From NCBI GenBank assembly GCA_016191015.1, contig JACPPM010000215.1, forward strand, positions 1 through 55,695: a stretch of DNA of 55,695 nt, read 5' to 3'. Positions 1-55,695 of this stretch are shown one piece after another. Made by a program: the position numbers and the translations under genes. Every line of letters starts with the position of its first letter. Positions within the stretch are counted from its first letter, which is position 1. The stretch is from Acidobacteriota bacterium (GTDB lineage: Bacteria; Acidobacteriota; CAIWXX01). The notes beneath the pieces were generated by a model. The model ran no database searches. It was not told where the DNA came from and saw only the letters and a list, made by a program, of their open reading frames with translations.

Positions 1-118
1 AGCGGATCGCTTTGCCCCTTGGTGCGGCTTGGTGCCTTGGAGTCTTGGTGGTTTGCACGTCGGATACCTCACCCACAGCTGACAACATGTTGGTAAGAGT
101 CGAGCGCTAAGGCGCCTA
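1..118 (+). repeat. Hairpin-array element A (ACCAAG-type), left side cut by window edge
   Basis: Positions 19-56 hold tandem, degenerate TTGGTG/CTTGG units, the right arm of an inverted array. The left arm lies outside the window. Positions 79-118 hold the conserved end motif GACAACATGTTGGTAAG followed by GAGCGCTAAGGCGCC, which recurs at 342-380, 9270-9308 and, inverted, at 49134-49174. The end motif is itself partly palindromic (CAACATGTTG). No gene is seen here. Confidence 0.75.
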
Positions 119-185
119 GATGCGAATGCAGACGATGCCCAGACGGAGGTGGGGCAGGTGCCCGTGCTCATTCGACGGCTCCACA

Positions 186-380
186 TCGAATGAGAGGCTG
201 GCTCCGCTCGCAGCCGAGATCCGCAATACCACCAAGTCACCAAGACACCAAGAATCCACCAAGAGCATTCTCTCGCCCGTTGGTTCCGCTTGATGCCTTG
301 GAGTCTTGGTGTTTTGGACGGTCATTTCATCATCCACGCGGCTGACAGCATGTTGGTAAGCGTCGAGCGCTAAGGCGCTT
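186..380 (+). repeat. Hairpin-array element B (ACCAAG-type), complete
   Basis: A left motif at 188-215 (GAATGAGAGGCTGGCTCCGC and following bases) is matched with about five mismatches at 9147-9174. Two inverted arms follow: 228-264 with ACCAAG/ACACCAAG units and 290-318 with the complementary CTTGG/TTGGTG units. The end motif at 342-380 is GACAGCATGTTGGTAAG plus GAGCGCTAAGGCGC. Element B lies in tandem with element A in the same orientation. Low coding potential. Confidence 0.8.
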
Positions 381-552
381 AACCGAAGGATACAGGCAGA
401 CGTCCGACCGTTTTGCCGCGACACGGCGGAGCAGCAACCAATGAGCGTACGCTCGCGCCGTCCAGGAGAATGTCCGGCCCGCTTCGCTGAAGGTCGCGGC
501 GGGCCTACGGCACGATCTCCGATCGACCGAGATGAAGACCCGGAGGCAGGGC

Positions 553-759
553 TGCGGCAAAGTCGAGGCGCCGATTCGGGCGAGTCCGTTCCGTACGTAA
601 CCGCAGATTGCGCAGTTCTTCGCGCAGATCACGCAGATTCTTCCAGCATTCAACCGACGAGCAACTTCCTCCTCACTCTCGGGTCGGCGCGAAGCATCTG
701 CGACATCTGCGAGTCAATCTGTGCAATCTGCGGTTTCCGGGACTTTGCCGTAGCCTTGG
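553..759 (+). repeat. Hairpin-array element F (CGCAGATT-type), inverted copy of 22246-22455
   Basis: Left arm 599-640 carries CGCAGATT-like units, a loop of about 50 bp follows (645-690), and the right arm 695-735 carries the complementary AATCTGCG units. The whole 200 bp matches, in inverted orientation, positions 22246-22455, including the loop and the outer flanks (CCGGGACTTTGCCGTAGCC). An open reading frame runs through it into the gene at 813, but this is an artefact of the repeat lacking stop codons. Confidence 0.8.
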
Positions 760-812
760 ATCCGGAGGTGGCACCCCTCCTCCCGAGCTCCGAGCGGTGC
801 TATCATTGTGTC

Positions 813-2390
813 ATGTCATCCAGGGGCGGAATCCTGGTCGTGGTCGCCAGCCTGTGCGCGGCCGGCTTGGCGCAGCCGGCCGATCCATGGTTCATCACCT
901 CCCCCGTGACCGTGTCGACTCCGATGGAGGTCGGTGATGTGATCGTGGCGAGCGGCGGATCGTTGGTCGTGACGGGCGTGCCCGAACCCGGCTTCCGCGT
1001 GACCGGCAACCTCGTTGCCGGCGGGTCCGGACAGATCCGCCTTCAGGGCTCGGTGATCCGTTTCATGAGCAGATACCACGGACAATATGCGCTCATTGCC
1101 GCGGAAAACAGCTCGATCACGGTGGCAGGTTGCGACTACCGCGTGCCGGGCGCGGTCCAGCACGGCCTGGTTGCGATCGGCCAGGGTGTCGTTTCAGTGC
1201 GAGACACGGACTTCGACGCGGTTCAGCTCGTGGCAGCGAAGACCGCAACCTTGCGCGCCGCGCGGCTCACCGGGAATTTCGAGGTCATCATTCAGGATGA
1301 GGCTCACGTGGACCTCCGGGACATCCCGCGCACGGGGGGCCAGGGCGCGCTGTGGGTATGGCCAGAATTCCCGTCGGGGAGCGTTGCGACGTACACTCCG
1401 CCGCTCCCCGGCTACATCGAGCGGTGGTCGTTTCCGCCCGCCGGCTCGACCGGCATCGAACAGACATGTGCTCTGAAGCGATGCCAGGTGCTGCTCTGGC
1501 CGATGCTGGCCCGGCCCGGCTGCGATCTCACGCTGCTGGATATCCCCTCCGAGAATTGGGTCGTGGTGGGCTTCCGCGTCCCGAGCTCACAGACGATCAA
1601 GGGGCTGCAGAATGGGATGAGCGTGGAGGACGAAGAGCTTTCCCTGACAGATCGCCGGGTCCGCCTGGTGCGAGCGACGATCGACACCTTCAACATCTAC
1701 ACGCAGAAGAAGGCGCGCGTGACCGTGCGGGATTCGACGATTGGCGAGCTCCTCGCGATGGACCAATCGACGGTCCTGTTGCGAGACGTGCTCGTCGACG
1801 GGAGCGGCGGCTATTTCGGAGCTTTGGACAGATCGACAATCGACGCCGAAGACTCCACATTCACGTGCGACGTTCAGGCCTCCGGCAACGCCACAATGTC
1901 TCTCCATCGCTCGAACCTCCTTCCCTACCCCCAGGACCCGACCGGCGCCTACACTCGCTACGGCGCCTTCGACTCTGCACGATTGCTGCTCGATACATCG
2001 CCCGTCTCGACGACCGCGGCGCTCGGCGGGCGCGGACTGATTGCCGCCTGCTGGATCGCCAAGCCGCCGAAGGAGCCGCCGGCGGCTGGCACCGTCCTGA
2101 CCCTGCGCGGGACTGCGGTGCAGTACTCGCTCGACAGCACGGTCGTGCCGGGACTATGGCGTCTCGAAGCCATGCCCGTCACAGGCGGACCACGCACAGC
2201 GCTCGGCCAAGGCAACGGCAATATTCAGAATGGCGCCCTCGGTACCTGGACGGATGCTGACCCCGCTTCGGATTACCAACTGCGGACGATCCTCATCGAC
2301 GCCCTCGGCCGTACGCTCACCGGCCGGCTCACCATCCCTCGCGCCGAGCCGCTCACGATGCCCAGCCCCTCCACCGTCGCTCACCGCTAG
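813..2390 (+). CDS. Secreted right-handed beta-helix-like protein
   Basis: A 525-residue protein with a probable signal peptide (residues 1-20, hydrophobic core GILVVVASLCAAGLA). The body consists of short Val/Ile/Thr-rich strands ending in Asp/Ser turns, for example SVRDTDFDAV, VTVRDSTIGELL and STIDAEDSTF, as in right-handed parallel beta-helices. No catalytic motif is recognised. The frame stays open upstream to 441, but that part is hairpin repeat F, so the ATG at 813 directly before the signal peptide was chosen; no strong ribosome site is seen. The stop is TAG. It could be a surface or polysaccharide-binding protein; function unknown. Confidence 0.7.
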   Translation: MSSRGGILVVVASLCAAGLAQPADPWFITSPVTVSTPMEVGDVIVASGGSLVVTGVPEPGFRVTGNLVAGGSGQIRLQGSVIRFMSRYHGQYALIAAENSSITVAGCDYRVPGAVQHGLVAIGQGVVSVRDTDFDAVQLVAAKTATLRAARLTGNFEVIIQDEAHVDLRDIPRTGGQGALWVWPEFPSGSVATYTPPLPGYIERWSFPPAGSTGIEQTCALKRCQVLLWPMLARPGCDLTLLDIPSENWVVVGFRVPSSQTIKGLQNGMSVEDEELSLTDRRVRLVRATIDTFNIYTQKKARVTVRDSTIGELLAMDQSTVLLRDVLVDGSGGYFGALDRSTIDAEDSTFTCDVQASGNATMSLHRSNLLPYPQDPTGAYTRYGAFDSARLLLDTSPVSTTAALGGRGLIAACWIAKPPKEPPAAGTVLTLRGTAVQYSLDSTVVPGLWRLEAMPVTGGPRTALGQGNGNIQNGALGTWTDADPASDYQLRTILIDALGRTLTGRLTIPRAEPLTMPSPSTVAHR

Positions 2391-2540
2391 CGGCCGCTGC
2401 TCGATCGAATCGTCCGAGATCCCGCGATAAGGCGACATCTGCTTCATCGTCTCCCTCGCTATGGTGCTCACGCATCAGGGCGCCCGTGGCGCCATCCTCT
2501 CGCGCGTTGACACCAACCCATCTCGTGGAAAACAACCATC

Positions 2541-2632
2541 TAAGAAAACCCTTATCTACGTGCTCGCGGTTCTTGCCCTTTTTCTCAGGATCATCGGGGC
2601 GCGTCGTGCGAAGATGTGGGCGTAGGGAGGAG
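2541..2632 (+). promoter_or_regulatory. Conserved leader with TAAG-N6-CTTA inverted repeat (copy 1)
   Basis: About 92 bp before the gene at 2639 align with 6703-6793, upstream of the gene at 6960. Both begin with the inverted repeat TAAG-N6-CTTA (2541-2554 here), continue with GTTCTTGCCC and CTCAGGATC, and end in GATGTGGGCG or GATATGGGCG followed by a purine-rich GGGAGGAG stretch. Conservation in a non-coding leader suggests a shared regulatory site; the binding protein is unknown. Confidence 0.5.
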
Positions 2633-2638
2633 ATCGCA

Positions 2639-4030
2639 ATGATGACCAGATCGATAGCGCATCCGGTATTCTTGCTGCTGATTTCGGGATTGTCAGCTGA
2701 CACGCAGTGCATCGCCGCTGGCGCCGCGAAGCTGGTGCAGCCCGCGGATTTCGTCTACATGGGGGCTTTCCGCCTCCCGGGAGGGACGAATCGGCCAAGG
2801 ACATTCGCCTACGGGGGAAACGCGATGACGTTCAATCCCGCGGGAGACACCACGGGGCCGAACGACGGGTACCCCGGGTCGCTCTTCATCGCGGGCCACG
2901 ACCGCCTCCCATATGGCGAGCTCCCAAATGGCGGGCAGGTGTCAGAGGTCACGATTCCGGTGCCTGTGATCTCGAAAAAGCTGAAACCACTGCCGCGTGC
3001 CGCCTTCCTTCAGCAGTTTCAAGATGTGGCGAAGGGTTTCTTTCCAGGAATGGACGAGATCCCGCGGATGGGCATGCAGTACCTGAACACGCCGGCAACA
3101 GGCCCCAAGATTCACCTGACATGGGGGCAGCACTTCGAGCCTGAGCCGCCGACAGGCACCCATGCCTGGTTCGACCCAAACCTGAAGGCACCTGCGCTGC
3201 AAGGGACGTGGTTCATCGGGAACGAATCCTTCTACAGCGTGAACGACTACATGCTCGAGATCCCGAAGAGCTGGGCCGACAAGAATGCGAAGGGTCGATC
3301 TATCGGAACAGGGCGCTACCGAGACGGCGGCTGGTCCGGCATGGGGCCCACGCTTTTCGCTTACCGCCCCTGGATCGACAACACAGGAACCCCGGCCCCG
3401 TCCGGAACGCGCCTGGCCGAGACTCCGCTCCTGCACTATCAGAGCTCGGAGAACACCGAAAACATCGAAAGATGCCTCAACACCTATCAGCACGCCGACG
3501 AGTGGGCAGGTGGAGCGTGGCTCACAACGAGCACCGGCAAGACCGGGCTTCTCTTCGCAGGAACAAAAGCGACAGGAAACAAGTACTGGTACGGGTGGGT
3601 CAACCCGGACGGGCCCGAGCAGCCGTGCATCGAGGAGGAGCTGATCGGTCAGTTCACCTTGTGCCGGCTCGCAGATGGCACGCCATGTCCGGACAGCGAT
3701 CTCGTGGAGTGCGCGGGGCACAACGACTATCGCGGGTGGTGGAGCGCGCGCTTCGATGCCCAGCTCATCCTCTATGATCCGGCGGTGATCGCCCGTGTGG
3801 CAGCCGGCAAGCTTGCAACATGGAAACCACAACCCTATGCGGCTCTCGACATCGACGACGCGCTCCTGCTCAACCCCGGCAAAGTCGAGCAGGAGATGCT
3901 GGGGACGGGAGTCCAGCGCAGATATCGAATCGGATCGGTGACCTACGACCGCGATCACGATCTGCTTTACGTGCTCGAGCTCTTCGCCGACGGCACCAAG
4001 CCGGTGATCCACGTCTGGCGGGTGCGCTGA
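2639..4030 (+). CDS. Secreted protein of unknown function
   Basis: A 463-residue protein starting MMTRSIAHPVFLLLISGLSA, a clear signal peptide, with GGGAGGAG ten bases before the ATG. The mature part begins with the phrase DFVYMGAFRLPGG and is rich in Trp, Tyr, Pro and Gly (WYGWVNPDGPEQP, NDYRGWWSARFD), suggesting an extracellular beta-propeller or lectin-like fold. It contains eight or so Cys residues, several in the CIEEELIGQFTLCRLADGTPC segment, compatible with disulfides. The frame is open to 2486, but the conserved leader lies there. Convergent with the regulator at 4051-6366, 20 bp apart. Function not recognised. Confidence 0.75.
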   Translation: MMTRSIAHPVFLLLISGLSADTQCIAAGAAKLVQPADFVYMGAFRLPGGTNRPRTFAYGGNAMTFNPAGDTTGPNDGYPGSLFIAGHDRLPYGELPNGGQVSEVTIPVPVISKKLKPLPRAAFLQQFQDVAKGFFPGMDEIPRMGMQYLNTPATGPKIHLTWGQHFEPEPPTGTHAWFDPNLKAPALQGTWFIGNESFYSVNDYMLEIPKSWADKNAKGRSIGTGRYRDGGWSGMGPTLFAYRPWIDNTGTPAPSGTRLAETPLLHYQSSENTENIERCLNTYQHADEWAGGAWLTTSTGKTGLLFAGTKATGNKYWYGWVNPDGPEQPCIEEELIGQFTLCRLADGTPCPDSDLVECAGHNDYRGWWSARFDAQLILYDPAVIARVAAGKLATWKPQPYAALDIDDALLLNPGKVEQEMLGTGVQRRYRIGSVTYDRDHDLLYVLELFADGTKPVIHVWRVR

Positions 4031-4050
4031 GCGCCTTTCGATACTCTCCG

Positions 4051-6366
4051 CTAGCGAGCCACGCTCGTCGAGGCAACAGCAGACCGCATCCGGACATAGG
4101 CTCGACAGAACGCCGGGCTCAGATGCCACGAGCTCTCCCGGATCGCGCTTTGATATGCAGCCGCTGCCTCGGCTCGCCTGCCGCTGAGCCAGTGGCGATC
4201 GCCGGCGTAGAGCGAGAGCATCTCCCGATGCATCGTGCCGCCGCTCAGGTAGTCGTCGATCGATGTGCGGCCGAGGAGCATTCCGGCCGTCTCGGCGACG
4301 CCCGGCGTGGGCGACTCGAGGGCGTGCGTCAGTACGTCATGTGCGCGAGTCGGCTGGCCCGCCTCCAGGTGCAAAACGGCCAGATCGAGTCGGTCCAACT
4401 CCTGCTCGAGGGCAGTTCCGTGAGGCGTGCGAATCTCATCGTCGAGGGCCGCAGCCGCCGCCTGCCTGTCCGCAGCGAGCCACTTCGCCAGGACGTCCCA
4501 TTCGCCGTAGAGGCGCGCGGGTAGGGGATCGCCTGGGAGATTCGTCAGGATGCGCTGTGCAGCAGCGGATGCCTCTCTCGCACGGCCCGCCACGCTGAGA
4601 ACCAGGGCCTCGCCCCACAGTCCCGTGAGCGAGAACCGGGGGTTGATCTTCTCGAACTCCCGTTGCATCTGCCCGTAGAGCTCCAGGGACCGGTCAAATT
4701 CTCCCCGCATGAACGAGACGAGACCGAGCAGGTGCTGGGCCTCATACCGTGGCTTTCCCGGCCTCTTGTGCTCGGTGAGGAAGGCGGCCAAGGCGGCGCG
4801 AAATCGCTCATCGTCGGGTTGACCTGCGGCGAGCTTGAGTGCCGCCCGCTCCACAACCAGCGGCTGGGACGCGAAGCGCTCGACGACAAACTGCTCCGTC
4901 TCAAGACATCGATCGATCTTGCCGGCGCGACGGAAAAGCGAGGCGACGTTCATGAGCTCGCTCGCGATTCCATAGAGCACGGCCTCGTCTGTCGCGATTG
5001 TGCGATAGTGGGCAAGGTGACGGTAGGCGTCGTCCATCGCGCCGGTTTCCGCCAGAGCACGGCCGATGCCGAGTCGCGCTACCGCCACGTACGCCTCCTC
5101 CGCCGCCGAGTCCTCGACCTTCCGGAACGCTTCCTCCGCCGCCGCATACTCGCCCATCGCCATCAGGCACATCCCCACTTTCGCGAACGCCTCACCGGCG
5201 AGGCGAGTGCCTGCGTGATCGCGCATCACCTGCTCGTACTCACTCCGCGCCGTCTCATATTCACCCCGGTCGAAGAGCCTGTCGCCGACAGCAGTAGGCG
5301 ACACCAGGCTGGGGATGCGCGACCGGCTGATCCGAAGATTGTCAACCCTGAGAATACCGTCGTAGGTACCGATCCGCACTCTGCCATGTTCGGCCGGATT
5401 CAGCGGGATCGGATCCTGATACCTGATGACCGTGGCTCCATCGATGGACATTTCCAGCAAGTCTCGCCGTCGTTCGATCGTGACATGGTAGGGATGATCG
5501 GGTTCAATCTGGCTCATAAGAGAGACCGCCACCTCCATCCCATTCCGATCGATGGCCGCCACGCGGTAGTCGGCTCCAGCCCCGAGGTAGTACCCCTCCT
5601 GCACCTCGGCCGCGTCGCGGCACAGGAAGACAGCGATCTCCCGCTTCGGGCTCGCCCGCGGTACCACCGCATCGAGCTCGATCCGCACCTCTCCTCCGAA
5701 ATGCTGCATGACGTCGATGTTGACGAACCCGCTTCCCTCGCCTCTGAGTGCCCCGTAGGCGAGCCCCCAGCGGCCTGACAAGACGCCGTAGCTCGGACCC
5801 ACCTCCGATCTCTCGAAGTCGTCCGAGAACACCTGAACCCAGCTCTCATCCCGCCTCCCCTCCCCGCTCGTCAGGATCACGATCGTCGCGACAATCGCGC
5901 TGCACAACAAAAAGAGTGAAGCAACCACGAGAAGGCGGCGCCTCGATCTCACCGGCTGTGCCGATTCAGCCGTCGCCGCCCGCTCGGCGGCCCGCTCAGC
6001 CGTCGGCTCGGCCGTCGGCTCGGCCGTCGGCTCGGCCGCCGGCTCGGCCGCCGGCTCATCCTCCACCATCGCCGCCCGTTCCCCTTCCCACCGATATCCC
6101 TCGCCCCGGACTGTTCGGATCAGATCCGATCTCTCGCCGAGGACCTTGCGCAGCTCGGAGACCTGGAACGTGAGCGCCTCCTCGACCACAGCCACATCCG
6201 ACCACAACTGATCAAGGATGTTCTGCCGCGTCAGGATGCGGCCGGGGTTCTTGAGGAACAGGAGGAGAAGATCGCTCATCTTCGGCGTCAGGCTGATCAC
6301 GCGCTCGCCCTGGACGAGGCTTCGGCGCGCAGGATCGAATCTGAAGCCGTCAAAAACGTATGTCAC
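4051..6366 (-). CDS. ToxR-like membrane regulator: winged helix, TM, LamG-like sensor and TPRs
   Basis: A 771-residue protein from the GTG at 6366. Residues 1-100 are an OmpR/PhoB-type winged helix (LTPKMSDLLLLFLKNPGRIL, then the recognition helix and the RTVRGEGYRW wing). A low-complexity linker of AEPA/AEPT repeats follows, then one membrane helix (LLVVASLFLLCSAIVATIVI). The outer part has a concanavalin/LamG-like beta-sandwich (FSDDFERSEVGPSYGVLSGR to VDNLRISR), then about ten TPR-like helix pairs to the end. Topology implies cytoplasmic DNA binding and periplasmic sensing. The frame extends to an ATG at 6510, but that stretch does not resemble the family. It lies between two genes with a shared leader (2541, 6703), its plausible targets. 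Confidence 0.85.
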   Translation of the reverse strand: MTYVFDGFRFDPARRSLVQGERVISLTPKMSDLLLLFLKNPGRILTRQNILDQLWSDVAVVEEALTFQVSELRKVLGERSDLIRTVRGEGYRWEGERAAMVEDEPAAEPAAEPTAEPTAEPTAERAAERAATAESAQPVRSRRRLLVVASLFLLCSAIVATIVILTSGEGRRDESWVQVFSDDFERSEVGPSYGVLSGRWGLAYGALRGEGSGFVNIDVMQHFGGEVRIELDAVVPRASPKREIAVFLCRDAAEVQEGYYLGAGADYRVAAIDRNGMEVAVSLMSQIEPDHPYHVTIERRRDLLEMSIDGATVIRYQDPIPLNPAEHGRVRIGTYDGILRVDNLRISRSRIPSLVSPTAVGDRLFDRGEYETARSEYEQVMRDHAGTRLAGEAFAKVGMCLMAMGEYAAAEEAFRKVEDSAAEEAYVAVARLGIGRALAETGAMDDAYRHLAHYRTIATDEAVLYGIASELMNVASLFRRAGKIDRCLETEQFVVERFASQPLVVERAALKLAAGQPDDERFRAALAAFLTEHKRPGKPRYEAQHLLGLVSFMRGEFDRSLELYGQMQREFEKINPRFSLTGLWGEALVLSVAGRAREASAAAQRILTNLPGDPLPARLYGEWDVLAKWLAADRQAAAAALDDEIRTPHGTALEQELDRLDLAVLHLEAGQPTRAHDVLTHALESPTPGVAETAGMLLGRTSIDDYLSGGTMHREMLSLYAGDRHWLSGRRAEAAAAYQSAIRESSWHLSPAFCRAYVRMRSAVASTSVAR

Positions 6367-6539
6367 GTCAAGTCCACCGTTCCAGAGTCGGACGCGCCGG
6401 CTCGTCCCTCCAGCCGCTTCTTCCCGCTGTGTGATCTTCCCCACCGGGAGCCCGACCCTCTCCCGCGGGAACCTCTGCAGATTCTCGCACAAGAGGCTCT
6501 GCTGAGACAAAGAGGCAGTCAGGTCTTTCGGGGACTCGT

Positions 6540-6660
6540 CCTAACGCGGCGGAGCCGCAGCCAAGCAGCGCGGGCTTATGGGCATGTTGTCTCACCGCCG
6601 AGGCGCGGAGTGCGCAGAGGGGTACTGCTTCTCTGCGTCCTCGGCGTCTCTTCGGTGAAC
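6540..6660 (+). repeat. Hairpin-array element E (CGCAGAGG-type)
   Basis: Left end hairpin TAACGCGGCGGAGCCGCAGCC-like at 6541-6562, similar to the inverse of 49315-49338. Arms: 6591-6620 (CCGCCGAGGCGCGGAGTGCG and on) and 6631-6660, its degenerate complement (CTCTGCGTCCTCGGCG). A diverged form of the end motif (GCATGTTGTCTCA) sits at 6582-6594. It belongs to the same architectural family as elements A-D but with a different unit. Confidence 0.65.
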
Positions 6661-6702
6661 AGGTTCTTGCCATTTCGTGTCAGCGCTCGACTCCTCAGAC
6701 AC

Positions 6703-6795
6703 TAAGGAATCTCTTAGGCACTCGGGCGCTGTTCTTGCCCGTTTGCTCAGGATCTTTGGAGCGCGCCGCGCGATGATATGGGCGTGAGGAGGATG
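6703..6795 (+). promoter_or_regulatory. Conserved leader with TAAG-N6-CTTA inverted repeat (copy 2)
   Basis: Second copy of the leader found at 2541-2632. The inverted repeat is at 6703-6716. The copy ends in GAGGAGGATG at 6786-6795, where a 29-codon open frame starts (6793), but the recognisable secreted gene starts only at 6960. The interval 6796-6959 holds a second GC-rich inverted repeat (CCGCCGAGGTCGC and its complement around 6833-6870) and no convincing gene. Confidence 0.45.
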
Positions 6796-6959
6796 TTCTT
6801 GGCGGACACCTCCTCCGGCAGTTCTCGCTCTACCGCCGAGGTCGCAGGGCCGCGACCTCGGGCGGTCGAAGCAGGGGGGTGATCGAAAGGGAGAGGAGTC
6901 GTTTGTCTGACCTTGTGATCGCAAATTGACCGCAATGAACGCACTGAGAGGAGTCAACA

Positions 6960-7490
6960 ATGAAGTGCAATTCTTTTCTCGCAGTATCGGGTGCCGTCAT
7001 TCTCATTCTCGGCCTGGCGCATTCGGCGCAGGCACAAAGCCTCTGGACCAGTGTCGCGTCCGCGTGCACAGTGGACGATTCGGATCTGAGCGACTGGGTG
7101 GCCACCTACAGTCATGTCGGCTTCAAAACGGGCGCATCGGGCTACCTCGCCCTTCGGTACAACGTGACAAACCCGGAGGATGACGGTAGCAACACAAACT
7201 GGTTCCGCCTGTATGTCACCTACAGAGATCCCGACGGCACAGGCACAGGCAGCCGTGTTCGCGTCTTCCTGAGAAGGACCTCGAGATCGAGTGGATCGGT
7301 CTCAACGATCGCCACATTCGACAGCAACACGTTCACCACCACGGGGACTCAGACCCAATCGGTGAACTTCTCGCACACGTGGAACTTCTACGACTACTAC
7401 TACTTTCTGGAGGCTGAGCTCTATCGGACCACAGGGTCGACGGCGGATGTGAAGACCGTAGGATACGCACTCCAGCAGTCGCTCGAATGA
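6960..7490 (+). CDS. Small secreted beta-rich protein of unknown function
   Basis: A 176-residue protein with signal peptide MKCNSFLAVSGAVILILGLA ending near AQAQS. The mature part is rich in Ser, Thr, Asp and Tyr with alternating hydrophobic residues (YNVTNPEDDGSNTNWFRLYV, FSHTWNFYDYYYFLEAELY), suggesting a single secreted beta-sandwich domain. The ATG has GAGAGGAG seven bases upstream. It lies under copy 2 of the TAAG-N6-CTTA leader, so it is probably co-regulated with the gene at 2639. No family recognised. Confidence 0.75.
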   Translation: MKCNSFLAVSGAVILILGLAHSAQAQSLWTSVASACTVDDSDLSDWVATYSHVGFKTGASGYLALRYNVTNPEDDGSNTNWFRLYVTYRDPDGTGTGSRVRVFLRRTSRSSGSVSTIATFDSNTFTTTGTQTQSVNFSHTWNFYDYYYFLEAELYRTTGSTADVKTVGYALQQSLE

Positions 7491-7651
7491 AAGTGGAGCC
7501 ACGGCGAGGTCAATAGAAACGGGTGCGAGTGACGCCGGGCGGGCCGGATGGCTCGCCACGGCGTCGCTCGACCAACAGGTGTGACATGAATTTGCCGCCG
7601 CCGGCGGTTGTCGGGTGTGCCGAGCCTGCCAGAGTGGCCCGATGCCGTGGG

Positions 7652-8647
7652 ATGCAGAGCGGAGTCGTCGCTGCCGTCGTCTTTCTTGTCCTCCCACTGT
7701 CCGCGATGGACCGAGCCGAAGAAGGAGGCCGCCTCCCGCTCGACTCGACCCTGCGAGCGATCGCTGCCGGAAGCACGTACCGATCATCACCGATTGTTGG
7801 GCGCATGCGATTCGTCCGGCGCACCGCGCCATCGGGGTTCCTCCAGGGCTCGCCGCTCAGCGAGCCGTGCAGGAGCACGGACGAACGCCAGTTCCATCAC
7901 GTGCTGACCCGAGACTTCGCCGTCATGGAAACCGAGATCACGCGCAGGATGTGGGAGGACCTGCGACAGCTTCAACCGTCCCTCCCCCGAGACCCCACCG
8001 ATGCCGAAGCGGGAGGCGGAGCCGCGAACCCGGTCCAGAATGTCACGTGGAACGAAGCAGCTCTCTTCGCCAATCTTCTCTCGAGCCTGGAGGGACACGA
8101 GCCCTGCTACTACACGTGTAGTGTTCCAATGCGGCCCATCGATGCGTCGAACTATCTCTCCGGCCCTTGCCGCTGCGAATTCTCGGCCTCGGGCTACCGG
8201 TTGCCGACGGAAGGCGAATGGGAATACATGGCCAGGGCCGGATCGGTCGCCGCTTTCTCGATCGAGGAGCCAGGGTACCTCGAGCGCTCCTGTTCATCCT
8301 GCGAACAGCCGCTCAACCTTCTCCAAACCGTCGCTGTCTTCTGTGAGAACGCCGATCCCGGCGCCCTGCCCGCCGGAGAGCGACCGCCGAACCGCTGGAA
8401 CCTCCGCGACCTCCACGGCAACGTCGAGGAATGGTGTTGGGACTGGTTCCAGCCCACGTATCCATCGGGAGTTGCCGTCGATTACACCGGCCCGGAGTCC
8501 GGGACGCTTCGAGTCACTCGTGGCGGATCGTGGCTATGGCCGGCGCGGGCTTGCCGGTCGGCCTCGCGCCTGAGCGCACGTCCCTCGTTGCGCGGTCCGG
8601 CCAGCATCGGCTTTCGCCTGGTCCAGACAGCGCCGGAGCGAAGGTGA
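7652..8647 (+). CDS. Formylglycine-generating-enzyme (SUMF1/FGE-sulfatase) fold protein, exported
   Basis: A 331-residue protein; the ATG at 7652 gives a good signal peptide (MQSGVVAAVVFLVLPLSA). FGE-fold hallmarks run in order: AVMETEITRRMW (the usual phrase is xxxEVTxxxY), NPVQNVTWNEAALFANLLS, YRLPTEGEWEYMARAG, LHGNVEEWCWDWF and the terminal TRGGSW with IGFRLV. In bacteria most such exported proteins are not sulfatase activators but binding or unknown-function variants; the metal and active-site cysteines cannot be assigned by eye. Earlier starts (ATG 7586, GTG 7523) are possible. It may share a transcript with the gene at 6960, 161 bp upstream. Confidence 0.85.
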   Translation: MQSGVVAAVVFLVLPLSAMDRAEEGGRLPLDSTLRAIAAGSTYRSSPIVGRMRFVRRTAPSGFLQGSPLSEPCRSTDERQFHHVLTRDFAVMETEITRRMWEDLRQLQPSLPRDPTDAEAGGGAANPVQNVTWNEAALFANLLSSLEGHEPCYYTCSVPMRPIDASNYLSGPCRCEFSASGYRLPTEGEWEYMARAGSVAAFSIEEPGYLERSCSSCEQPLNLLQTVAVFCENADPGALPAGERPPNRWNLRDLHGNVEEWCWDWFQPTYPSGVAVDYTGPESGTLRVTRGGSWLWPARACRSASRLSARPSLRGPASIGFRLVQTAPERR

Positions 8648-9146
8648 TCCTTGGGGCGTGTCCTAAGCTTGGATCCGTCGCGGCCGAGTGCCGGTCTCAG
8701 GCAAGCACAATCAGAGATTAGGAGGCGACCCGCACCGCCGGATCTCACAGCCGTCGGCTCCGGATGCGAGATATTCGTCCGAGCGACTGGACAAGAATAG
8801 ACGCCGTTCGCGACGAGGAGAGCAGCCTAGCGTGGCAACCAGACTTGGTTATCAGTGCGTCACAGGGACCTTGACTCGCGGGGGAGAGTTGGTTCTGAAG
8901 GTGCCACCCCCCAGGCGTTGAGGGCGCTGGCGTAGTCCTCCCGAAGTCCGGATCGAAGCTCGAATGCCAAACTGTTCGACTACCTGGCCTCCGAACCACG
9001 CCCAACGGACGCCGCGGCTTCCCTGGAGTGAGGCATCGAGCTCAACCCACTGCTCCGGCGGCAATACGGCCAGGACCTCGATCGCGCGCGCGTGCTCGCA
9101 GGTGCGAATTGAGTAAAGGGAGTCTCCACGACCGCCGCTCCGCCTT
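8648..9146. other. Intergenic region without a convincing gene
   Basis: No intact gene is seen. On the minus strand, between about 8960 and 9140, one frame reads EHARAIEVLAVLPPEQWVEL and onward and looks protein-like, but it has no start, is cut by element C on one side and ends without domain features. It may be the remnant of a lost gene. Confidence 0.3.
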
Positions 9147-9308
9147 GAATGAAAGGCTCGCTGCGATCGCAGACCATGTGGACTAAACGTAGATGTGGAC
9201 GTAGACGTTGACGTAGGCGATTGGTATCCATCGTCCACGTTTACGTCTACGATATCCGGGTGAGTGGCCGTGACAACATGTTGGTAAAGAATAGGCGTCC
9301 AGGCGCCC
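9147..9308 (+). repeat. Hairpin-array element C (ACGTAGACG-type)
   Basis: The left motif at 9147-9174 matches 188-215 of element B. Arms: 9186-9218 with tandem ACGTAGA/ACGTAGACG units, and 9231-9255 with the complementary CGTCCACG/ACGTCTACG units around a short loop. The end motif at 9270-9308 starts GACAACATGTTGGTAA and ends in GGCGCCCAA; its GAGCGCTAAGG part is diverged. Same ends as elements A, B and D but a different internal unit. Confidence 0.75.
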
Positions 9309-9614
9309 AACACACGGCACGCTCATCGGAGCGGATGCGCCGACGCCGCAGACGACGGTGCGGCCGCGCCCACGGCGTGGGCAGGGGCAAGAGAAGTCAC
9401 GAGGACGAACAACCGATTCATTTCCATCTCCAATTTCGAGTCGCGTACATCCTTCGAGAATTCAGATCGGCTGGAAGCGTGCCAGGCTCATCTCCGCCGC
9501 ATGGCCGGTGCGCCGACACTGCACCTACCGGATTCTTCATGTGCGGCTGGCTTGTGCGCGTTCCTGATCGATTGGATCACGGGCTCGATTATCCGGGAAT
9601 CGGAGGTGGAGCCT

Positions 9615-10240
9615 CCGATTGTCCTCGAGAAAGCCGGCCTTAGCTTCATCGTCGTGGCTCACGCCCGTGTGAAGCTCCTCGATGACGGCCAGGCTTTTGC
9701 GAAGGGACAGAAGCGCCTGTTCCCGCATGCCGAGCTGTCGCTGAATGACGCCCATCCCGTATGCCGCGGCCTATCGCACGCACTCATTGCCAGTCCGAAT
9801 GGAATCGTCGATCTCCAGATGCCCGCACTAGAGCGCCTTCTTCGCATCGCCGAGCAGCGCGAACATCCGGCCGAGATCGCCGAGCGTCAGGCTGAGATAT
9901 GGCAGACGGATCTCCTCGCCTATGTCTCTCGCCCTGATGTAGCAATGCAGAGCGGACTCGTAGTCGGCCAGATCGAGTTAGATTTCGCCGGTGATGCCGA
10001 TGTCATCAGCCAGGGCGCGTCGATCTCCGATCTCTTCCCAAATCGCTTCTGCCCGCTGGTGATAGGGGAGAGCCTGGGTGTTTTCACCATTGCGTCCATG
10101 CACAAGTCCGATACCGGCGAGCGCCCATGCGGGCCGGACACCGGTTGGTTCCTCCATCACGCGCAGGAGGGTCCGAGCCTGCAGCGCCTCGCCCCTGCAC
10201 CGGGCGCATGCCACCAGGTGCTCGCGGACTGCGCGACTAC
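9615..10240 (-). pseudogene. Decayed anti-sigma/TPR-CHAT fusion remnant
   Basis: Reading the minus strand from 10240, the zinc-finger segment VREHLVACARCRGEALQART and RVMEEPTGVRPA matches the anti-sigma factor at 16465-17376. At about 10125 it jumps in frame to WALAGIGLVHGRNGENTQAL, which matches the TPR part of the CHAT protein at 13500-16445. After about 9980 the frame shifts several times but still matches (MGVIQRQLGMREQALLSLRK to KAGFLED). Everything in between and the CHAT domain are lost. Clearly a deletion derivative of a second copy of the sigma/anti-sigma/CHAT module. Confidence 0.85.
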
Positions 10241-10324
10241 GACACTTGACGCGGATGGGACCCCCGTCGCAGCACCCACTAGTGATCCCCGTCACGGCAC
10301 TACGTATGGCATGTCCGGCTGCCT

Positions 10325-10350
10325 GGTACGTCCCCCTCGCCACTCTGTCT
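10325..10350 (+). promoter_or_regulatory. Putative ECF promoter GGTAC-N17-GTCT (site 1)
   Basis: GGTAC at 10325-10329 and GTCT at 10347-10350, exactly 17 bp apart and 59 bp before the ATG at 10409. The same pair with the same spacing lies before the genes at 11960, 18180 and 20085. The layout resembles ECF-sigma promoters (GGAAC-type minus 35, GTC-type minus 10). The likely reader is the sigma factor at 17373-17957. Confidence 0.7.
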
Positions 10351-10408
10351 CCCGAAACGAGTGACCGATGCCCGGTCCAGAGGGGAAGTCGCAGAAGGAG
10401 GAAAGAGA

Positions 10409-11152
10409 ATGCGAATCAACAATTCCAATCCATTTGCCAGAAACGACGGCGGCATGTCGGCCGGCGCCGTGGCCAAGAAAAGCGAGAATAACCAAGGGGC
10501 GACAGCGGGCACGAAGCCCACACGAGCCCTCTCTGCCACCACTCGCGATTCCTATGAAAGAAACAAACCCTCGGGAGTATTCGATCAACAGCCCAGCTTC
10601 TTCCGGCCTGCGGACGCTGGCTCCGCCGGAGCCTCCGAATCTCAACGCCGCCTGCAGGAGGCCGGGAAGGGAGGGTCGCTCCCTCGGATTCCCGAGCTCC
10701 CAGCCGACCTGGGTGCCCTGAAGGTGCCGATGAAAAGCAATGGCGTCGGGGACACCATCATGGAGTGGTTGGATAATGTCGCCAACGCCCAGGCAGTGGT
10801 CGAAGGCGTCACCGGGGATTCCGGTTCAAGCGATCCTGAGCACGCGCGCGGTCCGTGCATCCTCTGCGATGATCCTCACACACCGGAGTGGGCGAAGGCC
10901 ATCGTAAATCGTGCGGTGAACACGGTGACGGGTGGAGACATCACGGAGATTGTTGAGTCAGTAGCCGAGGCTGCCTTGGGGCAGCGGGGCGACGAGGAGG
11001 ATCGCAGAAAACATCGTGGACGATGCCGCAAGAGGCCCGCTAAGCATGGCACTGGGTGTGATCGGGTCGAATCCGTCCCCCTGGGCTCCCCAGGGAGGTG
11101 GCCCTCCGCCACTCCCCGGGCGTGGGGATGGCGTGGAGGACGGAGAGGATGA
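10409..11152 (+). CDS. Low-complexity protein, 5' part of a probably frameshifted gene
   Basis: The ATG at 10409 has AAGGAGGAAAGAG directly upstream. The protein starts MRINNSNPFARNDGG and has no signal peptide; a TRDSYERNKPSGVFDQQ segment at about residues 46-62 resembles TQDRYQQTPTPNAFEQL in the small protein at 12958. A region with two Cys pairs (GPCILCDDPHTPEWAK) and helices (VNRAVNTVTGGDITEIVES) follows. After about 10985 the frame becomes an Arg-rich tail, while frame 3 (see 11016-11855) continues sensibly (IAENIVDDAARGPLSMALGV). A one-base indel in the G-rich run near 10980-10995 would join them to about 482 residues. Function unknown; controlled by promoter site 1. Confidence 0.6.
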   Translation: MRINNSNPFARNDGGMSAGAVAKKSENNQGATAGTKPTRALSATTRDSYERNKPSGVFDQQPSFFRPADAGSAGASESQRRLQEAGKGGSLPRIPELPADLGALKVPMKSNGVGDTIMEWLDNVANAQAVVEGVTGDSGSSDPEHARGPCILCDDPHTPEWAKAIVNRAVNTVTGGDITEIVESVAEAALGQRGDEEDRRKHRGRCRKRPAKHGTGCDRVESVPLGSPGRWPSATPRAWGWRGGRRG

Positions 11153-11855
11153 CGGCCCGGAGCCTGGGGGCAGGCCCGACAGGCGAGGTCGCGGCAATCC
11201 CGTTCCCATCGGAGGAACGCTCCTCCCGCCAGAAGATCCGTCTGACGGCTACAGTGACGACGGTCCATGGCGTCCTCGAGGACCCTCTACTCCTCCTCAC
11301 GGCGGCGGGCCGGACGATGACTCGGACGACGGAGGAGACATCGAGCCGGAGGGCAATTCTAATGACGAGGGAGGCGGAGTGCATGGGGCACACCCGGACC
11401 GCCCTCCCAGTACCCCACTCGAACGGACCGGCGACACACCGGACGAACCCCACGACCCGCCCGAGACCCCCAGTGACAAACAAGACGCTTTGAGCTTGGT
11501 CGACGATCTGATCAAGGAGGGCGCCAGGGACAAGGAGCTGGGCCAGGATCCTTCGGTGGGACACGCCCGCCAAGGCAGCTCGAACGACCTTGGTGCACGT
11601 GCGCATCTGCCAGAGGCGCCGCGTGGTGTCACGCCACAACAAAAGGACTTTGTGGGGCCCGCCTTCGCGAAGACAAGCGGCGCTGACGACAAGGAGCGCC
11701 CGGCTGTGGGAGCGACGTCGGGCAGGCCATCGAGCAACGATCTGCACGGCGACGTCGGTGGGCCACATCAGCTGAGGTCGAGCGCAGGTCCCCAGGCTGG
11801 CGAGCTGGCACCTGACCCGCGGGTGGTGAGCCCTATCGATCCGGGCAAAGTGTGA
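11016..11855 (+). CDS. Pro/Gly/Asp-rich low-complexity protein, 3' part of a probably frameshifted gene
   Basis: This frame is open from before 11000 and has no ribosome site of its own, so it is best read as the continuation of the gene at 10409 after a frameshift. It is dominated by Pro, Gly, Asp and Glu (GGGPPPLPGRGDGVEDGEDD, HGGGPDDDSDDGGDIEPEGN), hydrophilic and probably disordered. No domain is recognised. The composition resembles the linker of large secreted or contact-dependent effectors, but there is no direct evidence for that. An alternative is that the two halves are translated separately. Confidence 0.5.
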   Translation: MDDAARGPLSMALGVIGSNPSPWAPQGGGPPPLPGRGDGVEDGEDDGPEPGGRPDRRGRGNPVPIGGTLLPPEDPSDGYSDDGPWRPRGPSTPPHGGGPDDDSDDGGDIEPEGNSNDEGGGVHGAHPDRPPSTPLERTGDTPDEPHDPPETPSDKQDALSLVDDLIKEGARDKELGQDPSVGHARQGSSNDLGARAHLPEAPRGVTPQQKDFVGPAFAKTSGADDKERPAVGATSGRPSSNDLHGDVGGPHQLRSSAGPQAGELAPDPRVVSPIDPGKV

Positions 11856-11875
11856 GCGCACTCACGGCTGCCCTT

Positions 11876-11901
11876 GGTACATCCTTGGATTCAGGATGTC
11901 T
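11876..11901 (+). promoter_or_regulatory. Putative ECF promoter GGTAC-N17-GTCT (site 2)
   Basis: GGTAC at 11876-11880 and GTCT at 11898-11901 with a 17 bp spacer, ending 59 bp before the ATG at 11960, the same distance as at site 1. The spacer sequence differs from the other sites, so the match is not simply part of a long duplication. Confidence 0.7.
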
Positions 11902-11959
11902 CTGTAAATAAGGTGCCGTTTCCCATCAGTGGGAACCGGTGGTGAGAGGAGAGGCTTTC

Positions 11960-12961
11960 ATGCGACACGGAAGACGATCGATCTACCTGGCTTGGTGCAC
12001 GACGCTCGCTTCGTTCTGTTCACCGCTTGGCGCATATGGGTCCCACCAATGGGCACACATGATCGGCTGGGGTAGTGTCGACTATCATCCCTCGTCCGTA
12101 GACGCGACCGCGGACGGAGGGTTCGTCATCGCTGGATACACGAGCTCATCGGGCCTCCCCACAGACGCATGGATAGCGAAGCTCAGTGCGGCAGGGACGA
12201 TCTCCTGGCAGAAGATCTTTGGCGGAGCCGATGGTGACTATGCGGAGGCGGTCAGACAAACGGCCGATGGTGGCTACATCCTCGGAGGCTACACGGAATC
12301 CTTCGGGAATGGGTCCGAAGGATGGGCGCTGAAACTTGATGCATCGGGCTCCGTCGTATGGCAGAAGACCTACGGAGGAACGGGGGACGACGTCATACTG
12401 TCCCTAGAGCAGACTGGCGACGGTGGTTACATCTTCGCCGGACGCACCACGAGCTTTGGAGCGGCGGACAGCAACGCCTGGACCGTGAAACTCTCTGCGA
12501 CCGGAACCGTGGAGTGGGAGAAGCGGAGAGCCACAAATCAGGCCATCGATCTCGCCTACTCCATCAAGGCGATCGCAGGCGGTGTGTACGCCATGGTGGG
12601 GATCGCCGAGGGGAATGCGGGCAGTTGGGATATCTGGTTCCTCCGGATCAATCCAACCGGCACGGCAACGGATCGACACATTATCGGCTCGAGCAAGAAT
12701 GATCTCGGAAAAGCCATCGATGCCGCGGGCGACGGCGGTTGGTTCGTGTCGGGGTACTTCGATAGTGGCGCCGGCACCGGGTATGACGGCTTACTCCTGA
12801 AACTCAACTCCAGCCGATCTCACAGGCGCTGCCTTGAAGCGGTGTGGGGATCACATCCAGGAGGACAAGGGCGAACATCAGGTCCGCAGGATCTCGCAGA
12901 GAAGACCGAGTCCACAACGACACCGAGTATCACTGATCGAGTTGAGGAGGATTCGCGATGA
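11960..12961 (+). CDS. Secreted delta-60-type beta-propeller protein, C-terminally replaced
   Basis: Signal peptide (MRHGRRSIYLAWCTTLASFC up to AYG) and then about six blades with the pattern QTADGGYILGGYTESFG, WALKLDASGSVVWQKTYGG, closely related to the protein at 20085-22046. After about position 12815 (LLLKLNSS) the blade pattern stops and an unrelated Ser/Arg-rich tail follows to the stop at 12961. The missing PKD part survives in degraded form at 13370-13490, so the gene is a truncated paralogue of 20085. The stop overlaps the next ATG (ATGA). Start chosen by GAGGAGAGG upstream and promoter site 2. Confidence 0.8.
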   Translation: MRHGRRSIYLAWCTTLASFCSPLGAYGSHQWAHMIGWGSVDYHPSSVDATADGGFVIAGYTSSSGLPTDAWIAKLSAAGTISWQKIFGGADGDYAEAVRQTADGGYILGGYTESFGNGSEGWALKLDASGSVVWQKTYGGTGDDVILSLEQTGDGGYIFAGRTTSFGAADSNAWTVKLSATGTVEWEKRRATNQAIDLAYSIKAIAGGVYAMVGIAEGNAGSWDIWFLRINPTGTATDRHIIGSSKNDLGKAIDAAGDGGWFVSGYFDSGAGTGYDGLLLKLNSSRSHRRCLEAVWGSHPGGQGRTSGPQDLAEKTESTTTPSITDRVEEDSR

Positions 12962-13338
12962 AGATCAGCAACCCAGGTTCATTTCCCTCCGCCGCAGGCA
13001 GTGTCACGGCCAGCGGGGAAGCCGGAAGCTCGAGGCACGTCCAACAGCCGGCGTCACGCAAGAAACCGGCAGCCGCCGCCGGCAACACACAGGATCGATA
13101 TCAACAGACGCCGACACCAAATGCGTTCGAGCAGCTGGTCAGACCCAGCGATCTCAGCCGGCAGGCAGAGCGCAAACGAGCTGGACCGACGCGCGGCGAA
13201 TCCGGCGATGGGGAGCCCGAGGCCATGACCCTCAACTCGCTGACCTCGAAGCGCTCGTCAGCGGTCCAGCTGGCGTCGAAGACCCTGAGCGACACGGCCA
13301 GGTCCAGCGGGGCAATCATCGGGAATATTGGCAAATAG
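12958..13338 (+). CDS. Small hydrophilic protein, MKISN family of unknown function
   Basis: A 126-residue protein without signal peptide, overlapping the previous stop by ATGA and preceded by GAGGAGG. It begins MKISNPGSFPSAAGS and contains TQDRYQQTPTPNAFEQL; both features recall the N-terminus of the protein at 10409 (MRINNSNPF; TRDSYERNKPSGVFDQQ). The C-terminus is a predicted amphipathic helix (SAVQLASKTLSDTARSSGAI). It sits exactly between the truncated propeller and the relic of its lost C-terminus, so it was inserted or brought in by deletion. Function unknown. Confidence 0.6.
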   Translation: MKISNPGSFPSAAGSVTASGEAGSSRHVQQPASRKKPAAAAGNTQDRYQQTPTPNAFEQLVRPSDLSRQAERKRAGPTRGESGDGEPEAMTLNSLTSKRSSAVQLASKTLSDTARSSGAIIGNIGK

Positions 13339-13369
13339 GTCCTCCGACAGATGCTACATGGTGACCGTC

Positions 13370-13490
13370 TCGAGCCATCCCCGCGCCGCTCCCGGGGATT
13401 ATCAATGGGCAGTCGATGTTACAGAAGCCGGCGCCAGCCCATGCGCGCGATCAGGTTCCATCACGATCTCGGCGAAAGCCTCCGGCCGGC
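13370..13490 (+). pseudogene. Relic of a PKD domain from a propeller gene
   Basis: One frame reads RAAPGDYQWAVDVTEAGASP and CARSGSITISAKA, matching YAAPGTYPWTLNVTAPGANA and CSQSGSITISSTA in the protein at 20085-22046. No start and no adjoining domain remain. It is the severed 3' part of the propeller gene at 11960. Confidence 0.8.
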
Positions 13491-13499
13491 AGCGCCCGC

Positions 13500-16445
13500 T
13501 TACAGCGCCTCCCCGATCAGAACGAATGGCGCCCAGTAGATGGGATGCTCAGCGATCACTTTGCCCGACGGTGTTCGGAGCTTCTTAGCGCGCAACTGTG
13601 AGATCATGTCCATCTGAGCCGCGCGAAGGGCTGCAGCCTTGCCGCCGCCCGGGGTCTTCAGAACCGAATAGAACTTCTCCATCTCGGCCGTCGCTACGAG
13701 GTCGGCCACACGCCACAGGCTGACGATGACGCTGGGTGTTCCCGCATAGAGGAAGGCGCGGCTCAGACCGATCACACCGTCACCGTTCACCTTGCCCAGG
13801 CCGGTGTTGCATGCGGAAAGAACCACGAGATCGGCGTGCAGGTCCAGGTTGAACACCTCTCTGGCGGTGAGCCGACCGTCCTCGGGCGGTGCCGGCGCCA
13901 GAGCGAGGAAGCTCTCCAGCGGGAGGTCGTCGCGGATGACGCAGTGCGTCGCGAGATGAATCATCGTCTGCTGCCCCGCCAGCTCCCTCACCTGTTGCTC
14001 TCCGGCCTGGGTCCCCGTCAGCTCGATCACGTTCGTGGACGGGAACAGGCGGCCGATCGCCCGGGCTTCGGCCTCGGCCCCCGGGAGCGGCGGAAACGGC
14101 TCGTCGGCCCACGGCAGGCGAGGCATCGCGGGATTCCCGACTACAAACAGGTGGGGGTCCTCCCGGTGGATGACTCGAGCCTTGCCGGCGGCCGTGTACC
14201 TGAGCACGCTCATCGCCGGGCTGTAGTGGATCGTGTGTTGTTCGATGAGATAGCGGCCGTTCTTGTCGAGAAGGGCGGCAAACGAGACTAGAAACAGAGG
14301 CCCGTGAGGGATGACGGTGACCAGTGCGTGAGGGTTGTTCGGGAGAAAAGCCTCGATCGGCTGGATCAGGAGCTGGTGCAACCGCCTGAGGACGGCCCGC
14401 GGGTCCTGCCCAGCGCCGGCGCCACGGCTCGGCCTTCCCGCCCTATCCGCACCCTTCGGCGCTTCAGCCACCTCCCAGGCCCCGACATCGGCCTGCATGA
14501 CACCGCGCATCTCCCGGACGAGATCATCGAGCTCGCGTCGGGTTATCGCGGAGGCAGCGACATGCAGATCGCCGCCGGGCCTTGAAACCCAGATGAAGAG
14601 CCTGTGTTCAGTGACGAAATACTCGACGACAGTGATTTCGCGGTGGCGTGCGTCATCCAGAAGCTGAGTGATCGGCTGCGGCTGCGCCTCAACGAGGCTC
14701 GCCAGCTCCACGCCCTGTGTCCTCAACTTCCCGATTTCCGCCCTGACGATCTCCTGTCCCCTCATGGCAATCTCGCCATCTTCGGCGGCGGTCGATGCGG
14801 CGAGCTGTGTCTGGGCGGAGGGCCGCTGACTCGCCACGGCGGTCATCGCGTCCTGCGGTGACACGTGGAGCTCCCTGGCCCGGAGGAGATCGAGAAAGGC
14901 GCGAGCGCGCGCACGCTCAGCCAGGTCCAGCGCTTCCTGCGCCCGCCCGAGCTCAATCAGCAGATCGATAGTCTCCGCAAACACAATCTGCTTGTCCTCG
15001 AGAAAGCCGGCCTTGGCTTCATCGTCAGGGCTGACACCTGTGCGAAGCTTCTCGATGACGGCCAGGCTTTCGCGAAGGGACAGAAGCGCCTGTTCCCGCA
15101 TGCCGAGTTGTCGCTGAATGACGCCCATCCTGTAGTCCGCGACCCATCGCATGCCCTCATTACCGGTCCGGATGGAATCCTCGATCGCCTGCTGCCCGTA
15201 TGAGAGCGCCTTCTTCGCGTCGCCGAGCAGCGCGTACACTCGGCCGAGATTGCCGAGCGTCAGGCTGAGATATGGTAGGCGGATCTCCTCGCCCATGTCT
15301 CTGGCCCTGATGTAGCACCGCAAGGCAGAAGCGTAGTCGCCGAGGTCGAGGTAGATGTCGCCGGTAATGCGGATGTCATCCGTCAGCGCTCGTCGATCCC
15401 CGATCTCTTCCCAAATCGCTTCTGCCCGCTTGTGATAGGGGAGAGCCTGCGTGTTTTCACCATTGCGTCTGTGCACAAGTCCGATTCCGGCGAGTGCCCA
15501 TGCCTCTTCGCGCCGGTCGCCCGCCTGCTGCCTGGACAGCAAGTACTGCTGGTAGCACTCGACCGCCTTCCCGGGCAGACCCTGCAGTCCGTAGACCAGG
15601 CCCAGGTGACGGAGGGCCCTTGCGCGCCCGGACAAGTCCTTGCCGAGCTCCGCCAGCTGCAGCGCTTGACGGAAGTGGGCAAGAGCTTCCTGGTAGGCCC
15701 CCTGGAAGCAGTATGAGAGACCGACGTGGATGCAGGAGACCGCTTGTCCACGCAGATCCCCCAGCGCCTCGTAGTTCCGGAGCGCCCGCAGATAATAGTC
15801 GATGGCTTGCGTATAATGGAATTTGTCGCGGTAGAGGCTGCCCAAGCTCTCGAGACTCCGGCTCTGCAGGGTGAGATCTCCGGCCGCCTCGGCAACCTGC
15901 AGCGAGCGCGCGTAGTGCTCGAGAGCCTGGTCATAAAGACCCTGCTTGAAGTAGACCTGCCCGATGCGGCGGCGTGTCACGGCTTCGCCCTGCAAATCAC
16001 CGGTCTCGGTTTCAAGGGCGATGGCTTGCAGGTGATAACGGAGAGCCTCTCCGTAGTCCGCACGACCCCAGTAGCAGTGGCCGATCCCGGTGAGGATCAT
16101 TGCCTCGAGTGCAGCGTCGCCGGCCTCCCGCGCCAGCTCGAGCGCGCGGCGGTGCTGGGCGCCGCCCATCGCGAGGTCCCCACGGTCGTTCGACAGGATG
16201 CCGTCATAGAGGAGACACTTGGCTTCGATCCGCGGGTCCTTCAGCTCCCGCCCGACTCTCCGCGCTTCATCCAAATCGGATCGAATGCGTACAAAATCGC
16301 GCTCTTCGAAGGTCCTTTCGACTTCTGTCAGCAGTGCTTCCGCCCGTTTCCTTGATTGCTCTGAATCGGACGCCACAGCAGAATTCACGCATGCCGAGAT
16401 CCAGAACGCCCAGATCACTCGGGTTCCGGACCGTCGCCAGCCCAC
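13500..16445 (-). CDS. Exported TPR-CHAT caspase-like protease
   Basis: A 981-residue protein from the GTG at 16445, preceded by a strong GGAGGAGG and 19 bp after the anti-sigma stop. A signal peptide (residues 1-25, TRVIWAFWISACVNSAVA) predicts export. Residues about 60-480 are TPR pairs (EALRYHLQAIALETETGDLQ, ALAHFRQALQLAELGKDL). The C-terminal third is a CHAT domain with the catalytic pair His834 (IHLATH) and Cys879 (LSACNTG) and the terminal HPIYWAPFVLIGEAL. CHAT domains are clan CD cysteine peptidases. Last gene of the sigma/anti-sigma/CHAT operon, it could process the periplasmic tail of the anti-sigma factor; that is inference. The frame is open to 16673 but overlaps the upstream gene there. 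Confidence 0.9.
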   Translation of the reverse strand: MGWRRSGTRVIWAFWISACVNSAVASDSEQSRKRAEALLTEVERTFEERDFVRIRSDLDEARRVGRELKDPRIEAKCLLYDGILSNDRGDLAMGGAQHRRALELAREAGDAALEAMILTGIGHCYWGRADYGEALRYHLQAIALETETGDLQGEAVTRRRIGQVYFKQGLYDQALEHYARSLQVAEAAGDLTLQSRSLESLGSLYRDKFHYTQAIDYYLRALRNYEALGDLRGQAVSCIHVGLSYCFQGAYQEALAHFRQALQLAELGKDLSGRARALRHLGLVYGLQGLPGKAVECYQQYLLSRQQAGDRREEAWALAGIGLVHRRNGENTQALPYHKRAEAIWEEIGDRRALTDDIRITGDIYLDLGDYASALRCYIRARDMGEEIRLPYLSLTLGNLGRVYALLGDAKKALSYGQQAIEDSIRTGNEGMRWVADYRMGVIQRQLGMREQALLSLRESLAVIEKLRTGVSPDDEAKAGFLEDKQIVFAETIDLLIELGRAQEALDLAERARARAFLDLLRARELHVSPQDAMTAVASQRPSAQTQLAASTAAEDGEIAMRGQEIVRAEIGKLRTQGVELASLVEAQPQPITQLLDDARHREITVVEYFVTEHRLFIWVSRPGGDLHVAASAITRRELDDLVREMRGVMQADVGAWEVAEAPKGADRAGRPSRGAGAGQDPRAVLRRLHQLLIQPIEAFLPNNPHALVTVIPHGPLFLVSFAALLDKNGRYLIEQHTIHYSPAMSVLRYTAAGKARVIHREDPHLFVVGNPAMPRLPWADEPFPPLPGAEAEARAIGRLFPSTNVIELTGTQAGEQQVRELAGQQTMIHLATHCVIRDDLPLESFLALAPAPPEDGRLTAREVFNLDLHADLVVLSACNTGLGKVNGDGVIGLSRAFLYAGTPSVIVSLWRVADLVATAEMEKFYSVLKTPGGGKAAALRAAQMDMISQLRAKKLRTPSGKVIAEHPIYWAPFVLIGEAL

Positions 16446-16464
16446 GCGACCTCCTCCGTGCTCC

Positions 16465-17376
16465 TCAGCGGGACGCCGGCATTCTCGCAAGCACTTCCTG
16501 TCGGAGCTGCGCAGCCTCTGCGCGACGCGCGCCAGGCGCGGCGGACAGTGCATCCAGCTGTTCGAGTGCCTCGGTGGGCTGACCGTGCTTGAGGAGTGCG
16601 ATGGCGAGATACCAGCGAGCCCCTGCAACCAATGCACCCTCGCCGGTCTTGATTGCGGCTCGAAGCGGCGCAACGGCCTCGGGGGTCCTGCCGAGCATCA
16701 GGAGCGACACGCCGCGATAGAAGTGCGCTTCCGCTTCCCCAGGGTTCCTCGCCAGGAGCTCGGCCAGCCTCCGTTCGGCCTCGGCGAAATCGTCCCGCTC
16801 GTAAGGCTCCATTGCCAACGGCAGCGTGCTCTGCGCCTCGGGCGCCTGCTTGCCGTCTCGGTAGGACATCTCGTGAGGGCCTGCAACCGGCGGGGAGTAT
16901 TCAGCCTTTGCGACCACGAGATCCCGCCATGGATTCGCAGCGGGCGCGCCCGATGCGACCGCCGCCGCCGCCGCCGGTGGCTTCGAGGAACGCGCTTGCT
17001 GTACCGGCTGGATCTCGACTCGATGCGTTCGCCAAAAGAGAAACGCGATGCCGATTCCGAAAACGACCATCGCAGCGGCAGCCAGCAGGAAGGGTGTTCT
17101 CTGTACTCGAACCCATGAGATCTTCGGGAATCGCGCGGGCCGGACACCGCTTGGTTCGCTCATCACTCGCAGGAACGCCCGCGCCTGCGTCGCCTCGCCC
17201 CTGCACCGGGCGCATGCCACCAGATGTTCTCGGACGTCGGCAATCTCCGCCTCGTCGAGCCGGTCGGAATAGAAACCGAGCAGTTGATCGCCCATCAGAC
17301 AGCCAGCGGACGAGGGTTGGGTGTGCCTCGCGATGGCCTTCCGAACCCAACTCAGCATCGATTTATCGTCGATCAT
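16465..17376 (-). CDS. Membrane anti-sigma factor, zinc finger plus periplasmic TPR tail
   Basis: A 303-residue protein. The ZAS-type zinc-binding motif has Cys26, then His51-x3-Cys55-x2-Cys58 (REHLVACARC). One membrane helix follows at about 89-112 (PFLLAAAAMVVFGIGIAFLF). The outer part has a Pro/Ala-rich linker, then TPR-like helices from about 195 (AEAHFYRGVSLLMLGRTPEA, ARWYLAIALLKHGQPTEALE). The start ATG overlaps the sigma stop (ATGA), so the two are translationally coupled. It should hold the sigma factor at 17373-17957 inactive in the cytoplasm and sense or bind partners outside through its TPRs. A degraded second copy of its zinc finger lies near 10200. Confidence 0.9.
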   Translation of the reverse strand: MIDDKSMLSWVRKAIARHTQPSSAGCLMGDQLLGFYSDRLDEAEIADVREHLVACARCRGEATQARAFLRVMSEPSGVRPARFPKISWVRVQRTPFLLAAAAMVVFGIGIAFLFWRTHRVEIQPVQQARSSKPPAAAAAVASGAPAANPWRDLVVAKAEYSPPVAGPHEMSYRDGKQAPEAQSTLPLAMEPYERDDFAEAERRLAELLARNPGEAEAHFYRGVSLLMLGRTPEAVAPLRAAIKTGEGALVAGARWYLAIALLKHGQPTEALEQLDALSAAPGARRAEAAQLRQEVLARMPASR

Positions 17377-17957
17377 TGGCTCTCCTCAGGCTCGGTCTTG
17401 AGCACTCGCCGCAAATTCGCCTTCGCCAGCACCAAGTGGTTGCGCACCGTATTGAGACTCAGCCGCAACGTCTCGGCGATCTCCTCGTACGAGAGCTCGT
17501 CCCGCACGCGCAGCACGAGGCACTGCCGTTGCTGTGGAGGGAGTTGCTCGATCGCGGTCCAGACAGATTCGATCACCTGATCCTCGATCGTTACCTGGTC
17601 GGGCGGGTCCTCAGGGGTGTTCGGATCGCCCGCCAGATCGAGCGGGACCGTGTGCCCCGTTCCTTTCAATCTCCCCGACGCCGTGATCATGGCATTCCGG
17701 GCGATCGCAAAGAGCCACCCCATGAAACTCTCTTCGCACTCGAGGCTTCTCACACCTTGAAAGACATTGGCCAGCGTAGTCTGTACCAGGTCTTCGGCGT
17801 CGCTGCTGCCAAACCCGTGAAACTGGAAGTACTTCAGCAGGCGGCTCCGGAGATGCTCGTCGACAACCCGGAAACTCTCCTCAACCTCGACTCCCGCCCT
17901 CAGATGACGCACAGCTTGGGAGAGCTCCTCGTCCGGGCACAGTCGCGTCCGCTCCAC
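17373..17957 (-). CDS. ECF-type RNA polymerase sigma factor
   Basis: A 194-residue protein with region 2 (LLKYFQFHGFGSSDAEDLVQ, TTLANVFQ, ESFMGWLFAIARNAM) and region 4 (IEQLPPQQRQCLVLRVRDEL, SYEEIAETLRLSLNTVRNHL). Starts with GTG at 17957; the Shine-Dalgarno is weak. First gene of the sigma/anti-sigma/CHAT operon. Four GGTAC-N17-GTCT sites upstream of neighbouring secreted-protein genes are its most likely targets. No matching site is seen before the sigma gene itself; a GGAAC at 18002-18006 on the minus strand lacks a GTCT 17 bp on. Confidence 0.92.
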   Translation of the reverse strand: MERTRLCPDEELSQAVRHLRAGVEVEESFRVVDEHLRSRLLKYFQFHGFGSSDAEDLVQTTLANVFQGVRSLECEESFMGWLFAIARNAMITASGRLKGTGHTVPLDLAGDPNTPEDPPDQVTIEDQVIESVWTAIEQLPPQQRQCLVLRVRDELSYEEIAETLRLSLNTVRNHLVLAKANLRRVLKTEPEESQ

Positions 17958-18100
17958 CGCGGACCGCTCGCGACGTGGAAATGCCGATCGCCACTTGAAC
18001 GTCGGTTCCTCCCTTGAACTTCTGGGATGCCCAGTTGTTGGACAACTTATAGAACGGAATCAGGAGGAATTCAAACGGACGGGCGGCGATACCAGTCACT

Positions 18101-18126
18101 GGTACTTTCATCTCCCCGCCCTGTCT
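18101..18126 (+). promoter_or_regulatory. Putative ECF promoter GGTAC-N17-GTCT (site 3)
   Basis: GGTAC at 18101-18105 and GTCT at 18123-18126, spacer 17 bp, 53 bp before the GTG at 18180. The whole leader from here to the start codon is nearly identical (about 90 percent over 75 bp) to 20008-20084. It lies in the divergent region between the sigma operon and the beta-helix gene. Confidence 0.75.
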
Positions 18127-18179
18127 TGGTGTGTAGATCCCGGTGGAACGTCAGATGAACGGGTCAGAGGAGGTCGAAC

Positions 18180-19961
18180 GTGAGCAACATCCGGATCAGG
18201 CAGCGGTCCTCGCGCAAAACATCGCTCGTCGCGCTGCTGATGACGGTCGGCTCCGTCTTGCCTGCGCCGGCCCAAAGCGCGCCCGTGCTCTATTTCTCGG
18301 ATGTCACGAGCGGACCGAGGAGCGGCAACTCGGACAGTTCGGCGGGGCTTCCGCCCGGGCAAAACGGTGCCATCGTGACCGTCTGGGGCACCGGAATCGG
18401 CTCCAGCCGCGGCACCAGCAAGATCTATTGCAACGGTGCCGAGGCCCCTTCTTATTACTACTGGGGCAACGCCACAAAGCCGGCGAATCTCTACGCCTCT
18501 CATCGCATGCAGATGATCTCCTTCCAGGTGAGCGGCAGCGCACAGAATGGAAGGGGTGTCATCTATGCCGTCGTGAATGGCCAACAATCGAATACGCTCC
18601 CTTTCACAATCCGATCTGGATCGATGTACTTCGTCAAGACCTCGGGCAGCGACGCGACCGGGGATGGCAGTTGGACTCTTCCTTGGAGAACGATCGGGAA
18701 GGCAGTGGCGAGCCTGGCGAACGGCGACATCGCATACGTGGGAAACGGGGTGAGCCAGACGACTGCAGGCGAGTACGACGCGGCAGTGAATCTGGGTTCC
18801 AGCGGCACCGCCGACAACCCCAAGGCGTTGATTGTGTATCCAGGTGCCACCGCGAAGGTTGGCAACCCCAAAATCTATCGTGCCTTCCACAGCTGGGGGA
18901 CGGGCACCGGTGGGTACGTGCAACACTGGGTACTCTCGAAGTTCTCCATCACTACCAAGGTGGTGGGCGTGTTCGCGAACACAGGTTTCAGGGTCGTGGG
19001 CAACCGTCTTACCGGCGCCAAGACGAACGAAGGCATGGAGGGGACCATCTACGCCATCGGCAGCGACCTCTATCTGCTCGGCAACGAGCTAGGCAACATC
19101 GGGACCGCTCAGTCCAACGATTCGAAGCTCCAGCACGTCATCTACGTGACGGGTGTCAGGCAGGACGAAATGCCGCGTGCTCCGACGGAACGGACCCGGG
19201 AGATCGCTTGGAACTACCTCCACGACAACTACGTCAATCGGGGAATCAACATCTACAGCGAACAAGACGGCTCGGCATATATCCAGCAACATCGAATCCA
19301 TGACAACGTGATCGTCAATCAGCGTGGCGACGGAATACTCGTTGGCTACTACGTCACCGCCGAGAACTGGATCTATAACAATCTGATCGTCCGGGCAGGC
19401 CTCGGCCCCGAGCTCGACAACCCCTCGACACATGCCGGCATCCAAATCGACACCGGCCACGAGAGCGTTCCGAGAACGAAGACGATCATTCATTGCTACA
19501 ACAACACGCTGTACGGCTGCGGCTTCTCCGGCGCCGTCTATGCCGGTGAGAACGGCGCTCTGTTCATTACGTCCTCCGCCACATCCCGAAGCACACTGCG
19601 CTTCGCCAACAACATCGTGGTCTCGACCGGTGAACCTTACCTCGCCGGCGACAGCGGCATACCCACATCCGGTGACTACCGGGGCTGCTGGTTCGGAGAT
19701 GGCGCGGCACCGCGGTGGGACGAAGGGGCGATCAACGCCGACCCACAGTTCGTGAGCGCGGCGTCGAGAGACTTCCAGCTCCGATCGACAAGCCCGTGCC
19801 GCGATGCAGGGAAGGATGTTTCGAAGACGGTCGCCCGGGACCTGCTCGGTGTGCCGCGCCCGCAGGGGAGCGCCTTCGACCTGGGGGCGTACGAGCTCCG
19901 CCCGGCTCAGGGCTCCGGCTCTCACGCGCGACGGAAGTCGCCGCGGAACCGGGAGAATTGA
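18180..19961 (+). CDS. Secreted IPT-like domain plus right-handed beta-helix protein
   Basis: A 593-residue protein from a GTG with GAGGAGG upstream. Signal peptide: TSLVALLMTVGSVLPAPAQS. Residues about 35-145 resemble an IPT/TIG-type Ig fold (GAIVTVWGTGIGSSRGTSKI, FQVSGSAQNGRGVIYAVVNG). From about 150 a beta-helix of the pectate-lyase superfamily type starts with MYFVKTSGSDATGDGSW and PWRTIGKAVASL, continues with HDNYVNRGINIYSEQDGSAY and YNNLIVRAG, and ends with DFQLRSTSPCRDAGKDVS and FDLGAYE. Likely a surface polysaccharide-active or adhesive protein; catalytic residues not assigned. Promoter site 3 puts it under the ECF sigma factor encoded divergently. Confidence 0.85.
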   Translation: MSNIRIRQRSSRKTSLVALLMTVGSVLPAPAQSAPVLYFSDVTSGPRSGNSDSSAGLPPGQNGAIVTVWGTGIGSSRGTSKIYCNGAEAPSYYYWGNATKPANLYASHRMQMISFQVSGSAQNGRGVIYAVVNGQQSNTLPFTIRSGSMYFVKTSGSDATGDGSWTLPWRTIGKAVASLANGDIAYVGNGVSQTTAGEYDAAVNLGSSGTADNPKALIVYPGATAKVGNPKIYRAFHSWGTGTGGYVQHWVLSKFSITTKVVGVFANTGFRVVGNRLTGAKTNEGMEGTIYAIGSDLYLLGNELGNIGTAQSNDSKLQHVIYVTGVRQDEMPRAPTERTREIAWNYLHDNYVNRGINIYSEQDGSAYIQQHRIHDNVIVNQRGDGILVGYYVTAENWIYNNLIVRAGLGPELDNPSTHAGIQIDTGHESVPRTKTIIHCYNNTLYGCGFSGAVYAGENGALFITSSATSRSTLRFANNIVVSTGEPYLAGDSGIPTSGDYRGCWFGDGAAPRWDEGAINADPQFVSAASRDFQLRSTSPCRDAGKDVSKTVARDLLGVPRPQGSAFDLGAYELRPAQGSGSHARRKSPRNREN

Positions 19962-20007
19962 CATGACCAGATCGAGAGCAGATCGGATATCACGCATGGC
20001 ACTCCCT

Positions 20008-20033
20008 GGTACTTTCATCTCCCTGCCCTGTCT
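20008..20033 (+). promoter_or_regulatory. Putative ECF promoter GGTAC-N17-GTCT (site 4)
   Basis: GGTAC at 20008-20012 and GTCT at 20030-20033 with 17 bp between, 51 bp before the ATG at 20085. It lies after the stop of the beta-helix gene, so the propeller gene has its own promoter although it follows in the same direction. Confidence 0.75.
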
Positions 20034-20084
20034 TGGTTTGTAGATCCCGGTGGAGCGCCGGATGGACCGGCCAGAGGAGGCAAG

Positions 20085-22046
20085 ATGATGTTGTTCAGGA
20101 CGAGAACTTCAGGTCGTTTGTTCCTGGTTACGATGTTCGCGGGGGCAGCCTTCCCGGCTGTCTCGCAGGCCTCGCACCAGTGGGCGCGAGTGATCGGCGG
20201 GAGCGGGAATGAAGCTCCGTACTCGGTCCAGCAGACGAGTGACGGTGGCTACATCCTGGCGGGGTACACATCGGGCAGCTTCGGAGGTGACCAAAACGTG
20301 TGGCTGGTGAAGCTGGATTCGTTAGGGAACATCTCCTGGCAGCGGACTTTCGCAGGTGGAAGCGGCTCGGAATCGGGAGGTCTGGTCCGGCAGACGGCCG
20401 ATGGTGGATATTACCTGGCATGCTACACGCCGGCTCTTGGCAACGGCGACGAAGCCTGGATACTGAGGCTGGACTCCGTCGGGAGTGTTTCCTGGCAGAA
20501 AACCTACGGGGGGACAAGCACGGAATCGATCTTCTCGTTGGAGCCAACGAGCGATGGGGGGTGTGTGTTCGGAGGTTACACGAGGAGCTTCGGTTCGGTT
20601 GACAACAATGCGTGGGCGGCCAAGCTCTCCTCAAGCGGCACTGTCGGCTGGGCAAAGAGAAGATACATCGGATCAGGACAACAACCCAGCGGATACCAAC
20701 TGCAGACAAGGACGATTGCACCAGACGGGAGTGGGGGGTACGCGACACTGGTCGAGGTTCAGTCTCCCGGGGGTGGAGGGTCCGTGCTGTTTCAGCCTCT
20801 CGATTCGAACGGGGTCATCAGCGGCACCAAGCATTTGATCAGTCTGGGCACTTCCGCGCGCCCTCGGGCAATGGACAGATCCGGCGACGGTGGTTGGTTT
20901 ATCTCAGGGATTGTGTCGGTTTCCGGCAATGGCGATGACGGGCTCCTGATGAAACTGAATTCAACCGGCAGCCCAGTGTGGCAGAAACACCTTGGGGGAC
21001 AGGGCACCAGCTACTTCCTTGACGGAAGATCGACGCCGGACGGCGGGTACGTGGCCGTCGGAGAAACAGAGAGCCCCAGTGACGGGAGCTCGGACGTATG
21101 GGTCGTGAAATTCAATTCTTCGGGCGGTGTCGAGTGGCAGAAAACATACGGCGGCGCGGGCACTGACGTGGGACGCGCGATTGGCCGAACAAGCGACGGC
21201 GGCTACATCGTCGTTGGCGACAGCGGATCTTTTGGCGGTGCCGAGGAAGTGCTCGTTCTCCGGCTCTCGCCGACCGGAGAGATCGACACCTCGTGCGGGG
21301 GATTGGTTGAGACAGCTGCTCAGCCCTCAGCTGACCTGAGCGCCAGTGATAGCACGAGCTTCACCAGTTCCGTCTCCGACACCGCCGTCACGGTCGTCAC
21401 CCCCACGTACGTCATGAACAACACGAATGGTGCCGACACGACTCTGTGCACCTCGTCCTGCCAGGTGAGCTGTTCGGCGACCGTGCCGGCTTCGGGCGTC
21501 GTAGGGATCGCGGCGAATTTCTCGAGCTCTGCTACCCTTGTGGATTGCGGCGGCGCTGTCGCCTATTCATGGGCGTTCGGCGACGGTGGCACGTCAAGCG
21601 AACAGAACCCCGCCTACGCCTACGCCGCTCCCGGAACATATCCGTGGACCCTCAATGTCACGGCGCCCGGTGCCAACGCGTGCTCGCAATCGGGCTCAAT
21701 CACGATCTCATCAACAGCCGTGCCGGATCTGACGGGTGCGTGGACGAGTGTGAAAAAGAAGAAGAGCAAGGTAAACGCGACCTTCTCCTGCCAGAACATC
21801 GACCTCGGGGAGGCCGCGAGCTTCACGGTCAAGCTCTACTTTTCCAGGAAGTCCACGCTCAGCAAGAAGTCAAAGCTCATCAAGACTCAGATCGTCTCAT
21901 CGCTCGCGGCCGGAGGCGTCCTGCCGATCGCCTTCAAGGCGACCCCCCCGAACAAGCACAAGTACCTGATCGCGGTGGTGGACCCGGATGGAGCGGTCGC
22001 TGAGGCGAACGAGGGCAACAACACGATTGTCCGGGCAATGCCGTGA
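20085..22046 (+). CDS. Secreted delta-60-type propeller with PKD and CARDB-like domains
   Basis: A 653-residue protein with signal peptide (RLFLVTMFAGAAFPAVSQAS). About seven to eight blades of about 50 residues follow the pattern QTSDGGYILAGYTSGSFGGD, WLVKLDSLGNISWQRTFAGG. Residues about 465-545 are a PKD domain (YSWAFGDGGTSSEQNPAYAY). The C-terminus is Lys-rich (SVKKKKSKVNATFSC) and ends in a CARDB-like Ig domain (YLIAVVDPDGAVAEANEGNN). The start has AGAGGAGG upstream; two adjacent ATGs are possible. Intact relative of the truncated gene at 11960. Likely a large cell-surface or released protein under the ECF sigma factor. Confidence 0.88.
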   Translation: MMLFRTRTSGRLFLVTMFAGAAFPAVSQASHQWARVIGGSGNEAPYSVQQTSDGGYILAGYTSGSFGGDQNVWLVKLDSLGNISWQRTFAGGSGSESGGLVRQTADGGYYLACYTPALGNGDEAWILRLDSVGSVSWQKTYGGTSTESIFSLEPTSDGGCVFGGYTRSFGSVDNNAWAAKLSSSGTVGWAKRRYIGSGQQPSGYQLQTRTIAPDGSGGYATLVEVQSPGGGGSVLFQPLDSNGVISGTKHLISLGTSARPRAMDRSGDGGWFISGIVSVSGNGDDGLLMKLNSTGSPVWQKHLGGQGTSYFLDGRSTPDGGYVAVGETESPSDGSSDVWVVKFNSSGGVEWQKTYGGAGTDVGRAIGRTSDGGYIVVGDSGSFGGAEEVLVLRLSPTGEIDTSCGGLVETAAQPSADLSASDSTSFTSSVSDTAVTVVTPTYVMNNTNGADTTLCTSSCQVSCSATVPASGVVGIAANFSSSATLVDCGGAVAYSWAFGDGGTSSEQNPAYAYAAPGTYPWTLNVTAPGANACSQSGSITISSTAVPDLTGAWTSVKKKKSKVNATFSCQNIDLGEAASFTVKLYFSRKSTLSKKSKLIKTQIVSSLAAGGVLPIAFKATPPNKHKYLIAVVDPDGAVAEANEGNNTIVRAMP

Positions 22047-22098
22047 CACGAGGACGGAGACGTCATCCCGACGCTGGGTGGCTCCTTCTTCCGGAGGC

Positions 22099-22455
22099 CA
22101 ATGCAGATCGCGCAGATTTCTGCGCAGATTCCGCGGATGACCGGAGGCCTCACCAGTTCTTCACCACTCAGCCACCCAGTACACGGTCCGTCCGGATCCA
22201 TCTGCCCAATCTTTGGATTGCACAGGACTTTGACGTGCCCTGTGGCCAAGGCTACGGCAAAGTCCCGGAAACCGCAGATTTCACAGATTGACTCGCAGAT
22301 GTCGCCGATTGCTTCGCGCCGACCCGAAAGTGAGGAGCAAGTTGCTCGTCGGTTGAATGCTGGAAGAATCTGCGTAATCTGCGCGGAAATCTGCGCCATC
22401 TGTGGTTTCCAACGGAACGGACACGCCCGAGTCGGCTCCTCGACTTTGCCGCCGT
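22099..22455 (-). repeat. Hairpin-array element G (CGCAGATT-type), inverted copy of 553-759
   Basis: The stretch 22246-22455 matches 553-759 in inverted orientation, including arms (22270-22312 and 22367-22405), loop and outer flanks. A further short CGCAGATT array lies outside it at 22099-22136. Open frames across it result from the lack of stops. The interval 22047-22520 holds no gene. Confidence 0.8.
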
Positions 22456-22506
22456 CCTGGGCCTGAGGCAGACTTGACGCGCGACCGCCGTTGAGGCACT
22501 ATATCA

Positions 22507-22518
22507 TTAGAGTTCTAA
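22507..22518 (+). promoter_or_regulatory. MarR operator, TTAGAGTTCTAA (site 1)
   Basis: A perfect inverted repeat TTAGA-GT-TCTAA directly before the start of the MarR gene (22521), overlapping a TATATC minus-10-like box at 22500-22505. The surrounding 17 bases recur, with one mismatch, at 22983-22999 before the hydrolase gene, which points to autoregulation plus control of the neighbour. Confidence 0.75.
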
Positions 22519-22520
22519 CT

Positions 22521-22961
22521 ATGGATAACGCCACGCTGCCCCTGATGAGCCGGATCGGCACGATCTTCCTGACCTGGCGTCGCCACCTTCAGAGAGGGTA
22601 CGCTCGGTACGGCATCACCCTGAAGCAGATTCATCTGCTCGGGCAGCTGCGTCACCGGGAGTTTCTCTACCCCGCGGACATCGCAGAGATGCTCTTTTGC
22701 GACCGGCCGACAGCGACCGTGATCATCCGGAACATGATCCGGAAGGGGTGGGTGAGAAAAGACGGCGATCCTCAGAACCGGAAACGCTGGCGCGTCCAGA
22801 TCACCGCGGCCGGCCGCAGGAAGGAGCAGGCTGTCCATTCGAGTCGCACGAATCCGGAGAGGCTGTTCGACCCGGAGGAGTGTTTTTCGAAGCGGGAGCG
22901 CGATCAGGTGGGGAGGTTGCTGATGAAGCTGCATCGGCACGTGACGGCGCTCTCTGACTAG
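22521..22961 (+). CDS. MarR-family transcriptional regulator
   Basis: A 146-residue winged-helix protein: an N-terminal dimerisation helix (LPLMSRIGTIFLTWRRHLQR), the DNA-binding helices (LYPADIAEMLFCDRPTATVI, IRNMIRKGWVRKDGDPQNRK), the wing (RWRVQITAAG) and a C-terminal dimerisation helix. MDNATL at 22521 is the better start; an upstream start at 22491 would place the operator inside the gene. It has no clear Shine-Dalgarno and is probably leaderless or short-leadered. After the stop there is a run of seven T (22971-22977) without a clear stem. It is followed by an alpha/beta hydrolase gene with the same operator. Confidence 0.88.
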   Translation: MDNATLPLMSRIGTIFLTWRRHLQRGYARYGITLKQIHLLGQLRHREFLYPADIAEMLFCDRPTATVIIRNMIRKGWVRKDGDPQNRKRWRVQITAAGRRKEQAVHSSRTNPERLFDPEECFSKRERDQVGRLLMKLHRHVTALSD

Positions 22962-22986
22962 TATTCCTCTTTTTTTGTCTTGATGA

Positions 22987-22998
22987 TTAGAGTTCTAA
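22987..22998 (+). promoter_or_regulatory. MarR operator, TTAGAGTTCTAA (site 2)
   Basis: Second copy of the inverted repeat, 20 bp before the alpha/beta hydrolase ATG at 23019 and just upstream of its GGAGGAGG ribosome site. A repressor bound here would block transcription of the hydrolase. Confidence 0.75.
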
Positions 22999-23018
22999 CC
23001 ACGTCGGGAGGAGGAACC

Positions 23019-23846
23019 ATGGAGACTCGGACTGTTTTCTGCAACGACATTGCGCTTCGGATTCTCGACTTCGGCGGCGTCGGCGATACCGTCATACTGC
23101 TGCACGGCGCCATGTCTCGCGCCGCCAACTGGTTTGATGTCGCCTGCTGGATGAAGGATCACTTTCACGTCCTCGCCTTCGACCAGAGGGGGCACGGGCG
23201 CAGCGGGAAGCCGGTCGGCGGCTACTCGCGCGATGACTTCGTCCGCGATCTTGTCGGGGTGATGGATTCTCTGAACATTCGAAGAGCCCACCTCCTGGGA
23301 CATTCGTTGGGAGGGCTCAACGCCTGGGTGGCGGCCTCGATGCACCCCGAACGCGTCGAGTCGGTGACTATCGAAGACATGGGTGCCGACCAGTGGCCCG
23401 CCGAAACCGTTGATCAGTGGCGGAGCTGGTTCGACGAGTGGCCGCTGCCATTCCCGTGCCTCAAGGAGGCGCGTCGATACTTCTCGTCAATCCGCCCCTC
23501 GTTTGCGGATCATTTCATGGAGCTCCTTGAGGAGCGCGATTCAGGATACTGGCCCATCTTCTCCTTCGATACGGTGCTCGACGTCCTGCGCGGTATCGCG
23601 GCGAAGCCGTGGTGGAACGAGCTCAGAGATATTCGATGCCCGACACTTCTGATTCGCGGCGAGCACAGCGAGATCCTCAAGCGTGACGAGGCGCTCGCCA
23701 TGCATCGGGCCTTGAAGAACGGGCATCTTGCGGAAATTTCGGCCGCGCATCACGTCATTCACGATGATCAACCGGAACGGTTCAAGGAGGTCGTCCTGGA
23801 CTTTCTCCTGCAGACCGCGCCTCGTGACCGGGCGGTTGCGAGATGA
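23019..23846 (+). CDS. Alpha/beta-fold hydrolase
   Basis: A 275-residue protein with the ATG at 23019 after GGAGGAGG. Motifs: oxyanion-hole HGAMSRAANW, FDQRGHGRSGKP, the nucleophile elbow GHSLGGLNAW (Ser near 101), an acid region PTLLIRGEHSEIL and the catalytic His in AAHHVIHDDQPERF. The family covers esterases, epoxide hydrolases and C-C bond hydrolases; the substrate cannot be named. Repressed, by inference, by the MarR protein through the shared operator. Its stop overlaps the next ATG (ATGA), so it was once part of a longer operon with an isochorismatase-like gene that is now truncated. Confidence 0.88.
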   Translation: METRTVFCNDIALRILDFGGVGDTVILLHGAMSRAANWFDVACWMKDHFHVLAFDQRGHGRSGKPVGGYSRDDFVRDLVGVMDSLNIRRAHLLGHSLGGLNAWVAASMHPERVESVTIEDMGADQWPAETVDQWRSWFDEWPLPFPCLKEARRYFSSIRPSFADHFMELLEERDSGYWPIFSFDTVLDVLRGIAAKPWWNELRDIRCPTLLIRGEHSEILKRDEALAMHRALKNGHLAEISAAHHVIHDDQPERFKEVVLDFLLQTAPRDRAVAR

Positions 23847-24286
23847 GTGGGACGCCGTTCAGTGAAGCCGATGTCCTTAGATTCGCGGAGAGTGCCTACC
23901 AACAGGGCCGCGCGCGGTTCGATCCGGAACCGGCCGATTGCGTCCTGCTCGTGATCGACATGCAGGACGAATTCGTCCGTCCGGGATGGACGCCTTATTG
24001 GGTTCCGGCGGCGACGCGCCAGATCTTGGCGCGCCTGCTCCCGCACCACACGGCTGATTCTTCCTCGGAGCTCCGGCCGGATCGCAACGACGACCCGGCC
24101 GTCGCCTGCATCCGATTTCACGATACTCACATCGACGATTCCCTACGGCACCACCAGTACCCTCGCTTCCGTTCTCGCATCATCCTTTCTCCACCACGGC
24201 CTTCAGCCGATCGAGCGCCTCGCCCCAGGCCGCCCTCAGTCCGTCGGCCTCCTCGCGCGTCTGGAGCCGTTCGTGAACGACCATGA
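23843..24286 (+). pseudogene. Truncated isochorismatase-like (cysteine hydrolase) gene
   Basis: Residues 30-65 (DCVLLVIDMQDEFVRPGWTP, YWVPAATRQI) are the N-terminal strand and catalytic Asp of the isochorismatase superfamily. After about 24040 the similarity ends in a hydrophilic tail, and the Lys and Cys of the catalytic triad are missing, so the product should be inactive. The open frame then runs convergently over the 3' end of the next gene. Translationally coupled (ATGA) to the hydrolase at 23019. A deletion between 24040 and 24180 probably removed the rest. Confidence 0.75.
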
Positions 24287-24794
24287 CAGTCGTCTTCGGT
24301 CCCGACGCCTGGAACTTCACCTCCACCGGGGTCCCGGGGGCTGCCAGCGGGTCCTGCCATGTGAGGCGGATGGTTTTCCCTTTGTTAATTTTCTTGATCT
24401 CAGCAACGTTGCCATCGGCGTTGGTGAGCCTCGCCCCGTCCTCGACCTTTCCCTCGTGCTTCGCCCCGAGCCAGGTGTCGAGCGCTCCGGGGGTGGCCCA
24501 GGCTGCAAAGCAAGCATCGGGGCTGGCTTTGAGCTTCTTCGTCGCACAGATCGAGTAGCCGCGCGGCCGCCCATCCTTCTCCTTGGCTCCGCGGGCGTTC
24601 TCGTACTCCACGGTGATCGTCCCACCCCACCAAGGGTCGACCTTCACGGTGTTGCCGAGGTACATTCCGATCTCGCGCCGCCCCTTGTCGGCCCCCACTT
24701 GCTTGTCGAGCAGCGCGAACCACTCGTCGAAGGACTTGCCTGTCTCCCGCTTGACGCCGGAGAGCTGCTTCTCGGAGGCGAGCGTGACCTTCAT
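24180..24794 (-). CDS. DUF4287 plus AHSA1/SRPBCC-type protein
   Basis: A 204-residue protein. Residues 1-75 match DUF4287 in layout (LSGVKRETGKSFDEWFALLD, KGRREIGMYLG, DPWWGGTITVEYENARGAKE). The rest is an AHSA1-type START-like fold (LKASPDACFAAWATPGALDT, IRLTWQDPLAAPGTPVEVKF, TTVMVVHERLQTREEADGLR) usual in putative lipid-binding or stress proteins. The ATG overlaps the stop of the membrane protein upstream (ATGA), so the two genes are coupled. The open frame continues to 25085 only because the neighbouring gene lies there in another frame. Confidence 0.85.
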   Translation of the reverse strand: MKVTLASEKQLSGVKRETGKSFDEWFALLDKQVGADKGRREIGMYLGNTVKVDPWWGGTITVEYENARGAKEKDGRPRGYSICATKKLKASPDACFAAWATPGALDTWLGAKHEGKVEDGARLTNADGNVAEIKKINKGKTIRLTWQDPLAAPGTPVEVKFQASGPKTTVMVVHERLQTREEADGLRAAWGEALDRLKAVVEKG

Positions 24795-25150
24795 CTCGCC
24801 ACCTCCGCCTTCGGCGCCGGGCCGCGCCCGTATCGCTCGGTCGCGTAGCCTGTGATCAGCCCCACGATCGCCCCGGGGAGCATGATCTCGAAGTAGTACT
24901 TGCCCTGCATGTGGGCCACGAAAAAGGCGAAGGTCCCAGCGACGAGAATCCCGAACGGGATTGTCCACTTCATGTCGTCGACCTTCCGGGCGAAGAGCCC
25001 GATGAGGAGCCCTGCCACAACGCCCTTGAAGGTGCTCCCGATGATGATTCCAAGGATCTCGTTCCTGACCTCCGGCGTGAACCACGCCGTCAGGCCGTCG
25101 AACACCCCCAGGACTCCTCCCAGGAACACTCCCAACGCCACCTTATTCAT
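24791..25150 (-). CDS. Small integral membrane protein
   Basis: A 119-residue protein with three or four predicted membrane segments (VALGVFLGGVLGVFDGLTAW, LGIIIGSTFKGVVAGLLIGL, IPFGILVAGTFAFFVAHMQ, FEIMLPGAIVGLITGYATER). A ribosome site GAAAGGAG lies upstream of the ATG at 25150. Coupled to the DUF4287/AHSA1 gene and 76 bp downstream of the kinase, perhaps in the same minus-strand operon. Family not recognised with confidence. Confidence 0.75.
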   Translation of the reverse strand: MNKVALGVFLGGVLGVFDGLTAWFTPEVRNEILGIIIGSTFKGVVAGLLIGLFARKVDDMKWTIPFGILVAGTFAFFVAHMQGKYYFEIMLPGAIVGLITGYATERYGRGPAPKAEVAR

Positions 25151-25226
25151 CCTGATCTCCTTTCAGCTTTCGCCGCTTTGCGGCTCGATCTTCTCTTAAA
25201 CGCGCGGGCCAAGTTCTTTAGATCCT

Positions 25227-26216
25227 CTAGCGGCGCATGATGAGGTAGACGGCCGCCCGTGCCAGAAGGTAGGCGAGGAGGAGCAGAATCGCAACCTCGT
25301 GCCGCCGTGCAAAGCGAACGGCCCGCTCGAGGATCGACTCCGGATGCGCCGAAACGGCCTCGCCATCGAGGTATCGCGCGACATCGGCGGCGAGTGCCTC
25401 GACCGATGGGTATCGCGCACCCCGGCTCTCCGCGCAGGCCCGGGCCACGATCGAGCTGAGCGGCTTCGGGATCTGATCGCCATCAGCCAGGATGAACGCG
25501 AGCAGACGGCCGAGGGCCCAGATGTCCGCTCGCACGTCTACACCGGCCTCGCCGCGCTCCTGCTCCGGCGCCATCCAGCCCCGTGTGCCGACGACTGTCC
25601 CCGCGGCAGTGCCTGCGATGAGCCCCGACGGAGCGGGTGCCGAGACCGCGGTTCGGACCTCCTCGTCACCCGCTCCGGCGAGGACCTTGGCCACGCCCCA
25701 GTCCATGACCAGGACCTCGCCGAAAGGGCCGACCATCACGTTCGAAGGCTTGAGGTCGCGGTGCACGACGCCATGGGCGTGGGCGAAGGCCACCGGCTCG
25801 CAGACACGGAGGAAGAGCCGGAGCCGGTCGGGCCGGGAGCGGATGTTCGCGAGATGGGCGTCGAGGCGCTCGCCGCGGACGAGCTTCATGGCGCAGTAGA
25901 CGCGGCCGTCCGCGAGCGTGCCGGTGTCGTGGACCGGGACGAGCCCGGGATGCTCCAGACCGGCCAGAAGCTTCGCCTCTCGCACGAGCCGGCCTGTCAG
26001 GGCCGGCCCTGCGACGATCGGGTCGACGATCTTGAGGGCCACGCGGCGGCCAAGCGCCGAGTCCTCTGCCTCCCAGACCGCCCCCATACCGCCCTCGCCG
26101 ACCAGGCGCACCAGGACATACCGATCGTCGACGTTCGCGCCCTCGATCTCGGAGGTGGCGAGCGAACGGCCGATCTTGTCGAGAGCGCGATCGGAGAGAG
26201 AGGACATCAGCAGCAC
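25227..26216 (-). CDS. Serine/threonine protein kinase (Hanks type), membrane anchored
   Basis: A 329-residue protein. Kinase landmarks: glycine loop GEGGMGAVWEA, Lys62 (VALKIV), catalytic loop HRDLKPSN (Asp154), DWG at 172-174 in place of DFG, GWMAPEQE in the activation segment. One C-terminal membrane helix (VAILLLLAYLLARAAVYLIM) ends the protein with only Arg-Arg after it, so no extracellular sensor domain is present. Starts at GTG 26216 or ATG 26207. It follows the ECF sigma gene with 4 bp between them, so the pair forms one regulatory operon. Confidence 0.9.
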   Translation of the reverse strand: MLLMSSLSDRALDKIGRSLATSEIEGANVDDRYVLVRLVGEGGMGAVWEAEDSALGRRVALKIVDPIVAGPALTGRLVREAKLLAGLEHPGLVPVHDTGTLADGRVYCAMKLVRGERLDAHLANIRSRPDRLRLFLRVCEPVAFAHAHGVVHRDLKPSNVMVGPFGEVLVMDWGVAKVLAGAGDEEVRTAVSAPAPSGLIAGTAAGTVVGTRGWMAPEQERGEAGVDVRADIWALGRLLAFILADGDQIPKPLSSIVARACAESRGARYPSVEALAADVARYLDGEAVSAHPESILERAVRFARRHEVAILLLLAYLLARAAVYLIMRR

Positions 26217-26220
26217 CCTG

Positions 26221-26958
26221 TCATCGGCCCTTGCCCGCCAGGAGGGCGAGCAACGCGCGTGCCTCCTCGCGCGCCTCCTCTTCGCTTATCGCCGTTTCGC
26301 CGAGGAGCCCGCAGAGGATTGACCGCAGCTCACGGCGGGCCGCGGCAAGGTGGTTCGTGACGTCGGTCGGCTTGATCCGGAAGCGTGCGGCGAGCTCGCT
26401 GTACGAGGGTGCCTCTGCACCGGTGGGGCCGGGTTCAGCAACGTCGCGAGCGTGAAAGATCTCGTACCGGATCTCGTGGTTCGATCGGCCCATGCGCCCG
26501 GGTAGCCGCGATCGCCGCTCGAGCTCGGCCACGGCACGCCCCAGGAGGTGCCGGACGAAGGCTCGGTCGAAGAGCGCCTCGGGAGTCTCCGCAGTGCCCG
26601 TCTCAGGAACATCGTCCAGGGTCACGTGTCCCGCGCCGCCGCCTCGCTTCTCGCGGCCGCTGGCCTTCCGGGCGTTCGCGATCTGCCCGTCGAGGCAGAC
26701 GCGAAGGTACGTCCTCAGACGCGAGCGAGACGGGTCGTACCGGGCGAGCCAGTCTTTTTCAACGAGGGCCGTGAAGAATTCCTGTGTGGCGTCCTGGGCG
26801 TCGTCGTCGGAAAGCCGCCAGCGGAGTCGTAGATATGTCCGGACAGGCTCCCAGTAGGCCTCTACGAGGGCTTCGCGCGCCCTCCCGCGAGCCGGCACGT
26901 CTTCTCCCTGGAGCGCCTCCAGGACCGAGAGGCGGGTCTGGGGAAAGGAGAGAGCCAC
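26221..26958 (-). CDS. ECF-like sigma factor paired with a kinase
   Basis: A 245-residue protein from GTG 26958 (the frame is open to 27039). Region 2: LVEAYWEPVRTYLRLRWRLS, DDDAQDATQEFFTALVEKDW, YDPSRSRLRTYLRVCLDGQI. Region 4-like HTH: PSYSELAARFRIKPTDVTNH and LAAARRELRSILCGL. The TQEFF phrase and long inter-region linker fit the sigma factors associated with serine/threonine kinases in Acidobacteriota and Planctomycetota. It probably receives input from the kinase encoded 4 bp downstream. Distinct from the sigma factor at 17373. Confidence 0.85.
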   Translation of the reverse strand: MALSFPQTRLSVLEALQGEDVPARGRAREALVEAYWEPVRTYLRLRWRLSDDDAQDATQEFFTALVEKDWLARYDPSRSRLRTYLRVCLDGQIANARKASGREKRGGGAGHVTLDDVPETGTAETPEALFDRAFVRHLLGRAVAELERRSRLPGRMGRSNHEIRYEIFHARDVAEPGPTGAEAPSYSELAARFRIKPTDVTNHLAAARRELRSILCGLLGETAISEEEAREEARALLALLAGKGR

Positions 26959-27177
26959 TATCGCTCCCGAAAGGACCCGATGCGCATTCCCACCAGCACC
27001 AAGGCGCGGTCGCGCTGGACCGGCGCCCACGCGGCCCACAGATGCATCACGGGGATTTCCATTTTGCCACCATCGTAGAGAAAGGTGGTTCCTGCCCGAA
27101 ATCCACGGTGATGGCCATCGACGCCCCGGTGCGCTCGGAAGCGAAGCCCATGATCATGAATGTATCACCGGCGCTGT

Positions 27178-27299
27178 GTCCGTCAAGGCCGCAGCGGCGA
27201 TTCGGGCGAGTCCAGTCCGTCAGGAAGCACACATGGCGCGGACCAGCTCACCACCTCAACCGGCGAGCAATTCTCAGCTCATTCGTGTCCGAAGCAGGA
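27178..27299 (+). repeat. Diverged relic of the element F/G type
   Basis: CGATTCGGGCGAGTCC at 27195-27210 equals the outer flank of element F (572-587), and CTCAACCGGCGAGCAA near 27255 resembles its loop (TTCAACCGACGAGCAA). The CGCAGATT arms are not recognisable. The interval 26959-27299 otherwise shows no gene. Confidence 0.4.
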
Positions 27300-28244
27300 T
27301 CACTTTCTGCTGACTTCCTGTGTTGCCGCCATTTCAATTCCTTCCGTCTCCGGCTCACCGTAGGCATCCGGGTGCAGGTAGCGGCCGCCTTCATCCGCGG
27401 GCTTCGCTTCCTCTACCGGGATGCGATGCGCGTTCGCGTACGGGTCCTGCCGTATTCCGGTGACCTGCCAGGAGACTCGGAGACCAGGCCGGCCGCCAGC
27501 AACGCGGAATCGGTTCGCTGATATTTCCTCGCTGATGTATACAGGCGCGAAGCCGCCGATGCACGTGAGCTGATAGCGGAAGTCGCGGTTGAACGTGTCG
27601 AACCACTCCGGAAGCTCCACCACCGCCTCTCCGTTCGCGTCCAGCACGGCATTGCCGTTGTAGATGTTCATCATGTCCGGGGATTCGACGAAGGAATGAT
27701 AGAGATACTTGTTCTGAGGATCGAGCGGATGGTCGATCTTGAAAGCTCCGCCGCCCTTCGTCAGAATGCCGGTCACGTTCACGTTGCCGGTGAAGGACCC
27801 GGCTACTCCGGAGGAGGTGGACCCCGTCACGGCTGTCCCGGTCGCGGAGAAGCCGTAGACCCCGGTTCCGGCGTACGAGTAGCCGTACACGCCCCATCCG
27901 TTGGTCAAGCTTTCATCGCGGCCCAAGACACCGGTTCCTTGGGTTCCCGTGGTGACTCCCTTGAGTGATGCTCCGACGATTCCGTTGTTTGAGATCTTGA
28001 GCGTGGCTTCCGATGATGTACCGCTGGCCGTCTATGGTAGGGTCAGCCCGCCGCCGATTGTGAGGGTCTTCTTGCCCGTTTTCGTGACGGTGATATTGGA
28101 CCCAGCCGCCAACTGGACCTTGCCTTTGAGACCGTTCAGGCTCTCTACCCCGCCGGCCTGATCCTCCGCACATGCCGGGCCCGGCCCTCCCGCGAGCCCG
28201 AAGAGGCAACACACCACATAAGCTCCGACTCTTGGATTTCGCAT
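27300..28244 (-). pseudogene. Secreted tail-fibre-like protein gene interrupted by an amber codon
   Basis: The minus-strand frame begins with a signal peptide (VGAYVVCCLFGLAGGPGPAC, start ATG 28244, GGAGC upstream) and NITVTKTGKKTLTIGGGLTLP, meets TAG at 28032-28034 and continues in the same frame with TASGTSSEATLKISNNGIVG. The remainder has GVYGYSYAGTGVYGFSATG repeats and the globular end GAFKIDHPLDPQNKYLYHSF to KPADEGGRYLHPD, typical of large-genome secreted proteins with a tail-fibre-like C-terminus. Without the stop it would be 314 residues. TAG ends normal genes in this window, so readthrough is unlikely; it is a nonsense mutation or a sequence error. Confidence 0.75.
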
Positions 28245-28518
28245 GGATAGCTCCTTTGGCTAGGAATCGATCAATTTCAGGATGCTCCGTCTTTCATCTG
28301 ACAGGGACTTCCACGGGCGAGATAATCGCCCCTCCCGCCAGATCTCATCGTTGTTTTCCCTCAGTTCGCCAATCGCCACCGGCATGGCGCCAACCGGATG
28401 GACGTGCTACATTGACCCGATCCTAGCACACAAGCCAGCGCGACCCGGCGGATTTCGGTCCCGCGCGCATCCTTGCAAACGCTCTGAGGATGTTCCTATA
28501 CTTCAAACGGAAACCTTA

Positions 28519-31095
28519 ATGCCAAAAGAGAGCGATCCAGCGCCTCGTGGCACCAGCACGCCGATGACTGGGCGCATTGTTTCGCACTTCGAGATTCTCG
28601 ACCAGCTCGGGCGGGGTGGCATGGGGGTCATCTACCGCGCGCGCGATCTGACCCTCGATCGCGAAGTGGCGCTCAAGTTTCTACCACCGCACGCCGCAGA
28701 CAGCCCGGAGGATCGCCAGCGGCTGCTGCGCGAGGCGCGCACGGCCTCGCGCCTGGATCATCCCAATGTCTGCACGATATACGAGGTCGGCGAGTCGGAG
28801 GCCGGCGAGCTGTTCGTGGCAATGCCGCGTTACGAGGGAGAGACTCTGGCCACGATGTTGACGCGCGGTCCGCTGCCCCCGGCTGAGGCGCTGGAGCTCA
28901 CCCGGCAGACGGCCGAGGGACTCGCCGCGGCTCACGAGCGCGGCATCGTCCATCGCGATGTCAAGCCGGCCAATCTGTTTCTGACCCGCGGAGGGTGTCT
29001 GAAAGTGCTCGATTTCGGCCTCGCTCGCAGCGCCGATCTGGCCCGCCTGACACAGAACGGGGCGCTCGCAGGCACCCCAGTCTACATGTCGCCCGAGCAG
29101 CTCCGTGGCGAGGACGCCGATGCGAGCTCGGATCTGTGGGCACTCGGCGTGGTTCTGCATGAGCTCCTCAGCGGGGCGCCACCCTTCGTTGGTGACCTCG
29201 GTACGATCGTGCAGGGCATTTTGTCCGCGCCGGCCCCGCCGCTGCCGGCATCTGCGGAGTTCACCGGCCGGCTGGCGGTCGAGGCACTGCTGGCCCGGCT
29301 GCTCGCCAAACAGCGGCGAGACCGCCCTGCCTCCGCAGCCGATGTGTCGCGCGAGCTCGCCCAGCTGCGCGCCGGTCTGGCGTCGAGTGATGCCCCCCCT
29401 TGTGCATCCGACGAGCGACCCACGACCCAGATCGCGAAGCCATCGGTGCCCGAGATGCCCGCCTTGGCCGTACTTGACTTCTCCAATGCCGGCGCCCAGC
29501 CCGACCTCGATTGGCTGACGACCGGTCTCGCTGACAGCCTCGCCGCGCGCCTCAGCCGACTCCAAAGCCTGAGCCTTGTGCCGCGTCCGCTGACCCGCCA
29601 GCGCGCCAGCGCCGCGTCCGGTGATCGGTCCATGCTCGCCGGGAGCCTCGGCGCCCGCTGGCTGCTCGCCGGCTCGTTCCTCGGCATCGGGACGGCGCTG
29701 AGGCTTGAAGGCGAGCTGATCGACGCGGCCACCGGAAAGACCTTCTGCGTGGATCCCGTTGACGGTCTTCTCGGAGACGTCTTCGCGCTCGAAGATCGGC
29801 TGCTGCACCAGATCCTGGCGCTGCTGACGATCCAACCGAGTGACTCGCAGCGCGACCACCTGGCGGCAGCCCTCACGAACGATCTCGCCGCATTCGAGTG
29901 TTTCGCGCGTGCCCGATGTCTGATCAACGAAATGGGTCCGCGTGCCTTCGCACAGGCAGCGCCCTTCCTCGAACGAGCGATTGCGCTTGATCCCAACTAT
30001 GCCTTGGCCCACTCCGGTCTCGGCCAGCTTCGGCTGATGCGCTTCATCGCCACGACAGATCCTGAAGATCTGGCTGCGGGCTCGCGGCACCTCGAGCGCG
30101 CCGCGGGGCTCGATCCGGGGCTCGGCGAGCCGTGGGCCTGGCTCGCCTATGCACGGGCACGCAGCGGCGAGTTTGCGGCGGCGCGCGAGGCGGGCCGCCG
30201 TGCCGTCAGTGCTGAGCCCGAAAACCCGTTCGCCCACTACTTCCGGGGTGTCGCTGGATGGCTCGCGGCGACAATCGGCGGAGACGAGGACGCGTGGTCC
30301 GAAGCGGCGAGTGGCTTCACGCAGACCATTCGCCTGGCACCCCGCTATCCCGCGGCGCCGCAGATGATCGCCTTGGTGCACATGGCGCGAGGCGACTACG
30401 ACCGTGGCGAGGCCATGTTGCGTCGGGCGGCGGAGATCGAGGCATCGGACGACTTCGAGCTCGCTCGCTTCGTCGGCGCGGCCGTCCTGCTCGGCTGGGC
30501 ACGGCTGCGGCGCGGAGCGCGGCAGGAGGCGGCCGATTGCCTGCGCACCGCGGTTGCAACTCTCTCCACCAGCGAGCACGTGTACGCTCCGGCACACCTC
30601 GCACTGGCCCGTGTGGGACTCGGCGAATTGGCAATGCGCGAAAGGCGGCCTGACGAGGCAATGTCGGCCTTCCGTCAAGCTGCCGGTGGTATCGAAGAGA
30701 AGCCGCGCGTACTCGGCGGCGGATGGATCCTCCAGCGCGCACGGCTGGGGATGGCGCGCGCTTTCCGAAAGCTCGGGGTGCCGAGAGAGGCGGAGCGGCT
30801 GCGCGGAGAAGCCATGGCGCTGCGCGCGTCACGGCAGGGCTTCGATTTCAGCGGCATCTGGGAGGGGAGCGAAGCCGACCTCGATGTCGAGCTGGCCGTG
30901 GTGGCGGCAGCCGCTCACCACCGGGAAGAGGCGATCGGCCTCCTCGCTCGAGCCGTCGAACGCGGCTACGCCGATGGAGTTCGTCTGGCCGGCGAGCCGG
31001 CGCTGAGCGAGCTCGCCGGTGAACCGCAGATGGCCCGGATCTGCGAAATCGTCTCGGCACGCGCCGCAGCATGGCGCGAACGCGACCGATTCTGA
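28519..31095 (+). CDS. Serine/threonine kinase fused to TolB-like and TPR domains
   Basis: An 858-residue protein. Kinase domain about 24-290: GRGGMGVIYRA, Lys53, HRDVKPANL (Asp147), DFG at 165-167, GTPVYMSPEQ. A second part (about 315-450) starts LAVLDFSNAGAQPDLDWLTT and GLADSLAARLS, the TolB-like N-terminal fold common in adenylate-cyclase/kinase-TPR proteins. TPR helices follow (AAPFLERAIALDPNYALAHS, LGQLRL). No membrane helix is evident, so it is probably cytoplasmic. The frame is open to 28282; ATG 28519 or 28564 are realistic starts, with weak ribosome sites. It converges on the CHAT protein gene. Confidence 0.88.
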   Translation: MPKESDPAPRGTSTPMTGRIVSHFEILDQLGRGGMGVIYRARDLTLDREVALKFLPPHAADSPEDRQRLLREARTASRLDHPNVCTIYEVGESEAGELFVAMPRYEGETLATMLTRGPLPPAEALELTRQTAEGLAAAHERGIVHRDVKPANLFLTRGGCLKVLDFGLARSADLARLTQNGALAGTPVYMSPEQLRGEDADASSDLWALGVVLHELLSGAPPFVGDLGTIVQGILSAPAPPLPASAEFTGRLAVEALLARLLAKQRRDRPASAADVSRELAQLRAGLASSDAPPCASDERPTTQIAKPSVPEMPALAVLDFSNAGAQPDLDWLTTGLADSLAARLSRLQSLSLVPRPLTRQRASAASGDRSMLAGSLGARWLLAGSFLGIGTALRLEGELIDAATGKTFCVDPVDGLLGDVFALEDRLLHQILALLTIQPSDSQRDHLAAALTNDLAAFECFARARCLINEMGPRAFAQAAPFLERAIALDPNYALAHSGLGQLRLMRFIATTDPEDLAAGSRHLERAAGLDPGLGEPWAWLAYARARSGEFAAAREAGRRAVSAEPENPFAHYFRGVAGWLAATIGGDEDAWSEAASGFTQTIRLAPRYPAAPQMIALVHMARGDYDRGEAMLRRAAEIEASDDFELARFVGAAVLLGWARLRRGARQEAADCLRTAVATLSTSEHVYAPAHLALARVGLGELAMRERRPDEAMSAFRQAAGGIEEKPRVLGGGWILQRARLGMARAFRKLGVPREAERLRGEAMALRASRQGFDFSGIWEGSEADLDVELAVVAAAAHHREEAIGLLARAVERGYADGVRLAGEPALSELAGEPQMARICEIVSARAAAWRERDRF

Positions 31096-31237
31096 TCTCG
31101 CCCCGGCCGCGCCGTGAGCGACCGGGCGTTCCGCGGACCTGCTCCGCGAGATCGCCGGAGGCCAGGCGGGGAGGATCAGCCGGCAGCATGGCGGCGTGTC
31201 CTACGTCTGCCGGGCGGACTCGAATCCCTCGCCGAGC

Positions 31238-34201
31238 TCATCTGGGTCCGGTACTATCCTCCTCCGCGCCTCCCAGGATGATGAAGGGCGCCCAGAAAAA
31301 CGGGTGACTCGTCGCCGGATCGCGCCTCACGGAGAGCTGCGCCTCTTGCAGCGCGGTTGAAGCGGAGGCCCCCTTCACGAGCTTTTCGTAGAAAACTCGC
31401 ATGAGGCGGGCGGTGGCTTCGTCGCTGACCAGCCAGAGCGTGGCGACGATTGCGGAGGCCCCGGCTCGCTGGAATTGGTAGGCGAGTCCGCTGATCTCAC
31501 CGCCCTCACTTCTTGCGCCCAGCGCCGTTTCGCAGGCGCTCAGAACGACAAGGCGGCACGAGCGGAAATCGAGCGCAGGTATTTCAGAATAGCCGAGCCT
31601 GCCCGGCATTCCCTCCTTGTCTGCGAAGAGAATGTAGGAAAGTGTCGGGAGATCGGCATCCAGCACGCCGTGCGTCGCCATGTGCACCACATCGTGGCCG
31701 CGAACCTCGGAGCGCAAAGCCGCTTTGGTCGCGTGTTCATGGAGCAGCCCCTTCGTCCCCGGTACGATCTCCGCGATCGCTCTGACCTCCACGTCGGCCT
31801 CGGGAAGACTTCCATCTGGATTCCCGAACGCAAGAACATGGGGCGTACCCCTGCTTTGGCTTCGTCCAACCTCGAGTGCCCCCAGTGAGGTCAGGTTCAC
31901 GATTCGGAATTTCTCGACAAGGAACTGCTTTCCATCAAAGAGGGCTTGGAAGGGCACGTACCTGAGTCTGCTGGTCGGGCTGACCATGAGGACGCGGACA
32001 GAGTGCAGATCTCTCTCCACAGGAGAGATGATCCAGTCGTAGAGCCGGCGGGCAGCCGGCAGAAAGGTCGTCGCGCCGGTGTCCTTCCGCGAGGGGCGCG
32101 ACGCGTACTTTCTGAGACGCGAGATCTCGGCGGCCACCACTTCGGCCCTCACATCCGCGGTTCGATATGTCACGAGGTCGGGTGTGACCACGAAGGTGAC
32201 AAGCCGTTCGGGCAACATCATGGGCGCGATGATCATCGTGCCGGGTGTGAGGTACTTCTGGATCCTCTCCAGTTCCATCGGCCGGATCGTGAGGCTGTCG
32301 AATTGGGGGGAAGCCTCGAGCTCGTCGACGAAAGCCGCGAGCCGGATTCGCGCCGCATCCAGCTCAGCCTCGATCCTCGTGATCTTCTCCTGGTCCGGGG
32401 CCCCCCTGCTCTGTTCCTCCTGGATGCTACGGACGAGCGCGAATTCGTTGGCCTGCAGCCCGCTCTGCACTGACTGTACCTGGCGTTCTTCCTCGCTAGC
32501 CGGCCGGCTGCGCGCCCGGTTGTAGAGCTCGAGCAGCTCACCGCTCTGCCCGAGTTGCACATAGCGGAGGGCGTCCTTCTCCCGGTGCCGGGAGAGGAGG
32601 AGGTCAACCAGCTCCTCGAACACCTTTGACTTGTCCGAGAGGAACTGCTCGGGTTCAACACTCAGCGCGTCCGCACTGACCCGGATCCTTTGGATTGTCT
32701 CCACCGATTTTTCATAGAAGCGGATTGCCTCGTCTGCCTTGCCTATGTCGTTGTGGATCTTCCCAATGAGGTAGTTTCCCTCCCAGAGAGTGGGCAGATC
32801 AGAAAGGGACTCGGCGATCTGAACGCTCTCAACCAAATCGGTGAGAGCTGCCTGTGGCTTGTGGTCCTGATATCTGAGCCGGCCGGCAGAGAGGAGAGTA
32901 GCTGCGATTCCTTGTCGATCACCGATTTCGCGACGGATTCGCAATGCCTCCCCGAAATCGGCGTAGGCAGTGACCTGCTGACCGCTGGCCGCGTGGGATT
33001 CACCTAGATTATGCAGAGCTCCCGCCTCGCCATGTCTGTCACCAGCTTTGCGGTACATGGCCAGCGCCTCCTGGTGCCCGTCAAGCGCGGATCGGAGATC
33101 ACCGCGATCGCGGTAGATGGAGGCGATGTTGTCGAGGGAGTCGGCGATCTCGCGGGGATTGCCGAGCTGGCGCCGGATCGCCAGCGCTTCTTCCAGTTTC
33201 TCTCTGGCGAGCGCCGTGTCGGAGACGCGGAGGTGCACTGCGCCAATGTCGTTGAGAAGTGTCGCCTCAGCCTGCCTGTGTCCCGCTCGCCGGTAGGTTT
33301 CGAGTGCCTCGGCGTAGGCCTGGAGAGCCTCGGCGTAGTCGCCTCTCCAGTAGTGAGCGAGGCCGAGGTTCGTGGCAGCCGCCGCCGCATTCATGCTGTC
33401 GCCCAGTTTCTCTCGGATGTTGAGCGACTCGGCGAATCGGGCGCGGGCCGACTCGTATGATCCCGTCTGGAGATCGACCAGGCCCAGGTTGTTGAGCGCA
33501 CCAGCCTCCCCTGCCTCGTCCCTGAGCGCACGGAATGTCGCCAATGCCTGCTCGAGCACCTCGCGGGCTTTCGCGAATTCGGCCATGTCACGATACACAG
33601 CTCCCATGTTTGTGCGCACCTGAGCAGAGGGCCGGACTGCGCCCTGCGCCTCGAAAGTCGAAGCTGCGCGGTCGTACGAGGCCAGGGCGTGGGGAGTATC
33701 ACCCAGCGCGAGATAGACGTTGCCGATACTGTTGCAGACGGCGCCGACAGCCAGAGGGTTTGGCGAACGAGGTGCGAATTCGAGGGCCTGGCTGAGGACG
33801 GAGAGGCTCTCCTCGTTCCGTCCGAGTCTGAGGAGCATTGCCCCCATCTGGTTCAAGGCCGTGACCAGTTGCCCCGGCTCACCGTCGTCGGCGAGGATCG
33901 TACGGGCACGTTCGATGGGCTCGAGAGCCTCTGCTGTGCGCCCGGCTGCATCCAGGGCCGTCGCTGCTCTGATCCAACATCGTGCCGCATCGCTTGGCGC
34001 CGCTGCCAGCAGGAACGCTTCCCCGGCACGCTGAAAGGTGTCGGCGGCGTCGATCAGCCTGCTGTCGGAGAGCTGTGATTCGGCCTGGCGGAGGAGATCG
34101 CGCGCCTGCTCGGTGTCCGCCTCAGCAGCGCTGAGCAATGCGGAACCGACGACAATGACGGCGCACATCGCCATCCGCGCGGGCGATGCCAGCCTCGTCA
34201 C
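31238..34201 (-). CDS. Exported TPR-CHAT caspase-like protease (second)
   Basis: A 987-residue protein from GTG 34201, which overlaps the stop of the previous gene (GTGA). Signal peptide about 1-28 (MAMCAVIVVGSALLSAAEA). About twelve TPRs follow (ASYDRAASTFEAQGAVRPSA, NNLGLVDLQTGSYESARARF), then a coiled-coil-like linker (QVQSVQSGLQANEFALVRSI). C-terminal CHAT domain with His844 (HMATHG) and Cys890 (LSACET) and the ending HPFFWAPFIILGG. Related in layout but not closely to the protein at 13500. Coupled to an exported protein of unknown function, its likely partner or substrate; no sigma/anti-sigma genes adjoin this copy. Confidence 0.9.
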   Translation of the reverse strand: MTRLASPARMAMCAVIVVGSALLSAAEADTEQARDLLRQAESQLSDSRLIDAADTFQRAGEAFLLAAAPSDAARCWIRAATALDAAGRTAEALEPIERARTILADDGEPGQLVTALNQMGAMLLRLGRNEESLSVLSQALEFAPRSPNPLAVGAVCNSIGNVYLALGDTPHALASYDRAASTFEAQGAVRPSAQVRTNMGAVYRDMAEFAKAREVLEQALATFRALRDEAGEAGALNNLGLVDLQTGSYESARARFAESLNIREKLGDSMNAAAAATNLGLAHYWRGDYAEALQAYAEALETYRRAGHRQAEATLLNDIGAVHLRVSDTALAREKLEEALAIRRQLGNPREIADSLDNIASIYRDRGDLRSALDGHQEALAMYRKAGDRHGEAGALHNLGESHAASGQQVTAYADFGEALRIRREIGDRQGIAATLLSAGRLRYQDHKPQAALTDLVESVQIAESLSDLPTLWEGNYLIGKIHNDIGKADEAIRFYEKSVETIQRIRVSADALSVEPEQFLSDKSKVFEELVDLLLSRHREKDALRYVQLGQSGELLELYNRARSRPASEEERQVQSVQSGLQANEFALVRSIQEEQSRGAPDQEKITRIEAELDAARIRLAAFVDELEASPQFDSLTIRPMELERIQKYLTPGTMIIAPMMLPERLVTFVVTPDLVTYRTADVRAEVVAAEISRLRKYASRPSRKDTGATTFLPAARRLYDWIISPVERDLHSVRVLMVSPTSRLRYVPFQALFDGKQFLVEKFRIVNLTSLGALEVGRSQSRGTPHVLAFGNPDGSLPEADVEVRAIAEIVPGTKGLLHEHATKAALRSEVRGHDVVHMATHGVLDADLPTLSYILFADKEGMPGRLGYSEIPALDFRSCRLVVLSACETALGARSEGGEISGLAYQFQRAGASAIVATLWLVSDEATARLMRVFYEKLVKGASASTALQEAQLSVRRDPATSHPFFWAPFIILGGAEEDSTGPR

Positions 34202-35115
34202 TGACCCGTATCCTCGGGTGTGGCCAGGGGCGTGACGAAGTCCATCGGTTTCATCCACGCACCGAAGCGGCGCCATTCCGTCACAAGGTCCACGTGAACC
34301 TGCAGGTACTTCACCTCCTTCCTGACCCGCAGCATCGCCGCACACTGATGAATTCCCTCGATGCCGAATTGCTCGGAGTCCTGCCACGTCCAGCCGAATT
34401 CCGTATCCCCGCTCTGATAGGCGATCTGGTTCGGCGTGTCCTTGGTGGGAAAGAACCCCCTGAAGGCCGCCGTAACGCCCGACACGACACCCTCGATAGG
34501 TCCCATGTAGCGCGTGAACAGGCTGACACTGTCCATGGCCTTCGTCACATCCGAGACGCCCGTCCGATAGACCGATTCGCTCGGATAGATCGCGAGCACG
34601 ACGACCGCCTGTTTCTCCACGTCGACGACAGACTTGTGTGGCACCTCCACGGCCTGCGCGGTCGGAGCGGCCGGCACAATCGCAAGCGGGCGTTTCGATG
34701 CGTCGAGTCCGACGATGCGGACATGCGCGTTCATCTTCTGCAACTCGGTCCGCCTGCCCACGTCCGGGCTGCTGTCGCCCGAGCCCAGCTCCTCCTCGGT
34801 GATAATCCTCGCCGCCGCGCTGATCGTGAGGGCCAAGGATGGGAAGGCATACTGCTCGACGATCGATCGTTCGAGCATGCTCGCCGACGGACCGCTCTGA
34901 ATCGATCCGCTCGGTCCCTGGTACACCATCACGTAGGTCGTTGTGAACGCAGTGGGGGGCTTTGATGCGCCTCTCACCCGAATCGGCTCTTCGTCGGGGT
35001 TCAGGAAGTAGGGTTTCGTTTGCCCTTCGGTTATCTCAACGGCTTGAGCCGAGCCGAGGCGGGGACCGAGGGCACAGGCCACGACGACACACACGACGCA
35101 CGCTCGAATATTCAC
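34198..35115 (-). CDS. Exported protein of unknown function, partner of TPR-CHAT protease
   Basis: A 305-residue protein from GTG 35115 (GAGAGGCTCC upstream) with signal peptide RACVVCVVVACALGPRLGSA. The mature part has mixed alpha/beta composition, for example TEGQTKPYFLNPDEEPIRVR, TAFTTTYVMVYQGPSGSIQS, NAHVRIVGLDASKRPLAIVP and VEKQAVVVLAIYPSESVYRT. No family is recognised. Its stop overlaps the GTG of the CHAT gene, a strong sign of a functional pair. The upstream frame to 35166 is open but less likely. Confidence 0.75.
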   Translation of the reverse strand: MNIRACVVCVVVACALGPRLGSAQAVEITEGQTKPYFLNPDEEPIRVRGASKPPTAFTTTYVMVYQGPSGSIQSGPSASMLERSIVEQYAFPSLALTISAAARIITEEELGSGDSSPDVGRRTELQKMNAHVRIVGLDASKRPLAIVPAAPTAQAVEVPHKSVVDVEKQAVVVLAIYPSESVYRTGVSDVTKAMDSVSLFTRYMGPIEGVVSGVTAAFRGFFPTKDTPNQIAYQSGDTEFGWTWQDSEQFGIEGIHQCAAMLRVRKEVKYLQVHVDLVTEWRRFGAWMKPMDFVTPLATPEDTGQ

Positions 35116-35273
35116 GGAGCCTCTCGTTTGATCGCTAGTATATCCGGCGACGGGAACAAACCTCAAGTGCGGCTACCAGGAACGTTTGACGAGCCCTCCA
35201 TGCTCGGCTAGGATTGGAGAAACAGTCCACGAATCAATAGGAACAGCTCTGAGCGGGGGAAAGGAGTCATGCC

Positions 35274-36146
35274 ATGACGGATTCGTTGCACAAGGTCGGC
35301 GGGGTGCTCGTGATTGCCTGTGTCGCCGTCCCTCTTCTGTTGCAGGGACAACAATCGGATGACGCGAAACGATTGCAGGCCGAGCGGGATCGCACGATCA
35401 GGTCTCTTGTGGAGGGGAGGAGAACGAGCTTCAGGCTGGAAGAGATGGGTGGACCCAAGCTCGATCAGGTCCGCCTCAATCGCTCTCTCACCGCCTCCAA
35501 GGCCACCTCCATGGAGTGGTGGGAGGACGGCAAGCAGAAGGGCACGATCAAATTTACGAAGACGGCCATACAGGCTGATGCGCCTTCTGACCCGGCCGCG
35601 ACGCTGACGAGAGGTCAAGTCATCGGTGCGGTGGAGTACACCAACGGGAAGGTCACATTCCCCATGATGCTCGCCGTGGCGAAGGTCGGCGGGAAATGGG
35701 AGGGTGCCCTGCTCGACAGCCAGGGACGGGTCGTGAGCTTGGCACCAAAGCCCGAAGGCGATACGTCGTCGGCGGATCGCTTCGTTGCGGAGCTCAGGTC
35801 ATCCATGGAGAGCGGAAAGGAAATGCAGCGGAAGAGCGCACCTCGGGCGCCTGAGATCATAGGAGAGCACAGCTGCATCCGGTTCGTGGCTTGGGGATAC
35901 TGGTGTGATTATCGGAGGTGGCCACCCTCCTGCTGGTGGGGTTGGGGAGAGTTGTTTCGCTGGTGCTGGGACGACTGGTCGCAGTATTTCACTCAAAACC
36001 CGCCCCCGCACGTCCGTGACCAGGCCAGGAACTGGTACGGAGTTCAGAGCGGCTCGTACATCGTCAGCAAGGGACCCGACGGCCGCGTTTGGACGGCTGA
36101 TGATCGTCTCAACAACACCTCGCCCTTGACGCAGGTCACACCCTGA
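35274..36146 (+). CDS. Secreted Trp/Cys-rich protein, paralogue of 36254-37018
   Basis: A 290-residue protein with signal peptide KVGGVLVIACVAVPLLLQGQ. The middle part GQVIGAVEYTNGKVTFPMML, AVAKVGGKWEGALLDSQGRV aligns with the next gene (GVILGALDYFVKGSTQPMRF, YLAMGKQAGQWKAIYLDGNG). The C-terminal part is very rich in Trp, Tyr and Cys (IRFVAWGYWCDYRRWPPSCW, WGWGELFRWCWDDW). The ATG has AAAGGAG upstream. Function unknown; probably a periplasmic or surface protein made in tandem with its paralogue 107 bp downstream. Confidence 0.75.
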   Translation: MTDSLHKVGGVLVIACVAVPLLLQGQQSDDAKRLQAERDRTIRSLVEGRRTSFRLEEMGGPKLDQVRLNRSLTASKATSMEWWEDGKQKGTIKFTKTAIQADAPSDPAATLTRGQVIGAVEYTNGKVTFPMMLAVAKVGGKWEGALLDSQGRVVSLAPKPEGDTSSADRFVAELRSSMESGKEMQRKSAPRAPEIIGEHSCIRFVAWGYWCDYRRWPPSCWWGWGELFRWCWDDWSQYFTQNPPPHVRDQARNWYGVQSGSYIVSKGPDGRVWTADDRLNNTSPLTQVTP

Positions 36147-36253
36147 ATCGCAGGCAATTCGGGGCCACGAAGGGGCGTTCGGAAATGGGGAGAAATCAGA
36201 TTGGCGTGCAGGAGCCGGGTGATCCTGGCGGTCTGCATGAGGAGGAGATCCAG

Positions 36254-37018
36254 ATGACTCGACGCCGTTGTGTCCGTGGGATGCTCATGGTCGTCTTCGC
36301 CGGATTGATAGCGGGACATGCGCGGTCGGCCGCCCTGACCGAGTACCCACGCTCGAGGGTCATGCAACTGCGGGAAGGTGAGGACTGGGGCGAGCGGCTC
36401 AAGATGATGAAGCTCGCGGCGCAATTCAAGGGGGAGAAACCGGCCAGTTTCGTGATCAAGACCGAGGATGGTAAACAGTACCCCGTTGAGCTGAAGCGCG
36501 TCTTCACCCCGATGCTGTGTGATACCCCGCTGACGACGGTGGCCGACGTGGAATCCGGCGTCATTCTCGGGGCGCTGGACTATTTCGTGAAAGGATCCAC
36601 TCAGCCCATGCGCTTCTACCTTGCGATGGGCAAGCAGGCCGGGCAATGGAAGGCGATCTATCTCGATGGAAACGGGAAGGCGCTGAATATTCCTGTGACT
36701 TTGAATATCGACGAGCAGGGCCTGAAATCCTACTACGACTCGGGGAAGGCCACCCAAGGCCGGTATGCGCTGCCGGGCGAAAGAGTTGCTGTCACGATCA
36801 CAGGAGATCACTCCGAGATCTGCATCGTCGCCAGCGGATGGGGATACAGCGTGAAAGCGTGTGCCTACACCAACTGGAATGCCTGCTGGCTCGGCCTCAG
36901 CTTCTACAGAAGCGGTAGCAATTGCTACATCCGGGCATCGGGCTGGTGGGGGACTTTCGACTTGGTCACAATACGTAACTGCCCCTCCGGCTGGAACGCG
37001 CACATCGAGTGCCGTTGA
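36254..37018 (+). CDS. Secreted protein, paralogue of 35274-36146
   Basis: A 254-residue protein, ATG 36254 after GGAGGAGA, signal peptide CVRGMLMVVFAGLIAGHARS. Shares with its neighbour the central beta region and the start of the Cys/Trp-rich end (ITGDHSEICIVASGWGYSVK, ACAYTNWNACWLGLSFYRSG). The paralogy is visible by eye over about 90 residues; the N-termini differ. No known domain is recognised. Nothing recognisable lies in 37019-37190. Confidence 0.75.
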   Translation: MTRRRCVRGMLMVVFAGLIAGHARSAALTEYPRSRVMQLREGEDWGERLKMMKLAAQFKGEKPASFVIKTEDGKQYPVELKRVFTPMLCDTPLTTVADVESGVILGALDYFVKGSTQPMRFYLAMGKQAGQWKAIYLDGNGKALNIPVTLNIDEQGLKSYYDSGKATQGRYALPGERVAVTITGDHSEICIVASGWGYSVKACAYTNWNACWLGLSFYRSGSNCYIRASGWWGTFDLVTIRNCPSGWNAHIECR

Positions 37019-37190
37019 GGAGAGAGAAGAGCAGAATCGTCCACCGACAGTGGACCCGCCCGCGCAGGGATGGTCTCGGCGGGCGTGTACGGAGGTGAGT
37101 TTCCGACTCACAGTGCCGTACGGCGGGAGCCGTGCGGCCCGGAGAATGAAAGAGAAGCGATCAACAAGATAGGGACGTGGCCACAATCCC

Positions 37191-38648
37191 TCATAACCGT
37201 TCAGCAAGATAGACCGACCACACGTCGGTATGGTCCGTAAAGCCGTACCCGCGTCGGATGCCCGCGGAGAGGCCGCCCGGCATCGAAATCCGCAGCCCTG
37301 CCCCTCCATCCACGATCCACCCACCATGGGCGTCGGCATCCAGCCGGTCCCACAACCGCGCCTCGTCCATGAAGACCTCGGTCCACAGGGCGACTGACCC
37401 CTTCTTCATCATCCTGTATCCCACGCTGCTTTGGAAGAGCACCCCCCGCAGCCCCGTCGGCCCGTAGCCGGCAACCCCATCCTTGAAAAGCGGGTGTCCG
37501 CGCAGATGAAGCGCGTTTTCATCACCACGGCCCACACCGGCCATAACCAGTTCTTCTGGAGGAGCGTCCTTCGAGACGCCTTGCGCAAAGAGGTCGAGCT
37601 GCATGTTCAAGCGGGAGGCGATCGGCACTTCGATTCCGGCGTGGACTGCCGTTCGGGAGAAGGCGGGAGTCGAGTCGCCGATGCCGGCGGAGTAGGTGAA
37701 GAGGGCCTCACCGGTGAGCTTGGATGAATGAGCTCCGCGTGCGGACAGCCGCAGGCCCAGCGTCGGTTGCATGAAAACGGAGGAGTCGATTCCCGCTCTA
37801 CCGACGGATCCCCAGCGTTCGAGGCGCCCGACGCCGAGGACGAGATCCGTCGTCGTCGTCAGCGGGACCGCCGATTCCCAGCTGAATCGGGAGCGCTGGA
37901 CACGCAGAGTGTTCGTGAAGACAGGGTTGAGGGACGCAGCCAGCGCGCGCTCTTCGTAGGCGGCCCGCGCTGTGTTCCGGATGAGAACCGGCACCGTGGT
38001 GAGAAACGAATAGCGTGCTTCCGCCAGGCGCCGATCGTGTACCCAGCGCCCACGCAGGGTGAGACTGGAGCCGCGCCCATCCAGATTCTTGATCGGGACC
38101 GTGGTGCTGCCGGATACCAGCGACGCCGCTCCCCAAAGCCCGAAATGGAACCAGCTGGAAAAAGGGCCGGGCGATTCCGGCACCGTCACTTCGAGCCGGC
38201 AGCGGCCCTCACTGCCTTGCACCGGCGGCGCCGTGAGCGGCACGGCGGTGAGCGGGACACCGAGGTCTCTGAGGACCCGCGTCCCTTTTTGCAGGCGGTC
38301 ACACTCCAACAGATGCCCCGGCTTCGCCCCTATGACGTCAGCGATGAATCCGCGCTGAATTCGCTCAGGGACGTAAAACGCGACCTCGTCGAGAATCGGC
38401 CGGCCCTCGGAATTCCAGATGCGAAGGGCCCCAAAGCGGTCGCCCTTCAAGTAGAGGCAATCCGCGAGGAGATGTCGAGATTCCGCGTCGAGACGCTCGC
38501 GATCATGATCGAGGATCGCGATGGCATCATCGTAGTGGCCAGCCTCAGCGAGCGCCCGCGCGCGTTCGAAGGGGGGTGAATCTGCAGCACGCGCCGCGCC
38601 GCAGAGGGGGATGAGGAGAGAGAGAACGAGGCAGAACGGCCGAAACAG
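37191..38648 (-). CDS. TPR-like segment plus outer-membrane beta-barrel (BamA/patatin-barrel-like)
   Basis: The C-terminal 280 residues are an outer-membrane barrel: amphipathic strands with aromatic girdles (RYSFLTTVPVLIRNTARAAY, LQLDLFAQGVSKDAPPEELV, HLRGHPLFKDGVAGYGPTGL) like the surface-antigen barrel of the BamA family; the last residues are SVYLAERL. In frame upstream of the first canonical start (TTG 38450) are a signal peptide (FRPFCLVLSLLIPLCGAARA) and a TPR helix pair (FERARALAEAGHYDDAIAIL, DRERLDAESRHLLADCLY). No ATG, GTG or TTG exists in this frame before 38450; the CTG at 38648 preceding the signal peptide is taken as the start, with low certainty. A sequence error creating or removing a start is the alternative. 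Confidence 0.7.
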   Translation of the reverse strand: MFRPFCLVLSLLIPLCGAARAADSPPFERARALAEAGHYDDAIAILDHDRERLDAESRHLLADCLYLKGDRFGALRIWNSEGRPILDEVAFYVPERIQRGFIADVIGAKPGHLLECDRLQKGTRVLRDLGVPLTAVPLTAPPVQGSEGRCRLEVTVPESPGPFSSWFHFGLWGAASLVSGSTTVPIKNLDGRGSSLTLRGRWVHDRRLAEARYSFLTTVPVLIRNTARAAYEERALAASLNPVFTNTLRVQRSRFSWESAVPLTTTTDLVLGVGRLERWGSVGRAGIDSSVFMQPTLGLRLSARGAHSSKLTGEALFTYSAGIGDSTPAFSRTAVHAGIEVPIASRLNMQLDLFAQGVSKDAPPEELVMAGVGRGDENALHLRGHPLFKDGVAGYGPTGLRGVLFQSSVGYRMMKKGSVALWTEVFMDEARLWDRLDADAHGGWIVDGGAGLRISMPGGLSAGIRRGYGFTDHTDVWSVYLAERL

Positions 38649-38737
38649 ATGGAACCTGACAGCCTGCGACCGCTTCCTCTCGTCCTCGGCAAACAGCTCA
38701 TCACCCCCGGCGGACGCGATCCGACGCTGATCCAGGC

Positions 38738-39097
38738 TCAGTCAGCCGCGATCGCGATGACCGCGACAATGGCGATGATGATCAGGATGATCAGCATGAG
38801 ATTTACGTCCGACCGATCCACGCTCATGCTCATCATGTTCCGTGCCTGATTCGCTGACTGGGCAACGGACGCGAGCTCGTCATCAGGCATCGATCGCAAT
38901 GTGGCCTCAACGGTGCCTTTCGACAGCCCCGCGGATGACACGGCAGACGAAAACTGATCATCCTGAAAAAGGTTTATGACGCTGCCGACCCGATCTTCCC
39001 GGTTCTGATTCGCGGCAGAGATTCGGTCGTCGAGTGTACCCGCCACCGCGGCAGTGGTGCATAGAAGAACCACAGTGAGCACGAGAAGCTTTTTCAT
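38738..39097 (-). CDS. PA2779-like small exported protein
   Basis: A 119-residue protein with ATG 39097 after TAGGAGGAG. Signal peptide KKLLVLTVVLLCTTAAVAGT, then a helical region (NREDRVGSVINLFQDDQFSS, GLSKGTVEATLRSMPDDELA, SVAQSANQA) and a C-terminal hydrophobic segment (LMLIILIIIAIVAVIAIAAD). This layout matches the PA2779/DUF6627 family. The usual partner, a PA2778-type cysteine peptidase, is not in the window. Function unknown; 89 bp upstream of the barrel protein gene. Confidence 0.7.
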   Translation of the reverse strand: MKKLLVLTVVLLCTTAAVAGTLDDRISAANQNREDRVGSVINLFQDDQFSSAVSSAGLSKGTVEATLRSMPDDELASVAQSANQARNMMSMSVDRSDVNLMLIILIIIAIVAVIAIAAD

Positions 39098-39266
39098 TTC
39101 TCCTCCTAGAGTCTCCGTGAGTTTACTCGCGGTGAGGATATAGGCGAGTACTGGCGCGGTCAAGAGATGTGGAACGGACTGTGAGGTGGGTCACTCTCAT
39201 CCCGAGGGCGATACTCGAACAGTCTATCGCTTGTTCATTAGCTGCAACGCTTCGGCGTCCATGTCG

Positions 39267-40172
39267 TCACTGTGCAGTCGGTCCCGTGCTCTGCGTGCGC
39301 GCAGCCTGTTGACTCTCTGTGGGGTGATGCCAGCCGAAGTAGAGCATCCTGAACGCCACAGGTGTCGAAAGCTCTGCATTGCTCCCGTGACCCGCTCCCG
39401 CCGTGAGATCCGCGCGCCAACGAAGCCGCCGAGGCGCATGCTGTTGCAGGACTGCGACGGCGCTCCGATAACCATGCATCATCTTCTCGTTCTCTTGGCC
39501 ACCCATGCTCATGTAGAGGACGGTGTCCATGCCCTCACTCGACACAAACCCGTCCCGGAGTTTCGACACGATGACCTCGTCCTCACGCCACAAGGCCGGA
39601 CTGAAGGCGAATCTCGCATTGAACAATCCAGGGTCGGTGATCAGCGAATAGACGACCAGCAAGCCACCCCGCGAATGACCGGCAAGTATGCGGAACGATC
39701 CTGTTCGGTATTCCCGGTCGATCCACGGGATGACCTCGCTCTTGAGAAACGCGATAAATCGATCACCTGCTCCTTGAGGGCTCGATGCTTCATCGATGTC
39801 CCTCCTCATGAACGGTGGCGTGTAGTCTCGTTGACGATTCTCGCCGCTGGTGTTCGGCAGCCCAACCACAATGACTTCCGGCATGACGCCAATGCGTGCC
39901 ATCAGTGCCGCGCTCTGCGCGGTGTGGCTATCCTCCGAAGACCCGTCCAGCACGTATACGACTGGGTAGCGCTGGTCCGGACTCCGGTCGTAGCTTTCGG
40001 GGACGTGCACGATGAGCTCCCGCTGCTCGCCGAGCACCGTAGAATTTATCCGGCTCAGGACCACGTCTTTCTCAAACGACGGCCGTTCCTGCAAATACAC
40101 GTTGACGCCCGTCGTCACCATGGCCGTGAACACGAACGTGACACAGATCGCCAGGATAAGTCGCTTCTTCAT
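39267..40172 (-). CDS. Membrane-anchored esterase of the Fes/esterase-D type
   Basis: A 301-residue alpha/beta hydrolase. The N-terminal helix RLILAICVTFVFTAMVTTGV is uncleaved anchor or signal. Landmarks: LIVHVPESYDRSPDQRYPVV YVLDG-type start, the nucleophile elbow GHSRGGLLVV (Ser near 173), SPALWREDE, and the late His in GAGHGSNAE. These fit the putative-esterase family (enterochelin esterase IroE and relatives). Substrate unknown; no siderophore genes lie nearby. The ATG at 40172 follows a weak CCTCAGG. A short C-terminal tail is Thr/Gln-rich. Confidence 0.85.
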   Translation of the reverse strand: MKKRLILAICVTFVFTAMVTTGVNVYLQERPSFEKDVVLSRINSTVLGEQRELIVHVPESYDRSPDQRYPVVYVLDGSSEDSHTAQSAALMARIGVMPEVIVVGLPNTSGENRQRDYTPPFMRRDIDEASSPQGAGDRFIAFLKSEVIPWIDREYRTGSFRILAGHSRGGLLVVYSLITDPGLFNARFAFSPALWREDEVIVSKLRDGFVSSEGMDTVLYMSMGGQENEKMMHGYRSAVAVLQQHAPRRLRWRADLTAGAGHGSNAELSTPVAFRMLYFGWHHPTESQQAARTQSTGPTAQ

Positions 40173-40286
40173 ACCTGAGGATACGAAGGGATTGGCCTCG
40201 CGGTTCGGCAGGTGATCGCATTTCCACTTCTTCTTCCGCTTCCACGGCTGCATGGGCGCGGGTTCGTCCCCGCCCTTGTGACGGCC

Positions 40287-40895
40287 CTACTTGTGCGGAT
40301 GTTCGGCTGATGTGTCCCCGGCGTACCCGCGCAGCCGATCGTACCGAGCCACCTGATCTGAGGTCAGCAGCGCTCGCTCGAGCAAGTGTGCGCGCACGTG
40401 AGTGAAGCGAAGCTGTCCTTCGATTCGTGCGATCTCTGAGAGCGCCCTTTGCAGGCGTTCCTCATCGATCCGCCCGTCCCGGAGCTCAGCGTCCAGTGCC
40501 CGTTCTTTGTCGATAAGCTGCTTGCCCAGACTCACCGCCTCGACGTGCATCTCGTCGTAAATCGTCGCCGTCTTCTGACGCTGTTCGTCCGAGAGGCTGA
40601 GCTGGGACGCCAGCTCGAGGACATGTTTCGGGCCCGGATAATGATTCAGCTCGGCCGCTTGCGCCAGTCCCAGCCCGTGGCCTTCGAGCAGCCCCGCAAT
40701 CTTGTCGCCGGACAGAGCCTTGATCTCCCTCGACTGTTCCCCCGCGTCCGGGCTCACAGTGCCGGCCGGCTCCCCTTTCCCGTGTGCCGCATGCTGCGGG
40801 CAATCCTTCGGATCGACGGCCAAGGCCTTCCCCGCCCCGGTTGCGTATGCTAAGACGAGCGCCACTATCATCGTGACTACACCAATTCTCTTCAT
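40287..40895 (-). CDS. Spy/CpxP-like periplasmic LTxxQ protein
   Basis: A 202-residue exported protein (signal peptide VVTMIVALVLAYATGAGKAL). The mature part is all-helical: a HVLELASQLSLSDEQRQKTA segment resembles the LTxxQ motif of Spy/CpxP chaperones and metal-sensing CnrX-type proteins, and the second motif LLTSDQVARYDRLRGY comes near the end. A His-rich start (CPQHAAHGKG) and end (AEHPHK) may bind metals. ATG 40895, GGAAGGAG twelve bases upstream. No two-component genes are seen next to it. Confidence 0.8.
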   Translation of the reverse strand: MKRIGVVTMIVALVLAYATGAGKALAVDPKDCPQHAAHGKGEPAGTVSPDAGEQSREIKALSGDKIAGLLEGHGLGLAQAAELNHYPGPKHVLELASQLSLSDEQRQKTATIYDEMHVEAVSLGKQLIDKERALDAELRDGRIDEERLQRALSEIARIEGQLRFTHVRAHLLERALLTSDQVARYDRLRGYAGDTSAEHPHK

Positions 40896-41161
40896 GGTCT
40901 GACGTGATCTCCTTCCAGTGTGGTCTCCCACTCTTAGACTCAATCGGTGAGGGCCGAGTTGCTCGAATTCGGCCCGAGTCGGCATGCCGCTCGGTCGCAG
41001 TGCCCCGGCGTGCCTCTGCTGTCCTCGAGACGCCGCGTTGCATCTGTTTCCACAATCTTTCGCTGGACCTCATTCTTGGATACCGACCCGCGGAGTTCCC
41101 GGAAGCGCCGGGTTTCTCGTGCGATCCTGCGATGCCCACGCCGACTGCTTTGAAGCCCTTC

Positions 41162-41385
41162 CTATTGTTTGTAAGCCTGTTTCAGAGTTCTGATGTCAAT
41201 CCTGCTCATCTTCAGCATGACGTCCATCACGCGCTGCGCTCTGGCACGATCCGGGTCGTTGAGCATCTCGCCCAGAACAGTCGGGACGATCTGCCAGGAG
41301 ACGCCGAATCTGTCTTTCAACCAGCCGCATTGTGCCCTCGAGCCGCCCGCGGAGAGCTTCTCCCACAGCTCATCGACCTCGGTTC
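41162..41385 (-). pseudogene. 3' remnant of a PhnB/VOC-type gene
   Basis: The minus strand reads EVDELWEKLSAGG, CGWLKDRFGVSWQIVPTVLG, EMLNDPDRARAQRVMDVMLK and ends in TLKQAYKQ with TAG at 41162. This is the C-terminal third of the PhnB-like (3-demethylubiquinone methyltransferase-like) VOC family. There is no start codon and the glyoxalase N-terminal repeat is missing. The rest of 40896-41160 shows no gene. Confidence 0.85.
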
Positions 41386-41404
41386 AGCGCGAAAACCGTG
41401 CAAC

Positions 41405-41593
41405 TCACGAGCAGGATCTCGACATGATCACCAAACCCGCTATCAACATGACCGCCCCAGCGAGCAGGACTGAGGTGGGGGCGATTTCCTGTGCCCTCTT
41501 CATATGCATCCCAAGACTTGCGAGGGGCTGACTGAAAAGCACGCACAGAACTCCTACGACGAGGAGGATCGACCCGAGCAGTCGGGGCTCCAT
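41405..41593 (-). CDS. Small two-helix membrane protein
   Basis: A 62-residue protein from ATG 41593: MEPRLLGSILLVVGVLCVLF forms the first membrane helix and SVLLAGAVMLIAGLVIMSRS the second, with a charged loop HMKRAQE between them. Too short for a family call. A longer frame to 42106 exists but overlaps the glycosidase-like gene and is not credible. A weak AGAG-AGG ribosome site is present. Confidence 0.55.
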   Translation of the reverse strand: MEPRLLGSILLVVGVLCVLFSQPLASLGMHMKRAQEIAPTSVLLAGAVMLIAGLVIMSRSCS

Positions 41594-41685
41594 GCCTATC
41601 TCTCTATCACGTACCGTCGCCGGGGGAAGGTGAGGGCTCCTCCCCCGTCCGGCCCGCGCCGGCCGTGATGAAGTACTCCACAGAT

Positions 41686-43260
41686 TCAGCGCGCGATGAC
41701 AAGGGGCAAAGGCCCTACGGCGAGGTGAATCTTGCCGCCCACGACGGAAATCGTGGTCGACGTGAAGAACGCCGGATATCGCGCTGCATCCAGCTTGTTC
41801 TCCTGCGTTTGAAACGGCGCACTGAAGCGTGGCACCGCTTCCGTCACGGTGACTGGACCATCGGGCACTCCCTCCAGCGAAAGCGAGACGTTCCGGGGCC
41901 CCACGTCCGACCAGACGATCCACGTCGAGCCGGAGGTCCGCGGAAACCGAAACGCGAAAACGCCATCGGTTCCAGTGGGCAGGGCCGCCGATTGTTCCGG
42001 GATCATTCCGTTGAGCTTCTCGACCATCAACTTGAAGCTGTAGTACGCGAGCTTCCGGATGCCGTTCCCAGGGTCCGGGCACGGCGTTTCCTTGGCCGAC
42101 GAGCAATCCCCGGATTTGGGGATACCGTTGTAAACGAGCCCATTATGACTGTAGGTGCCGTGGAGCTCTTCATCCTCCCGCACGTCGCCCCAAAGAATGA
42201 GGCGGACGCCTGAACCCAGGTGATATGCAAGTCGCTTCACCAGGTAGACGGCCTGGTCGGTTTCGCTCTGCAAAGCATGAAGTCGCTTGTTCTGCACAGC
42301 CAGGTCCTGACCGGAATGCGTGGCTCCAGCTTTCACCAGAATACACTTCCCCGGGTATCCTGCCGACTCGAGAAACCCTCGAAAGTAGTCGAGCCCCTTG
42401 TCCCTGGGGTTTGTCCCGTACTGGGCGCTGAGACCGAAGTTGTGAAAGTCAAAGCCGTCGAAGTTGCCGGAGGGGTCCTTCTCGCGGAGCATTGTCAGGG
42501 CGGGTTTGTAGAAAAGCTCGTATTCCTCATCCGGTGTGCCCCCGCCGGGACCGCCAAAGACGATCTTGGCTTGCGGATCCAAGTCGCGAAGAACTCTCGA
42601 GGTCCGCTCGACCAACGTCGCGTAGGCGGCGGCCGCTTTGGCGCCGCACTCGGCATTGAGCGACGACGCCGATCCGCAGTATGCCGGTACATAGAGACTG
42701 GCCTGTTCGTTATCGACACTCCAATACCGAACGCGCCATCCGGGGGTGAACCGATTGACGTACGGAACGAGCGCACGCAAGAACCGCTCGTACGCTTCAA
42801 ACGATCGCGGACCTTCGGGGATGAACTTGCCCTCGCTCTTCTTGGCCTCTCCAACCTCGCGGCCGTCTTCGAACCGATACTTTGATTCGACGTTGATGAC
42901 GAACCATGCTTTGCTCTTGAATTCGGCCCCATACTCGCGGAGCATCGGATCGAGGTAGGCGAACTCGTAGGCCTTGTCAGGCCTCTTGTCCTCCCCCCGC
43001 TCCAGCTTTCTTCGCTGAACGTGGTCGGAAATCCACGGCGCGCCGAGGTCGAGCAAATACCTGTCCGTCGCCTCCGCCGTGGAGGCGAAGGCGTTGTTGA
43101 TCCCAAACGGCACTTCTTTGATGGTGCCGGACGTGGGTGGTGGATCGACGAAACCGTCCGCCACGTCGCCTTTGCGGCCGCCGCGCGCTCCCGCCACGCA
43201 GGCTACGACCGTCGCGCTCACGACAAGGGCAATGGCCCAGGTCCTCATGCTGCTATTCAT
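41686..43260 (-). CDS. Glycoside-hydrolase-like (TIM-barrel, clan A type) lipoprotein
   Basis: A 524-residue protein with a lipoprotein signal (ALVVSATVVACVAGA; lipobox VVAC). Residues about 45-390 look like a clan-A TIM barrel: KEVPFGINNAFASTAEATDR, FVPYVNRFTP-like helix, then VRYWSVDNEQ, where Asn-Glu would be the acid/base pair at the end of strand 4. The expected strand-7 nucleophile Glu is not seen; the corresponding segment reads CILVKAGATHSG. A C-terminal beta-sandwich (STWIVWSDVGPRNVSLSLEG) follows, as in GH39/GH44-like enzymes. Possibly a non-catalytic carbohydrate binder. Two ATGs (43260, 43248) are possible. Confidence 0.7.
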   Translation of the reverse strand: MNSSMRTWAIALVVSATVVACVAGARGGRKGDVADGFVDPPPTSGTIKEVPFGINNAFASTAEATDRYLLDLGAPWISDHVQRRKLERGEDKRPDKAYEFAYLDPMLREYGAEFKSKAWFVINVESKYRFEDGREVGEAKKSEGKFIPEGPRSFEAYERFLRALVPYVNRFTPGWRVRYWSVDNEQASLYVPAYCGSASSLNAECGAKAAAAYATLVERTSRVLRDLDPQAKIVFGGPGGGTPDEEYELFYKPALTMLREKDPSGNFDGFDFHNFGLSAQYGTNPRDKGLDYFRGFLESAGYPGKCILVKAGATHSGQDLAVQNKRLHALQSETDQAVYLVKRLAYHLGSGVRLILWGDVREDEELHGTYSHNGLVYNGIPKSGDCSSAKETPCPDPGNGIRKLAYYSFKLMVEKLNGMIPEQSAALPTGTDGVFAFRFPRTSGSTWIVWSDVGPRNVSLSLEGVPDGPVTVTEAVPRFSAPFQTQENKLDAARYPAFFTSTTISVVGGKIHLAVGPLPLVIAR

Positions 43261-43495
43261 TGTATCTGATTCGATTGGCCTGCAAGATCCGATCAGGCTT
43301 CCGGGCCCGCAGGTGCCTTACCCTCGACATCGGAGATGCGGACGGAGCGCGTGGTCAGTAGCTGAATCGTGAACGCTGTTAAGGCGATTGGTCGTTTGCG
43401 TAATCTGGGCCGACATCTGCGCTCGCCTCCGGACGACCAGGCTATCTCCCGCTGAGACGACTCTGGCGTCTCCGTGCCCTTGTCGAACCCTGGTC

Positions 43496-43524
43496 TTGAC
43501 AAGGAGGTTGGTCGAGAATATATT
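43496..43524 (+). promoter_or_regulatory. Sigma-70 type promoter of the sulfur/export operon
   Basis: TTGACA at 43496-43501, a 17 bp spacer and TATATT at 43519-43524, close to the consensus. It lies 86 bp before the start at 43610 in the only AT-rich patch of this region and drives the operon 43610-50626. Confidence 0.75.
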
Positions 43525-43542
43525 CAAATAATATCGCGAATA
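43521..43542 (+). promoter_or_regulatory. Candidate ArsR-type operator, TATTC-N12-GAATA
   Basis: An inverted repeat TATTC (43521-43525) and GAATA (43538-43542) overlapping the minus-10 box. The size and position fit ArsR/SmtB-family operators. The natural candidate to bind it is the ArsR-rhodanese protein encoded at 45268. Confidence 0.6.
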
Positions 43543-43609
43543 GTAGATGAATGGTTGATCCCGAAACTCTGGAATGTGCCCGCGCTCGCGAGCGGTGAAG
43601 GAGATTTCG

Positions 43610-44848
43610 ATGGCAGGAAAAACAGTGGTTATCCTTGGTGGAGGAGTCGGCGGCCTGATGACGGCCAACAGTCTTCGGACGCTCCTTCCGGATCGGCACC
43701 GGATCATGCTCGTCGAGAAGAATTCTCAGCACTCGCTTGCGGCTTCCCATTTGTGGGTGATGTCCGGGGATCGCGATCCTGCCGACATCACGCGGCCGAT
43801 CGCGTCATTGGTGCGGCATGGGGTCGAGTTGATCACATCCGATGTTCACGGCATCGATGTTTCGCGAGCGGTCGTGGAGGTCGATTCCGGAAGCCTGAGC
43901 TACGATTTCCTCGTCGTGGCTCTGGGTGCCGAGATGGCTCCAGAGCTCGTCCCGGGTCTGCCCGCGGCGCACACCTTCTACACCCTCGATGGCGCCGTCC
44001 GGCTCCGCGATTCGCTCCGACAGTTCCCCGGAGGAACCGTCGCGGTAGTGGTCAGCTCGGTTCCTTACAAGTGTCCCGGCGCCCCGCACGAGGGTGCGAT
44101 GCTCATCGCGGATACCTTTCGGCGTCGTGGAATGCGCGACAGGGTGGACATGCATCTGTTTACCCCCGAGCCTCAGCCCATGCCGGTCGCCGGCCCCGAG
44201 TTGGGCGATGCCGTTCGGAGCATGCTCGATTCGAGCGGCGTCGGCTTTCACCCGGGGCACAAACTCAAGGAGGTTATTTCGGAGAAGGGCGAACTGGTTT
44301 TTGAGGGCAAGGAGCCGGTCAAGTGTGACTTGCTTGTGGCGATCCCGCCTCACCGTGGCCCGACTCTTGCGCGCGAGTCCGGCCTTGCCAACGAAACCGG
44401 CTGGATTCCCGTCGATCCGGCGACACTCAGGACGAAGCACGACAACGTGTACGCCATTGGAGACGCAACCACGATCGCCATTCCGGGTCGGTGGAAACTG
44501 GATGTGCCTCTCAATCTGCCGAAGGCAGGCGTGTTTGCTCACTGCCAGGCCGATGTCGTCGCGCGCCGGATCGCGGCCGAGATCAACGGCTCTCCCGCGA
44601 GCGAGACGTTTGCCGGCGACGGCTATTGTGTGCTCGAGGCGGGGGGTCGGATGGCCGGCTTTGCCTTCGGAGATTTCCTGGCGACTCCCCAGCCGAAGGT
44701 CCAGATGCGGAACCTCGGGAGATCATGGCATGTTGGCAAGGTTCTCTTCGAGAAGTGGTGGCTGGCTCCGTACGGGCTGCGGCGCTCTCTCTTGCGCGCT
44801 GCTATCACCATGGGCGCCCGAGCTGTCGGGATACCCGTGCATCTGTGA
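43610..44848 (+). CDS. Sulfide:quinone-reductase-like FAD oxidoreductase
   Basis: A 412-residue flavoprotein: N-terminal FAD-binding GGGVGGLMTANSLRTLL (GxGxxG), VEKNSQH, the second nucleotide region ALGAEMAPELVPGL, then VYAIGDATTIAIP (GD motif for FAD) and PKAGVFAHCQADVVARRIAA. The C-terminus has an amphipathic end (LFEKWWLAPYGLRRSLLRAA) suited to membrane-surface binding. Among type II NADH-dehydrogenase/SQR flavoproteins, the gene context (DsrE, rhodanese) favours SQR. One Cys (YKCPGAP, near 158) and a second (SGLAN region lacks one) are visible, so the full set of three redox Cys is not confirmed. ATG 43610 follows GAAGGAG. Confidence 0.8.
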   Translation: MAGKTVVILGGGVGGLMTANSLRTLLPDRHRIMLVEKNSQHSLAASHLWVMSGDRDPADITRPIASLVRHGVELITSDVHGIDVSRAVVEVDSGSLSYDFLVVALGAEMAPELVPGLPAAHTFYTLDGAVRLRDSLRQFPGGTVAVVVSSVPYKCPGAPHEGAMLIADTFRRRGMRDRVDMHLFTPEPQPMPVAGPELGDAVRSMLDSSGVGFHPGHKLKEVISEKGELVFEGKEPVKCDLLVAIPPHRGPTLARESGLANETGWIPVDPATLRTKHDNVYAIGDATTIAIPGRWKLDVPLNLPKAGVFAHCQADVVARRIAAEINGSPASETFAGDGYCVLEAGGRMAGFAFGDFLATPQPKVQMRNLGRSWHVGKVLFEKWWLAPYGLRRSLLRAAITMGARAVGIPVHL

Positions 44849-44898
44849 TGACGGTGCTTGAGCTGGACGATGCCGCGCATTAAAACTGGGAGAACGAA

Positions 44899-45252
44899 GT
44901 GACGGTACTCATCATCATCAACGATGCACCCTACGGCAGCGAAAAGGCTTACAACGCGCTGCGACTCGCAATGACGCTGCAGAAAGAGCAGTCCGAAAGC
45001 GAGGTCCGCATCTTCCTGATGGCGGACGCGGTTGGATGTGCCCTGCCCAGCCAGATCACGGCCCAGGGGTACTACAACATCGAGCGCATGCTCAAATCGG
45101 TCTTGAGCAAATCCGGGCAGGTGAAAGCCTGTGGCACTTGCGCTCAGGCGCGTGGGTTACCTTCGCGGCCGCTCATTGAAGGTGTCGCGATCAGCAACAT
45201 GAGCGAGCTGACCGAGTGGGTGCTGACCTCCGACAAGGTTCTGAGCTTCTGA
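44899..45252 (+). CDS. DsrE/DsrF-family protein
   Basis: A 117-residue protein from GTG 44899 (GGGAG upstream). It has the family's start TVLIIINDAPYGSEKAYNAL and an alternating alpha/beta layout; Cys in DAVGCALPS and two in KACGTCAQARG are candidates for persulfide carriage. DsrE-like proteins shuttle sulfane sulfur between rhodaneses and other enzymes in the cytoplasm. It sits 50 bp after the SQR-like gene and 15 bp before the ArsR-rhodanese gene, which supports a sulfur-relay role. Confidence 0.85.
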   Translation: MTVLIIINDAPYGSEKAYNALRLAMTLQKEQSESEVRIFLMADAVGCALPSQITAQGYYNIERMLKSVLSKSGQVKACGTCAQARGLPSRPLIEGVAISNMSELTEWVLTSDKVLSF

Positions 45253-45267
45253 AAGGAAATCTCTCTC

Positions 45268-45975
45268 ATGCCGGAAAACGCCAGATCTTTCAAATGCTCG
45301 ATCTACGAACAGCTCGCGCGGATCGGCAAGGCCGTGTCGAGTCCCAAACGATTGGAGCTCCTCGATCTGTTGTGCCAAGGGGAACGCACCGTCGAGGTGC
45401 TCGCAAAGGAGGCGGCGTTATCGATTGCCACGACCTCCCACCACCTTCAGATCCTTCGCGCTGCACGTCTTGTCGGCGCTGAGAAGGAAGGGCTCTATGT
45501 CACCTACCGGCTGGCCGGCCAGAACGTCAGCGAGTTTGTTCTCACTCTGCGTGGGCTCGCGGAGAACCGGCTGGCCGAGATCAGTGAGATTACGCGGCGA
45601 TTCCTCGCCAACAGAGAGGGGATGGAGCCGGTACGCCGGGAGACGCTCCTCGACCGGGTGCGTCGAGGGGCGGTCAGCGTGCTCGACGTACGGCCGGTCG
45701 AGGAGTATCGCGCGGGTCACCTGCCCGGGGCCATCTCGGTTCCGCTGAAGGAGTTGGAGCGGAGACTGGCGGAGATCCCGAAGCACAGACCGGTCGTCGC
45801 TTACTGCCGCGGCCCTTACTGTGTCCTCGCCATACGGGCGGTCGAGTTGCTGCGCCAGCACGGATATCGGGCCACGCGCCTGGAGGACGGCATTCCCGAT
45901 TGGCGCGGTCACGGCCTGCCGGTAGAAACCGGGGAAGAATCAACCGAGGTCCGCCGAGCGCGGAGGCTGCAGTGA
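45268..45975 (+). CDS. ArsR-type HTH fused to a rhodanese domain
   Basis: A 235-residue protein. Residues 10-95 are an ArsR winged helix (SSPKRLELLDLLCQGERTVE, VLAKEAALSIATTSHHLQIL, LYVTYRL) with Cys10 and Cys36; Cys36 lies where sulfide-sensing ArsR proteins often have one. Residues 120-225 are rhodanese (VSVLDVRPVEEYRAGHLPGA, active loop CRGPYC, LEDGIPDWRGHGLPVE). It probably represses its operon through the inverted repeat at 43521 and senses persulfides; this is inference from family and context. Its stop overlaps the GTG of the RND gene. The rhodanese half is duplicated at 52255-52635. Confidence 0.92.
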   Translation: MPENARSFKCSIYEQLARIGKAVSSPKRLELLDLLCQGERTVEVLAKEAALSIATTSHHLQILRAARLVGAEKEGLYVTYRLAGQNVSEFVLTLRGLAENRLAEISEITRRFLANREGMEPVRRETLLDRVRRGAVSVLDVRPVEEYRAGHLPGAISVPLKELERRLAEIPKHRPVVAYCRGPYCVLAIRAVELLRQHGYRATRLEDGIPDWRGHGLPVETGEESTEVRRARRLQ

Positions 45976-48311
45976 GACGAAGATTTTCGCTCGTCGCGTT
46001 CTCGGTCAAGCACCCCAGGCTCGTGATAGTGCTCGCTGGGATCGTCACCCTTGCTTTCGCGACCCAATTCGCAAAGCTCAAGACCGACACGAATCCCAAG
46101 AACATGCTCCCGGAGACATCCGACGTGCGCGTCTGGAACGACCAGATCGAGCAGATCTTCGGGCTTTACGAAGACATGATCGTCATCGGTGTCTCGAATG
46201 AAGCCGGCGTTCTCAATCCGCGCACACTCGAGAAGATCAAACGCATCACCGATGAGCTCATGCAGATCAAGGGCATTGCGGGCCGCGACGTCAGTAGCTT
46301 TCCCACGATCACGAATGTGACAGCGGAAGCCGGCTTCTTGAAGGTCGCGCCCTTGATGACGGACATCCCGAGCTCCTCCGGCGATCTCGAAGCGCTCCGC
46401 ACGGTGCTTTTCGACAACCCTCTTTTCGTCGACAGGATCATTTCGCGGGACGGGAAGGTGGCGGCCATCTACGTGCCGCTCGAGAAGGGGGCCAACGGCA
46501 AGGAGATCGCCGATACGATTCGCCGAATTGTGGCTCGTGTCGGCGGGCCCGAGCAGTACTACGTCGCGGGCGATCCTGTCGCACGCGACACGTTCGGCGC
46601 CGAGATGTTCAAGATCATGGGGATCTTCTCTCCGATCGCCGGCATGATCATGTTCCTCGCGATCTATCTCATGTTCCGGAACATCCCGTTGGCCCTTTCG
46701 ATGATGGCCGTGGCGATGATCAGCATCGTGTGGAGCATGGGGTTGGTGCTCGGGCTGGGGTTTCCGATTCACATCATGAGCTCGATGAGCCCAGTTTTTC
46801 TGATGGCCATCGCCACCGACAGCATCCACATCTTCAACGAATTCTACTTCCGTTACCGTGAATGCAGAGACAGACGGGCAGCGATCCTCGACACGATGGA
46901 GGCGGTGGGACGGCCGGTCCGCTACACGGCTCTCGCAACCGCCTCCGGCTTCGCCGTCCTGCTCTTCATGCACATCATACCGGTGCAGGTCTTTGGCGGG
47001 CTCGTCGCATTCGGAACGCTCGCGCTCCGGCTCCTGAGCTTCAGCTTCATACCGGCGATCCTGATGCTGGTCAACGAGGAAAGGATCTCGCGAGCCTCCG
47101 CCCGCGAGGATGCCGCCACGGGGCCGATGGGGATCCTCCTTCGGAAGCTCGGGTCCTTTGGGGCGTTTCGTCCGGGCCTGACCGTGGCCGGCGGCTTGCT
47201 GGTTCTCCTGGCCGGCGCGGCCGGTGCGACGCTCATCAGGATCAACAACAACATGGTTTCATGGTTCAAAGAGGGAAGCGCCGTTCGCGTCGCGGACACC
47301 GTAATGAACCGCGCGCTCGGAGGCACCTCGCTCGCCTATGTCATCGCTGACGCCGGAAGCGGGGACGAGCCCATCAAGGACCCGGCTGTCCTGCGGACGA
47401 TCGAGGGATTGCAGCGGCGCCTCGAAGGGCTGCCGGTCGTGGGAAAGACCACGTCGGTCGTCGACATCGTGAAACGCATCAATCGCGCCCTCCACGACGA
47501 CGACCCTAAATTCTCGATCATACCCGACAGCAAGACGGCTGTTGGCCAGTACCTGTTCCTCTTCGCCATGTCGGCAAAGCCCTCGGACCTAGACAATGTC
47601 ATCAACCACGATTTCACGAAGGCCAACATCTGGGTACAGCTCAAGACCTGGGATGCTCAGGCGATGCGCGACGTGATCATGGCCATTGGCGATTACAAGC
47701 TCCAGCAGCGTACCTCCCTCGACATTCGTCCCGGCGGCGTGGCCTACTTCAACCTCGTGTGGAACGACGAGGTCCTCGGTGACATGGTGCGAGGTTTCGC
47801 AATATCACTGCTGGTGGTCTTTGCGATCCTGGCCTTGAGCTTCCGGTCGCTCAAGTGGGCGCTGGTTGGATACATGCCGCTGCTGTTCACCATCGCGATC
47901 ATCTACGGAGTCGTCGGCCTCGTTGGGAAAGACTTTGACATGCCGATCTCGGTGCTGAGCTGCCTCTCGCTCGGGATGGCAGTGGATTTTGCCATCCATT
48001 TCATCGGGCGATTCAGGCGGCGGTGGGAGGAGCGTCCGAAGGGAGGAGCGCAACCAGGGGGCGGTGAGCTGGCTGATGCCCTGTTATGGACCTGCACCAG
48101 ACCGGGCAAGGGCATCCTGCGCAACGCCGTGCTTTTCGCTTCGGCATTCGGTGTTATGCTGTTCGCGCCGCTCACTCCCTATGTCACAGTGGGCGCTTTC
48201 ATCGTTAGCATGATGACGCTCAGCGCACTGACGACCATCCTGTTCGTACCGGCTCTCATCCGGCTGCTCCAGGGATGGCTGCTCAAAACCGCACGAGATG
48301 CCGGGAAGTAG
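45972..48311 (+). CDS. RND/MMPL-family exporter
   Basis: A 779-residue protein from GTG 45972, overlapping the previous stop (GTGA). Twelve predicted membrane helices arranged as 1 + 5 twice: VIVLAGIVTLAFATQFAKL, then IMGIFSPIAGMIMFLAIYLM and following helices, and the second half from TVAGGLLVLLAGAAGATL. RND landmarks: the ATDSIHIFNEF segment in helix 4 and GMAVDFAIHFIGRF in helix 10, with the Asp residues of the proton relay. Two large periplasmic loops (NPKNMLPETSDVRVWNDQIE). The MMPL/HpnN branch exports lipids or hopanoids; the LolA-like and porin genes downstream form the usual set. Its first 121 codons are duplicated at 52632-52995. Confidence 0.9.
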   Translation: MRRRFSLVAFSVKHPRLVIVLAGIVTLAFATQFAKLKTDTNPKNMLPETSDVRVWNDQIEQIFGLYEDMIVIGVSNEAGVLNPRTLEKIKRITDELMQIKGIAGRDVSSFPTITNVTAEAGFLKVAPLMTDIPSSSGDLEALRTVLFDNPLFVDRIISRDGKVAAIYVPLEKGANGKEIADTIRRIVARVGGPEQYYVAGDPVARDTFGAEMFKIMGIFSPIAGMIMFLAIYLMFRNIPLALSMMAVAMISIVWSMGLVLGLGFPIHIMSSMSPVFLMAIATDSIHIFNEFYFRYRECRDRRAAILDTMEAVGRPVRYTALATASGFAVLLFMHIIPVQVFGGLVAFGTLALRLLSFSFIPAILMLVNEERISRASAREDAATGPMGILLRKLGSFGAFRPGLTVAGGLLVLLAGAAGATLIRINNNMVSWFKEGSAVRVADTVMNRALGGTSLAYVIADAGSGDEPIKDPAVLRTIEGLQRRLEGLPVVGKTTSVVDIVKRINRALHDDDPKFSIIPDSKTAVGQYLFLFAMSAKPSDLDNVINHDFTKANIWVQLKTWDAQAMRDVIMAIGDYKLQQRTSLDIRPGGVAYFNLVWNDEVLGDMVRGFAISLLVVFAILALSFRSLKWALVGYMPLLFTIAIIYGVVGLVGKDFDMPISVLSCLSLGMAVDFAIHFIGRFRRRWEERPKGGAQPGGGELADALLWTCTRPGKGILRNAVLFASAFGVMLFAPLTPYVTVGAFIVSMMTLSALTTILFVPALIRLLQGWLLKTARDAGK

Positions 48312-48326
48312 GAAACGGAGGGAGAT

Positions 48327-49136
48327 ATGAAACGACTCATTGCATTGGTTGCCACATGGGGGCTCGCCGCCATTCTGCCGGCGGCGGCGCAGGAATCGCC
48401 GACCGCCGAGCAGATTGTCGAACGCTCGTTGAAGGCATTCTTCTACCAAGGTGACGATTTCAAGGCCAAGATAACGATGGAGCTCATCGACCAGGCCGGC
48501 CACAAGCGAAGCCGTGTGCTGACGATGCTCCGCAAGAACGCCGCCAGTGGATGGAACCAAAAGTACTTCATCTATTTCCACGAACCCGGTGACGTACGCG
48601 GGATCACGTTCATGGTCTGGAAGTATCCTGGCAAGGAAGACGACCGTTGGATCTTCGTGCCCGCGGTGGACCTCGTTCGCAGGATCGCGGCGAGCGATAA
48701 GCGATCCAGCTTCGTCGGCTCTGACTTCACCTACGAAGATGTCTCCGGGCGCGATCTCGATGCCGATACGCATAGCCTTCTGCGCTCTGAGCGGCTCGGC
48801 GAACGCGACTGCTACGTGATCCAGAGTGTGCCGAAGGAACCGCTCGAGTACGCGAAGAAGATCGCCTGGATTGCGCGTGACATATACCTGCCGATCAAGG
48901 AGGAGTACTACAGCACACAGGGGGAGCTCCTCAAGGTATTCTCGGCTGAAAGCATTGAGAATCTATCCAGCGCCAAGACAACATATCCGACGGTGCTGAA
49001 ACGCACCATGAAGAACCTGAAGACGGGGCATCGGACCGAGGTGACCTTCGGCACGGCCTTGTACAACATTGGCCTGAAGGATGATGACTTCAGCGAGCGA
49101 TACATGCGGAGCCCGGTGCGGTCCTGGATCGAGTAG
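48327..49136 (+). CDS. LolA-like outer-membrane lipoprotein-sorting protein
   Basis: A 269-residue exported protein (signal peptide KRLIALVATWGLAAILPAAA). It has the half-open-barrel phrases of this family: DDFKAKITMELIDQAGHKRS, IYFHEPGDVRGITFMVWKYP, LVRRIAASDKRSSFVGSDFT, IAWIARDIYLPIKEEYYSTQ. Such proteins accompany MMPL exporters and probably carry a lipid through the periplasm. ATG 48327 has GGAGGGAGA upstream, 15 bp after the RND stop. Its TAG stop (49134-49136) is also the first three bases of repeat element D, so the repeat may have set the present C-terminus. Confidence 0.9.
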   Translation: MKRLIALVATWGLAAILPAAAQESPTAEQIVERSLKAFFYQGDDFKAKITMELIDQAGHKRSRVLTMLRKNAASGWNQKYFIYFHEPGDVRGITFMVWKYPGKEDDRWIFVPAVDLVRRIAASDKRSSFVGSDFTYEDVSGRDLDADTHSLLRSERLGERDCYVIQSVPKEPLEYAKKIAWIARDIYLPIKEEYYSTQGELLKVFSAESIENLSSAKTTYPTVLKRTMKNLKTGHRTEVTFGTALYNIGLKDDDFSERYMRSPVRSWIE

Positions 49137-49338
49137 GCGCCTTAGCGCTCGATCCTTACCAACATGTTGTCAGATCAAACGAGGCCGAAGCCGGGCATCC
49201 GCAGATTTCGCAGATTGCGCAGATTCACCCGTGAGCATTGACGGCCTCGCGATCCGTCCTCCGGAAAATCTGCGTAATCGGCGTAATCTGCGGATTTCCC
49301 TTCCGGGCTTCCTGCTGCCGCGCAGCGCGCCGCGTTAG
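49134..49338 (-). repeat. Hairpin-array element D (CGCAGATT-type), reverse orientation
   Basis: The end motif at 49134-49174 is the inverse of that at 79-118 (near-identical over 40 bp). Arms: 49198-49226 with CGCAGATT units and 49265-49297 with complementary AATCTGCG units. The opposite end, 49310-49338, is a GC-rich hairpin resembling that of element E. It lies between the LolA-like and porin genes of one operon and is expected to be transcribed. Confidence 0.8.
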
Positions 49339-49345
49339 GGGGGAC

Positions 49346-50626
49346 ATGAGACGAGAGGCATCTGTCCTCGCGGTCATGTTCGCCGCGACGGCGCTTGCTC
49401 TGCCAGGCCACGTCCGCGGCGGCGATGACGCGATCGACGTCGAGGCGCATGGATTCGTGCTCGCCGACCTCGCTGGCCGCGTCACGCCTGAGAAGCCTCC
49501 GGCCGGCAATCAGTCGGACTTTCTGCTCGGTGAGGAACGTTTGCGGCTCGACATTGCCGCCTGGCTGCGATCCACGAACGCGGCTGCCAAGGTGAAGCTT
49601 GACGCGGCTCACGACGCCGTGGCCGGCCGCTTCGATGTGGAGGTGCGCGAGGCCTACATCGACTGGGCCACGGGCAGCATCGACGTGCGCGCGGGCCGGC
49701 AGGTCACGACGTGGGGGGTCGGAGACCTGCTGTTCATCAACGACGTCTTTCCGAAGGATTGGGTCTCCTTCTTCGCCGGGAGACCGATGGAGTACCTCAA
49801 GGTCGGGGTCGATGGGGTGCGATTGAGGTACACCGGCAGACACGTGAACGGTGAGATCCTGGCGCTCCCCTTTTTCCAACCCGACAGGATGCCGACTCCT
49901 GATCGATTCTCCTTTTTCGATCCATTCTCATCGATTCCGTCACGCGCCGAGCGTTTTCCGGATTCCACATACGGAAACACCGAGCTCGCCGCGCGGCTCT
50001 ACGGAAGGCTCGCCGGGATCGACGTCGCAGCGTACGCATACAAGGGGTATTGGAGGATGCCGGGCATGATGCCGAATGATCTGGTCGCGCCCACCGAGGT
50101 CACGTTTTTCTATCCTCGCCTGGCTGTCTTCGGCGTGAGCGGACAGGCAAACGGGTTCGGCGGAGTCGTGAGCGCAGAGGGCGGCTACTACAAGTCGCGT
50201 GACGACCCACGCGGCGATGACCCCACGGTTCCGAGCTCACAGCTCAGGCTCCTCGCCGGTTACCAGCGCCAAATCGGCGAATCACTCACGCTGGGATTTC
50301 AATACTATTACCAGCGCATGATAGATCACGACGCGTACGTCTCCGCTCTGCCGCCCGGCTTCCCGGCCGAGGGCATCTACCGCGACACGCTCACCCTGCG
50401 ACTGGACCATTTCTTCAAACACCAGACACTCAAGCTGTCGACATTCTTCTTCTATAGCCCGGTCGATCGAGACTACCTGTTTCAACCCCAGGTTTCGTAC
50501 AAGCTATCCGACGAGCTTTCGACGACCTTGGGTGCCAACATCTTTGGAGGGACAGAACAAACCACGTTCCTCGGCCAGTTCGACAAGAACGATAACGTGT
50601 ACGTTTCGCTGCGCTTCGACTTCTGA
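49346..50626 (+). CDS. Porin-like outer-membrane protein (DUF1302-like)
   Basis: A 426-residue exported protein (ATG 49346 after GGGGGGAC, signal REASVLAVMFAATALALPGH). It is beta-strand rich with the pattern of an outer-membrane barrel (RLRLDIAAWLRSTNAAAKVK, VREAYIDWATGSIDVRAGRQ, TLRLDHFFKHQTLKLSTFFF) and ends in the aromatic YVSLRFDF typical of barrel insertion. Co-occurrence with an MMPL exporter and a LolA-like protein suggests it is the outer-membrane part of the same export route. The last 150 codons are duplicated at 54298-54745. The longer frame to 49238 is repeat D. Confidence 0.85.
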   Translation: MRREASVLAVMFAATALALPGHVRGGDDAIDVEAHGFVLADLAGRVTPEKPPAGNQSDFLLGEERLRLDIAAWLRSTNAAAKVKLDAAHDAVAGRFDVEVREAYIDWATGSIDVRAGRQVTTWGVGDLLFINDVFPKDWVSFFAGRPMEYLKVGVDGVRLRYTGRHVNGEILALPFFQPDRMPTPDRFSFFDPFSSIPSRAERFPDSTYGNTELAARLYGRLAGIDVAAYAYKGYWRMPGMMPNDLVAPTEVTFFYPRLAVFGVSGQANGFGGVVSAEGGYYKSRDDPRGDDPTVPSSQLRLLAGYQRQIGESLTLGFQYYYQRMIDHDAYVSALPPGFPAEGIYRDTLTLRLDHFFKHQTLKLSTFFFYSPVDRDYLFQPQVSYKLSDELSTTLGANIFGGTEQTTFLGQFDKNDNVYVSLRFDF

Positions 50627-50707
50627 GCATCCTGGTCATCGTCGGGAAGTTTCGCCGCCTCCTCGAACGCCCTCTCATCGCCCATCTCACGATTTCGTAA
50701 CGCCAAG

Positions 50708-51028
50708 GCGTACGCAGGCTACTGCGGCCTGGTGCCGCGGAAGTCGAAATCGGGCAAGAGCGATCATCAGGGACTCCGGATCACCAAGGCCTCTCACAGG
50801 TTGCTCAAGAAGTATTAGTACCTGGCAGCAGAGATCGCACGGGGCAACGATCCGGAGCTCGAGGCCTATTGTGCCAACCACCGAGCCGCCGGATGGCACC
50901 ACGAACGAATCCTGATTGCGATCGCACATGCCCTCGTTCGCCGCGTCTACGCTCTGCCGAAACGTCGCGAAGAGGCGAACCTCGATGGCAAGGTGGGGAC
51001 CGTGCCTGTCCGGTACGATCTACGGTGA
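50708..51028 (+). mobile_element. IS110/IS116-family transposase remnant
   Basis: The frame reads AYAGYCGLVPRKSKSGKSDH, QGLRITKASHRLLKKY, a TAG at 50816-50818, then YLAAEIARGNDPELEAYCAN, HRAAGWHHERILIAIAHALV. This is the C-terminal Transposase_20 part of IS110-type DEDD transposases. The N-terminal catalytic half is absent and one Leu codon has become TAG. No ends of the element are recognised. Confidence 0.85.
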
Positions 51029-51086
51029 GCTTTGAACCAAGGCTACGACAGGCCGAAGGCAAGTGGTTTCATCACTATCGACAGAG

Positions 51087-51533
51087 TCACGGTGCAGCAG
51101 AGCGTATTGCCGAGTCGAGATCGACCCAGAGATCGTCGGCGTCCTCGATTCCAACGCTGAGTCGTAGAAGTGACGGTGGAAGGTGTCCCTGTCCTGCGAT
51201 CGCAGCTCTTCGTTCCATAGTTGATTCCACTGCTCCGAGACTGGTGGCATGACGGATAAGCCTGACCTTTTGGCAGACACGATCAGCGAACTCAGCCCCT
51301 CCAAGGAGATCGAACGAAATGATGGTTCCGAAGCCTTTGAGCACGCGCTTGGCAGTAGCATGCGTGGGATGTAAGGGCAAGCCTGGATACCGGACACGAG
51401 TGACCAACGGGTGCATCTCAAGCCGCTCCGAAAGCATCGAGGCTGTTTGCTGGGCCCGTTGCAAGCGAAGCGCGAGAGTTCTCGCGCCGCGAACGGCGAG
51501 AAAGGCCTCGAGCGTTCCTGGTGCCGCGCGCAT
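51087..51533 (-). pseudogene. 5'-truncated trans-sulfuration (Cys/Met PLP) enzyme
   Basis: 148 residues corresponding to the C-terminal third of cystathionine gamma-synthase/lyase-type enzymes: TLEAFLAVRGARTLALRLQR, VTRVRYPGLPLHPTHATAKR, GTIISFDLLGGAEFADRVCQ, HATSLGAVESTMERRA, LLRLSVGIEDADDLWVDLDS. The PLP-binding lysine and everything before it are missing, and an in-frame stop lies 12 bp before the first ATG. Non-functional remnant. Confidence 0.88.
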
Positions 51534-51567
51534 GTTCCGCTACATCCGATCGTTGGGCGGCGGCCGA

Positions 51568-51858
51568 TCAAGCTACCGATTTCAGGTTCTCTCGGATGAT
51601 TCGCGGGTGGCGGGCGGCGATTCTGAGCAGACCCACGGCGGCCCCGTCGGGCTTCCTTCTTCCCTGCTCCCAGTTCCGAAGAGTATGGACGCTAATCCCC
51701 ATGGCCTGCGCGAACTGTGCCTGCGACAGTCCGACGAAACGCCGCAGGGCCGAAATGTCGCTGCCGGCTTCGATCTTGCCCTCGATCAACCGCTTGCGCA
51801 CTTTCGCCGAAATGGCGCGGGCAAAATCCGCTTCTGTCAGTTCCGGAATCCGGGTCAT
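51568..51858 (-). CDS. XRE/HigA-like HTH antitoxin
   Basis: A 96-residue protein with a helix-turn-helix (FVGLSQAQFAQAMGISVHTL, RNWEQGRRKPDGAA) in its C-terminal half and an acidic N-terminal part (TRIPELTEADFARAISAKVR). Its ATG overlaps the stop of the BrnT-like gene (ATGA), so it is the second gene of a toxin-antitoxin pair. BrnT is normally neutralised by BrnA, a different fold, so this pairing is unusual. Confidence 0.85.
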   Translation of the reverse strand: MTRIPELTEADFARAISAKVRKRLIEGKIEAGSDISALRRFVGLSQAQFAQAMGISVHTLRNWEQGRRKPDGAAVGLLRIAARHPRIIRENLKSVA

Positions 51859-52148
51859 CGCGATTCTCCTTTCATGTGCGCGCGGTACTGTTGCACCTCT
51901 CGCTTGGTGGCCCACCGCGCACTGATGATCCGAAACTCATCTGGCTCGCGTTCCGTGTAAACCACCAGCACCAGCCCCCTGGTGACGGGGCCGATGGCAA
52001 TGAATCGGTCTTCGTCCTCCGAGTGGGTTTCATCGAAGAGCTCGAGGTAGTCGTTCCCAGGCGAGAACAGGGCACGCGCCTCCTCGAAGGAGAGGTCGTG
52101 GTGCTTCTCGTTCGCCTTGCTCTTGTCTGGGTCCCAGGTAAAACGCAC
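51855..52148 (-). CDS. brnT: BrnT-family toxin
   Basis: A 97-residue protein with BrnT hallmarks: RFTWDPDKSKANEKHHDLSF, EEARALF, a central D-E-T-H-x-E-D-E-D-R-F segment, LVVYTEREPDEFRIISARWA and the ending REVQQYRAHM. BrnT is a RelE-like ribonuclease toxin. It starts with GTG at 52148, only five bases after a TATACT box, so it is probably translated from a leaderless mRNA. It is followed by an XRE-type antitoxin gene instead of brnA. Confidence 0.9.
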   Translation of the reverse strand: MRFTWDPDKSKANEKHHDLSFEEARALFSPGNDYLELFDETHSEDEDRFIAIGPVTRGLVLVVYTEREPDEFRIISARWATKREVQQYRAHMKGESR

Positions 52149-52153
52149 ACCAC

Positions 52154-52181
52154 AGTATAAGCCAGTGGCTCAGTACGTCAA
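52154..52181 (-). promoter_or_regulatory. Promoter of the brnT/HTH module
   Basis: On the minus strand TTGACG (52181-52176), a 16 bp spacer and TATACT (52159-52154). The GTG start of brnT follows five bases later, so transcription would begin at or next to the start codon. Confidence 0.6.
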
Positions 52182-52254
52182 TGGCCGACATCGGCGCCCG
52201 CAACAGCAGCCAGAATCCCAGCTGGCTTGCCCTGCCCAACACGCACATCAGCCG

Positions 52255-52635
52255 CGGCGATTCCTCGCCAACAGAGAGGGGATGGAGCCGGTGCGCCGGG
52301 AGACGCTGCTCGACCGGGTGCGTCGAGGCGCGGTCAGCGTGCTCGACGTGCGGCCGGTCGAGGAGTATCGCGCGGGTCACCTGCCCGGAGCCATCTCGGT
52401 TCCGCTGAAGGAGTTGGAGCGGAGAATTGCGGAGATCCCGAAGCACAGGCCTGTCGTCGCTTACTGCCGCGGCCCATACTGTGTCCTCGCCATACGGGCG
52501 GTCGAGTTGCTGCGCCAACACGGATACCGGGCGACGCGCCTGGAGGACGGCATTCCCGATTGGCGTGGTCACGGCCTGCCGGTAGAAACCGGGGAAACAT
52601 CAACCGAGGTCCGCCGAGCGCGGAGGCTGCCGTGA
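52255..52635 (+). pseudogene. Rhodanese-domain fragment without its ArsR domain
   Basis: Duplicated copy of the C-terminal half of the protein at 45268: VSVLDVRPVEEYRAGHLPGA, CRGPYC active loop, LEDGIPDWRGHG. The HTH part is absent. An ATG at 52282 could still give a complete 117-residue stand-alone rhodanese (MEPVRRETLLDRVRR), but there is no clear ribosome site or promoter, so expression is doubtful. Confidence 0.8.
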
Positions 52636-52995
52636 GACGAGGCTTTTCGCTCGTCGGGTTCTCGATCAATCATCCCAGGCTCGTGATAGTGCTCGCTGGG
52701 ATTGTCACCCTTGCTTTCGCGACCCAATTCGCAAAGCTCACAACCGACACAAACCCCAAGAACATGCTGCCGGAGACATCCGACGTGCGCGTCTGGAACG
52801 ATCAGATCGAGAAGATCTTCGGGCTTTACGAAGACATGATCGTCATCGGTGTCTCGAATGTAGCCGGCGTTCTCAATCCGCGGACTCTCGGAAAGATCAA
52901 ACGCATTACCGATGAGCTCATGCAGATCAAAGGCATTGCGGGACGCGACGTCAGTAGCTTTCCCACAATTACGAATGTGACGGCGGACGCCGGCC
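52632..52995 (+). pseudogene. RND exporter N-terminal fragment
   Basis: The first 121 codons of the exporter at 45972 (GTG 52632, overlapping the previous stop as in the original), including the first membrane helix. After ITNVTADAGL the frame leaves the homologous sequence and runs through the following toxin promoter. Not functional as a transporter. Confidence 0.88.
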
Positions 52996-53057
52996 TCAGG
53001 CGGGACGTAGTAGCAAAGGCCGGCAGGTGCCGCCCAACATGTTTGATGGGGTGTGGC

Positions 53058-53086
53058 TTGCGAGTCAATACGAATACTCGTATAAT
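53058..53086 (+). promoter_or_regulatory. Toxin-antitoxin promoter with operator
   Basis: TTGCGA (53058-53063), 17 bp spacer, TATAAT (53081-53086). The inverted repeat TACGA-ATAC-TCGTA (53069-53082) overlaps the minus-10 box and is a natural site for the HTH antitoxin. The ATG at 53095 begins eight bases after the minus-10 box, so the mRNA is nearly leaderless. Confidence 0.7.
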
Positions 53087-53094
53087 CGGTCCTG

Positions 53095-53418
53095 ATGAAG
53101 GCGGCGCGCTTCCTCGGTACGGCTCGCGCAGACTTGGCGGCCTTTCCCGAGTCGGCACGTCGCCGCGCGGGATACGAGTTGTTCATGGTGCAGGTTGGAC
53201 GTGAGCCGTCAGATTTCAAGGCCATGCCGAGTGTCGGCCCGGGCACATACGAGATTCGGATACGAGATGAGGGAGGAGCGTTCCGGGTGGTTTACGTGGC
53301 CAGATTCGATCAGGCGGTCTACGTCCTGCATGCCTTTCAAAAGAAGACACGGAAGACCTCGCGAGCGGACATCGAGCTGGCGAGGGCGCGGTACAAAATG
53401 ATTGGAGCTAAGCCATGA
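53095..53418 (+). CDS. RelE/HigB-like toxin (phage Gp49-like family)
   Basis: A 107-residue basic protein: ARADLAAFPESARRRAGYEL, FMVQVGREPSDFKAMPSVGP, TYEIRIRDEGGAFRVVYVAR, VYVLHAFQKKTRKTSRADIE. This order (YEIR, RVxY, VLHAFxKKTxKT) is that of the Gp49-like/HigB branch of RelE ribonucleases. Toxin gene first, as in higBA; the stop overlaps the ATG of the antitoxin gene (ATGA). Its arrival splits the duplicated operon copy. Confidence 0.9.
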   Translation: MKAARFLGTARADLAAFPESARRRAGYELFMVQVGREPSDFKAMPSVGPGTYEIRIRDEGGAFRVVYVARFDQAVYVLHAFQKKTRKTSRADIELARARYKMIGAKP

Positions 53419-53714
53419 AAAAGAAGATGACCGCCAAGCGCATCACGGAGGGCAGCGGCAACGTATTCCTCGATCTCGGTTTTCCCCCCCACGAAGCGGC
53501 AGTCATGCTCCTGCGCTGCGAGCTGGCAGAGGCGCTGCGGAAGTGGATGGACCGCGAGGGTTGCACACAGGCACAGGCAGCCAGGCGTCTGGGAGTGGCG
53601 CAACCGCGTATTTCCGAAATCGTGCGCAACAAGGTGGATAAATTTTCTCTCGACTACCTGGTGCGACTGTGCTCAAAGGCGGGGGTATCGGTAAAAGTAA
53701 GGACGGCAGCTTAG
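53415..53714 (+). CDS. XRE/HigA-like HTH antitoxin
   Basis: A 99-residue protein with the HTH WMDREGCTQAQAARRLGVAQ, PRISEIVRNKVDKFSLDYLV in its C-terminal part and an N-terminal GNVFLDLGFPPHEAAVMLLR segment characteristic of HigA2-like antitoxins that pair with Gp49-like toxins. It should neutralise the toxin at 53095 and repress through the inverted repeat at 53069. Confidence 0.9.
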   Translation: MKKKMTAKRITEGSGNVFLDLGFPPHEAAVMLLRCELAEALRKWMDREGCTQAQAARRLGVAQPRISEIVRNKVDKFSLDYLVRLCSKAGVSVKVRTAA

Positions 53715-53974
53715 CGGAGGACCGACCTCGGTGCTGATGGAGATTGCTCGGAAGGGATGACGCGATGCGGCTCGGAATCAAAGCGGTCTGAGGCGTGACA
53801 TCGTTGGAGCGAGACTGGATGGTCTCGGTGTAGGTGTGCGGCCGTTCGCTGCGAGGATCCATCCACGTCGTTGGATGGCGCGGTCTGCAGCGTGCGAGCA
53901 GTCCTGGTCTGGGCGGCGCGATGCGATGCATGGGTGTGGAAGCCGGTTCGAGTGGAGAGGGGCACCGCGGCAGA

Positions 53975-54298
53975 TCATGGGGGTCCTCGCTTTCTGGGGA
54001 TCATGCCGACTTGGATCATCTCGCAGCGGAAGCGTGAGCAGATAAGCGGTAGGGGACGAGAGGATGCGAGTGGAGGCGAAGGCGATTGTGTCGAGCAATG
54101 GGCAGCAGCGGGCCTGCCGTGTGAGCACTGCTCTTTCACGATGGGTAGCAGATGCCGCGGTTTCGGATTCAGAAAGCCGTAGGTGCGGAGCTTCTGAAAG
54201 CCTCGAGGCAGGACGTGCTGGAGGAATCGCCGAATGAGCTCCTCGGCGGTGACCGTGGCCGTGCGGACGGTGTGCGTCTGAGAGTCGCGATAGCGGAA
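53975..54298 (-). mobile_element. IS91-family transposase 3' remnant
   Basis: The minus strand reads FRYRDSQTHTVRTATVTAEE, LIRRFLQHVLPRGFQKLRTY, GFLNPKPRHLLPIVKEQ and ends MIQVGMIPRKRGPP with the stop at 53975. This is the C-terminal part of IS91-type (Y2, rolling-circle) transposases after the catalytic domain, which is absent. The frame is cut exactly at 54298, where the duplicated porin fragment starts. The stretch 53715-53974 shows no gene and may belong to the 3' flank of the same element. Confidence 0.8.
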
Positions 54299-54745
54299 GG
54301 CGGGTACTACAAGTCGCGTGACGACCCACGCGGCGATGACCCCACGGTTCCGAGCTCGCAGCTCAGGCTCCTCGCCGGTTACCAACGCCAAATCGGCGAA
54401 TCACTCACGCTCGGATTTCAATACTATTACCAGCGCATGATGGACCACGATCGGTACGTGTCCACTCTGCCACACGGCTTCCCGGCCGAGGGCAGCCACC
54501 GGGACACCCTCACCCTGCGACTGGACCGCTTCTTCAAACACCAGACACTCAAGCTATCGACATTCTTCTTTTATAGCCCGGTCGATCCAGACTACCTGTT
54601 TCAACCGCAGCTCTCCTACAAGCTGTCCGACGAGTTTTCGACGACCTTGGGCGCCAACATCTTTGGAGGGACAGACCAAACCACCTTCCTCGGCCAGTTC
54701 GACAAGAACGACAACGTGTACGTTTCGCTGCGCTTCGACTTCTGA
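54298..54745 (+). pseudogene. Porin 3' fragment, duplicate of 50179-50626
   Basis: About 448 bp with roughly 94 percent identity to the end of the porin gene, from GYYKSRDDPRGDDPTVPSSQ to YVSLRFDF and the TGA. The signal peptide and N-terminal two thirds are missing. An open frame from 54152 runs into it but its first part is antisense to the IS91 remnant. Confidence 0.9.
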
Positions 54746-54971
54746 GCCCAGTCGGGCGATCCCGACGATGCCGTGCATCGATGGTCACGGTCGTTCCAGC
54801 GAAGGAGACGCCGACTCCAGGCACGGCCTCCGTGCCGTACCGCCCGGCTCGCGCGCGCCTACACTGCGGTCGCTGAGAGGTGCGTCGCTTGTGGAACGGG
54901 GCGTCGTCACTGCGAATTGGCGATGACAAGCCGCCGCAGTAGAGTAGACTATGTAGATGGGGAGACTTTCC

Positions 54972-55199
54972 ATGCGTGGAACGAAAGAAATCATTCACGA
55001 GGAAGCGGCTCTGCCTGTCGAGGAGCGGGCGTTGGTTGTTGACTCCCTGCTCCGGACGCTCAACTCACCCGACTCGGAGTTAGATGGAGAGTGGGTTGCG
55101 GTCGCCAAGCGCCGACTCATGGAGTTGCGGTCGGGTCGCGTGAAGCCAGTTCCGGGAAGCGAGGTGCTTGCCAAGGCCCGTCGACGTCTTGGGAAATGA
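54972..55199 (+). CDS. Addiction-module antitoxin (PF09720-like)
   Basis: A 75-residue acidic protein: RGTKEIIHEEAALPVEERAL, VVDSLLRTLNSPDSELDGEW, VAVAKRRLMELRSGRVKPVP, GSEVLAKARRRL. This matches the putative addiction-module component family (TIGR02574-like). ATG 54972 has GGGGAGA at a good distance; an earlier ATG at 54957 is possible. The stop overlaps the toxin ATG (ATGA). Upstream 54746-54956 shows no gene apart from a possible TTGGCG-N17-TAGAGT promoter at 54917-54945. Confidence 0.88.
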   Translation: MRGTKEIIHEEAALPVEERALVVDSLLRTLNSPDSELDGEWVAVAKRRLMELRSGRVKPVPGSEVLAKARRRLGK

Positions 55200-55485
55200 C
55201 GTTCACGTTTCATCCCGAGGCCGAAGCCGAGCTCTACGCGGCTATCGACCACTACGAGCAGTGCGAGGAAGGGCTTGGCGACGATTTCTCGATCGGGGTG
55301 TATTCTACTCTCCAGAATACTGTCAACCACCCCGAGGCTTGGCCGATTCTCGAGGAGGGCCTCCGTCGTGCCTCACGAACCGCTTTCCATACGGTGTCGT
55401 TTACAGCATCGAGCCAGATAACATTCTCGTGCTCGCGGTGATGCATCTTCACCGCCCTCCCGACTACTGGAAGCAAAGGCGTTGA
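55196..55485 (+). pseudogene. ParE/RelE-type toxin with a frameshift
   Basis: Starts at ATG 55196 with FHPEAEAELYAAIDHYEQCE, EGLGDDFSIGVYSTLQNTVN, HPEAWPILEEGLRR. The frame then goes out of register near 55365-55370; the expected C-terminus (CLTNRFPYGVVYSIEPDNIL, VLAVMHLHRPPDYWKQRR) continues in another frame to 55485. One base too many or too few explains it. The antitoxin is intact, so the toxin may be inactivated, or this is a sequencing error. Confidence 0.85.
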
Positions 55486-55576
55486 TGACGTTGTGCGAGA
55501 CGTTGCCCTGAGGCCGGAGTTATACGTGGCGATCTACATCGAGGCCCGAACGTGCACGCTGGCCGGCCTCCTACCT

Positions 55577-55638
55577 CCCAAATCCGCGGCTAAGCCGCGG
55601 ATTTGGGCAATTCAAAATTCAAAATTCAAAATTCAAAG
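55577..55638 (+). repeat. Hairpin plus AATTCAAA array (element I), right side outside the window
   Basis: A perfect 14-bp-arm palindrome with TAA loop at 55577-55607 (CCCAAATCCGCGGC / GCCGCGGATTTGGG), then four tandem AATTCAAA-type units (55608-55638) and a second GC hairpin (GCCCGGT...GCCGGGC). Its layout, end hairpin plus short-unit array, is that of elements A-G with yet another unit. The expected opposite arm would lie beyond 55695. Confidence 0.65.
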
Positions 55639-55695
55639 ACCGGAAACTGCCCGGTCAATCGCCGGGCGCGGCGTGCTCGGGGCGCATATGAGAGC

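Follow-up and report, generated by a model that had tools for sequence, protein, structure and literature searches.

A conserved leader element of exported-protein genes and a putative membrane-bound ToxR/CadC-like regulator in an uncultured Acidobacteriota lineage

The window, that is, the whole stretch of DNA that was analysed, comprises 55,695 nucleotides of an Acidobacteriota genome (assembly GCA_016191015.1, contig JACPPM010000215.1). Close to its beginning, two copies of a leader element (own1 and own2) accompany genes for secreted proteins, and the gene of a membrane-bound regulator lies on the opposite strand. The features discussed below are the following (R3 is a search model described further on).

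2540 to 2631, plus strand: leader own1, candidate promoter element of 92 bp; its GGAGGA end lies 7 bases 5' of the ATG at 2639; 80.2 bits with R3, whose training set contains own1
2540 to 2555, plus strand: box A of own1, CTAAG-N6-CTTAT, containing TAAG-N6-CTTA at 2541-2554
2571 to 2589, plus strand: box B of own1, TCTTGnC-N4-TnCTCAGG, delimited by column conservation in seven copies
2610 to 2615, plus strand: -10-like hexamer of own1, GAAGAT
2639 to 4030, plus strand: secreted protein gene 1, 463 aa
4051 to 6366, minus strand: membrane-bound regulator, with a winged helix-turn-helix domain (wHTH, residues 1-95), a linker, a transmembrane helix (about 146-165), a predicted beta-sandwich (about 176-352) and a TPR array
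6702 to 6793, plus strand: leader own2, candidate promoter element, divergent from the regulator and 166 bases 5' of the ATG at 6960; 78.0 bits with R3, whose training set contains own2
6702 to 6717, plus strand: box A of own2, CTAAG-N6-CTTAG, delimited by TAAG-N6-CTTA at 6703-6716 and by conservation
6733 to 6751, plus strand: box B of own2, delimited by column conservation in seven copies
6772 to 6777, plus strand: -10-like hexamer of own2, GATGAT, at the fixed spacing from box B
6960 to 7490, plus strand: secreted protein gene 2, 176 aa
7523 to 8647, plus strand: secreted protein with an FGE-sulfatase domain (PF03781, 9.7e-35), the second gene after own2; its true start may lie 3' of 7523

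The two leaders are identical at 70 of 92 positions without a gap, from CTAAG to GGAGGA, and the similarity ends at both edges of the element. The next best ungapped match to own1 in the whole window, on both strands, reached 44/92 (mean 23.6, sd 4.2). The inverted repeat TAAG-N6-CTTA was found at exactly two sites in the window, one in each leader, where 0.04 sites were expected, and none of 100 shuffled sequences carried two. A 34-base core likewise matched the window only at the two leaders and did not match any of 100 shuffles. The genes at 2639-4030 and 6960-7490 gave no match in Pfam or NCBIfam and, by eye, do not resemble each other; the product of each starts with a signal-peptide-like sequence. 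The preliminary description of this DNA, which reported two conserved leaders with this inverted repeat in front of unrelated secreted-protein genes, was therefore right in substance; it had placed the leaders correctly to within one base.

The window contains further repeated sequences. A second leader family, similar in layout, is represented in the region 16465-22046 by 18093-18173 and 20000-20080. These two stretches of 81 bp are 88% identical, and immediately 3' of them lie two different secreted-protein genes. Both leaders are divergent from the genes of an ECF sigma factor (17373-17957), of a protein with a weak zinc-finger match and TPR matches (16465-17376) and of a TPR-CHAT protein (13500-16589); the motif GGTACTTTC...GTCTTGG could be the ECF -35/-10 of this family. 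These are the only two strong copies in the genome, and none was found in the sister-genus genome introduced below. The 300-bp stretches 9614-9913 and 14987-15286 are 88% identical, and what resembles an incomplete copy of the TPR-CHAT gene occupies 9.5-10.4 kb. Moreover, dispersed intergenic repeat families occur at 14-76, 78-118, 275-337, 341-381, 599-735, 22089-22459, 49134-49173 and 49197-49295 and, as judged by eye, at 6598-6660, some of them having inverted arms with CGCAGATT-, ACCAAG- and ACATGTTGGTAAG-type units.

The preliminary description had proposed a genome scan for the inverted repeat, and scanning yielded a third copy in the own genome and four in a sister genus, all in front of genes with a signal-peptide-like start. 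The third own copy (own3, contig C195) appeared at first as a weak DNA match (E 7.5) and then reached 70 points with a two-sequence profile, as compared with 22 for the next best of the loci scanned. It ends with GGAGGG just 5' of an ATG; the secreted protein encoded there has 689 aa and contains FG-GAP-like repeats that score under the Pfam cut-off. Sequence-only models were then built from the three own copies (R1), from five copies (R2) and from six (R3). Among the 99 relatives searched, the only genome of the same family is G001, a metagenome-assembled genome of an uncultured member of the Acidobacteria belonging to a sister genus, and it holds the copies rel1 to rel4. Rel1 and rel2 scored 27.6 and 15.7 bits with R1, rel3 scored 14.0 bits with R2 and rel4 16.4 bits with R3, each being absent from the respective training set. 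These discovery scores are the unbiased ones, while a model necessarily gives high scores to the copies it was built from. By score alone, rel3 and rel4 are close to background; rel3 is supported by synteny, and rel4 by its own features only.

The genes downstream of the additional copies are also those of secreted proteins. The targets of rel2 and own3 are orthologs (363 of 687 aligned positions identical, 53%), and the target of rel3 (L125:1614-2693) is the ortholog of the FGE-domain gene of the window (59% identity over 287 aa), which in the sister genus follows the leader directly. Two target genes are thus orthologous between both genomes. Rel1 precedes a secreted TADGGYILAG-type repeat protein, in which the delta-60 and SBBP repeat models score under the cut-off, and rel4 precedes a secreted protein that by eye resembles alpha/beta-hydrolases and has no Pfam match at the cut-off. 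By a simple hydropathy rule, a signal-peptide-like start was found in 7 of 7 downstream genes; of the 41 crude gene calls made in the window, 13 have one by this rule.

With R1, 20 of the 99 relatives gave a match at E<=0.1; of the matches outside the own genome and G001, those in G071 and G089 were viewed as alignments, and three genomes of family f16 (G029, G042, G067) were searched again with R3. With R2, 8 of 396 genomes sampled from the phylum gave a match at E<=0.01, namely the own genome, G001 and six others, in which all matches were partial (17-24 bits). Several candidates were rejected as copies: G000:C51:24900-24942 in the own genome (13.3 bits, positions 28-70 only, without box A), G000:C214 (12.6 bits, gapped), G001:C122:9357-9398 (15.4 bits, inside an ORF), G001:C133:52827-52896 (12.0 bits, not recovered at E<=0.05) and G029:C82 (12.7 bits, requiring a 16-base insertion).

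These distributions bear on the origin of the leaders. A dispersed mobile or recombinogenic repeat could lie before such genes by chance, and the window does contain other dispersed families, including the similar-looking stretch at 6598-6660 just 5' of own2. However, only three copies were found in 6.43 Mb (349 contigs) of the own genome, all seven known copies lie in the same orientation 5' of a gene start, copies precede orthologous genes in two genera although the proteins have diverged to 53% identity, and the window copies lack similarity beyond the element. Such an origin is highly improbable, and the concern raised in the preliminary description, that the leader might be widespread or part of a transposed repeat, is not borne out by an element that is rare, uniformly oriented and kept at orthologous sites. 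It is more improbable still that a short open reading frame for a leader peptide terminates here and accounts for the similarity. In own1 and own2 the same frame reads VLA..LRI.GARRA..WA-stop; the two peptides are 55% identical over 29 residues, with some of the base differences being synonymous and the stop codon present in each copy. By eye, however, this stop is missing in own3, and in rel1 the frame is interrupted by a TAG shortly after box A; conservation follows DNA columns and not codons. A protein search of the own genome for further instances returned, apart from the copies in the window, only one weak match of 36%. A real, conserved cis-element appears to define a small regulon of exported-protein genes in at least two genera.

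The seven copies have a common anatomy. The distance between box A and box B is identical in all of them, and the invariant columns comprise AAG-n-A...CT of box A (where one A varies) and TT, T and C-n-CAGG of box B. In 7/7 copies a -10-like hexamer, whose second base is A and whose sixth is T, lies 26-27 bases after the start of CTCAGG, its spacing from box B being fixed within one base. Agreement of these hexamers with TATAAT is limited to 3-5 of 6 positions. When the bases behind box B were shuffled, the 7/7 placement of the hexamer was obtained in 0 of 5000 trials, a value which overstates independence because copies within a genome share descent. Rigid spacing is usual for promoters. Therefore, the gap-free spacing together with the fixed TATAAT-like hexamer in all seven copies indicates that the leader is very likely a promoter. 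A TTGACA-like -35 was not found at the leaders, and a consensus promoter scan of 2400-7600 reported none there, which fits a poor -35 that requires an activator and fits the absence of a promoter equally well. In the proposed layout, box A would be centred near -75 and box B near -40, followed by the -10 box and a putative start site just 5' of the Shine-Dalgarno sequence.

The same conservation might instead reflect a cis-acting RNA leader in the 5' UTR (a riboswitch, a thermometer or a protein-binding RNA), in which hairpin I (columns 13-28) and hairpin II (columns 42-65) control translation at GGAGG; this is a rather unlikely reading. With five sequences RNAalifold predicted both hairpins and with six it predicted hairpin I, the column pair 18/23 shows four standard pair types among six sequences, and most copies carry a Shine-Dalgarno-like sequence at the 3' end. 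On the other hand, single-sequence folds of four stretches were ordinary (z -0.55 to 0.14), the minimum-free-energy structures of the two window copies differ, and covariation was not clearly above shuffles, which equalled it in 65/500 cases for the score, 155/500 for double-change pairs and 27/500 for the percentage paired. Moreover, rel3 breaks hairpin II and rel4, by eye, the 18/23 pair; the spacing is almost free of indels; in several copies the start of the main ORF is more distant, by as much as about 170 bases; and the Rfam search of 2300-7000 gave four matches at E<=10, none of them at gathering score.

Returning to the promoter reading, the boxes themselves indicate how they may be recognised. 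When half-site A1 was compared with 95 windows, its best inverted matches lay at offsets 11, 32 and 44, which correspond to the other half of box A and to both halves of box B. This resemblance suggests that one protein reads both boxes. As an inverted repeat the halves of box A correlate with r 0.96, as compared with r 0.62 for a direct repeat; written as CTwAG-N6-CTwAG, the box equally allows an 11-base direct repeat. Direct repeats are a known binding mode of PhoB/OmpR-type domains. For ToxR and OmpR relatives, binding to direct repeats has been reported (PMC7496328).

The product of the divergent gene is a plausible candidate for such a protein. Its N-terminus matches the Trans_reg_C winged helix (PF00486, 1.2e-17) and Pfam also recognises TPRs. 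Against PDB chains, the wHTH matched PhoB (5.4e-9) and CadC (1.6e-7). One strong hydrophobic cluster was found at about 146-165 (best 19-mer, Kyte-Doolittle 2.84), similar in the two relatives of the protein described below, and no receiver domain family appeared in Pfam at E<=0.1. The earlier outline of a regulator with a winged helix, a membrane helix and TPRs is therefore confirmed by these matches. For its LamG-like sandwich the picture is mixed: a beta-sandwich is predicted and resembles galectins and CBM66, at low confidence. When residues 170-357 were modelled by themselves, the structure obtained consisted almost entirely of beta strands, with a mean pLDDT of 56.3, and this low-confidence model gave a best Z of 13.0 against galectins (127 residues aligned, 2.4 A) and CBM66 as top Foldseek match (3.7e-7). 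The full-length prediction of two sequences reached a pLDDT of 63.7, of low confidence outside the TPRs. In the sister-genus ortholog, Laminin_G_3 scored 0.004, under the Pfam cut-off. LamG, too, belongs to the concanavalin-like fold of these two groups. A ConA/LamG-like sandwich in the regulator is thus plausible from the models, and a glycan as its ligand is a guess.

Relatives that keep the winged helix and most of the rest of the protein were found only twice in the 99 genomes, as the G001 ortholog and as a paralog in the own genome:

L154:403-2733 (G000:C112): regulator paralog on a 7.3-kb contig

The ortholog is 50% identical over residues 1-762 and the paralog 42% over residues 1-682, with wHTH identities of 63% and 61%, respectively; in the 17-residue recognition-helix region, 15 residues are kept in G001 and 13 in the paralog. 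A search of genome contigs with the single regulator protein gave no relatives among 13 stretches, and one with an alignment of three regulator sequences gave two loci among 80 stretches, one of them G001. In G001 the regulator gene (L153:2650-4944, minus strand) is followed by rel3 (about 5106-5193) and by the FGE gene from 5219 on the plus strand. The order of regulator, leader and FGE gene is consequently common to both genera, the window interposing the 176-aa gene, and the genes around the regulator otherwise differ between the two genomes. By a rough estimate, four leaders in 5.4 Mb would place one within 300 bases of a given gene by chance in about 1 in 2,000 genomes. At L153:6184-6792, an ORF overlapping the end of the FGE ortholog contains, by eye, a fragment of the own3/rel2 gene family. 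No regulator gene was found in the 3-8 kb examined around each of own3, rel1, rel2 and rel4, and no leader on the 7.3-kb contig of the paralog, where the best match reached 5.1 bits with filters off. When the leaders of both genera were compared with the sequences at the starts of their regulator genes, nothing in common exceeded chance (score 17; shuffle mean 16.4, maximum 26).

The main rival to the divergently encoded regulator is another factor that recognises a real promoter element, such as the paralog, an unlinked regulator, or an alternative sigma factor of the ECF or another type; the regulator would then adjoin a leader only because the gene next to it is one more target. The wHTH of the paralog is similar enough that it could bind the same sites; moreover, a different leader family of the window adjoins an ECF sigma factor, and TCTTG occurs in both families. 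We consider this possible but unlikely, as the divergent placement of regulator and leader is kept in both genera despite differing surroundings.

We regard it as fairly probable, on what the sequences offer, that the membrane-bound regulator reads the leaders as activator-type promoters of a small regulon of exported-protein genes. From the element, its seven copies, their neighbourhoods, the synteny and the spacing, all of them observed, we infer the binding, the activation and the ligand. Boxes A and B would be the sites of the divergently encoded ToxR/CadC-like transmembrane protein, and, as no TTGACA-like -35 was found in the leader, transcription would depend on the bound regulator. The signal, perhaps a glycan, would be perceived beyond the cytoplasmic membrane by the sandwich-TPR part of the regulator, which would adjust the regulon in response. 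The circuit of regulator and leader suggested in the preliminary description is thereby upheld as regards the leader family before secreted genes and the divergent arrangement of regulator, leader and FGE gene kept in G001, and amended in that the element exceeds the inverted repeat and includes box B and the -10 box.

The general kind of system is known. Like other ToxR/CadC-like transmembrane one-component regulators (TTRs), the window protein has an N-terminal OmpR/PhoB-type wHTH, a linker, one transmembrane helix and a putative external sensory part, with no receiver hit. Unlike them, it has a predicted galectin/CBM66-like sandwich and a long TPR array outside, the operator halves look inverted and not direct, and its targets would be a set of exported-protein genes. 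In the class Acidobacteriae, TTRs are reported to be more numerous than average (PMC10269533). The ToxR site at ompU, TNAAA-N5-TNAAT, is reported to lie at -51 to -37 (PMC7496328); it resembles the leader in having a site near -40, the place proposed for box B, instead of a good -35, as well as more than one half-site, whereas its sequence differs and the leader has an extra inverted repeat near -75. The external part also has counterparts in PknD-type Ser/Thr kinases. In G029, an Acidobacteriota genome of family f16, the protein at L155:3925-7149 has the transmembrane helix, sandwich and TPR part fused to a Ser/Thr protein kinase in place of the winged helix, with regulator residues 140-761 aligning at 36% identity, and the NCBIfam PknD model matched regulator residues 235-415 at 5.1e-7, under the cut-off. 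Four f16 genomes carry the regulator residues from about 140 on without the winged helix, and R3 found no full leader in these four. A more far-reaching idea, which must be judged doubtful, is that of a membrane-tethered glycan-sensing activator dedicated to exported products, which would couple transcription to secretion in space and time, its sensory part having also moved onto a kinase in the related family to give two outputs for one kind of signal. In the open literature searched (titles and abstract openings), no description of this leader element or of a wHTH-LamG-TPR regulator was found, nor of the external part, operator and target set proposed here.

For membrane-bound regulators of the ToxR type, knowledge of target sites and regulons comes mostly from enteric bacteria and vibrios. 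Here, in a lineage of uncultured Acidobacteria, conservation by itself points to a putative operator, a promoter layout, a target set and a likely regulator, and binding, promoter and ligand thus become directly testable in a harmless host. The approach, in which shared promoters of unrelated exported-protein genes are looked for beside a divergent membrane-bound regulator, also provides a search route for other regulons of this type. Summarizing, the presented results suggest that a small control circuit sensing the cell exterior operates in two genera of this little-studied lineage of Acidobacteria.

Follow-up and report, generated by a model that had tools for sequence, protein, structure and literature searches.

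A recurrent bipartite promoter-like motif around an ECF sigma factor, anti-sigma factor and TPR-CHAT operon in an Acidobacteriota bacterium

The sigma factor locus

The window analysed here, a stretch of 55,695 nucleotides from an Acidobacteriota genome, carries on its minus strand an operon that encodes a sigma factor, an anti-sigma factor and a TPR-CHAT protein, together with a degraded partial copy:

9619 to 10229, minus strand: degraded chimeric TPR-CHAT/anti-sigma copy, divergent from site 1
13500 to 16448, minus strand: TPR-CHAT protein whose N-terminus looks like a signal peptide, with both the His (HLATH) and the Cys (LSACNTG) motif intact
16465 to 17376, minus strand: membrane anti-sigma factor with Hx3Cx2C, one transmembrane helix and a TPR C-terminal part
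17373 to 17957, minus strand: ECF sigma factor of 194 aa with regions 2 and 4 only (Pfam, recognition-helix comparison), proposed as the reader of the sites described below

The Pfam assignment of the sigma protein (Sigma70_r2, 35 bits; Sigma70_r4_2, 63 bits) confirms the ECF sigma gene that a sequence-only reading had placed among the sites. Region 2 and region 4 occur without region 1.1 or 3, as in group IV (ECF) sigma factors, the PDB matches are ECF sigma factors, and the co-encoded anti-sigma gene overlaps the sigma gene. In the anti-sigma protein, TPR_16 scores above the Pfam cut-off and zf-HC2 below it (E 0.002), and the zinc-type Hx3Cx2C of class I anti-sigma factors can be read in the sequence as HLVACARC (HLVGCRAC in the paralogous operon on contig C109). 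The CHAT domain (PF12770, E 1.5e-69) retains the predicted catalytic His and Cys. The chimeric copy joins a TPR-CHAT part (9619-10130, 88%) to an anti-sigma part (10129-10229, 86%), and the region as a whole is full of duplicated fragments. Rfam gave no matches.

A bipartite motif at a similar distance from start codons

A pattern search of the window recovered GGTAC-N17-GTCT at 10325, 11876, 18101 and 20008, all on the plus strand and exactly where the sequence-only reading had put these four matches. The distances from GTCT to the start codon are 58, 58, 53 and 51 bases for sites 1 to 4, so that three of the earlier values (58, 53 and 51) stand and the 59 given for site 1 does not. All four downstream start codons are good ones. 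Alignment of the sites extends the shared motif to TGGTACnTyC-N12-TGTCT, with 13 invariant columns; its half-sites are asymmetric and separated by roughly two turns of the helix, like a -35 and a -10.

10324 to 10350, plus strand: site 1, TGGTACGTCCCCCTCGCCACTCTGTCT, promoter-like, with putative -35 TGGTACnTyC and -10 TGTCT, 58 bp before the ATG at 10409
11875 to 11901, plus strand: site 2, TGGTACATCCTTGGATTCAGGATGTCT, 58 bp before the ATG at 11960
17762 to 17788, minus strand: additional exact match inside the sigma gene, where it encodes conserved region-2 residues (DLVQTTLANVFQ)
18100 to 18126, plus strand: site 3, TGGTACTTTCATCTCCCCGCCCTGTCT, 53 bp before the GTG at 18180, divergent from the sigma operon
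20007 to 20033, plus strand: site 4, TGGTACTTTCATCTCCCTGCCCTGTCT, 51 bp before the ATG at 20085

The match inside the sigma gene (17788-17762) is probably a coincidence. The segment around site 4 is a copy of that around site 3 (18093-18173 versus 20000-20080, 88% over 81 nt), and the four sites therefore amount to three independent cases. Beyond the motif, identity among sites 1, 2 and 3 is close to chance (4-9 of 16 spacer positions), in agreement with the earlier remark that the spacers of sites 1 and 2 are unrelated. Upstream of the paralogous genes at 11960 and 20085, all 11 of 11 motif positions are kept and only 3 of 16 spacer positions. Site 3 lies within a short inverted repeat, TACCAGTCACTGGTA (18090-18104), which the alignment shows at none of the other sites.

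Many ECF sigma factors are autoregulated, and positive autoregulation is typical of them, though not universal. It was not found here: upstream of the sigma operon, the minus strand of 17958-18110 holds no copy of the motif. A TTGAAT-N17-TATAAG seen by eye as a promoter for the sigma gene was not accepted by a promoter scan.

The genes downstream of the sites are the following:

10409 to 11855, plus strand: target 1, a hydrophilic low-complexity protein with no visible signal peptide
11960 to 12961, plus strand: target 2, a secreted propeller-repeat protein whose C-terminus is truncated by comparison with target 4
12958 to 13338, plus strand: small hydrophilic protein overlapping the end of target 2, its N-terminus resembling that of target 1
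18180 to 19961, plus strand: target 3, a secreted beta-helix protein with two paralogs (35%) on contig C273
20085 to 22046, plus strand: target 4, a secreted propeller-repeat/PKD/CARDB protein (Pfam)

These are the protein types named by the earlier reading, target 1 being the one that lacks a visible signal peptide. The genes of targets 1 and 2 look damaged, and a frameshift near 11010 divides target 1 into two ORFs, 10409-11152 and 11016-11855. The small hydrophilic protein, of which the genome holds no other copy, is probably encoded in an operon with target 2.

Genome-wide distribution and a fifth site

Shuffled versions of the window contain on average 0.17 matches to GGTAC-N17-GTCT and never five. 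We also ran a motif-free shuffle test on 41 upstream regions, leaving out the site-4 gene and asking for any 6+5 bipartite word in at least three regions. Such a word appeared in 85 of 13,221 shuffles when its distance to the start was ignored, and in 1 of 13,724 (p ~1e-4) when similar start distances were required (spread at most 7 nt).

Statements about the whole 6.43-Mb genome rest on pattern searches. GGTAC-N17-GTCT has 24 matches, 19 of them outside the window; most of the 19 lie inside genes and none lies 40-70 bp before a called start. The short pattern alone is thus not diagnostic, the outside matches being background, and the expected clustering 40-70 bp before starts fails for it. 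The same expectation holds for the extended motif: TGGTACNTYC-N12-TGTC has five matches in the genome, the four sites and one on contig C273, and each of the five is followed, 51-58 bp on, by an ORF that has a ribosome-binding site. TGGTAC-N16-TGTCT also has five matches in the 6.43 Mb, all within the window. Across 395 other genomes of the phylum the extended motif occurs 39 times, at most three times per genome; 26 of the 29 occurrences examined are inside genes, and none of the 29 lies outside a gene at 30-80 bp before a start. In a scored scan of 0.80 Mb of the genome, mostly around propeller paralogs, the five sites reach 22.7-24.7 and only the one on C273 joins those of the window. The next best, C168:21205 (18.2), has no downstream gene and was rejected as a regulon member.

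The out-of-sample site, C273:12934-12908, lies 57 bp before an ORF with AGAGGAGG and shows that the set of candidate promoters is not confined to the neighbourhood of the sigma gene. It adjoins, divergently, a remnant of the anti-sigma gene (E 6.8e-7) that appears by eye closer to the anti-sigma protein of the window than to the C109 paralog. Three of the five sites thus have a divergent neighbour of this kind: the sigma operon itself at site 3, and remnants of it at site 1 and the C273 site. Sites 1, 2, 3 and the C273 site each depart from the motif at no more than one position, and the spacers and flanks of most pairs are near chance. GTC is a usual ECF -10, and the putative -10 across the sites is TGTCT or TGTCC. 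The gene cluster of the fifth site also carries a different ECF gene (C273 2535-3116) adjoining a kinase gene.

Two further sequences may be decayed relatives of the sites and were not counted: TGGTAC-N16-GATCT at C273:15600, and TGGTAT-N16-GGTCT before the other beta-helix paralog.

The -35 element and the recognition helix

At all five sites the putative -35 is TGGTAC and lacks the AAC regarded as a hallmark of ECF promoters. R176 of SigE contacts G-35. In an unambiguous alignment of the recognition helix to SigE, the sigma protein has V and L at residues 175 and 176 instead of F and R; R176 is lost, yet G-35 is kept in the sites. Both substitutions fit a changed -35; F175 of E. coli SigE lies packed close to position -33 (PMC6713349). 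The A-tract of the -35 is held to be required by ECF sigma factors for its effect on DNA geometry and not because its bases are contacted (PMC8103513, PMC6713349). The AAC hallmark rests on the small part of the family that has been studied and is not presented as universal (PMC8103513). We found no description of GGTAC as an ECF -35 in the literature, the one co-mention inspected being a cloning primer, and a promoter type with a TGGTAC -35 has probably not been described before.

Comparison with relatives and known systems

A search of 297 genomes from the phylum at E 1e-25 gave no ortholog of the sigma factor; the best matches across 396 genomes are 29-39% identical. None of 20 flanking regions of sigma homologs holds a GGTAC-N17-GTCT cluster. 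No shared bipartite word emerged from these flanks either, in a weak test that relied on mechanically called starts and, with the distance limit it imposed, also missed the window's own motif. With no ortholog accompanied by a comparable site cluster, there is no cross-species footprint. In 10 of the 20 relatives' loci, the sigma homolog has a CHAT gene nearby.

Like the classical ECF promoters (E. coli RpoE, GGAACTT; B. subtilis SigW, TGAAAC), the sites are bipartite, with a spacer of about 16-17 and a GTC-type -10; their -35 still ends in C, and the sigma factor retains R171, the arginine by which that C is read. The sites differ in having TA in place of the A-tract AA at -33/-32 and an invariant T at -36, and the sigma factor differs in having V/L at 175/176 and not F/R or H/R. 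ECF41 promoters, TGTCACA-N16-CGTC/TGTC, offer a parallel in a -35 without AAC, a TGnnAC frame, a 16-bp spacer, a GTC -10 and a very small regulon adjoining the sigma gene (PMC3426412). However, ECF41 proteins carry a C-terminal regulatory extension, whereas this sigma factor ends shortly after region 4 and has a separate membrane anti-sigma factor; as it lacks the extension, we rejected membership of ECF41.

The anti-sigma protein resembles class I zinc-type membrane anti-sigma factors (PMC7406223) in its Hx3Cx2C, its single transmembrane helix and the overlap of its gene with the ECF gene, and departs from them in its TPR C-terminal part and the accompanying TPR-CHAT gene. A TPR-CHAT protease, an ECF sigma factor and a sigma inhibitor also share one locus, with local target promoters, in the Csx29 (TPR-CHAT)/Csx30/CASP-sigma system of type III-E CRISPR (PMC10028731). 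Unlike that system, the CHAT protein here looks exported, its proteolysis is a prediction, and the inhibitor is a membrane Hx3Cx2C anti-sigma factor rather than Csx30. A Pfam scan of 20 window proteins revealed no Cas7-11, no Csx30 and no CRISPR effector.

Discussion

We consider it likely that the sites are ECF-type promoters, most probably of the sigma factor encoded at 17373-17957. An asymmetric bipartite motif with a fixed spacer and start distance, kept between paralogs whose flanks have diverged, restricted to promoter positions and found again at an independent site on C273, argues for an ECF promoter set tied to this operon. Against this reading stand the missing site upstream of the sigma operon, the loss of R176 beside a retained G-35, the failure to find an ortholog with a comparable site cluster, the absence of a signal peptide from target 1, and the damaged look of the genes of targets 1 and 2. 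The regulon that the sequence-only reading proposed around the sigma gene is supported by the extended motif, the start distance and the C273 site; the link between sigma factor and sites is one that we infer.

The sites may instead be read by another ECF sigma factor, their proximity to this one reflecting the history of a duplicated gene cluster. The genome encodes about 29 detectable ECF paralogs, a different ECF gene lies in the cluster of the fifth site, and the sigma operon has no site of its own. Nevertheless, the divergent placement of three sites beside this operon or its remnants, and the resemblance of the C273 remnant to the window's anti-sigma gene, point back to the local sigma factor, and its closest paralog (C109, 51%) has A and Q at 175/176 and no matching sites near its operon. 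We regard another reader as unlikely. There is a slim chance that a dedicated DNA-binding regulator, such as the winged-helix TPR regulator encoded at 4051-6510, uses the motif as its operator, and the inverted repeat at site 3 would suit an operator. That repeat is peculiar to site 3, however, the two half-sites do not repeat one another in either direct or inverted orientation, and the spacing and start distance are what a promoter would have, with the GTC of ECF -10 elements.

Shared ancestry alone, in which upstream segments were copied with their genes and the motif was not selected, would account for sites 3 and 4 in a region so rich in duplications, and the 60 bp upstream of sites 2 and 4 are identical at 28 of 60 positions. 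It sits poorly with the near-complete motif in sites 1, 2, 3 and C273 amid mostly near-chance surroundings, and we give it very little probability. Chance could draw on the 19 background matches of the short pattern, but it is already very unlikely, and the least probable reading of all, given the single shuffle in 13,724 and the promoter placement of all five extended matches here versus none of 29 elsewhere.

If this sigma factor does read the sites, its region 4 would recognise the -35 TGGTAC(nTyC) and its region 2 the -10 TGTCT/TGTCC 16 bp away, leaving 5' leaders of about 40-50 nt. The membrane anti-sigma factor, with its Hx3Cx2C domain inside and its TPR part outside, may keep the sigma factor inactive, and the exported-looking TPR-CHAT protein encoded alongside is the likely sensor or protease for its release. 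Once freed, the sigma factor would probably turn on a small number of genes, most of them for exported products: propeller/PKD and beta-helix repeat proteins, the hydrophilic protein and, on C273, one or more secreted proteins.

It is tempting to speculate further, though only tentatively, that here, away from any CRISPR system, an exported caspase-like TPR-CHAT protease acts by way of the membrane anti-sigma factor to control the ECF sigma factor, that this sigma factor reads a new promoter class with T for A at -33 and so drives secreted repeat proteins, and that CHAT-linked ECF modules would then be common in the phylum. With a caspase-like CHAT protein encoded next to a membrane anti-sigma factor, the operon suggests a route of sigma release for which type III-E CRISPR is the only precedent we found. 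Moreover, promoters with TA beside a sigma factor altered at the facing residue offer a direct test case for the evolution of -35 specificity.

A bipartite motif before four genes of the window

GGTAC-N17-GTCT was present at all four positions proposed by the sequence-only reading (sites 1 to 4, at 10325, 11876, 18101 and 20008 of the forward strand), each followed by a convincing start codon; the gaps agreed with that reading at sites 2 to 4, and at site 1 the gap is 58 bases rather than 59.

Gene starts behind sites 1 to 4
10409, +: AAGGAGGAAAGAGA-ATG, 58 bases after GTCT of site 1
11960, +: GAGAGGAGAGGCTTTC-ATG, 58 bases after GTCT of site 2
18180, +: AGAGGAGGTCGAAC-GTG, 53 bases after GTCT of site 3
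20085, +: AGAGGAGGCAAG-ATG, 51 bases after GTCT of site 4

Alignment of the four sites leaves 13 invariant columns, TGGTACnTnC-N12-TGTCT. Between sites 1, 2 and 3 the spacers agree at 4-9 of 16 positions, and the flanks are mostly near chance. Sites 3 and 4 lie within one duplicated 81-nt segment (88% identity) and were therefore scored as one case. Site 1 was scored intergenic because the ORF called across it (9501-10364, +) is antisense to a CHAT/anti-sigma pseudogene. An inverted repeat, TACCAGTCACTGGTA, at 18090-18104 overlaps the -35 of site 3 and is absent from the other sites.

Genes 11960 and 20085 encode propeller-repeat proteins (47% identical) with signal-peptide-like starts. Gene 18180 specifies a beta-helix protein, two paralogs of which (35%) are encoded on another contig of this genome, at C273:4016-5857 and 13213-15675. 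The product of the frameshift-broken gene 10409 is hydrophilic and lacks a signal peptide; the probable frameshift, at 11005-11020, splits the gene into ORFs 10409-11152 and 11016-11855. At 12820-13480 the frame of gene 11960 is lost together with its C-terminal half. A small hydrophilic gene follows, and a remnant (72%) of the PKD-encoding stretch of gene 20085 lies at 13384-13470; this suggests an insertion or rearrangement within a propeller gene. An identical 27-mer, TGGTGGATTCTTGGTGTCTTGGTGACT, at 235-261 (-) and on another contig (L297:10712, +) is probably part of a dispersed repeat.

Distribution and chance

Genome-wide, the short 9-mer fails the check suggested by the sequence-only reading, clustering 40-70 bp before starts: of 24 matches in the 6.43 Mb genome, 19 lie beyond the window, most of them inside ORFs and none 40-70 bp before a called start. 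TGGTAC-N16-TGTCT occurs five times, always within the window (once inside the sigma gene), and the extended motif TGGTACNTYC-N12-TGTC also five times, at sites 1-4 and at C273:12934-12909. This last site is out of sample, since the extended motif was derived from sites 1-4 only. Across 395 other genomes of the phylum the extended motif has 39 matches, never more than three in one genome; among 29 matches examined, 26 were inside genes and none was promoter-placed. Within this genome the propeller family extends well beyond genes 11960 and 20085 (113 matching stretches), and none of the extended-motif matches elsewhere precedes a member of it; the motif thus marks just part of the family. A weight matrix built from all five sites scored those same sites at 22.7-24.7, vs 18.2 for the next best in the 0.80 Mb of this genome scanned.

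Because the motif was chosen post hoc, we ran a test that names none, seeking any 6+5 bipartite word with a gap of 14-20 that recurs in three or more of 41 upstream 100-mers; the site-4 gene was excluded. Shuffles that preserve dinucleotides produced such a word in 85/13,221 cases, and with a start-distance spread of at most 7 nt in 1/13,724. When spacing was varied, TGGTAC-N13..19-TGTC occurred 41 times in the genome; N16 accounts for 10, half of them in the window.

An operon beside the motif, and its remains

The ECF sigma gene belongs to a single operon.

17373-17957, -: sigma factor
16465-17376, -: anti-sigma protein that combines HLVACARC (Hx3Cx2C) with a single transmembrane segment and a TPR portion
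13500-16448, -: TPR-CHAT protein retaining HLATH and LSACNTG, its N-terminus (VGWRRSGTRVIWAFWISACVNSAVASDS) signal-peptide-like as judged by eye

A chimeric pseudogene (9619-10229) lies just upstream of site 1 and divergent from it. It joins a CHAT/TPR copy (9619-10130, 88%) to an anti-sigma copy (10129-10229, 86%) at 10129/10130, and the 1.6 kb separating its two source segments is missing. The C273 site stands 57 bp ahead of an ATG with AAAGAGGAGG. A 20-codon ORF begins at this ATG and overlaps, via ATGATG, a gene whose product (482-511 aa) has a signal-peptide-like start; upstream of the site and divergent from it is an anti-sigma remnant (phmmer E 6.8e-7). Counting this remnant and the pseudogene, the motif adjoins the operon or its remains divergently at three places. 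This adjacency is the best evidence from sequence linking motif to sigma factor, and the region around the operon is, to judge from its copies, one of duplication and decay.

The C273 site's contig carries, at C273:223-15675, a minus-strand run of genes whose secreted products contain repeats (beta-helix, sortilin/BNR, RTX-type nonapeptide). Genes for an ECF sigma factor and a Ser/Thr kinase adjoin this run, and some of its members have short out-of-frame ORFs right behind the promoter-like site. A paralogous ECF/anti-sigma/TPR-CHAT operon lies on contig C109 (L163:15497-19866; sigma 51%, CHAT phmmer E 5e-280), with a propeller gene 8 kb off and no TGGTAC sites nearby. The window holds a second TPR-CHAT gene (31238-34387, -) near a kinase-TPR gene (28282-31095).

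Elsewhere in the phylum, CHAT genes occur near the sigma homolog at 10/20 loci, a raw count that may reflect no more than a general abundance of CHAT proteins there. At five loci (L241, L248, L250, L253, L255) a TPR-CHAT gene lies just downstream of the ECF sigma homolog on the same strand.

Proposed recognition of the -35 and proposed regulation

When SigE/SigW is bound to its -35, the G opposite C-31 is read by R171/K170, position -34 by S172/T171 and G-35 by R176/R175; F175/H174 packs close to -32/-33 (PMC6713349). The aligned residues of the window sigma are R171, N172, H173, V175, L176 and K178 (the E. coli RpoE sequence used for comparison is consistent with the residues named in that paper). 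The residue that reads the final C is thus retained, and those nearest -33 and -36/-35 are changed, which fits the T at -33 and invariant T at -36 of TGGTAC; the loss of R176 though G-35 is kept is not accounted for by this reading.

Typical ECF promoters are AAC/CGT, with an A-tract required for geometry (PMC8103513). Non-AAC -35 elements are already known: ECF41 uses TGTCACA, a 16 bp spacer and CGTC, and resembles the present case in this and in its similarly tiny regulon (PMC3426412). GGTAC did not turn up as an ECF -35 in the part of the literature searched.

We infer that the sites function as promoters, that the window sigma is their reader and that CHAT acts in sigma release. The anti-sigma protein would keep sigma at the membrane until an outside signal, sensed or executed by the putatively exported TPR-CHAT protein, releases it; the released sigma would then drive five transcription units.

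Follow-up and report, generated by a model that had tools for sequence, protein, structure and literature searches.

Linkage of exported TPR-CHAT proteins to ECF sigma factors and membrane anti-sigma factors: a putative route to sigma factor release

Many bacteria encode numerous CHAT proteins, few of them with a known partner or substrate. In the window (the whole 55,695-nucleotide stretch of DNA analysed here), a TPR-CHAT protein is encoded in one operon with an ECF sigma factor and a membrane anti-sigma factor, and across many related bacteria such exported TPR-CHAT proteins appear to be the outside half of the anti-sigma restraint. Gene linkage, matched compartments, an intact catalytic dyad and fused counterparts are the parts directly established; cleavage of the anti-sigma factor by the CHAT protein to free the sigma factor is putative, and plausible. 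That CHAT genes are repeatedly tied to those of ECF anti-sigma factors gives CHAT proteins a concrete partner, hints at what the CHAT domain of the anti-sigma factor DdvA may do, and defines a pairing that is directly testable with two proteins. If the proposal is true, Craspase signalling would be one branch of a wider CHAT control over sigma factors.

The operon and its three products

The features of the operon are as follows.

17373..17957, minus strand: ECF sigma factor, 194 aa, GTG start (Pfam: Sigma70_r4_2, E 1.5e-17; Sigma70_r2, E 1.2e-8)
16465..17376, minus strand: membrane anti-sigma factor, 303 aa, with zinc-finger domain, one membrane helix and outside TPR domain (Pfam, alignments, AF2)
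17203..17226, minus strand: zinc-binding motif H51-x3-C55-x2-C58 (HLVACARC), invariant among aligned relatives in two alignments
17026..17091, minus strand: single membrane helix, residues 96-117 (hydropathy peak 2.64, AF2 helix)
16888..16935, minus strand: conserved outside juxtamembrane peptide NPWRDLVVAKAEYSPP, residues 148-163, in the otherwise variable linker between membrane helix and TPRs
16483..16824, minus strand: outside TPR domain of the anti-sigma factor, residues 185-298 (TPR_16, E 8.8e-11; pLDDT 86-98)
13500..16445, minus strand: exported TPR-CHAT protein, 981 aa, GTG start at 16445 (ORF, Pfam, AF2)
16371..16445, minus strand: predicted signal peptide, residues 1-25, AVA cleavage site (by eye)
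15042..16295, minus strand: TPR solenoid, helices within residues 51-468 (TPR_12 x5 in Pfam, AF2 model)
13509..14396, minus strand: CHAT (caspase/separase-type) domain, residues 684-979 (PF12770, E 1.5e-69, 235-238 bits)
13944..13946, minus strand: catalytic His834 codon, invariant in alignment
13809..13811, minus strand: catalytic Cys879 codon, invariant in alignment

The sigma and anti-sigma genes share an ATGA overlap (17373-17376), and 19 bp (16446-16464) separate the anti-sigma gene from the CHAT gene; this coupling had been pointed out in a sequence-only reading of the window, and its positions proved exact on rechecking. Because the likely flanking genes on both sides lie on the opposite strand, the operon is taken to comprise three genes. 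The same reading had described the products as an ECF sigma factor, a membrane anti-sigma factor with its TPRs outside the membrane and a TPR-CHAT protein with an export signal and an intact His/Cys pair, and Pfam, hydropathy, AlphaFold2 (AF2) and inspection of the leader by eye agree on all three. A decayed partial duplicate of the operon lies at 9619-10229 on the minus strand of the window: 512 bp with 88% identity to 14992-15503 (CHAT gene) are fused directly to 101 bp with 86% identity to 17135-17235 (anti-sigma gene), the middle having been lost.

The sigma factor has both regions 2 and 4, and its TIGR02937 match exceeds the cut-off. The overlapping gene encodes a protein with an H-x3-C-x2-C domain; zf-HC2 did not reach the threshold of E 0.001 in this protein (Pfam), and in a profile search of the PDB its profile matched the anti-sigma domains of DdvA, 3hug_B and RsiW. 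It is a zinc-finger anti-sigma protein and a putative inhibitor of the ECF sigma factor, its fit to the membrane anti-sigma class being one of anatomy. Hydropathy and the AF2 model (mean pLDDT 78, 86-98 in the TPR part) place the TPR helices of residues 185-298 after the membrane helix at 96-117, that is, outside the membrane. Since several CHAT-linked anti-sigma factors carry no TPR, this domain is not a general docking element; a TPR-bearing anti-sigma factor with no CHAT gene nearby also exists (L050). The core of the juxtamembrane peptide, KAEY/KASY-x-P, is kept in three relatives (L042, L046, L049) and nearly so in a fourth (L044, EAEYVA), and residues 151-160 are modelled as ordered and non-helical (pLDDT 92): NPWRDLVVAKAEYSPP is a candidate region for CHAT docking or contact, or for cleavage. 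A scan of genome contigs with the window's anti-sigma factor found no relatives, a plasmid search with it gave no match, and Foldseek with its model returned generic TPR matches only.

The CHAT protein begins with MGWRRSGTRVIWAFWISACVNSAVA-SDS, by eye a plausible type I signal peptide; a lipobox-like ISAC at residues 16-19 would also allow a lipoprotein-type leader, and the leader of a paralogue with 52% identity (in L042) is similar. Neither His834 nor Cys879 varies across 12 aligned operon CHAT proteins. The His/Cys dyad is intact in 208 of 212 CHAT ORFs overall and in 33/33 CHAT proteins with an ECF gene upstream on the same strand (tandem and fused cases), and for this reason the protein is predicted to be a catalytic CHAT protease (PF12770) that probably uses its active site. 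The AF2 model (pLDDT 81.8) structurally resembles Csx29 (Z 32, the top VIA-align match) and separase (Z 27), and as both of these cut specific partners, the likeness counts in favour of a cleavage model. The window holds a second TPR-CHAT gene (31238-34387, minus strand, E 4e-68) without an adjacent ECF gene.

Linkage, fusion and compartment in related genomes

The linkage of ECF, anti-sigma and CHAT genes is real and far above chance. A search of genomes for conserved ECF/anti-sigma/TPR-CHAT neighbourhoods, as proposed in the sequence-only reading, found that the linkage recurs. Of the 12 CHAT genes in the window's genome, eight have an ECF gene within 2.5 kb, in every case with an anti-sigma-like gene beside the ECF gene; four are tandem like the window (C164, C109, C242, C287), one is CHAT-first, two are convergent and one is divergent. 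Given 62 sigma-r4 matches in 6.43 Mb, the chance probability of 8/12 is about 3e-8, a figure less independent than it looks because some of the operons are paralogues. In other genomes of the phylum, sampled from the PF12770 list blind to neighbours, an ECF gene lies within 2.5 kb of 34 of 82 CHAT genes, and a recognised anti-sigma gene or fusion accompanies 24 of those 34; the other 48 CHAT genes have no ECF neighbour, and exported CHAT proteins of this kind are common in the phylum. An ECF gene was nearby for 9/95 CHAT genes in a broad, cyanobacteria-dominated sample, so the tie is enriched by lineage and is not general to CHAT proteins. Because the arrangements include tandem (SIG-ASF-CHAT), reversed (CHAT-SIG-ASF), convergent, divergent and fused forms, the linkage exceeds mere co-transcription. 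The same order of zinc-finger/TM/TPR anti-sigma and CHAT occurs in a Gemmatimonadota genome (L093), and a Terriglobia genome (L138) provides a further example of the linkage.

Some units depart from the plan of the window. One (L175, 1233-7092) has an ECF gene, a membrane anti-sigma factor, a C11/clostripain-like peptidase (by eye) and then a TPR-CHAT gene, and thus holds two caspase-fold candidates. In another (L173, 921-7041), the place between the ECF and CHAT genes that an anti-sigma gene would take is occupied by a gene for a membrane Ser/Thr kinase (PF00069, E 1e-46), and L187 resembles L173 in protein size and in the position of the membrane helix. Two genomes of one family (G050 and G063) have at least 21 CHAT genes each (66 candidates at first look).

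The closest known system is that of DdvA, the cognate anti-sigma factor of DdvS in Myxococcus xanthus, for which the inducing signal is unknown (PMC4374960). The comparison draws on PDB titles (8rot, 8rw5, 8rlz), sequence matches and PMC4374960. DdvA (8rot_B) is a single chain of 991 residues, a transmembrane anti-sigma factor by its PDB title, and it is homologous to the products of the window at both ends: the anti-sigma profile has the DdvA domain 8rlz_A as its top PDB match (E 5.4e-5) and matches residues 7-50 of 8rot_B (E 5.7e-4), the zinc-finger N terminus, and the CHAT profile matches residues 825-977 (E 9.4e-8), the CHAT C terminus. The CHAT domain of DdvA retains His and Cys in a pairwise alignment, and Foldseek with the CHAT model ranked DdvA first; DdvA is not among the 50 VIA-align matches listed for that model. 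Both systems thus combine an ECF sigma factor, a membrane anti-sigma factor with a zinc-finger domain, and a CHAT domain with His and Cys. Whereas DdvA has all of its parts on one chain, the window has them on two genes 19 bp apart, an anti-sigma factor with its own short TPR domain and a separate exported TPR-CHAT protein, and by homology the operon is best read as a split DdvA. Fusions also occur in the window's phylum, directly behind an ECF gene (L205, L233), on chains whose N terminus is anti-sigma-like and non-zinc and which also carry a membrane helix, TPRs and a CHAT domain. When two proteins encoded by neighbouring genes in some genomes are fused in others, they are classically taken to be direct partners. 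Because DdvA fuses restraint and protease-like domain, it supports the pairing of anti-sigma factor and CHAT protein.

The two partners also agree in compartment. In a set of 26 ECF-anti-sigma-CHAT units, chosen to leave aside those with kinases or unclear middle genes and with the label of L138 assigned by eye, 21 (the two fusions included) have a membrane anti-sigma factor and an exported CHAT protein, and the remaining five have a soluble anti-sigma factor and a CHAT protein without a signal peptide. Agreement in 26/26 units gives a Fisher P of 1.5e-5, and yet the correlation amounts to about one observation, because the soluble cases form one clade in both the sigma and the CHAT trees and trace to one switch; co-variation of compartments was rejected as independent statistical proof on this ground. 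By the trees, the change would be a single evolutionary switch made jointly by both partners. In L064 the CHAT protein groups with that of L041 and the sigma factor groups with a different anti-sigma type, a conflict between trees which suggests that such units arose more than once. Four soluble anti-sigma-like proteins with non-exported CHAT partners (L071, L072, L074, L177) share a related C-terminal domain; in L072, the one scanned, Pfam gave no name beyond zf-HC2.

A possible mechanism, its rivals and known systems

A self-contained envelope signalling module, in which a predicted site-1 cut of the anti-sigma factor by the CHAT protein frees the sigma factor, has in our estimate an even chance of being right. 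The cytoplasmic zinc-finger domain of the anti-sigma factor would tether the sigma factor to the inner membrane, and the outside TPR domain and the conserved juxtamembrane peptide may together form the surface on which the exported TPR-CHAT protein docks. The TPR solenoid of the latter would sense an envelope signal, the His/Cys site would turn active, and the CHAT protein would then cut the anti-sigma factor in its outside part, presumably as the site-1 step. General intramembrane and cytoplasmic proteases would complete the degradation and free the sigma factor; M50 proteases could perform the step after the site-1 cut, and the window's genome has several M50 candidates, the family being near-universal. 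More broadly, exported caspase/separase-like CHAT proteins may be dedicated site-1 proteases of ECF anti-sigma factors, making up a CRISPR-independent signalling class whose split, fused and soluble forms are spread over several phyla; this wider claim is tentative, at somewhat less than even chances.

The CHAT protein may instead be a sensor subunit, non-proteolytic or processing only itself, whose TPR solenoid and CHAT domain bind an outside ligand and, by touching the anti-sigma factor, relay the signal to it. As the CHAT domain of DdvA is covalently part of the anti-sigma chain itself, a sensor role fits DdvA as well as a protease does, and the unknown inducing signal of DdvA (PMC4374960) and the large TPR solenoid of the window's CHAT protein also speak for it; a purely structural role, however, would be expected to lose the dyad sometimes, and none of the 33 tandem and fused cases has lost it, so we regard a sensor as unlikely without being far-fetched. 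The place of the CHAT gene downstream in the sigma operon, together with the exported CHAT proteins that have no ECF neighbour, would suit a CHAT protein that is itself part of the sigma factor's output: a protease exported to act on other envelope targets or on foreign ones, its gene lying beside the switch that controls it. Such a role is quite unlikely, since the convergent, divergent and CHAT-first layouts and the fusions to anti-sigma factors are unexpected for a mere regulon member.

It is very improbable that the operon is related to Craspase signalling of type III-E CRISPR, in which Csx29 cuts Csx30 to free CASP-sigma. In Craspase, too, the genes of a TPR-CHAT protease, a sigma inhibitor and an ECF sigma factor are tied together (PMC10028731), and this shared logic and the rank of Csx29 as top VIA-align match favour such a relation; CHAT-domain homology, however, is common to very many CHAT proteins. 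Craspase (Cas7-11/Csx29/Csx30/CASP-sigma) is RNA-guided, has a cytoplasmic TPR-CHAT protein and uses Csx30 as its inhibitor, whereas the CHAT protein of the window is exported (by a signal peptide judged by eye), the inhibitor is a membrane zinc-finger protein, and no direct-repeat family of the CRISPR kind was found around the operon (window 9000-22000). The sequence-only reading had noted that no CRISPR component was present, and this stands for an array adjoining the operon. By the features tested, the likeness to Craspase is one of logic and not of membership.

The envelope module with CHAT cleavage resembles other known systems as well. Like those of RseA/DegS/RseP and of RsiW/RsiV, it has a membrane anti-sigma factor that reaches outside and could there receive a site-1 cut; the site-1 proteases of the RseA, RsiW and RsiV systems are serine proteases or signal peptidase, whereas the window encodes a CHAT protein in the operon itself. 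CalpL/CalpT/CalpS follow the same logic of protease, sigma inhibitor and ECF sigma factor; CalpL is a cytoplasmic SAVED-Lon protease switched by cyclic oligoadenylate and differs in this from the CHAT protein of the window. In the ECF54 group, CHAT genes are conserved in the ECF neighbourhood and an anti-sigma factor is described as absent (PMC8999054), whereas here an anti-sigma gene lies between the ECF and CHAT genes. The sequence-only reading had proposed an independent route, CHAT-controlled release of a sigma factor by proteolysis of the anti-sigma factor: the pairing behind it is supported by linkage, matched compartments, the dyad and the DdvA fusion, and the route is less new than was thought, because DdvA already joins an anti-sigma factor to a CHAT domain and ECF54 has CHAT genes near ECF genes (PMC8999054).

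Other repeats in the window

An 81-bp element occurs twice on the plus strand, at 18093-18173 and 20000-20080, with 88% identity; the copies directly precede two adjacent plus-strand genes and end near the ribosome-binding site. The element was considered as a regulon promoter and rejected: with just two copies in the genome, side by side, it is more likely a local duplication. Long direct repeats lie at 45593-46337/52253-52997 (94%) and 50163-50628/54282-54747 (92%), and an inverted repeat of about 213 bp (91% identity) joins 547-759 and 22246-22459, 21 kb apart.
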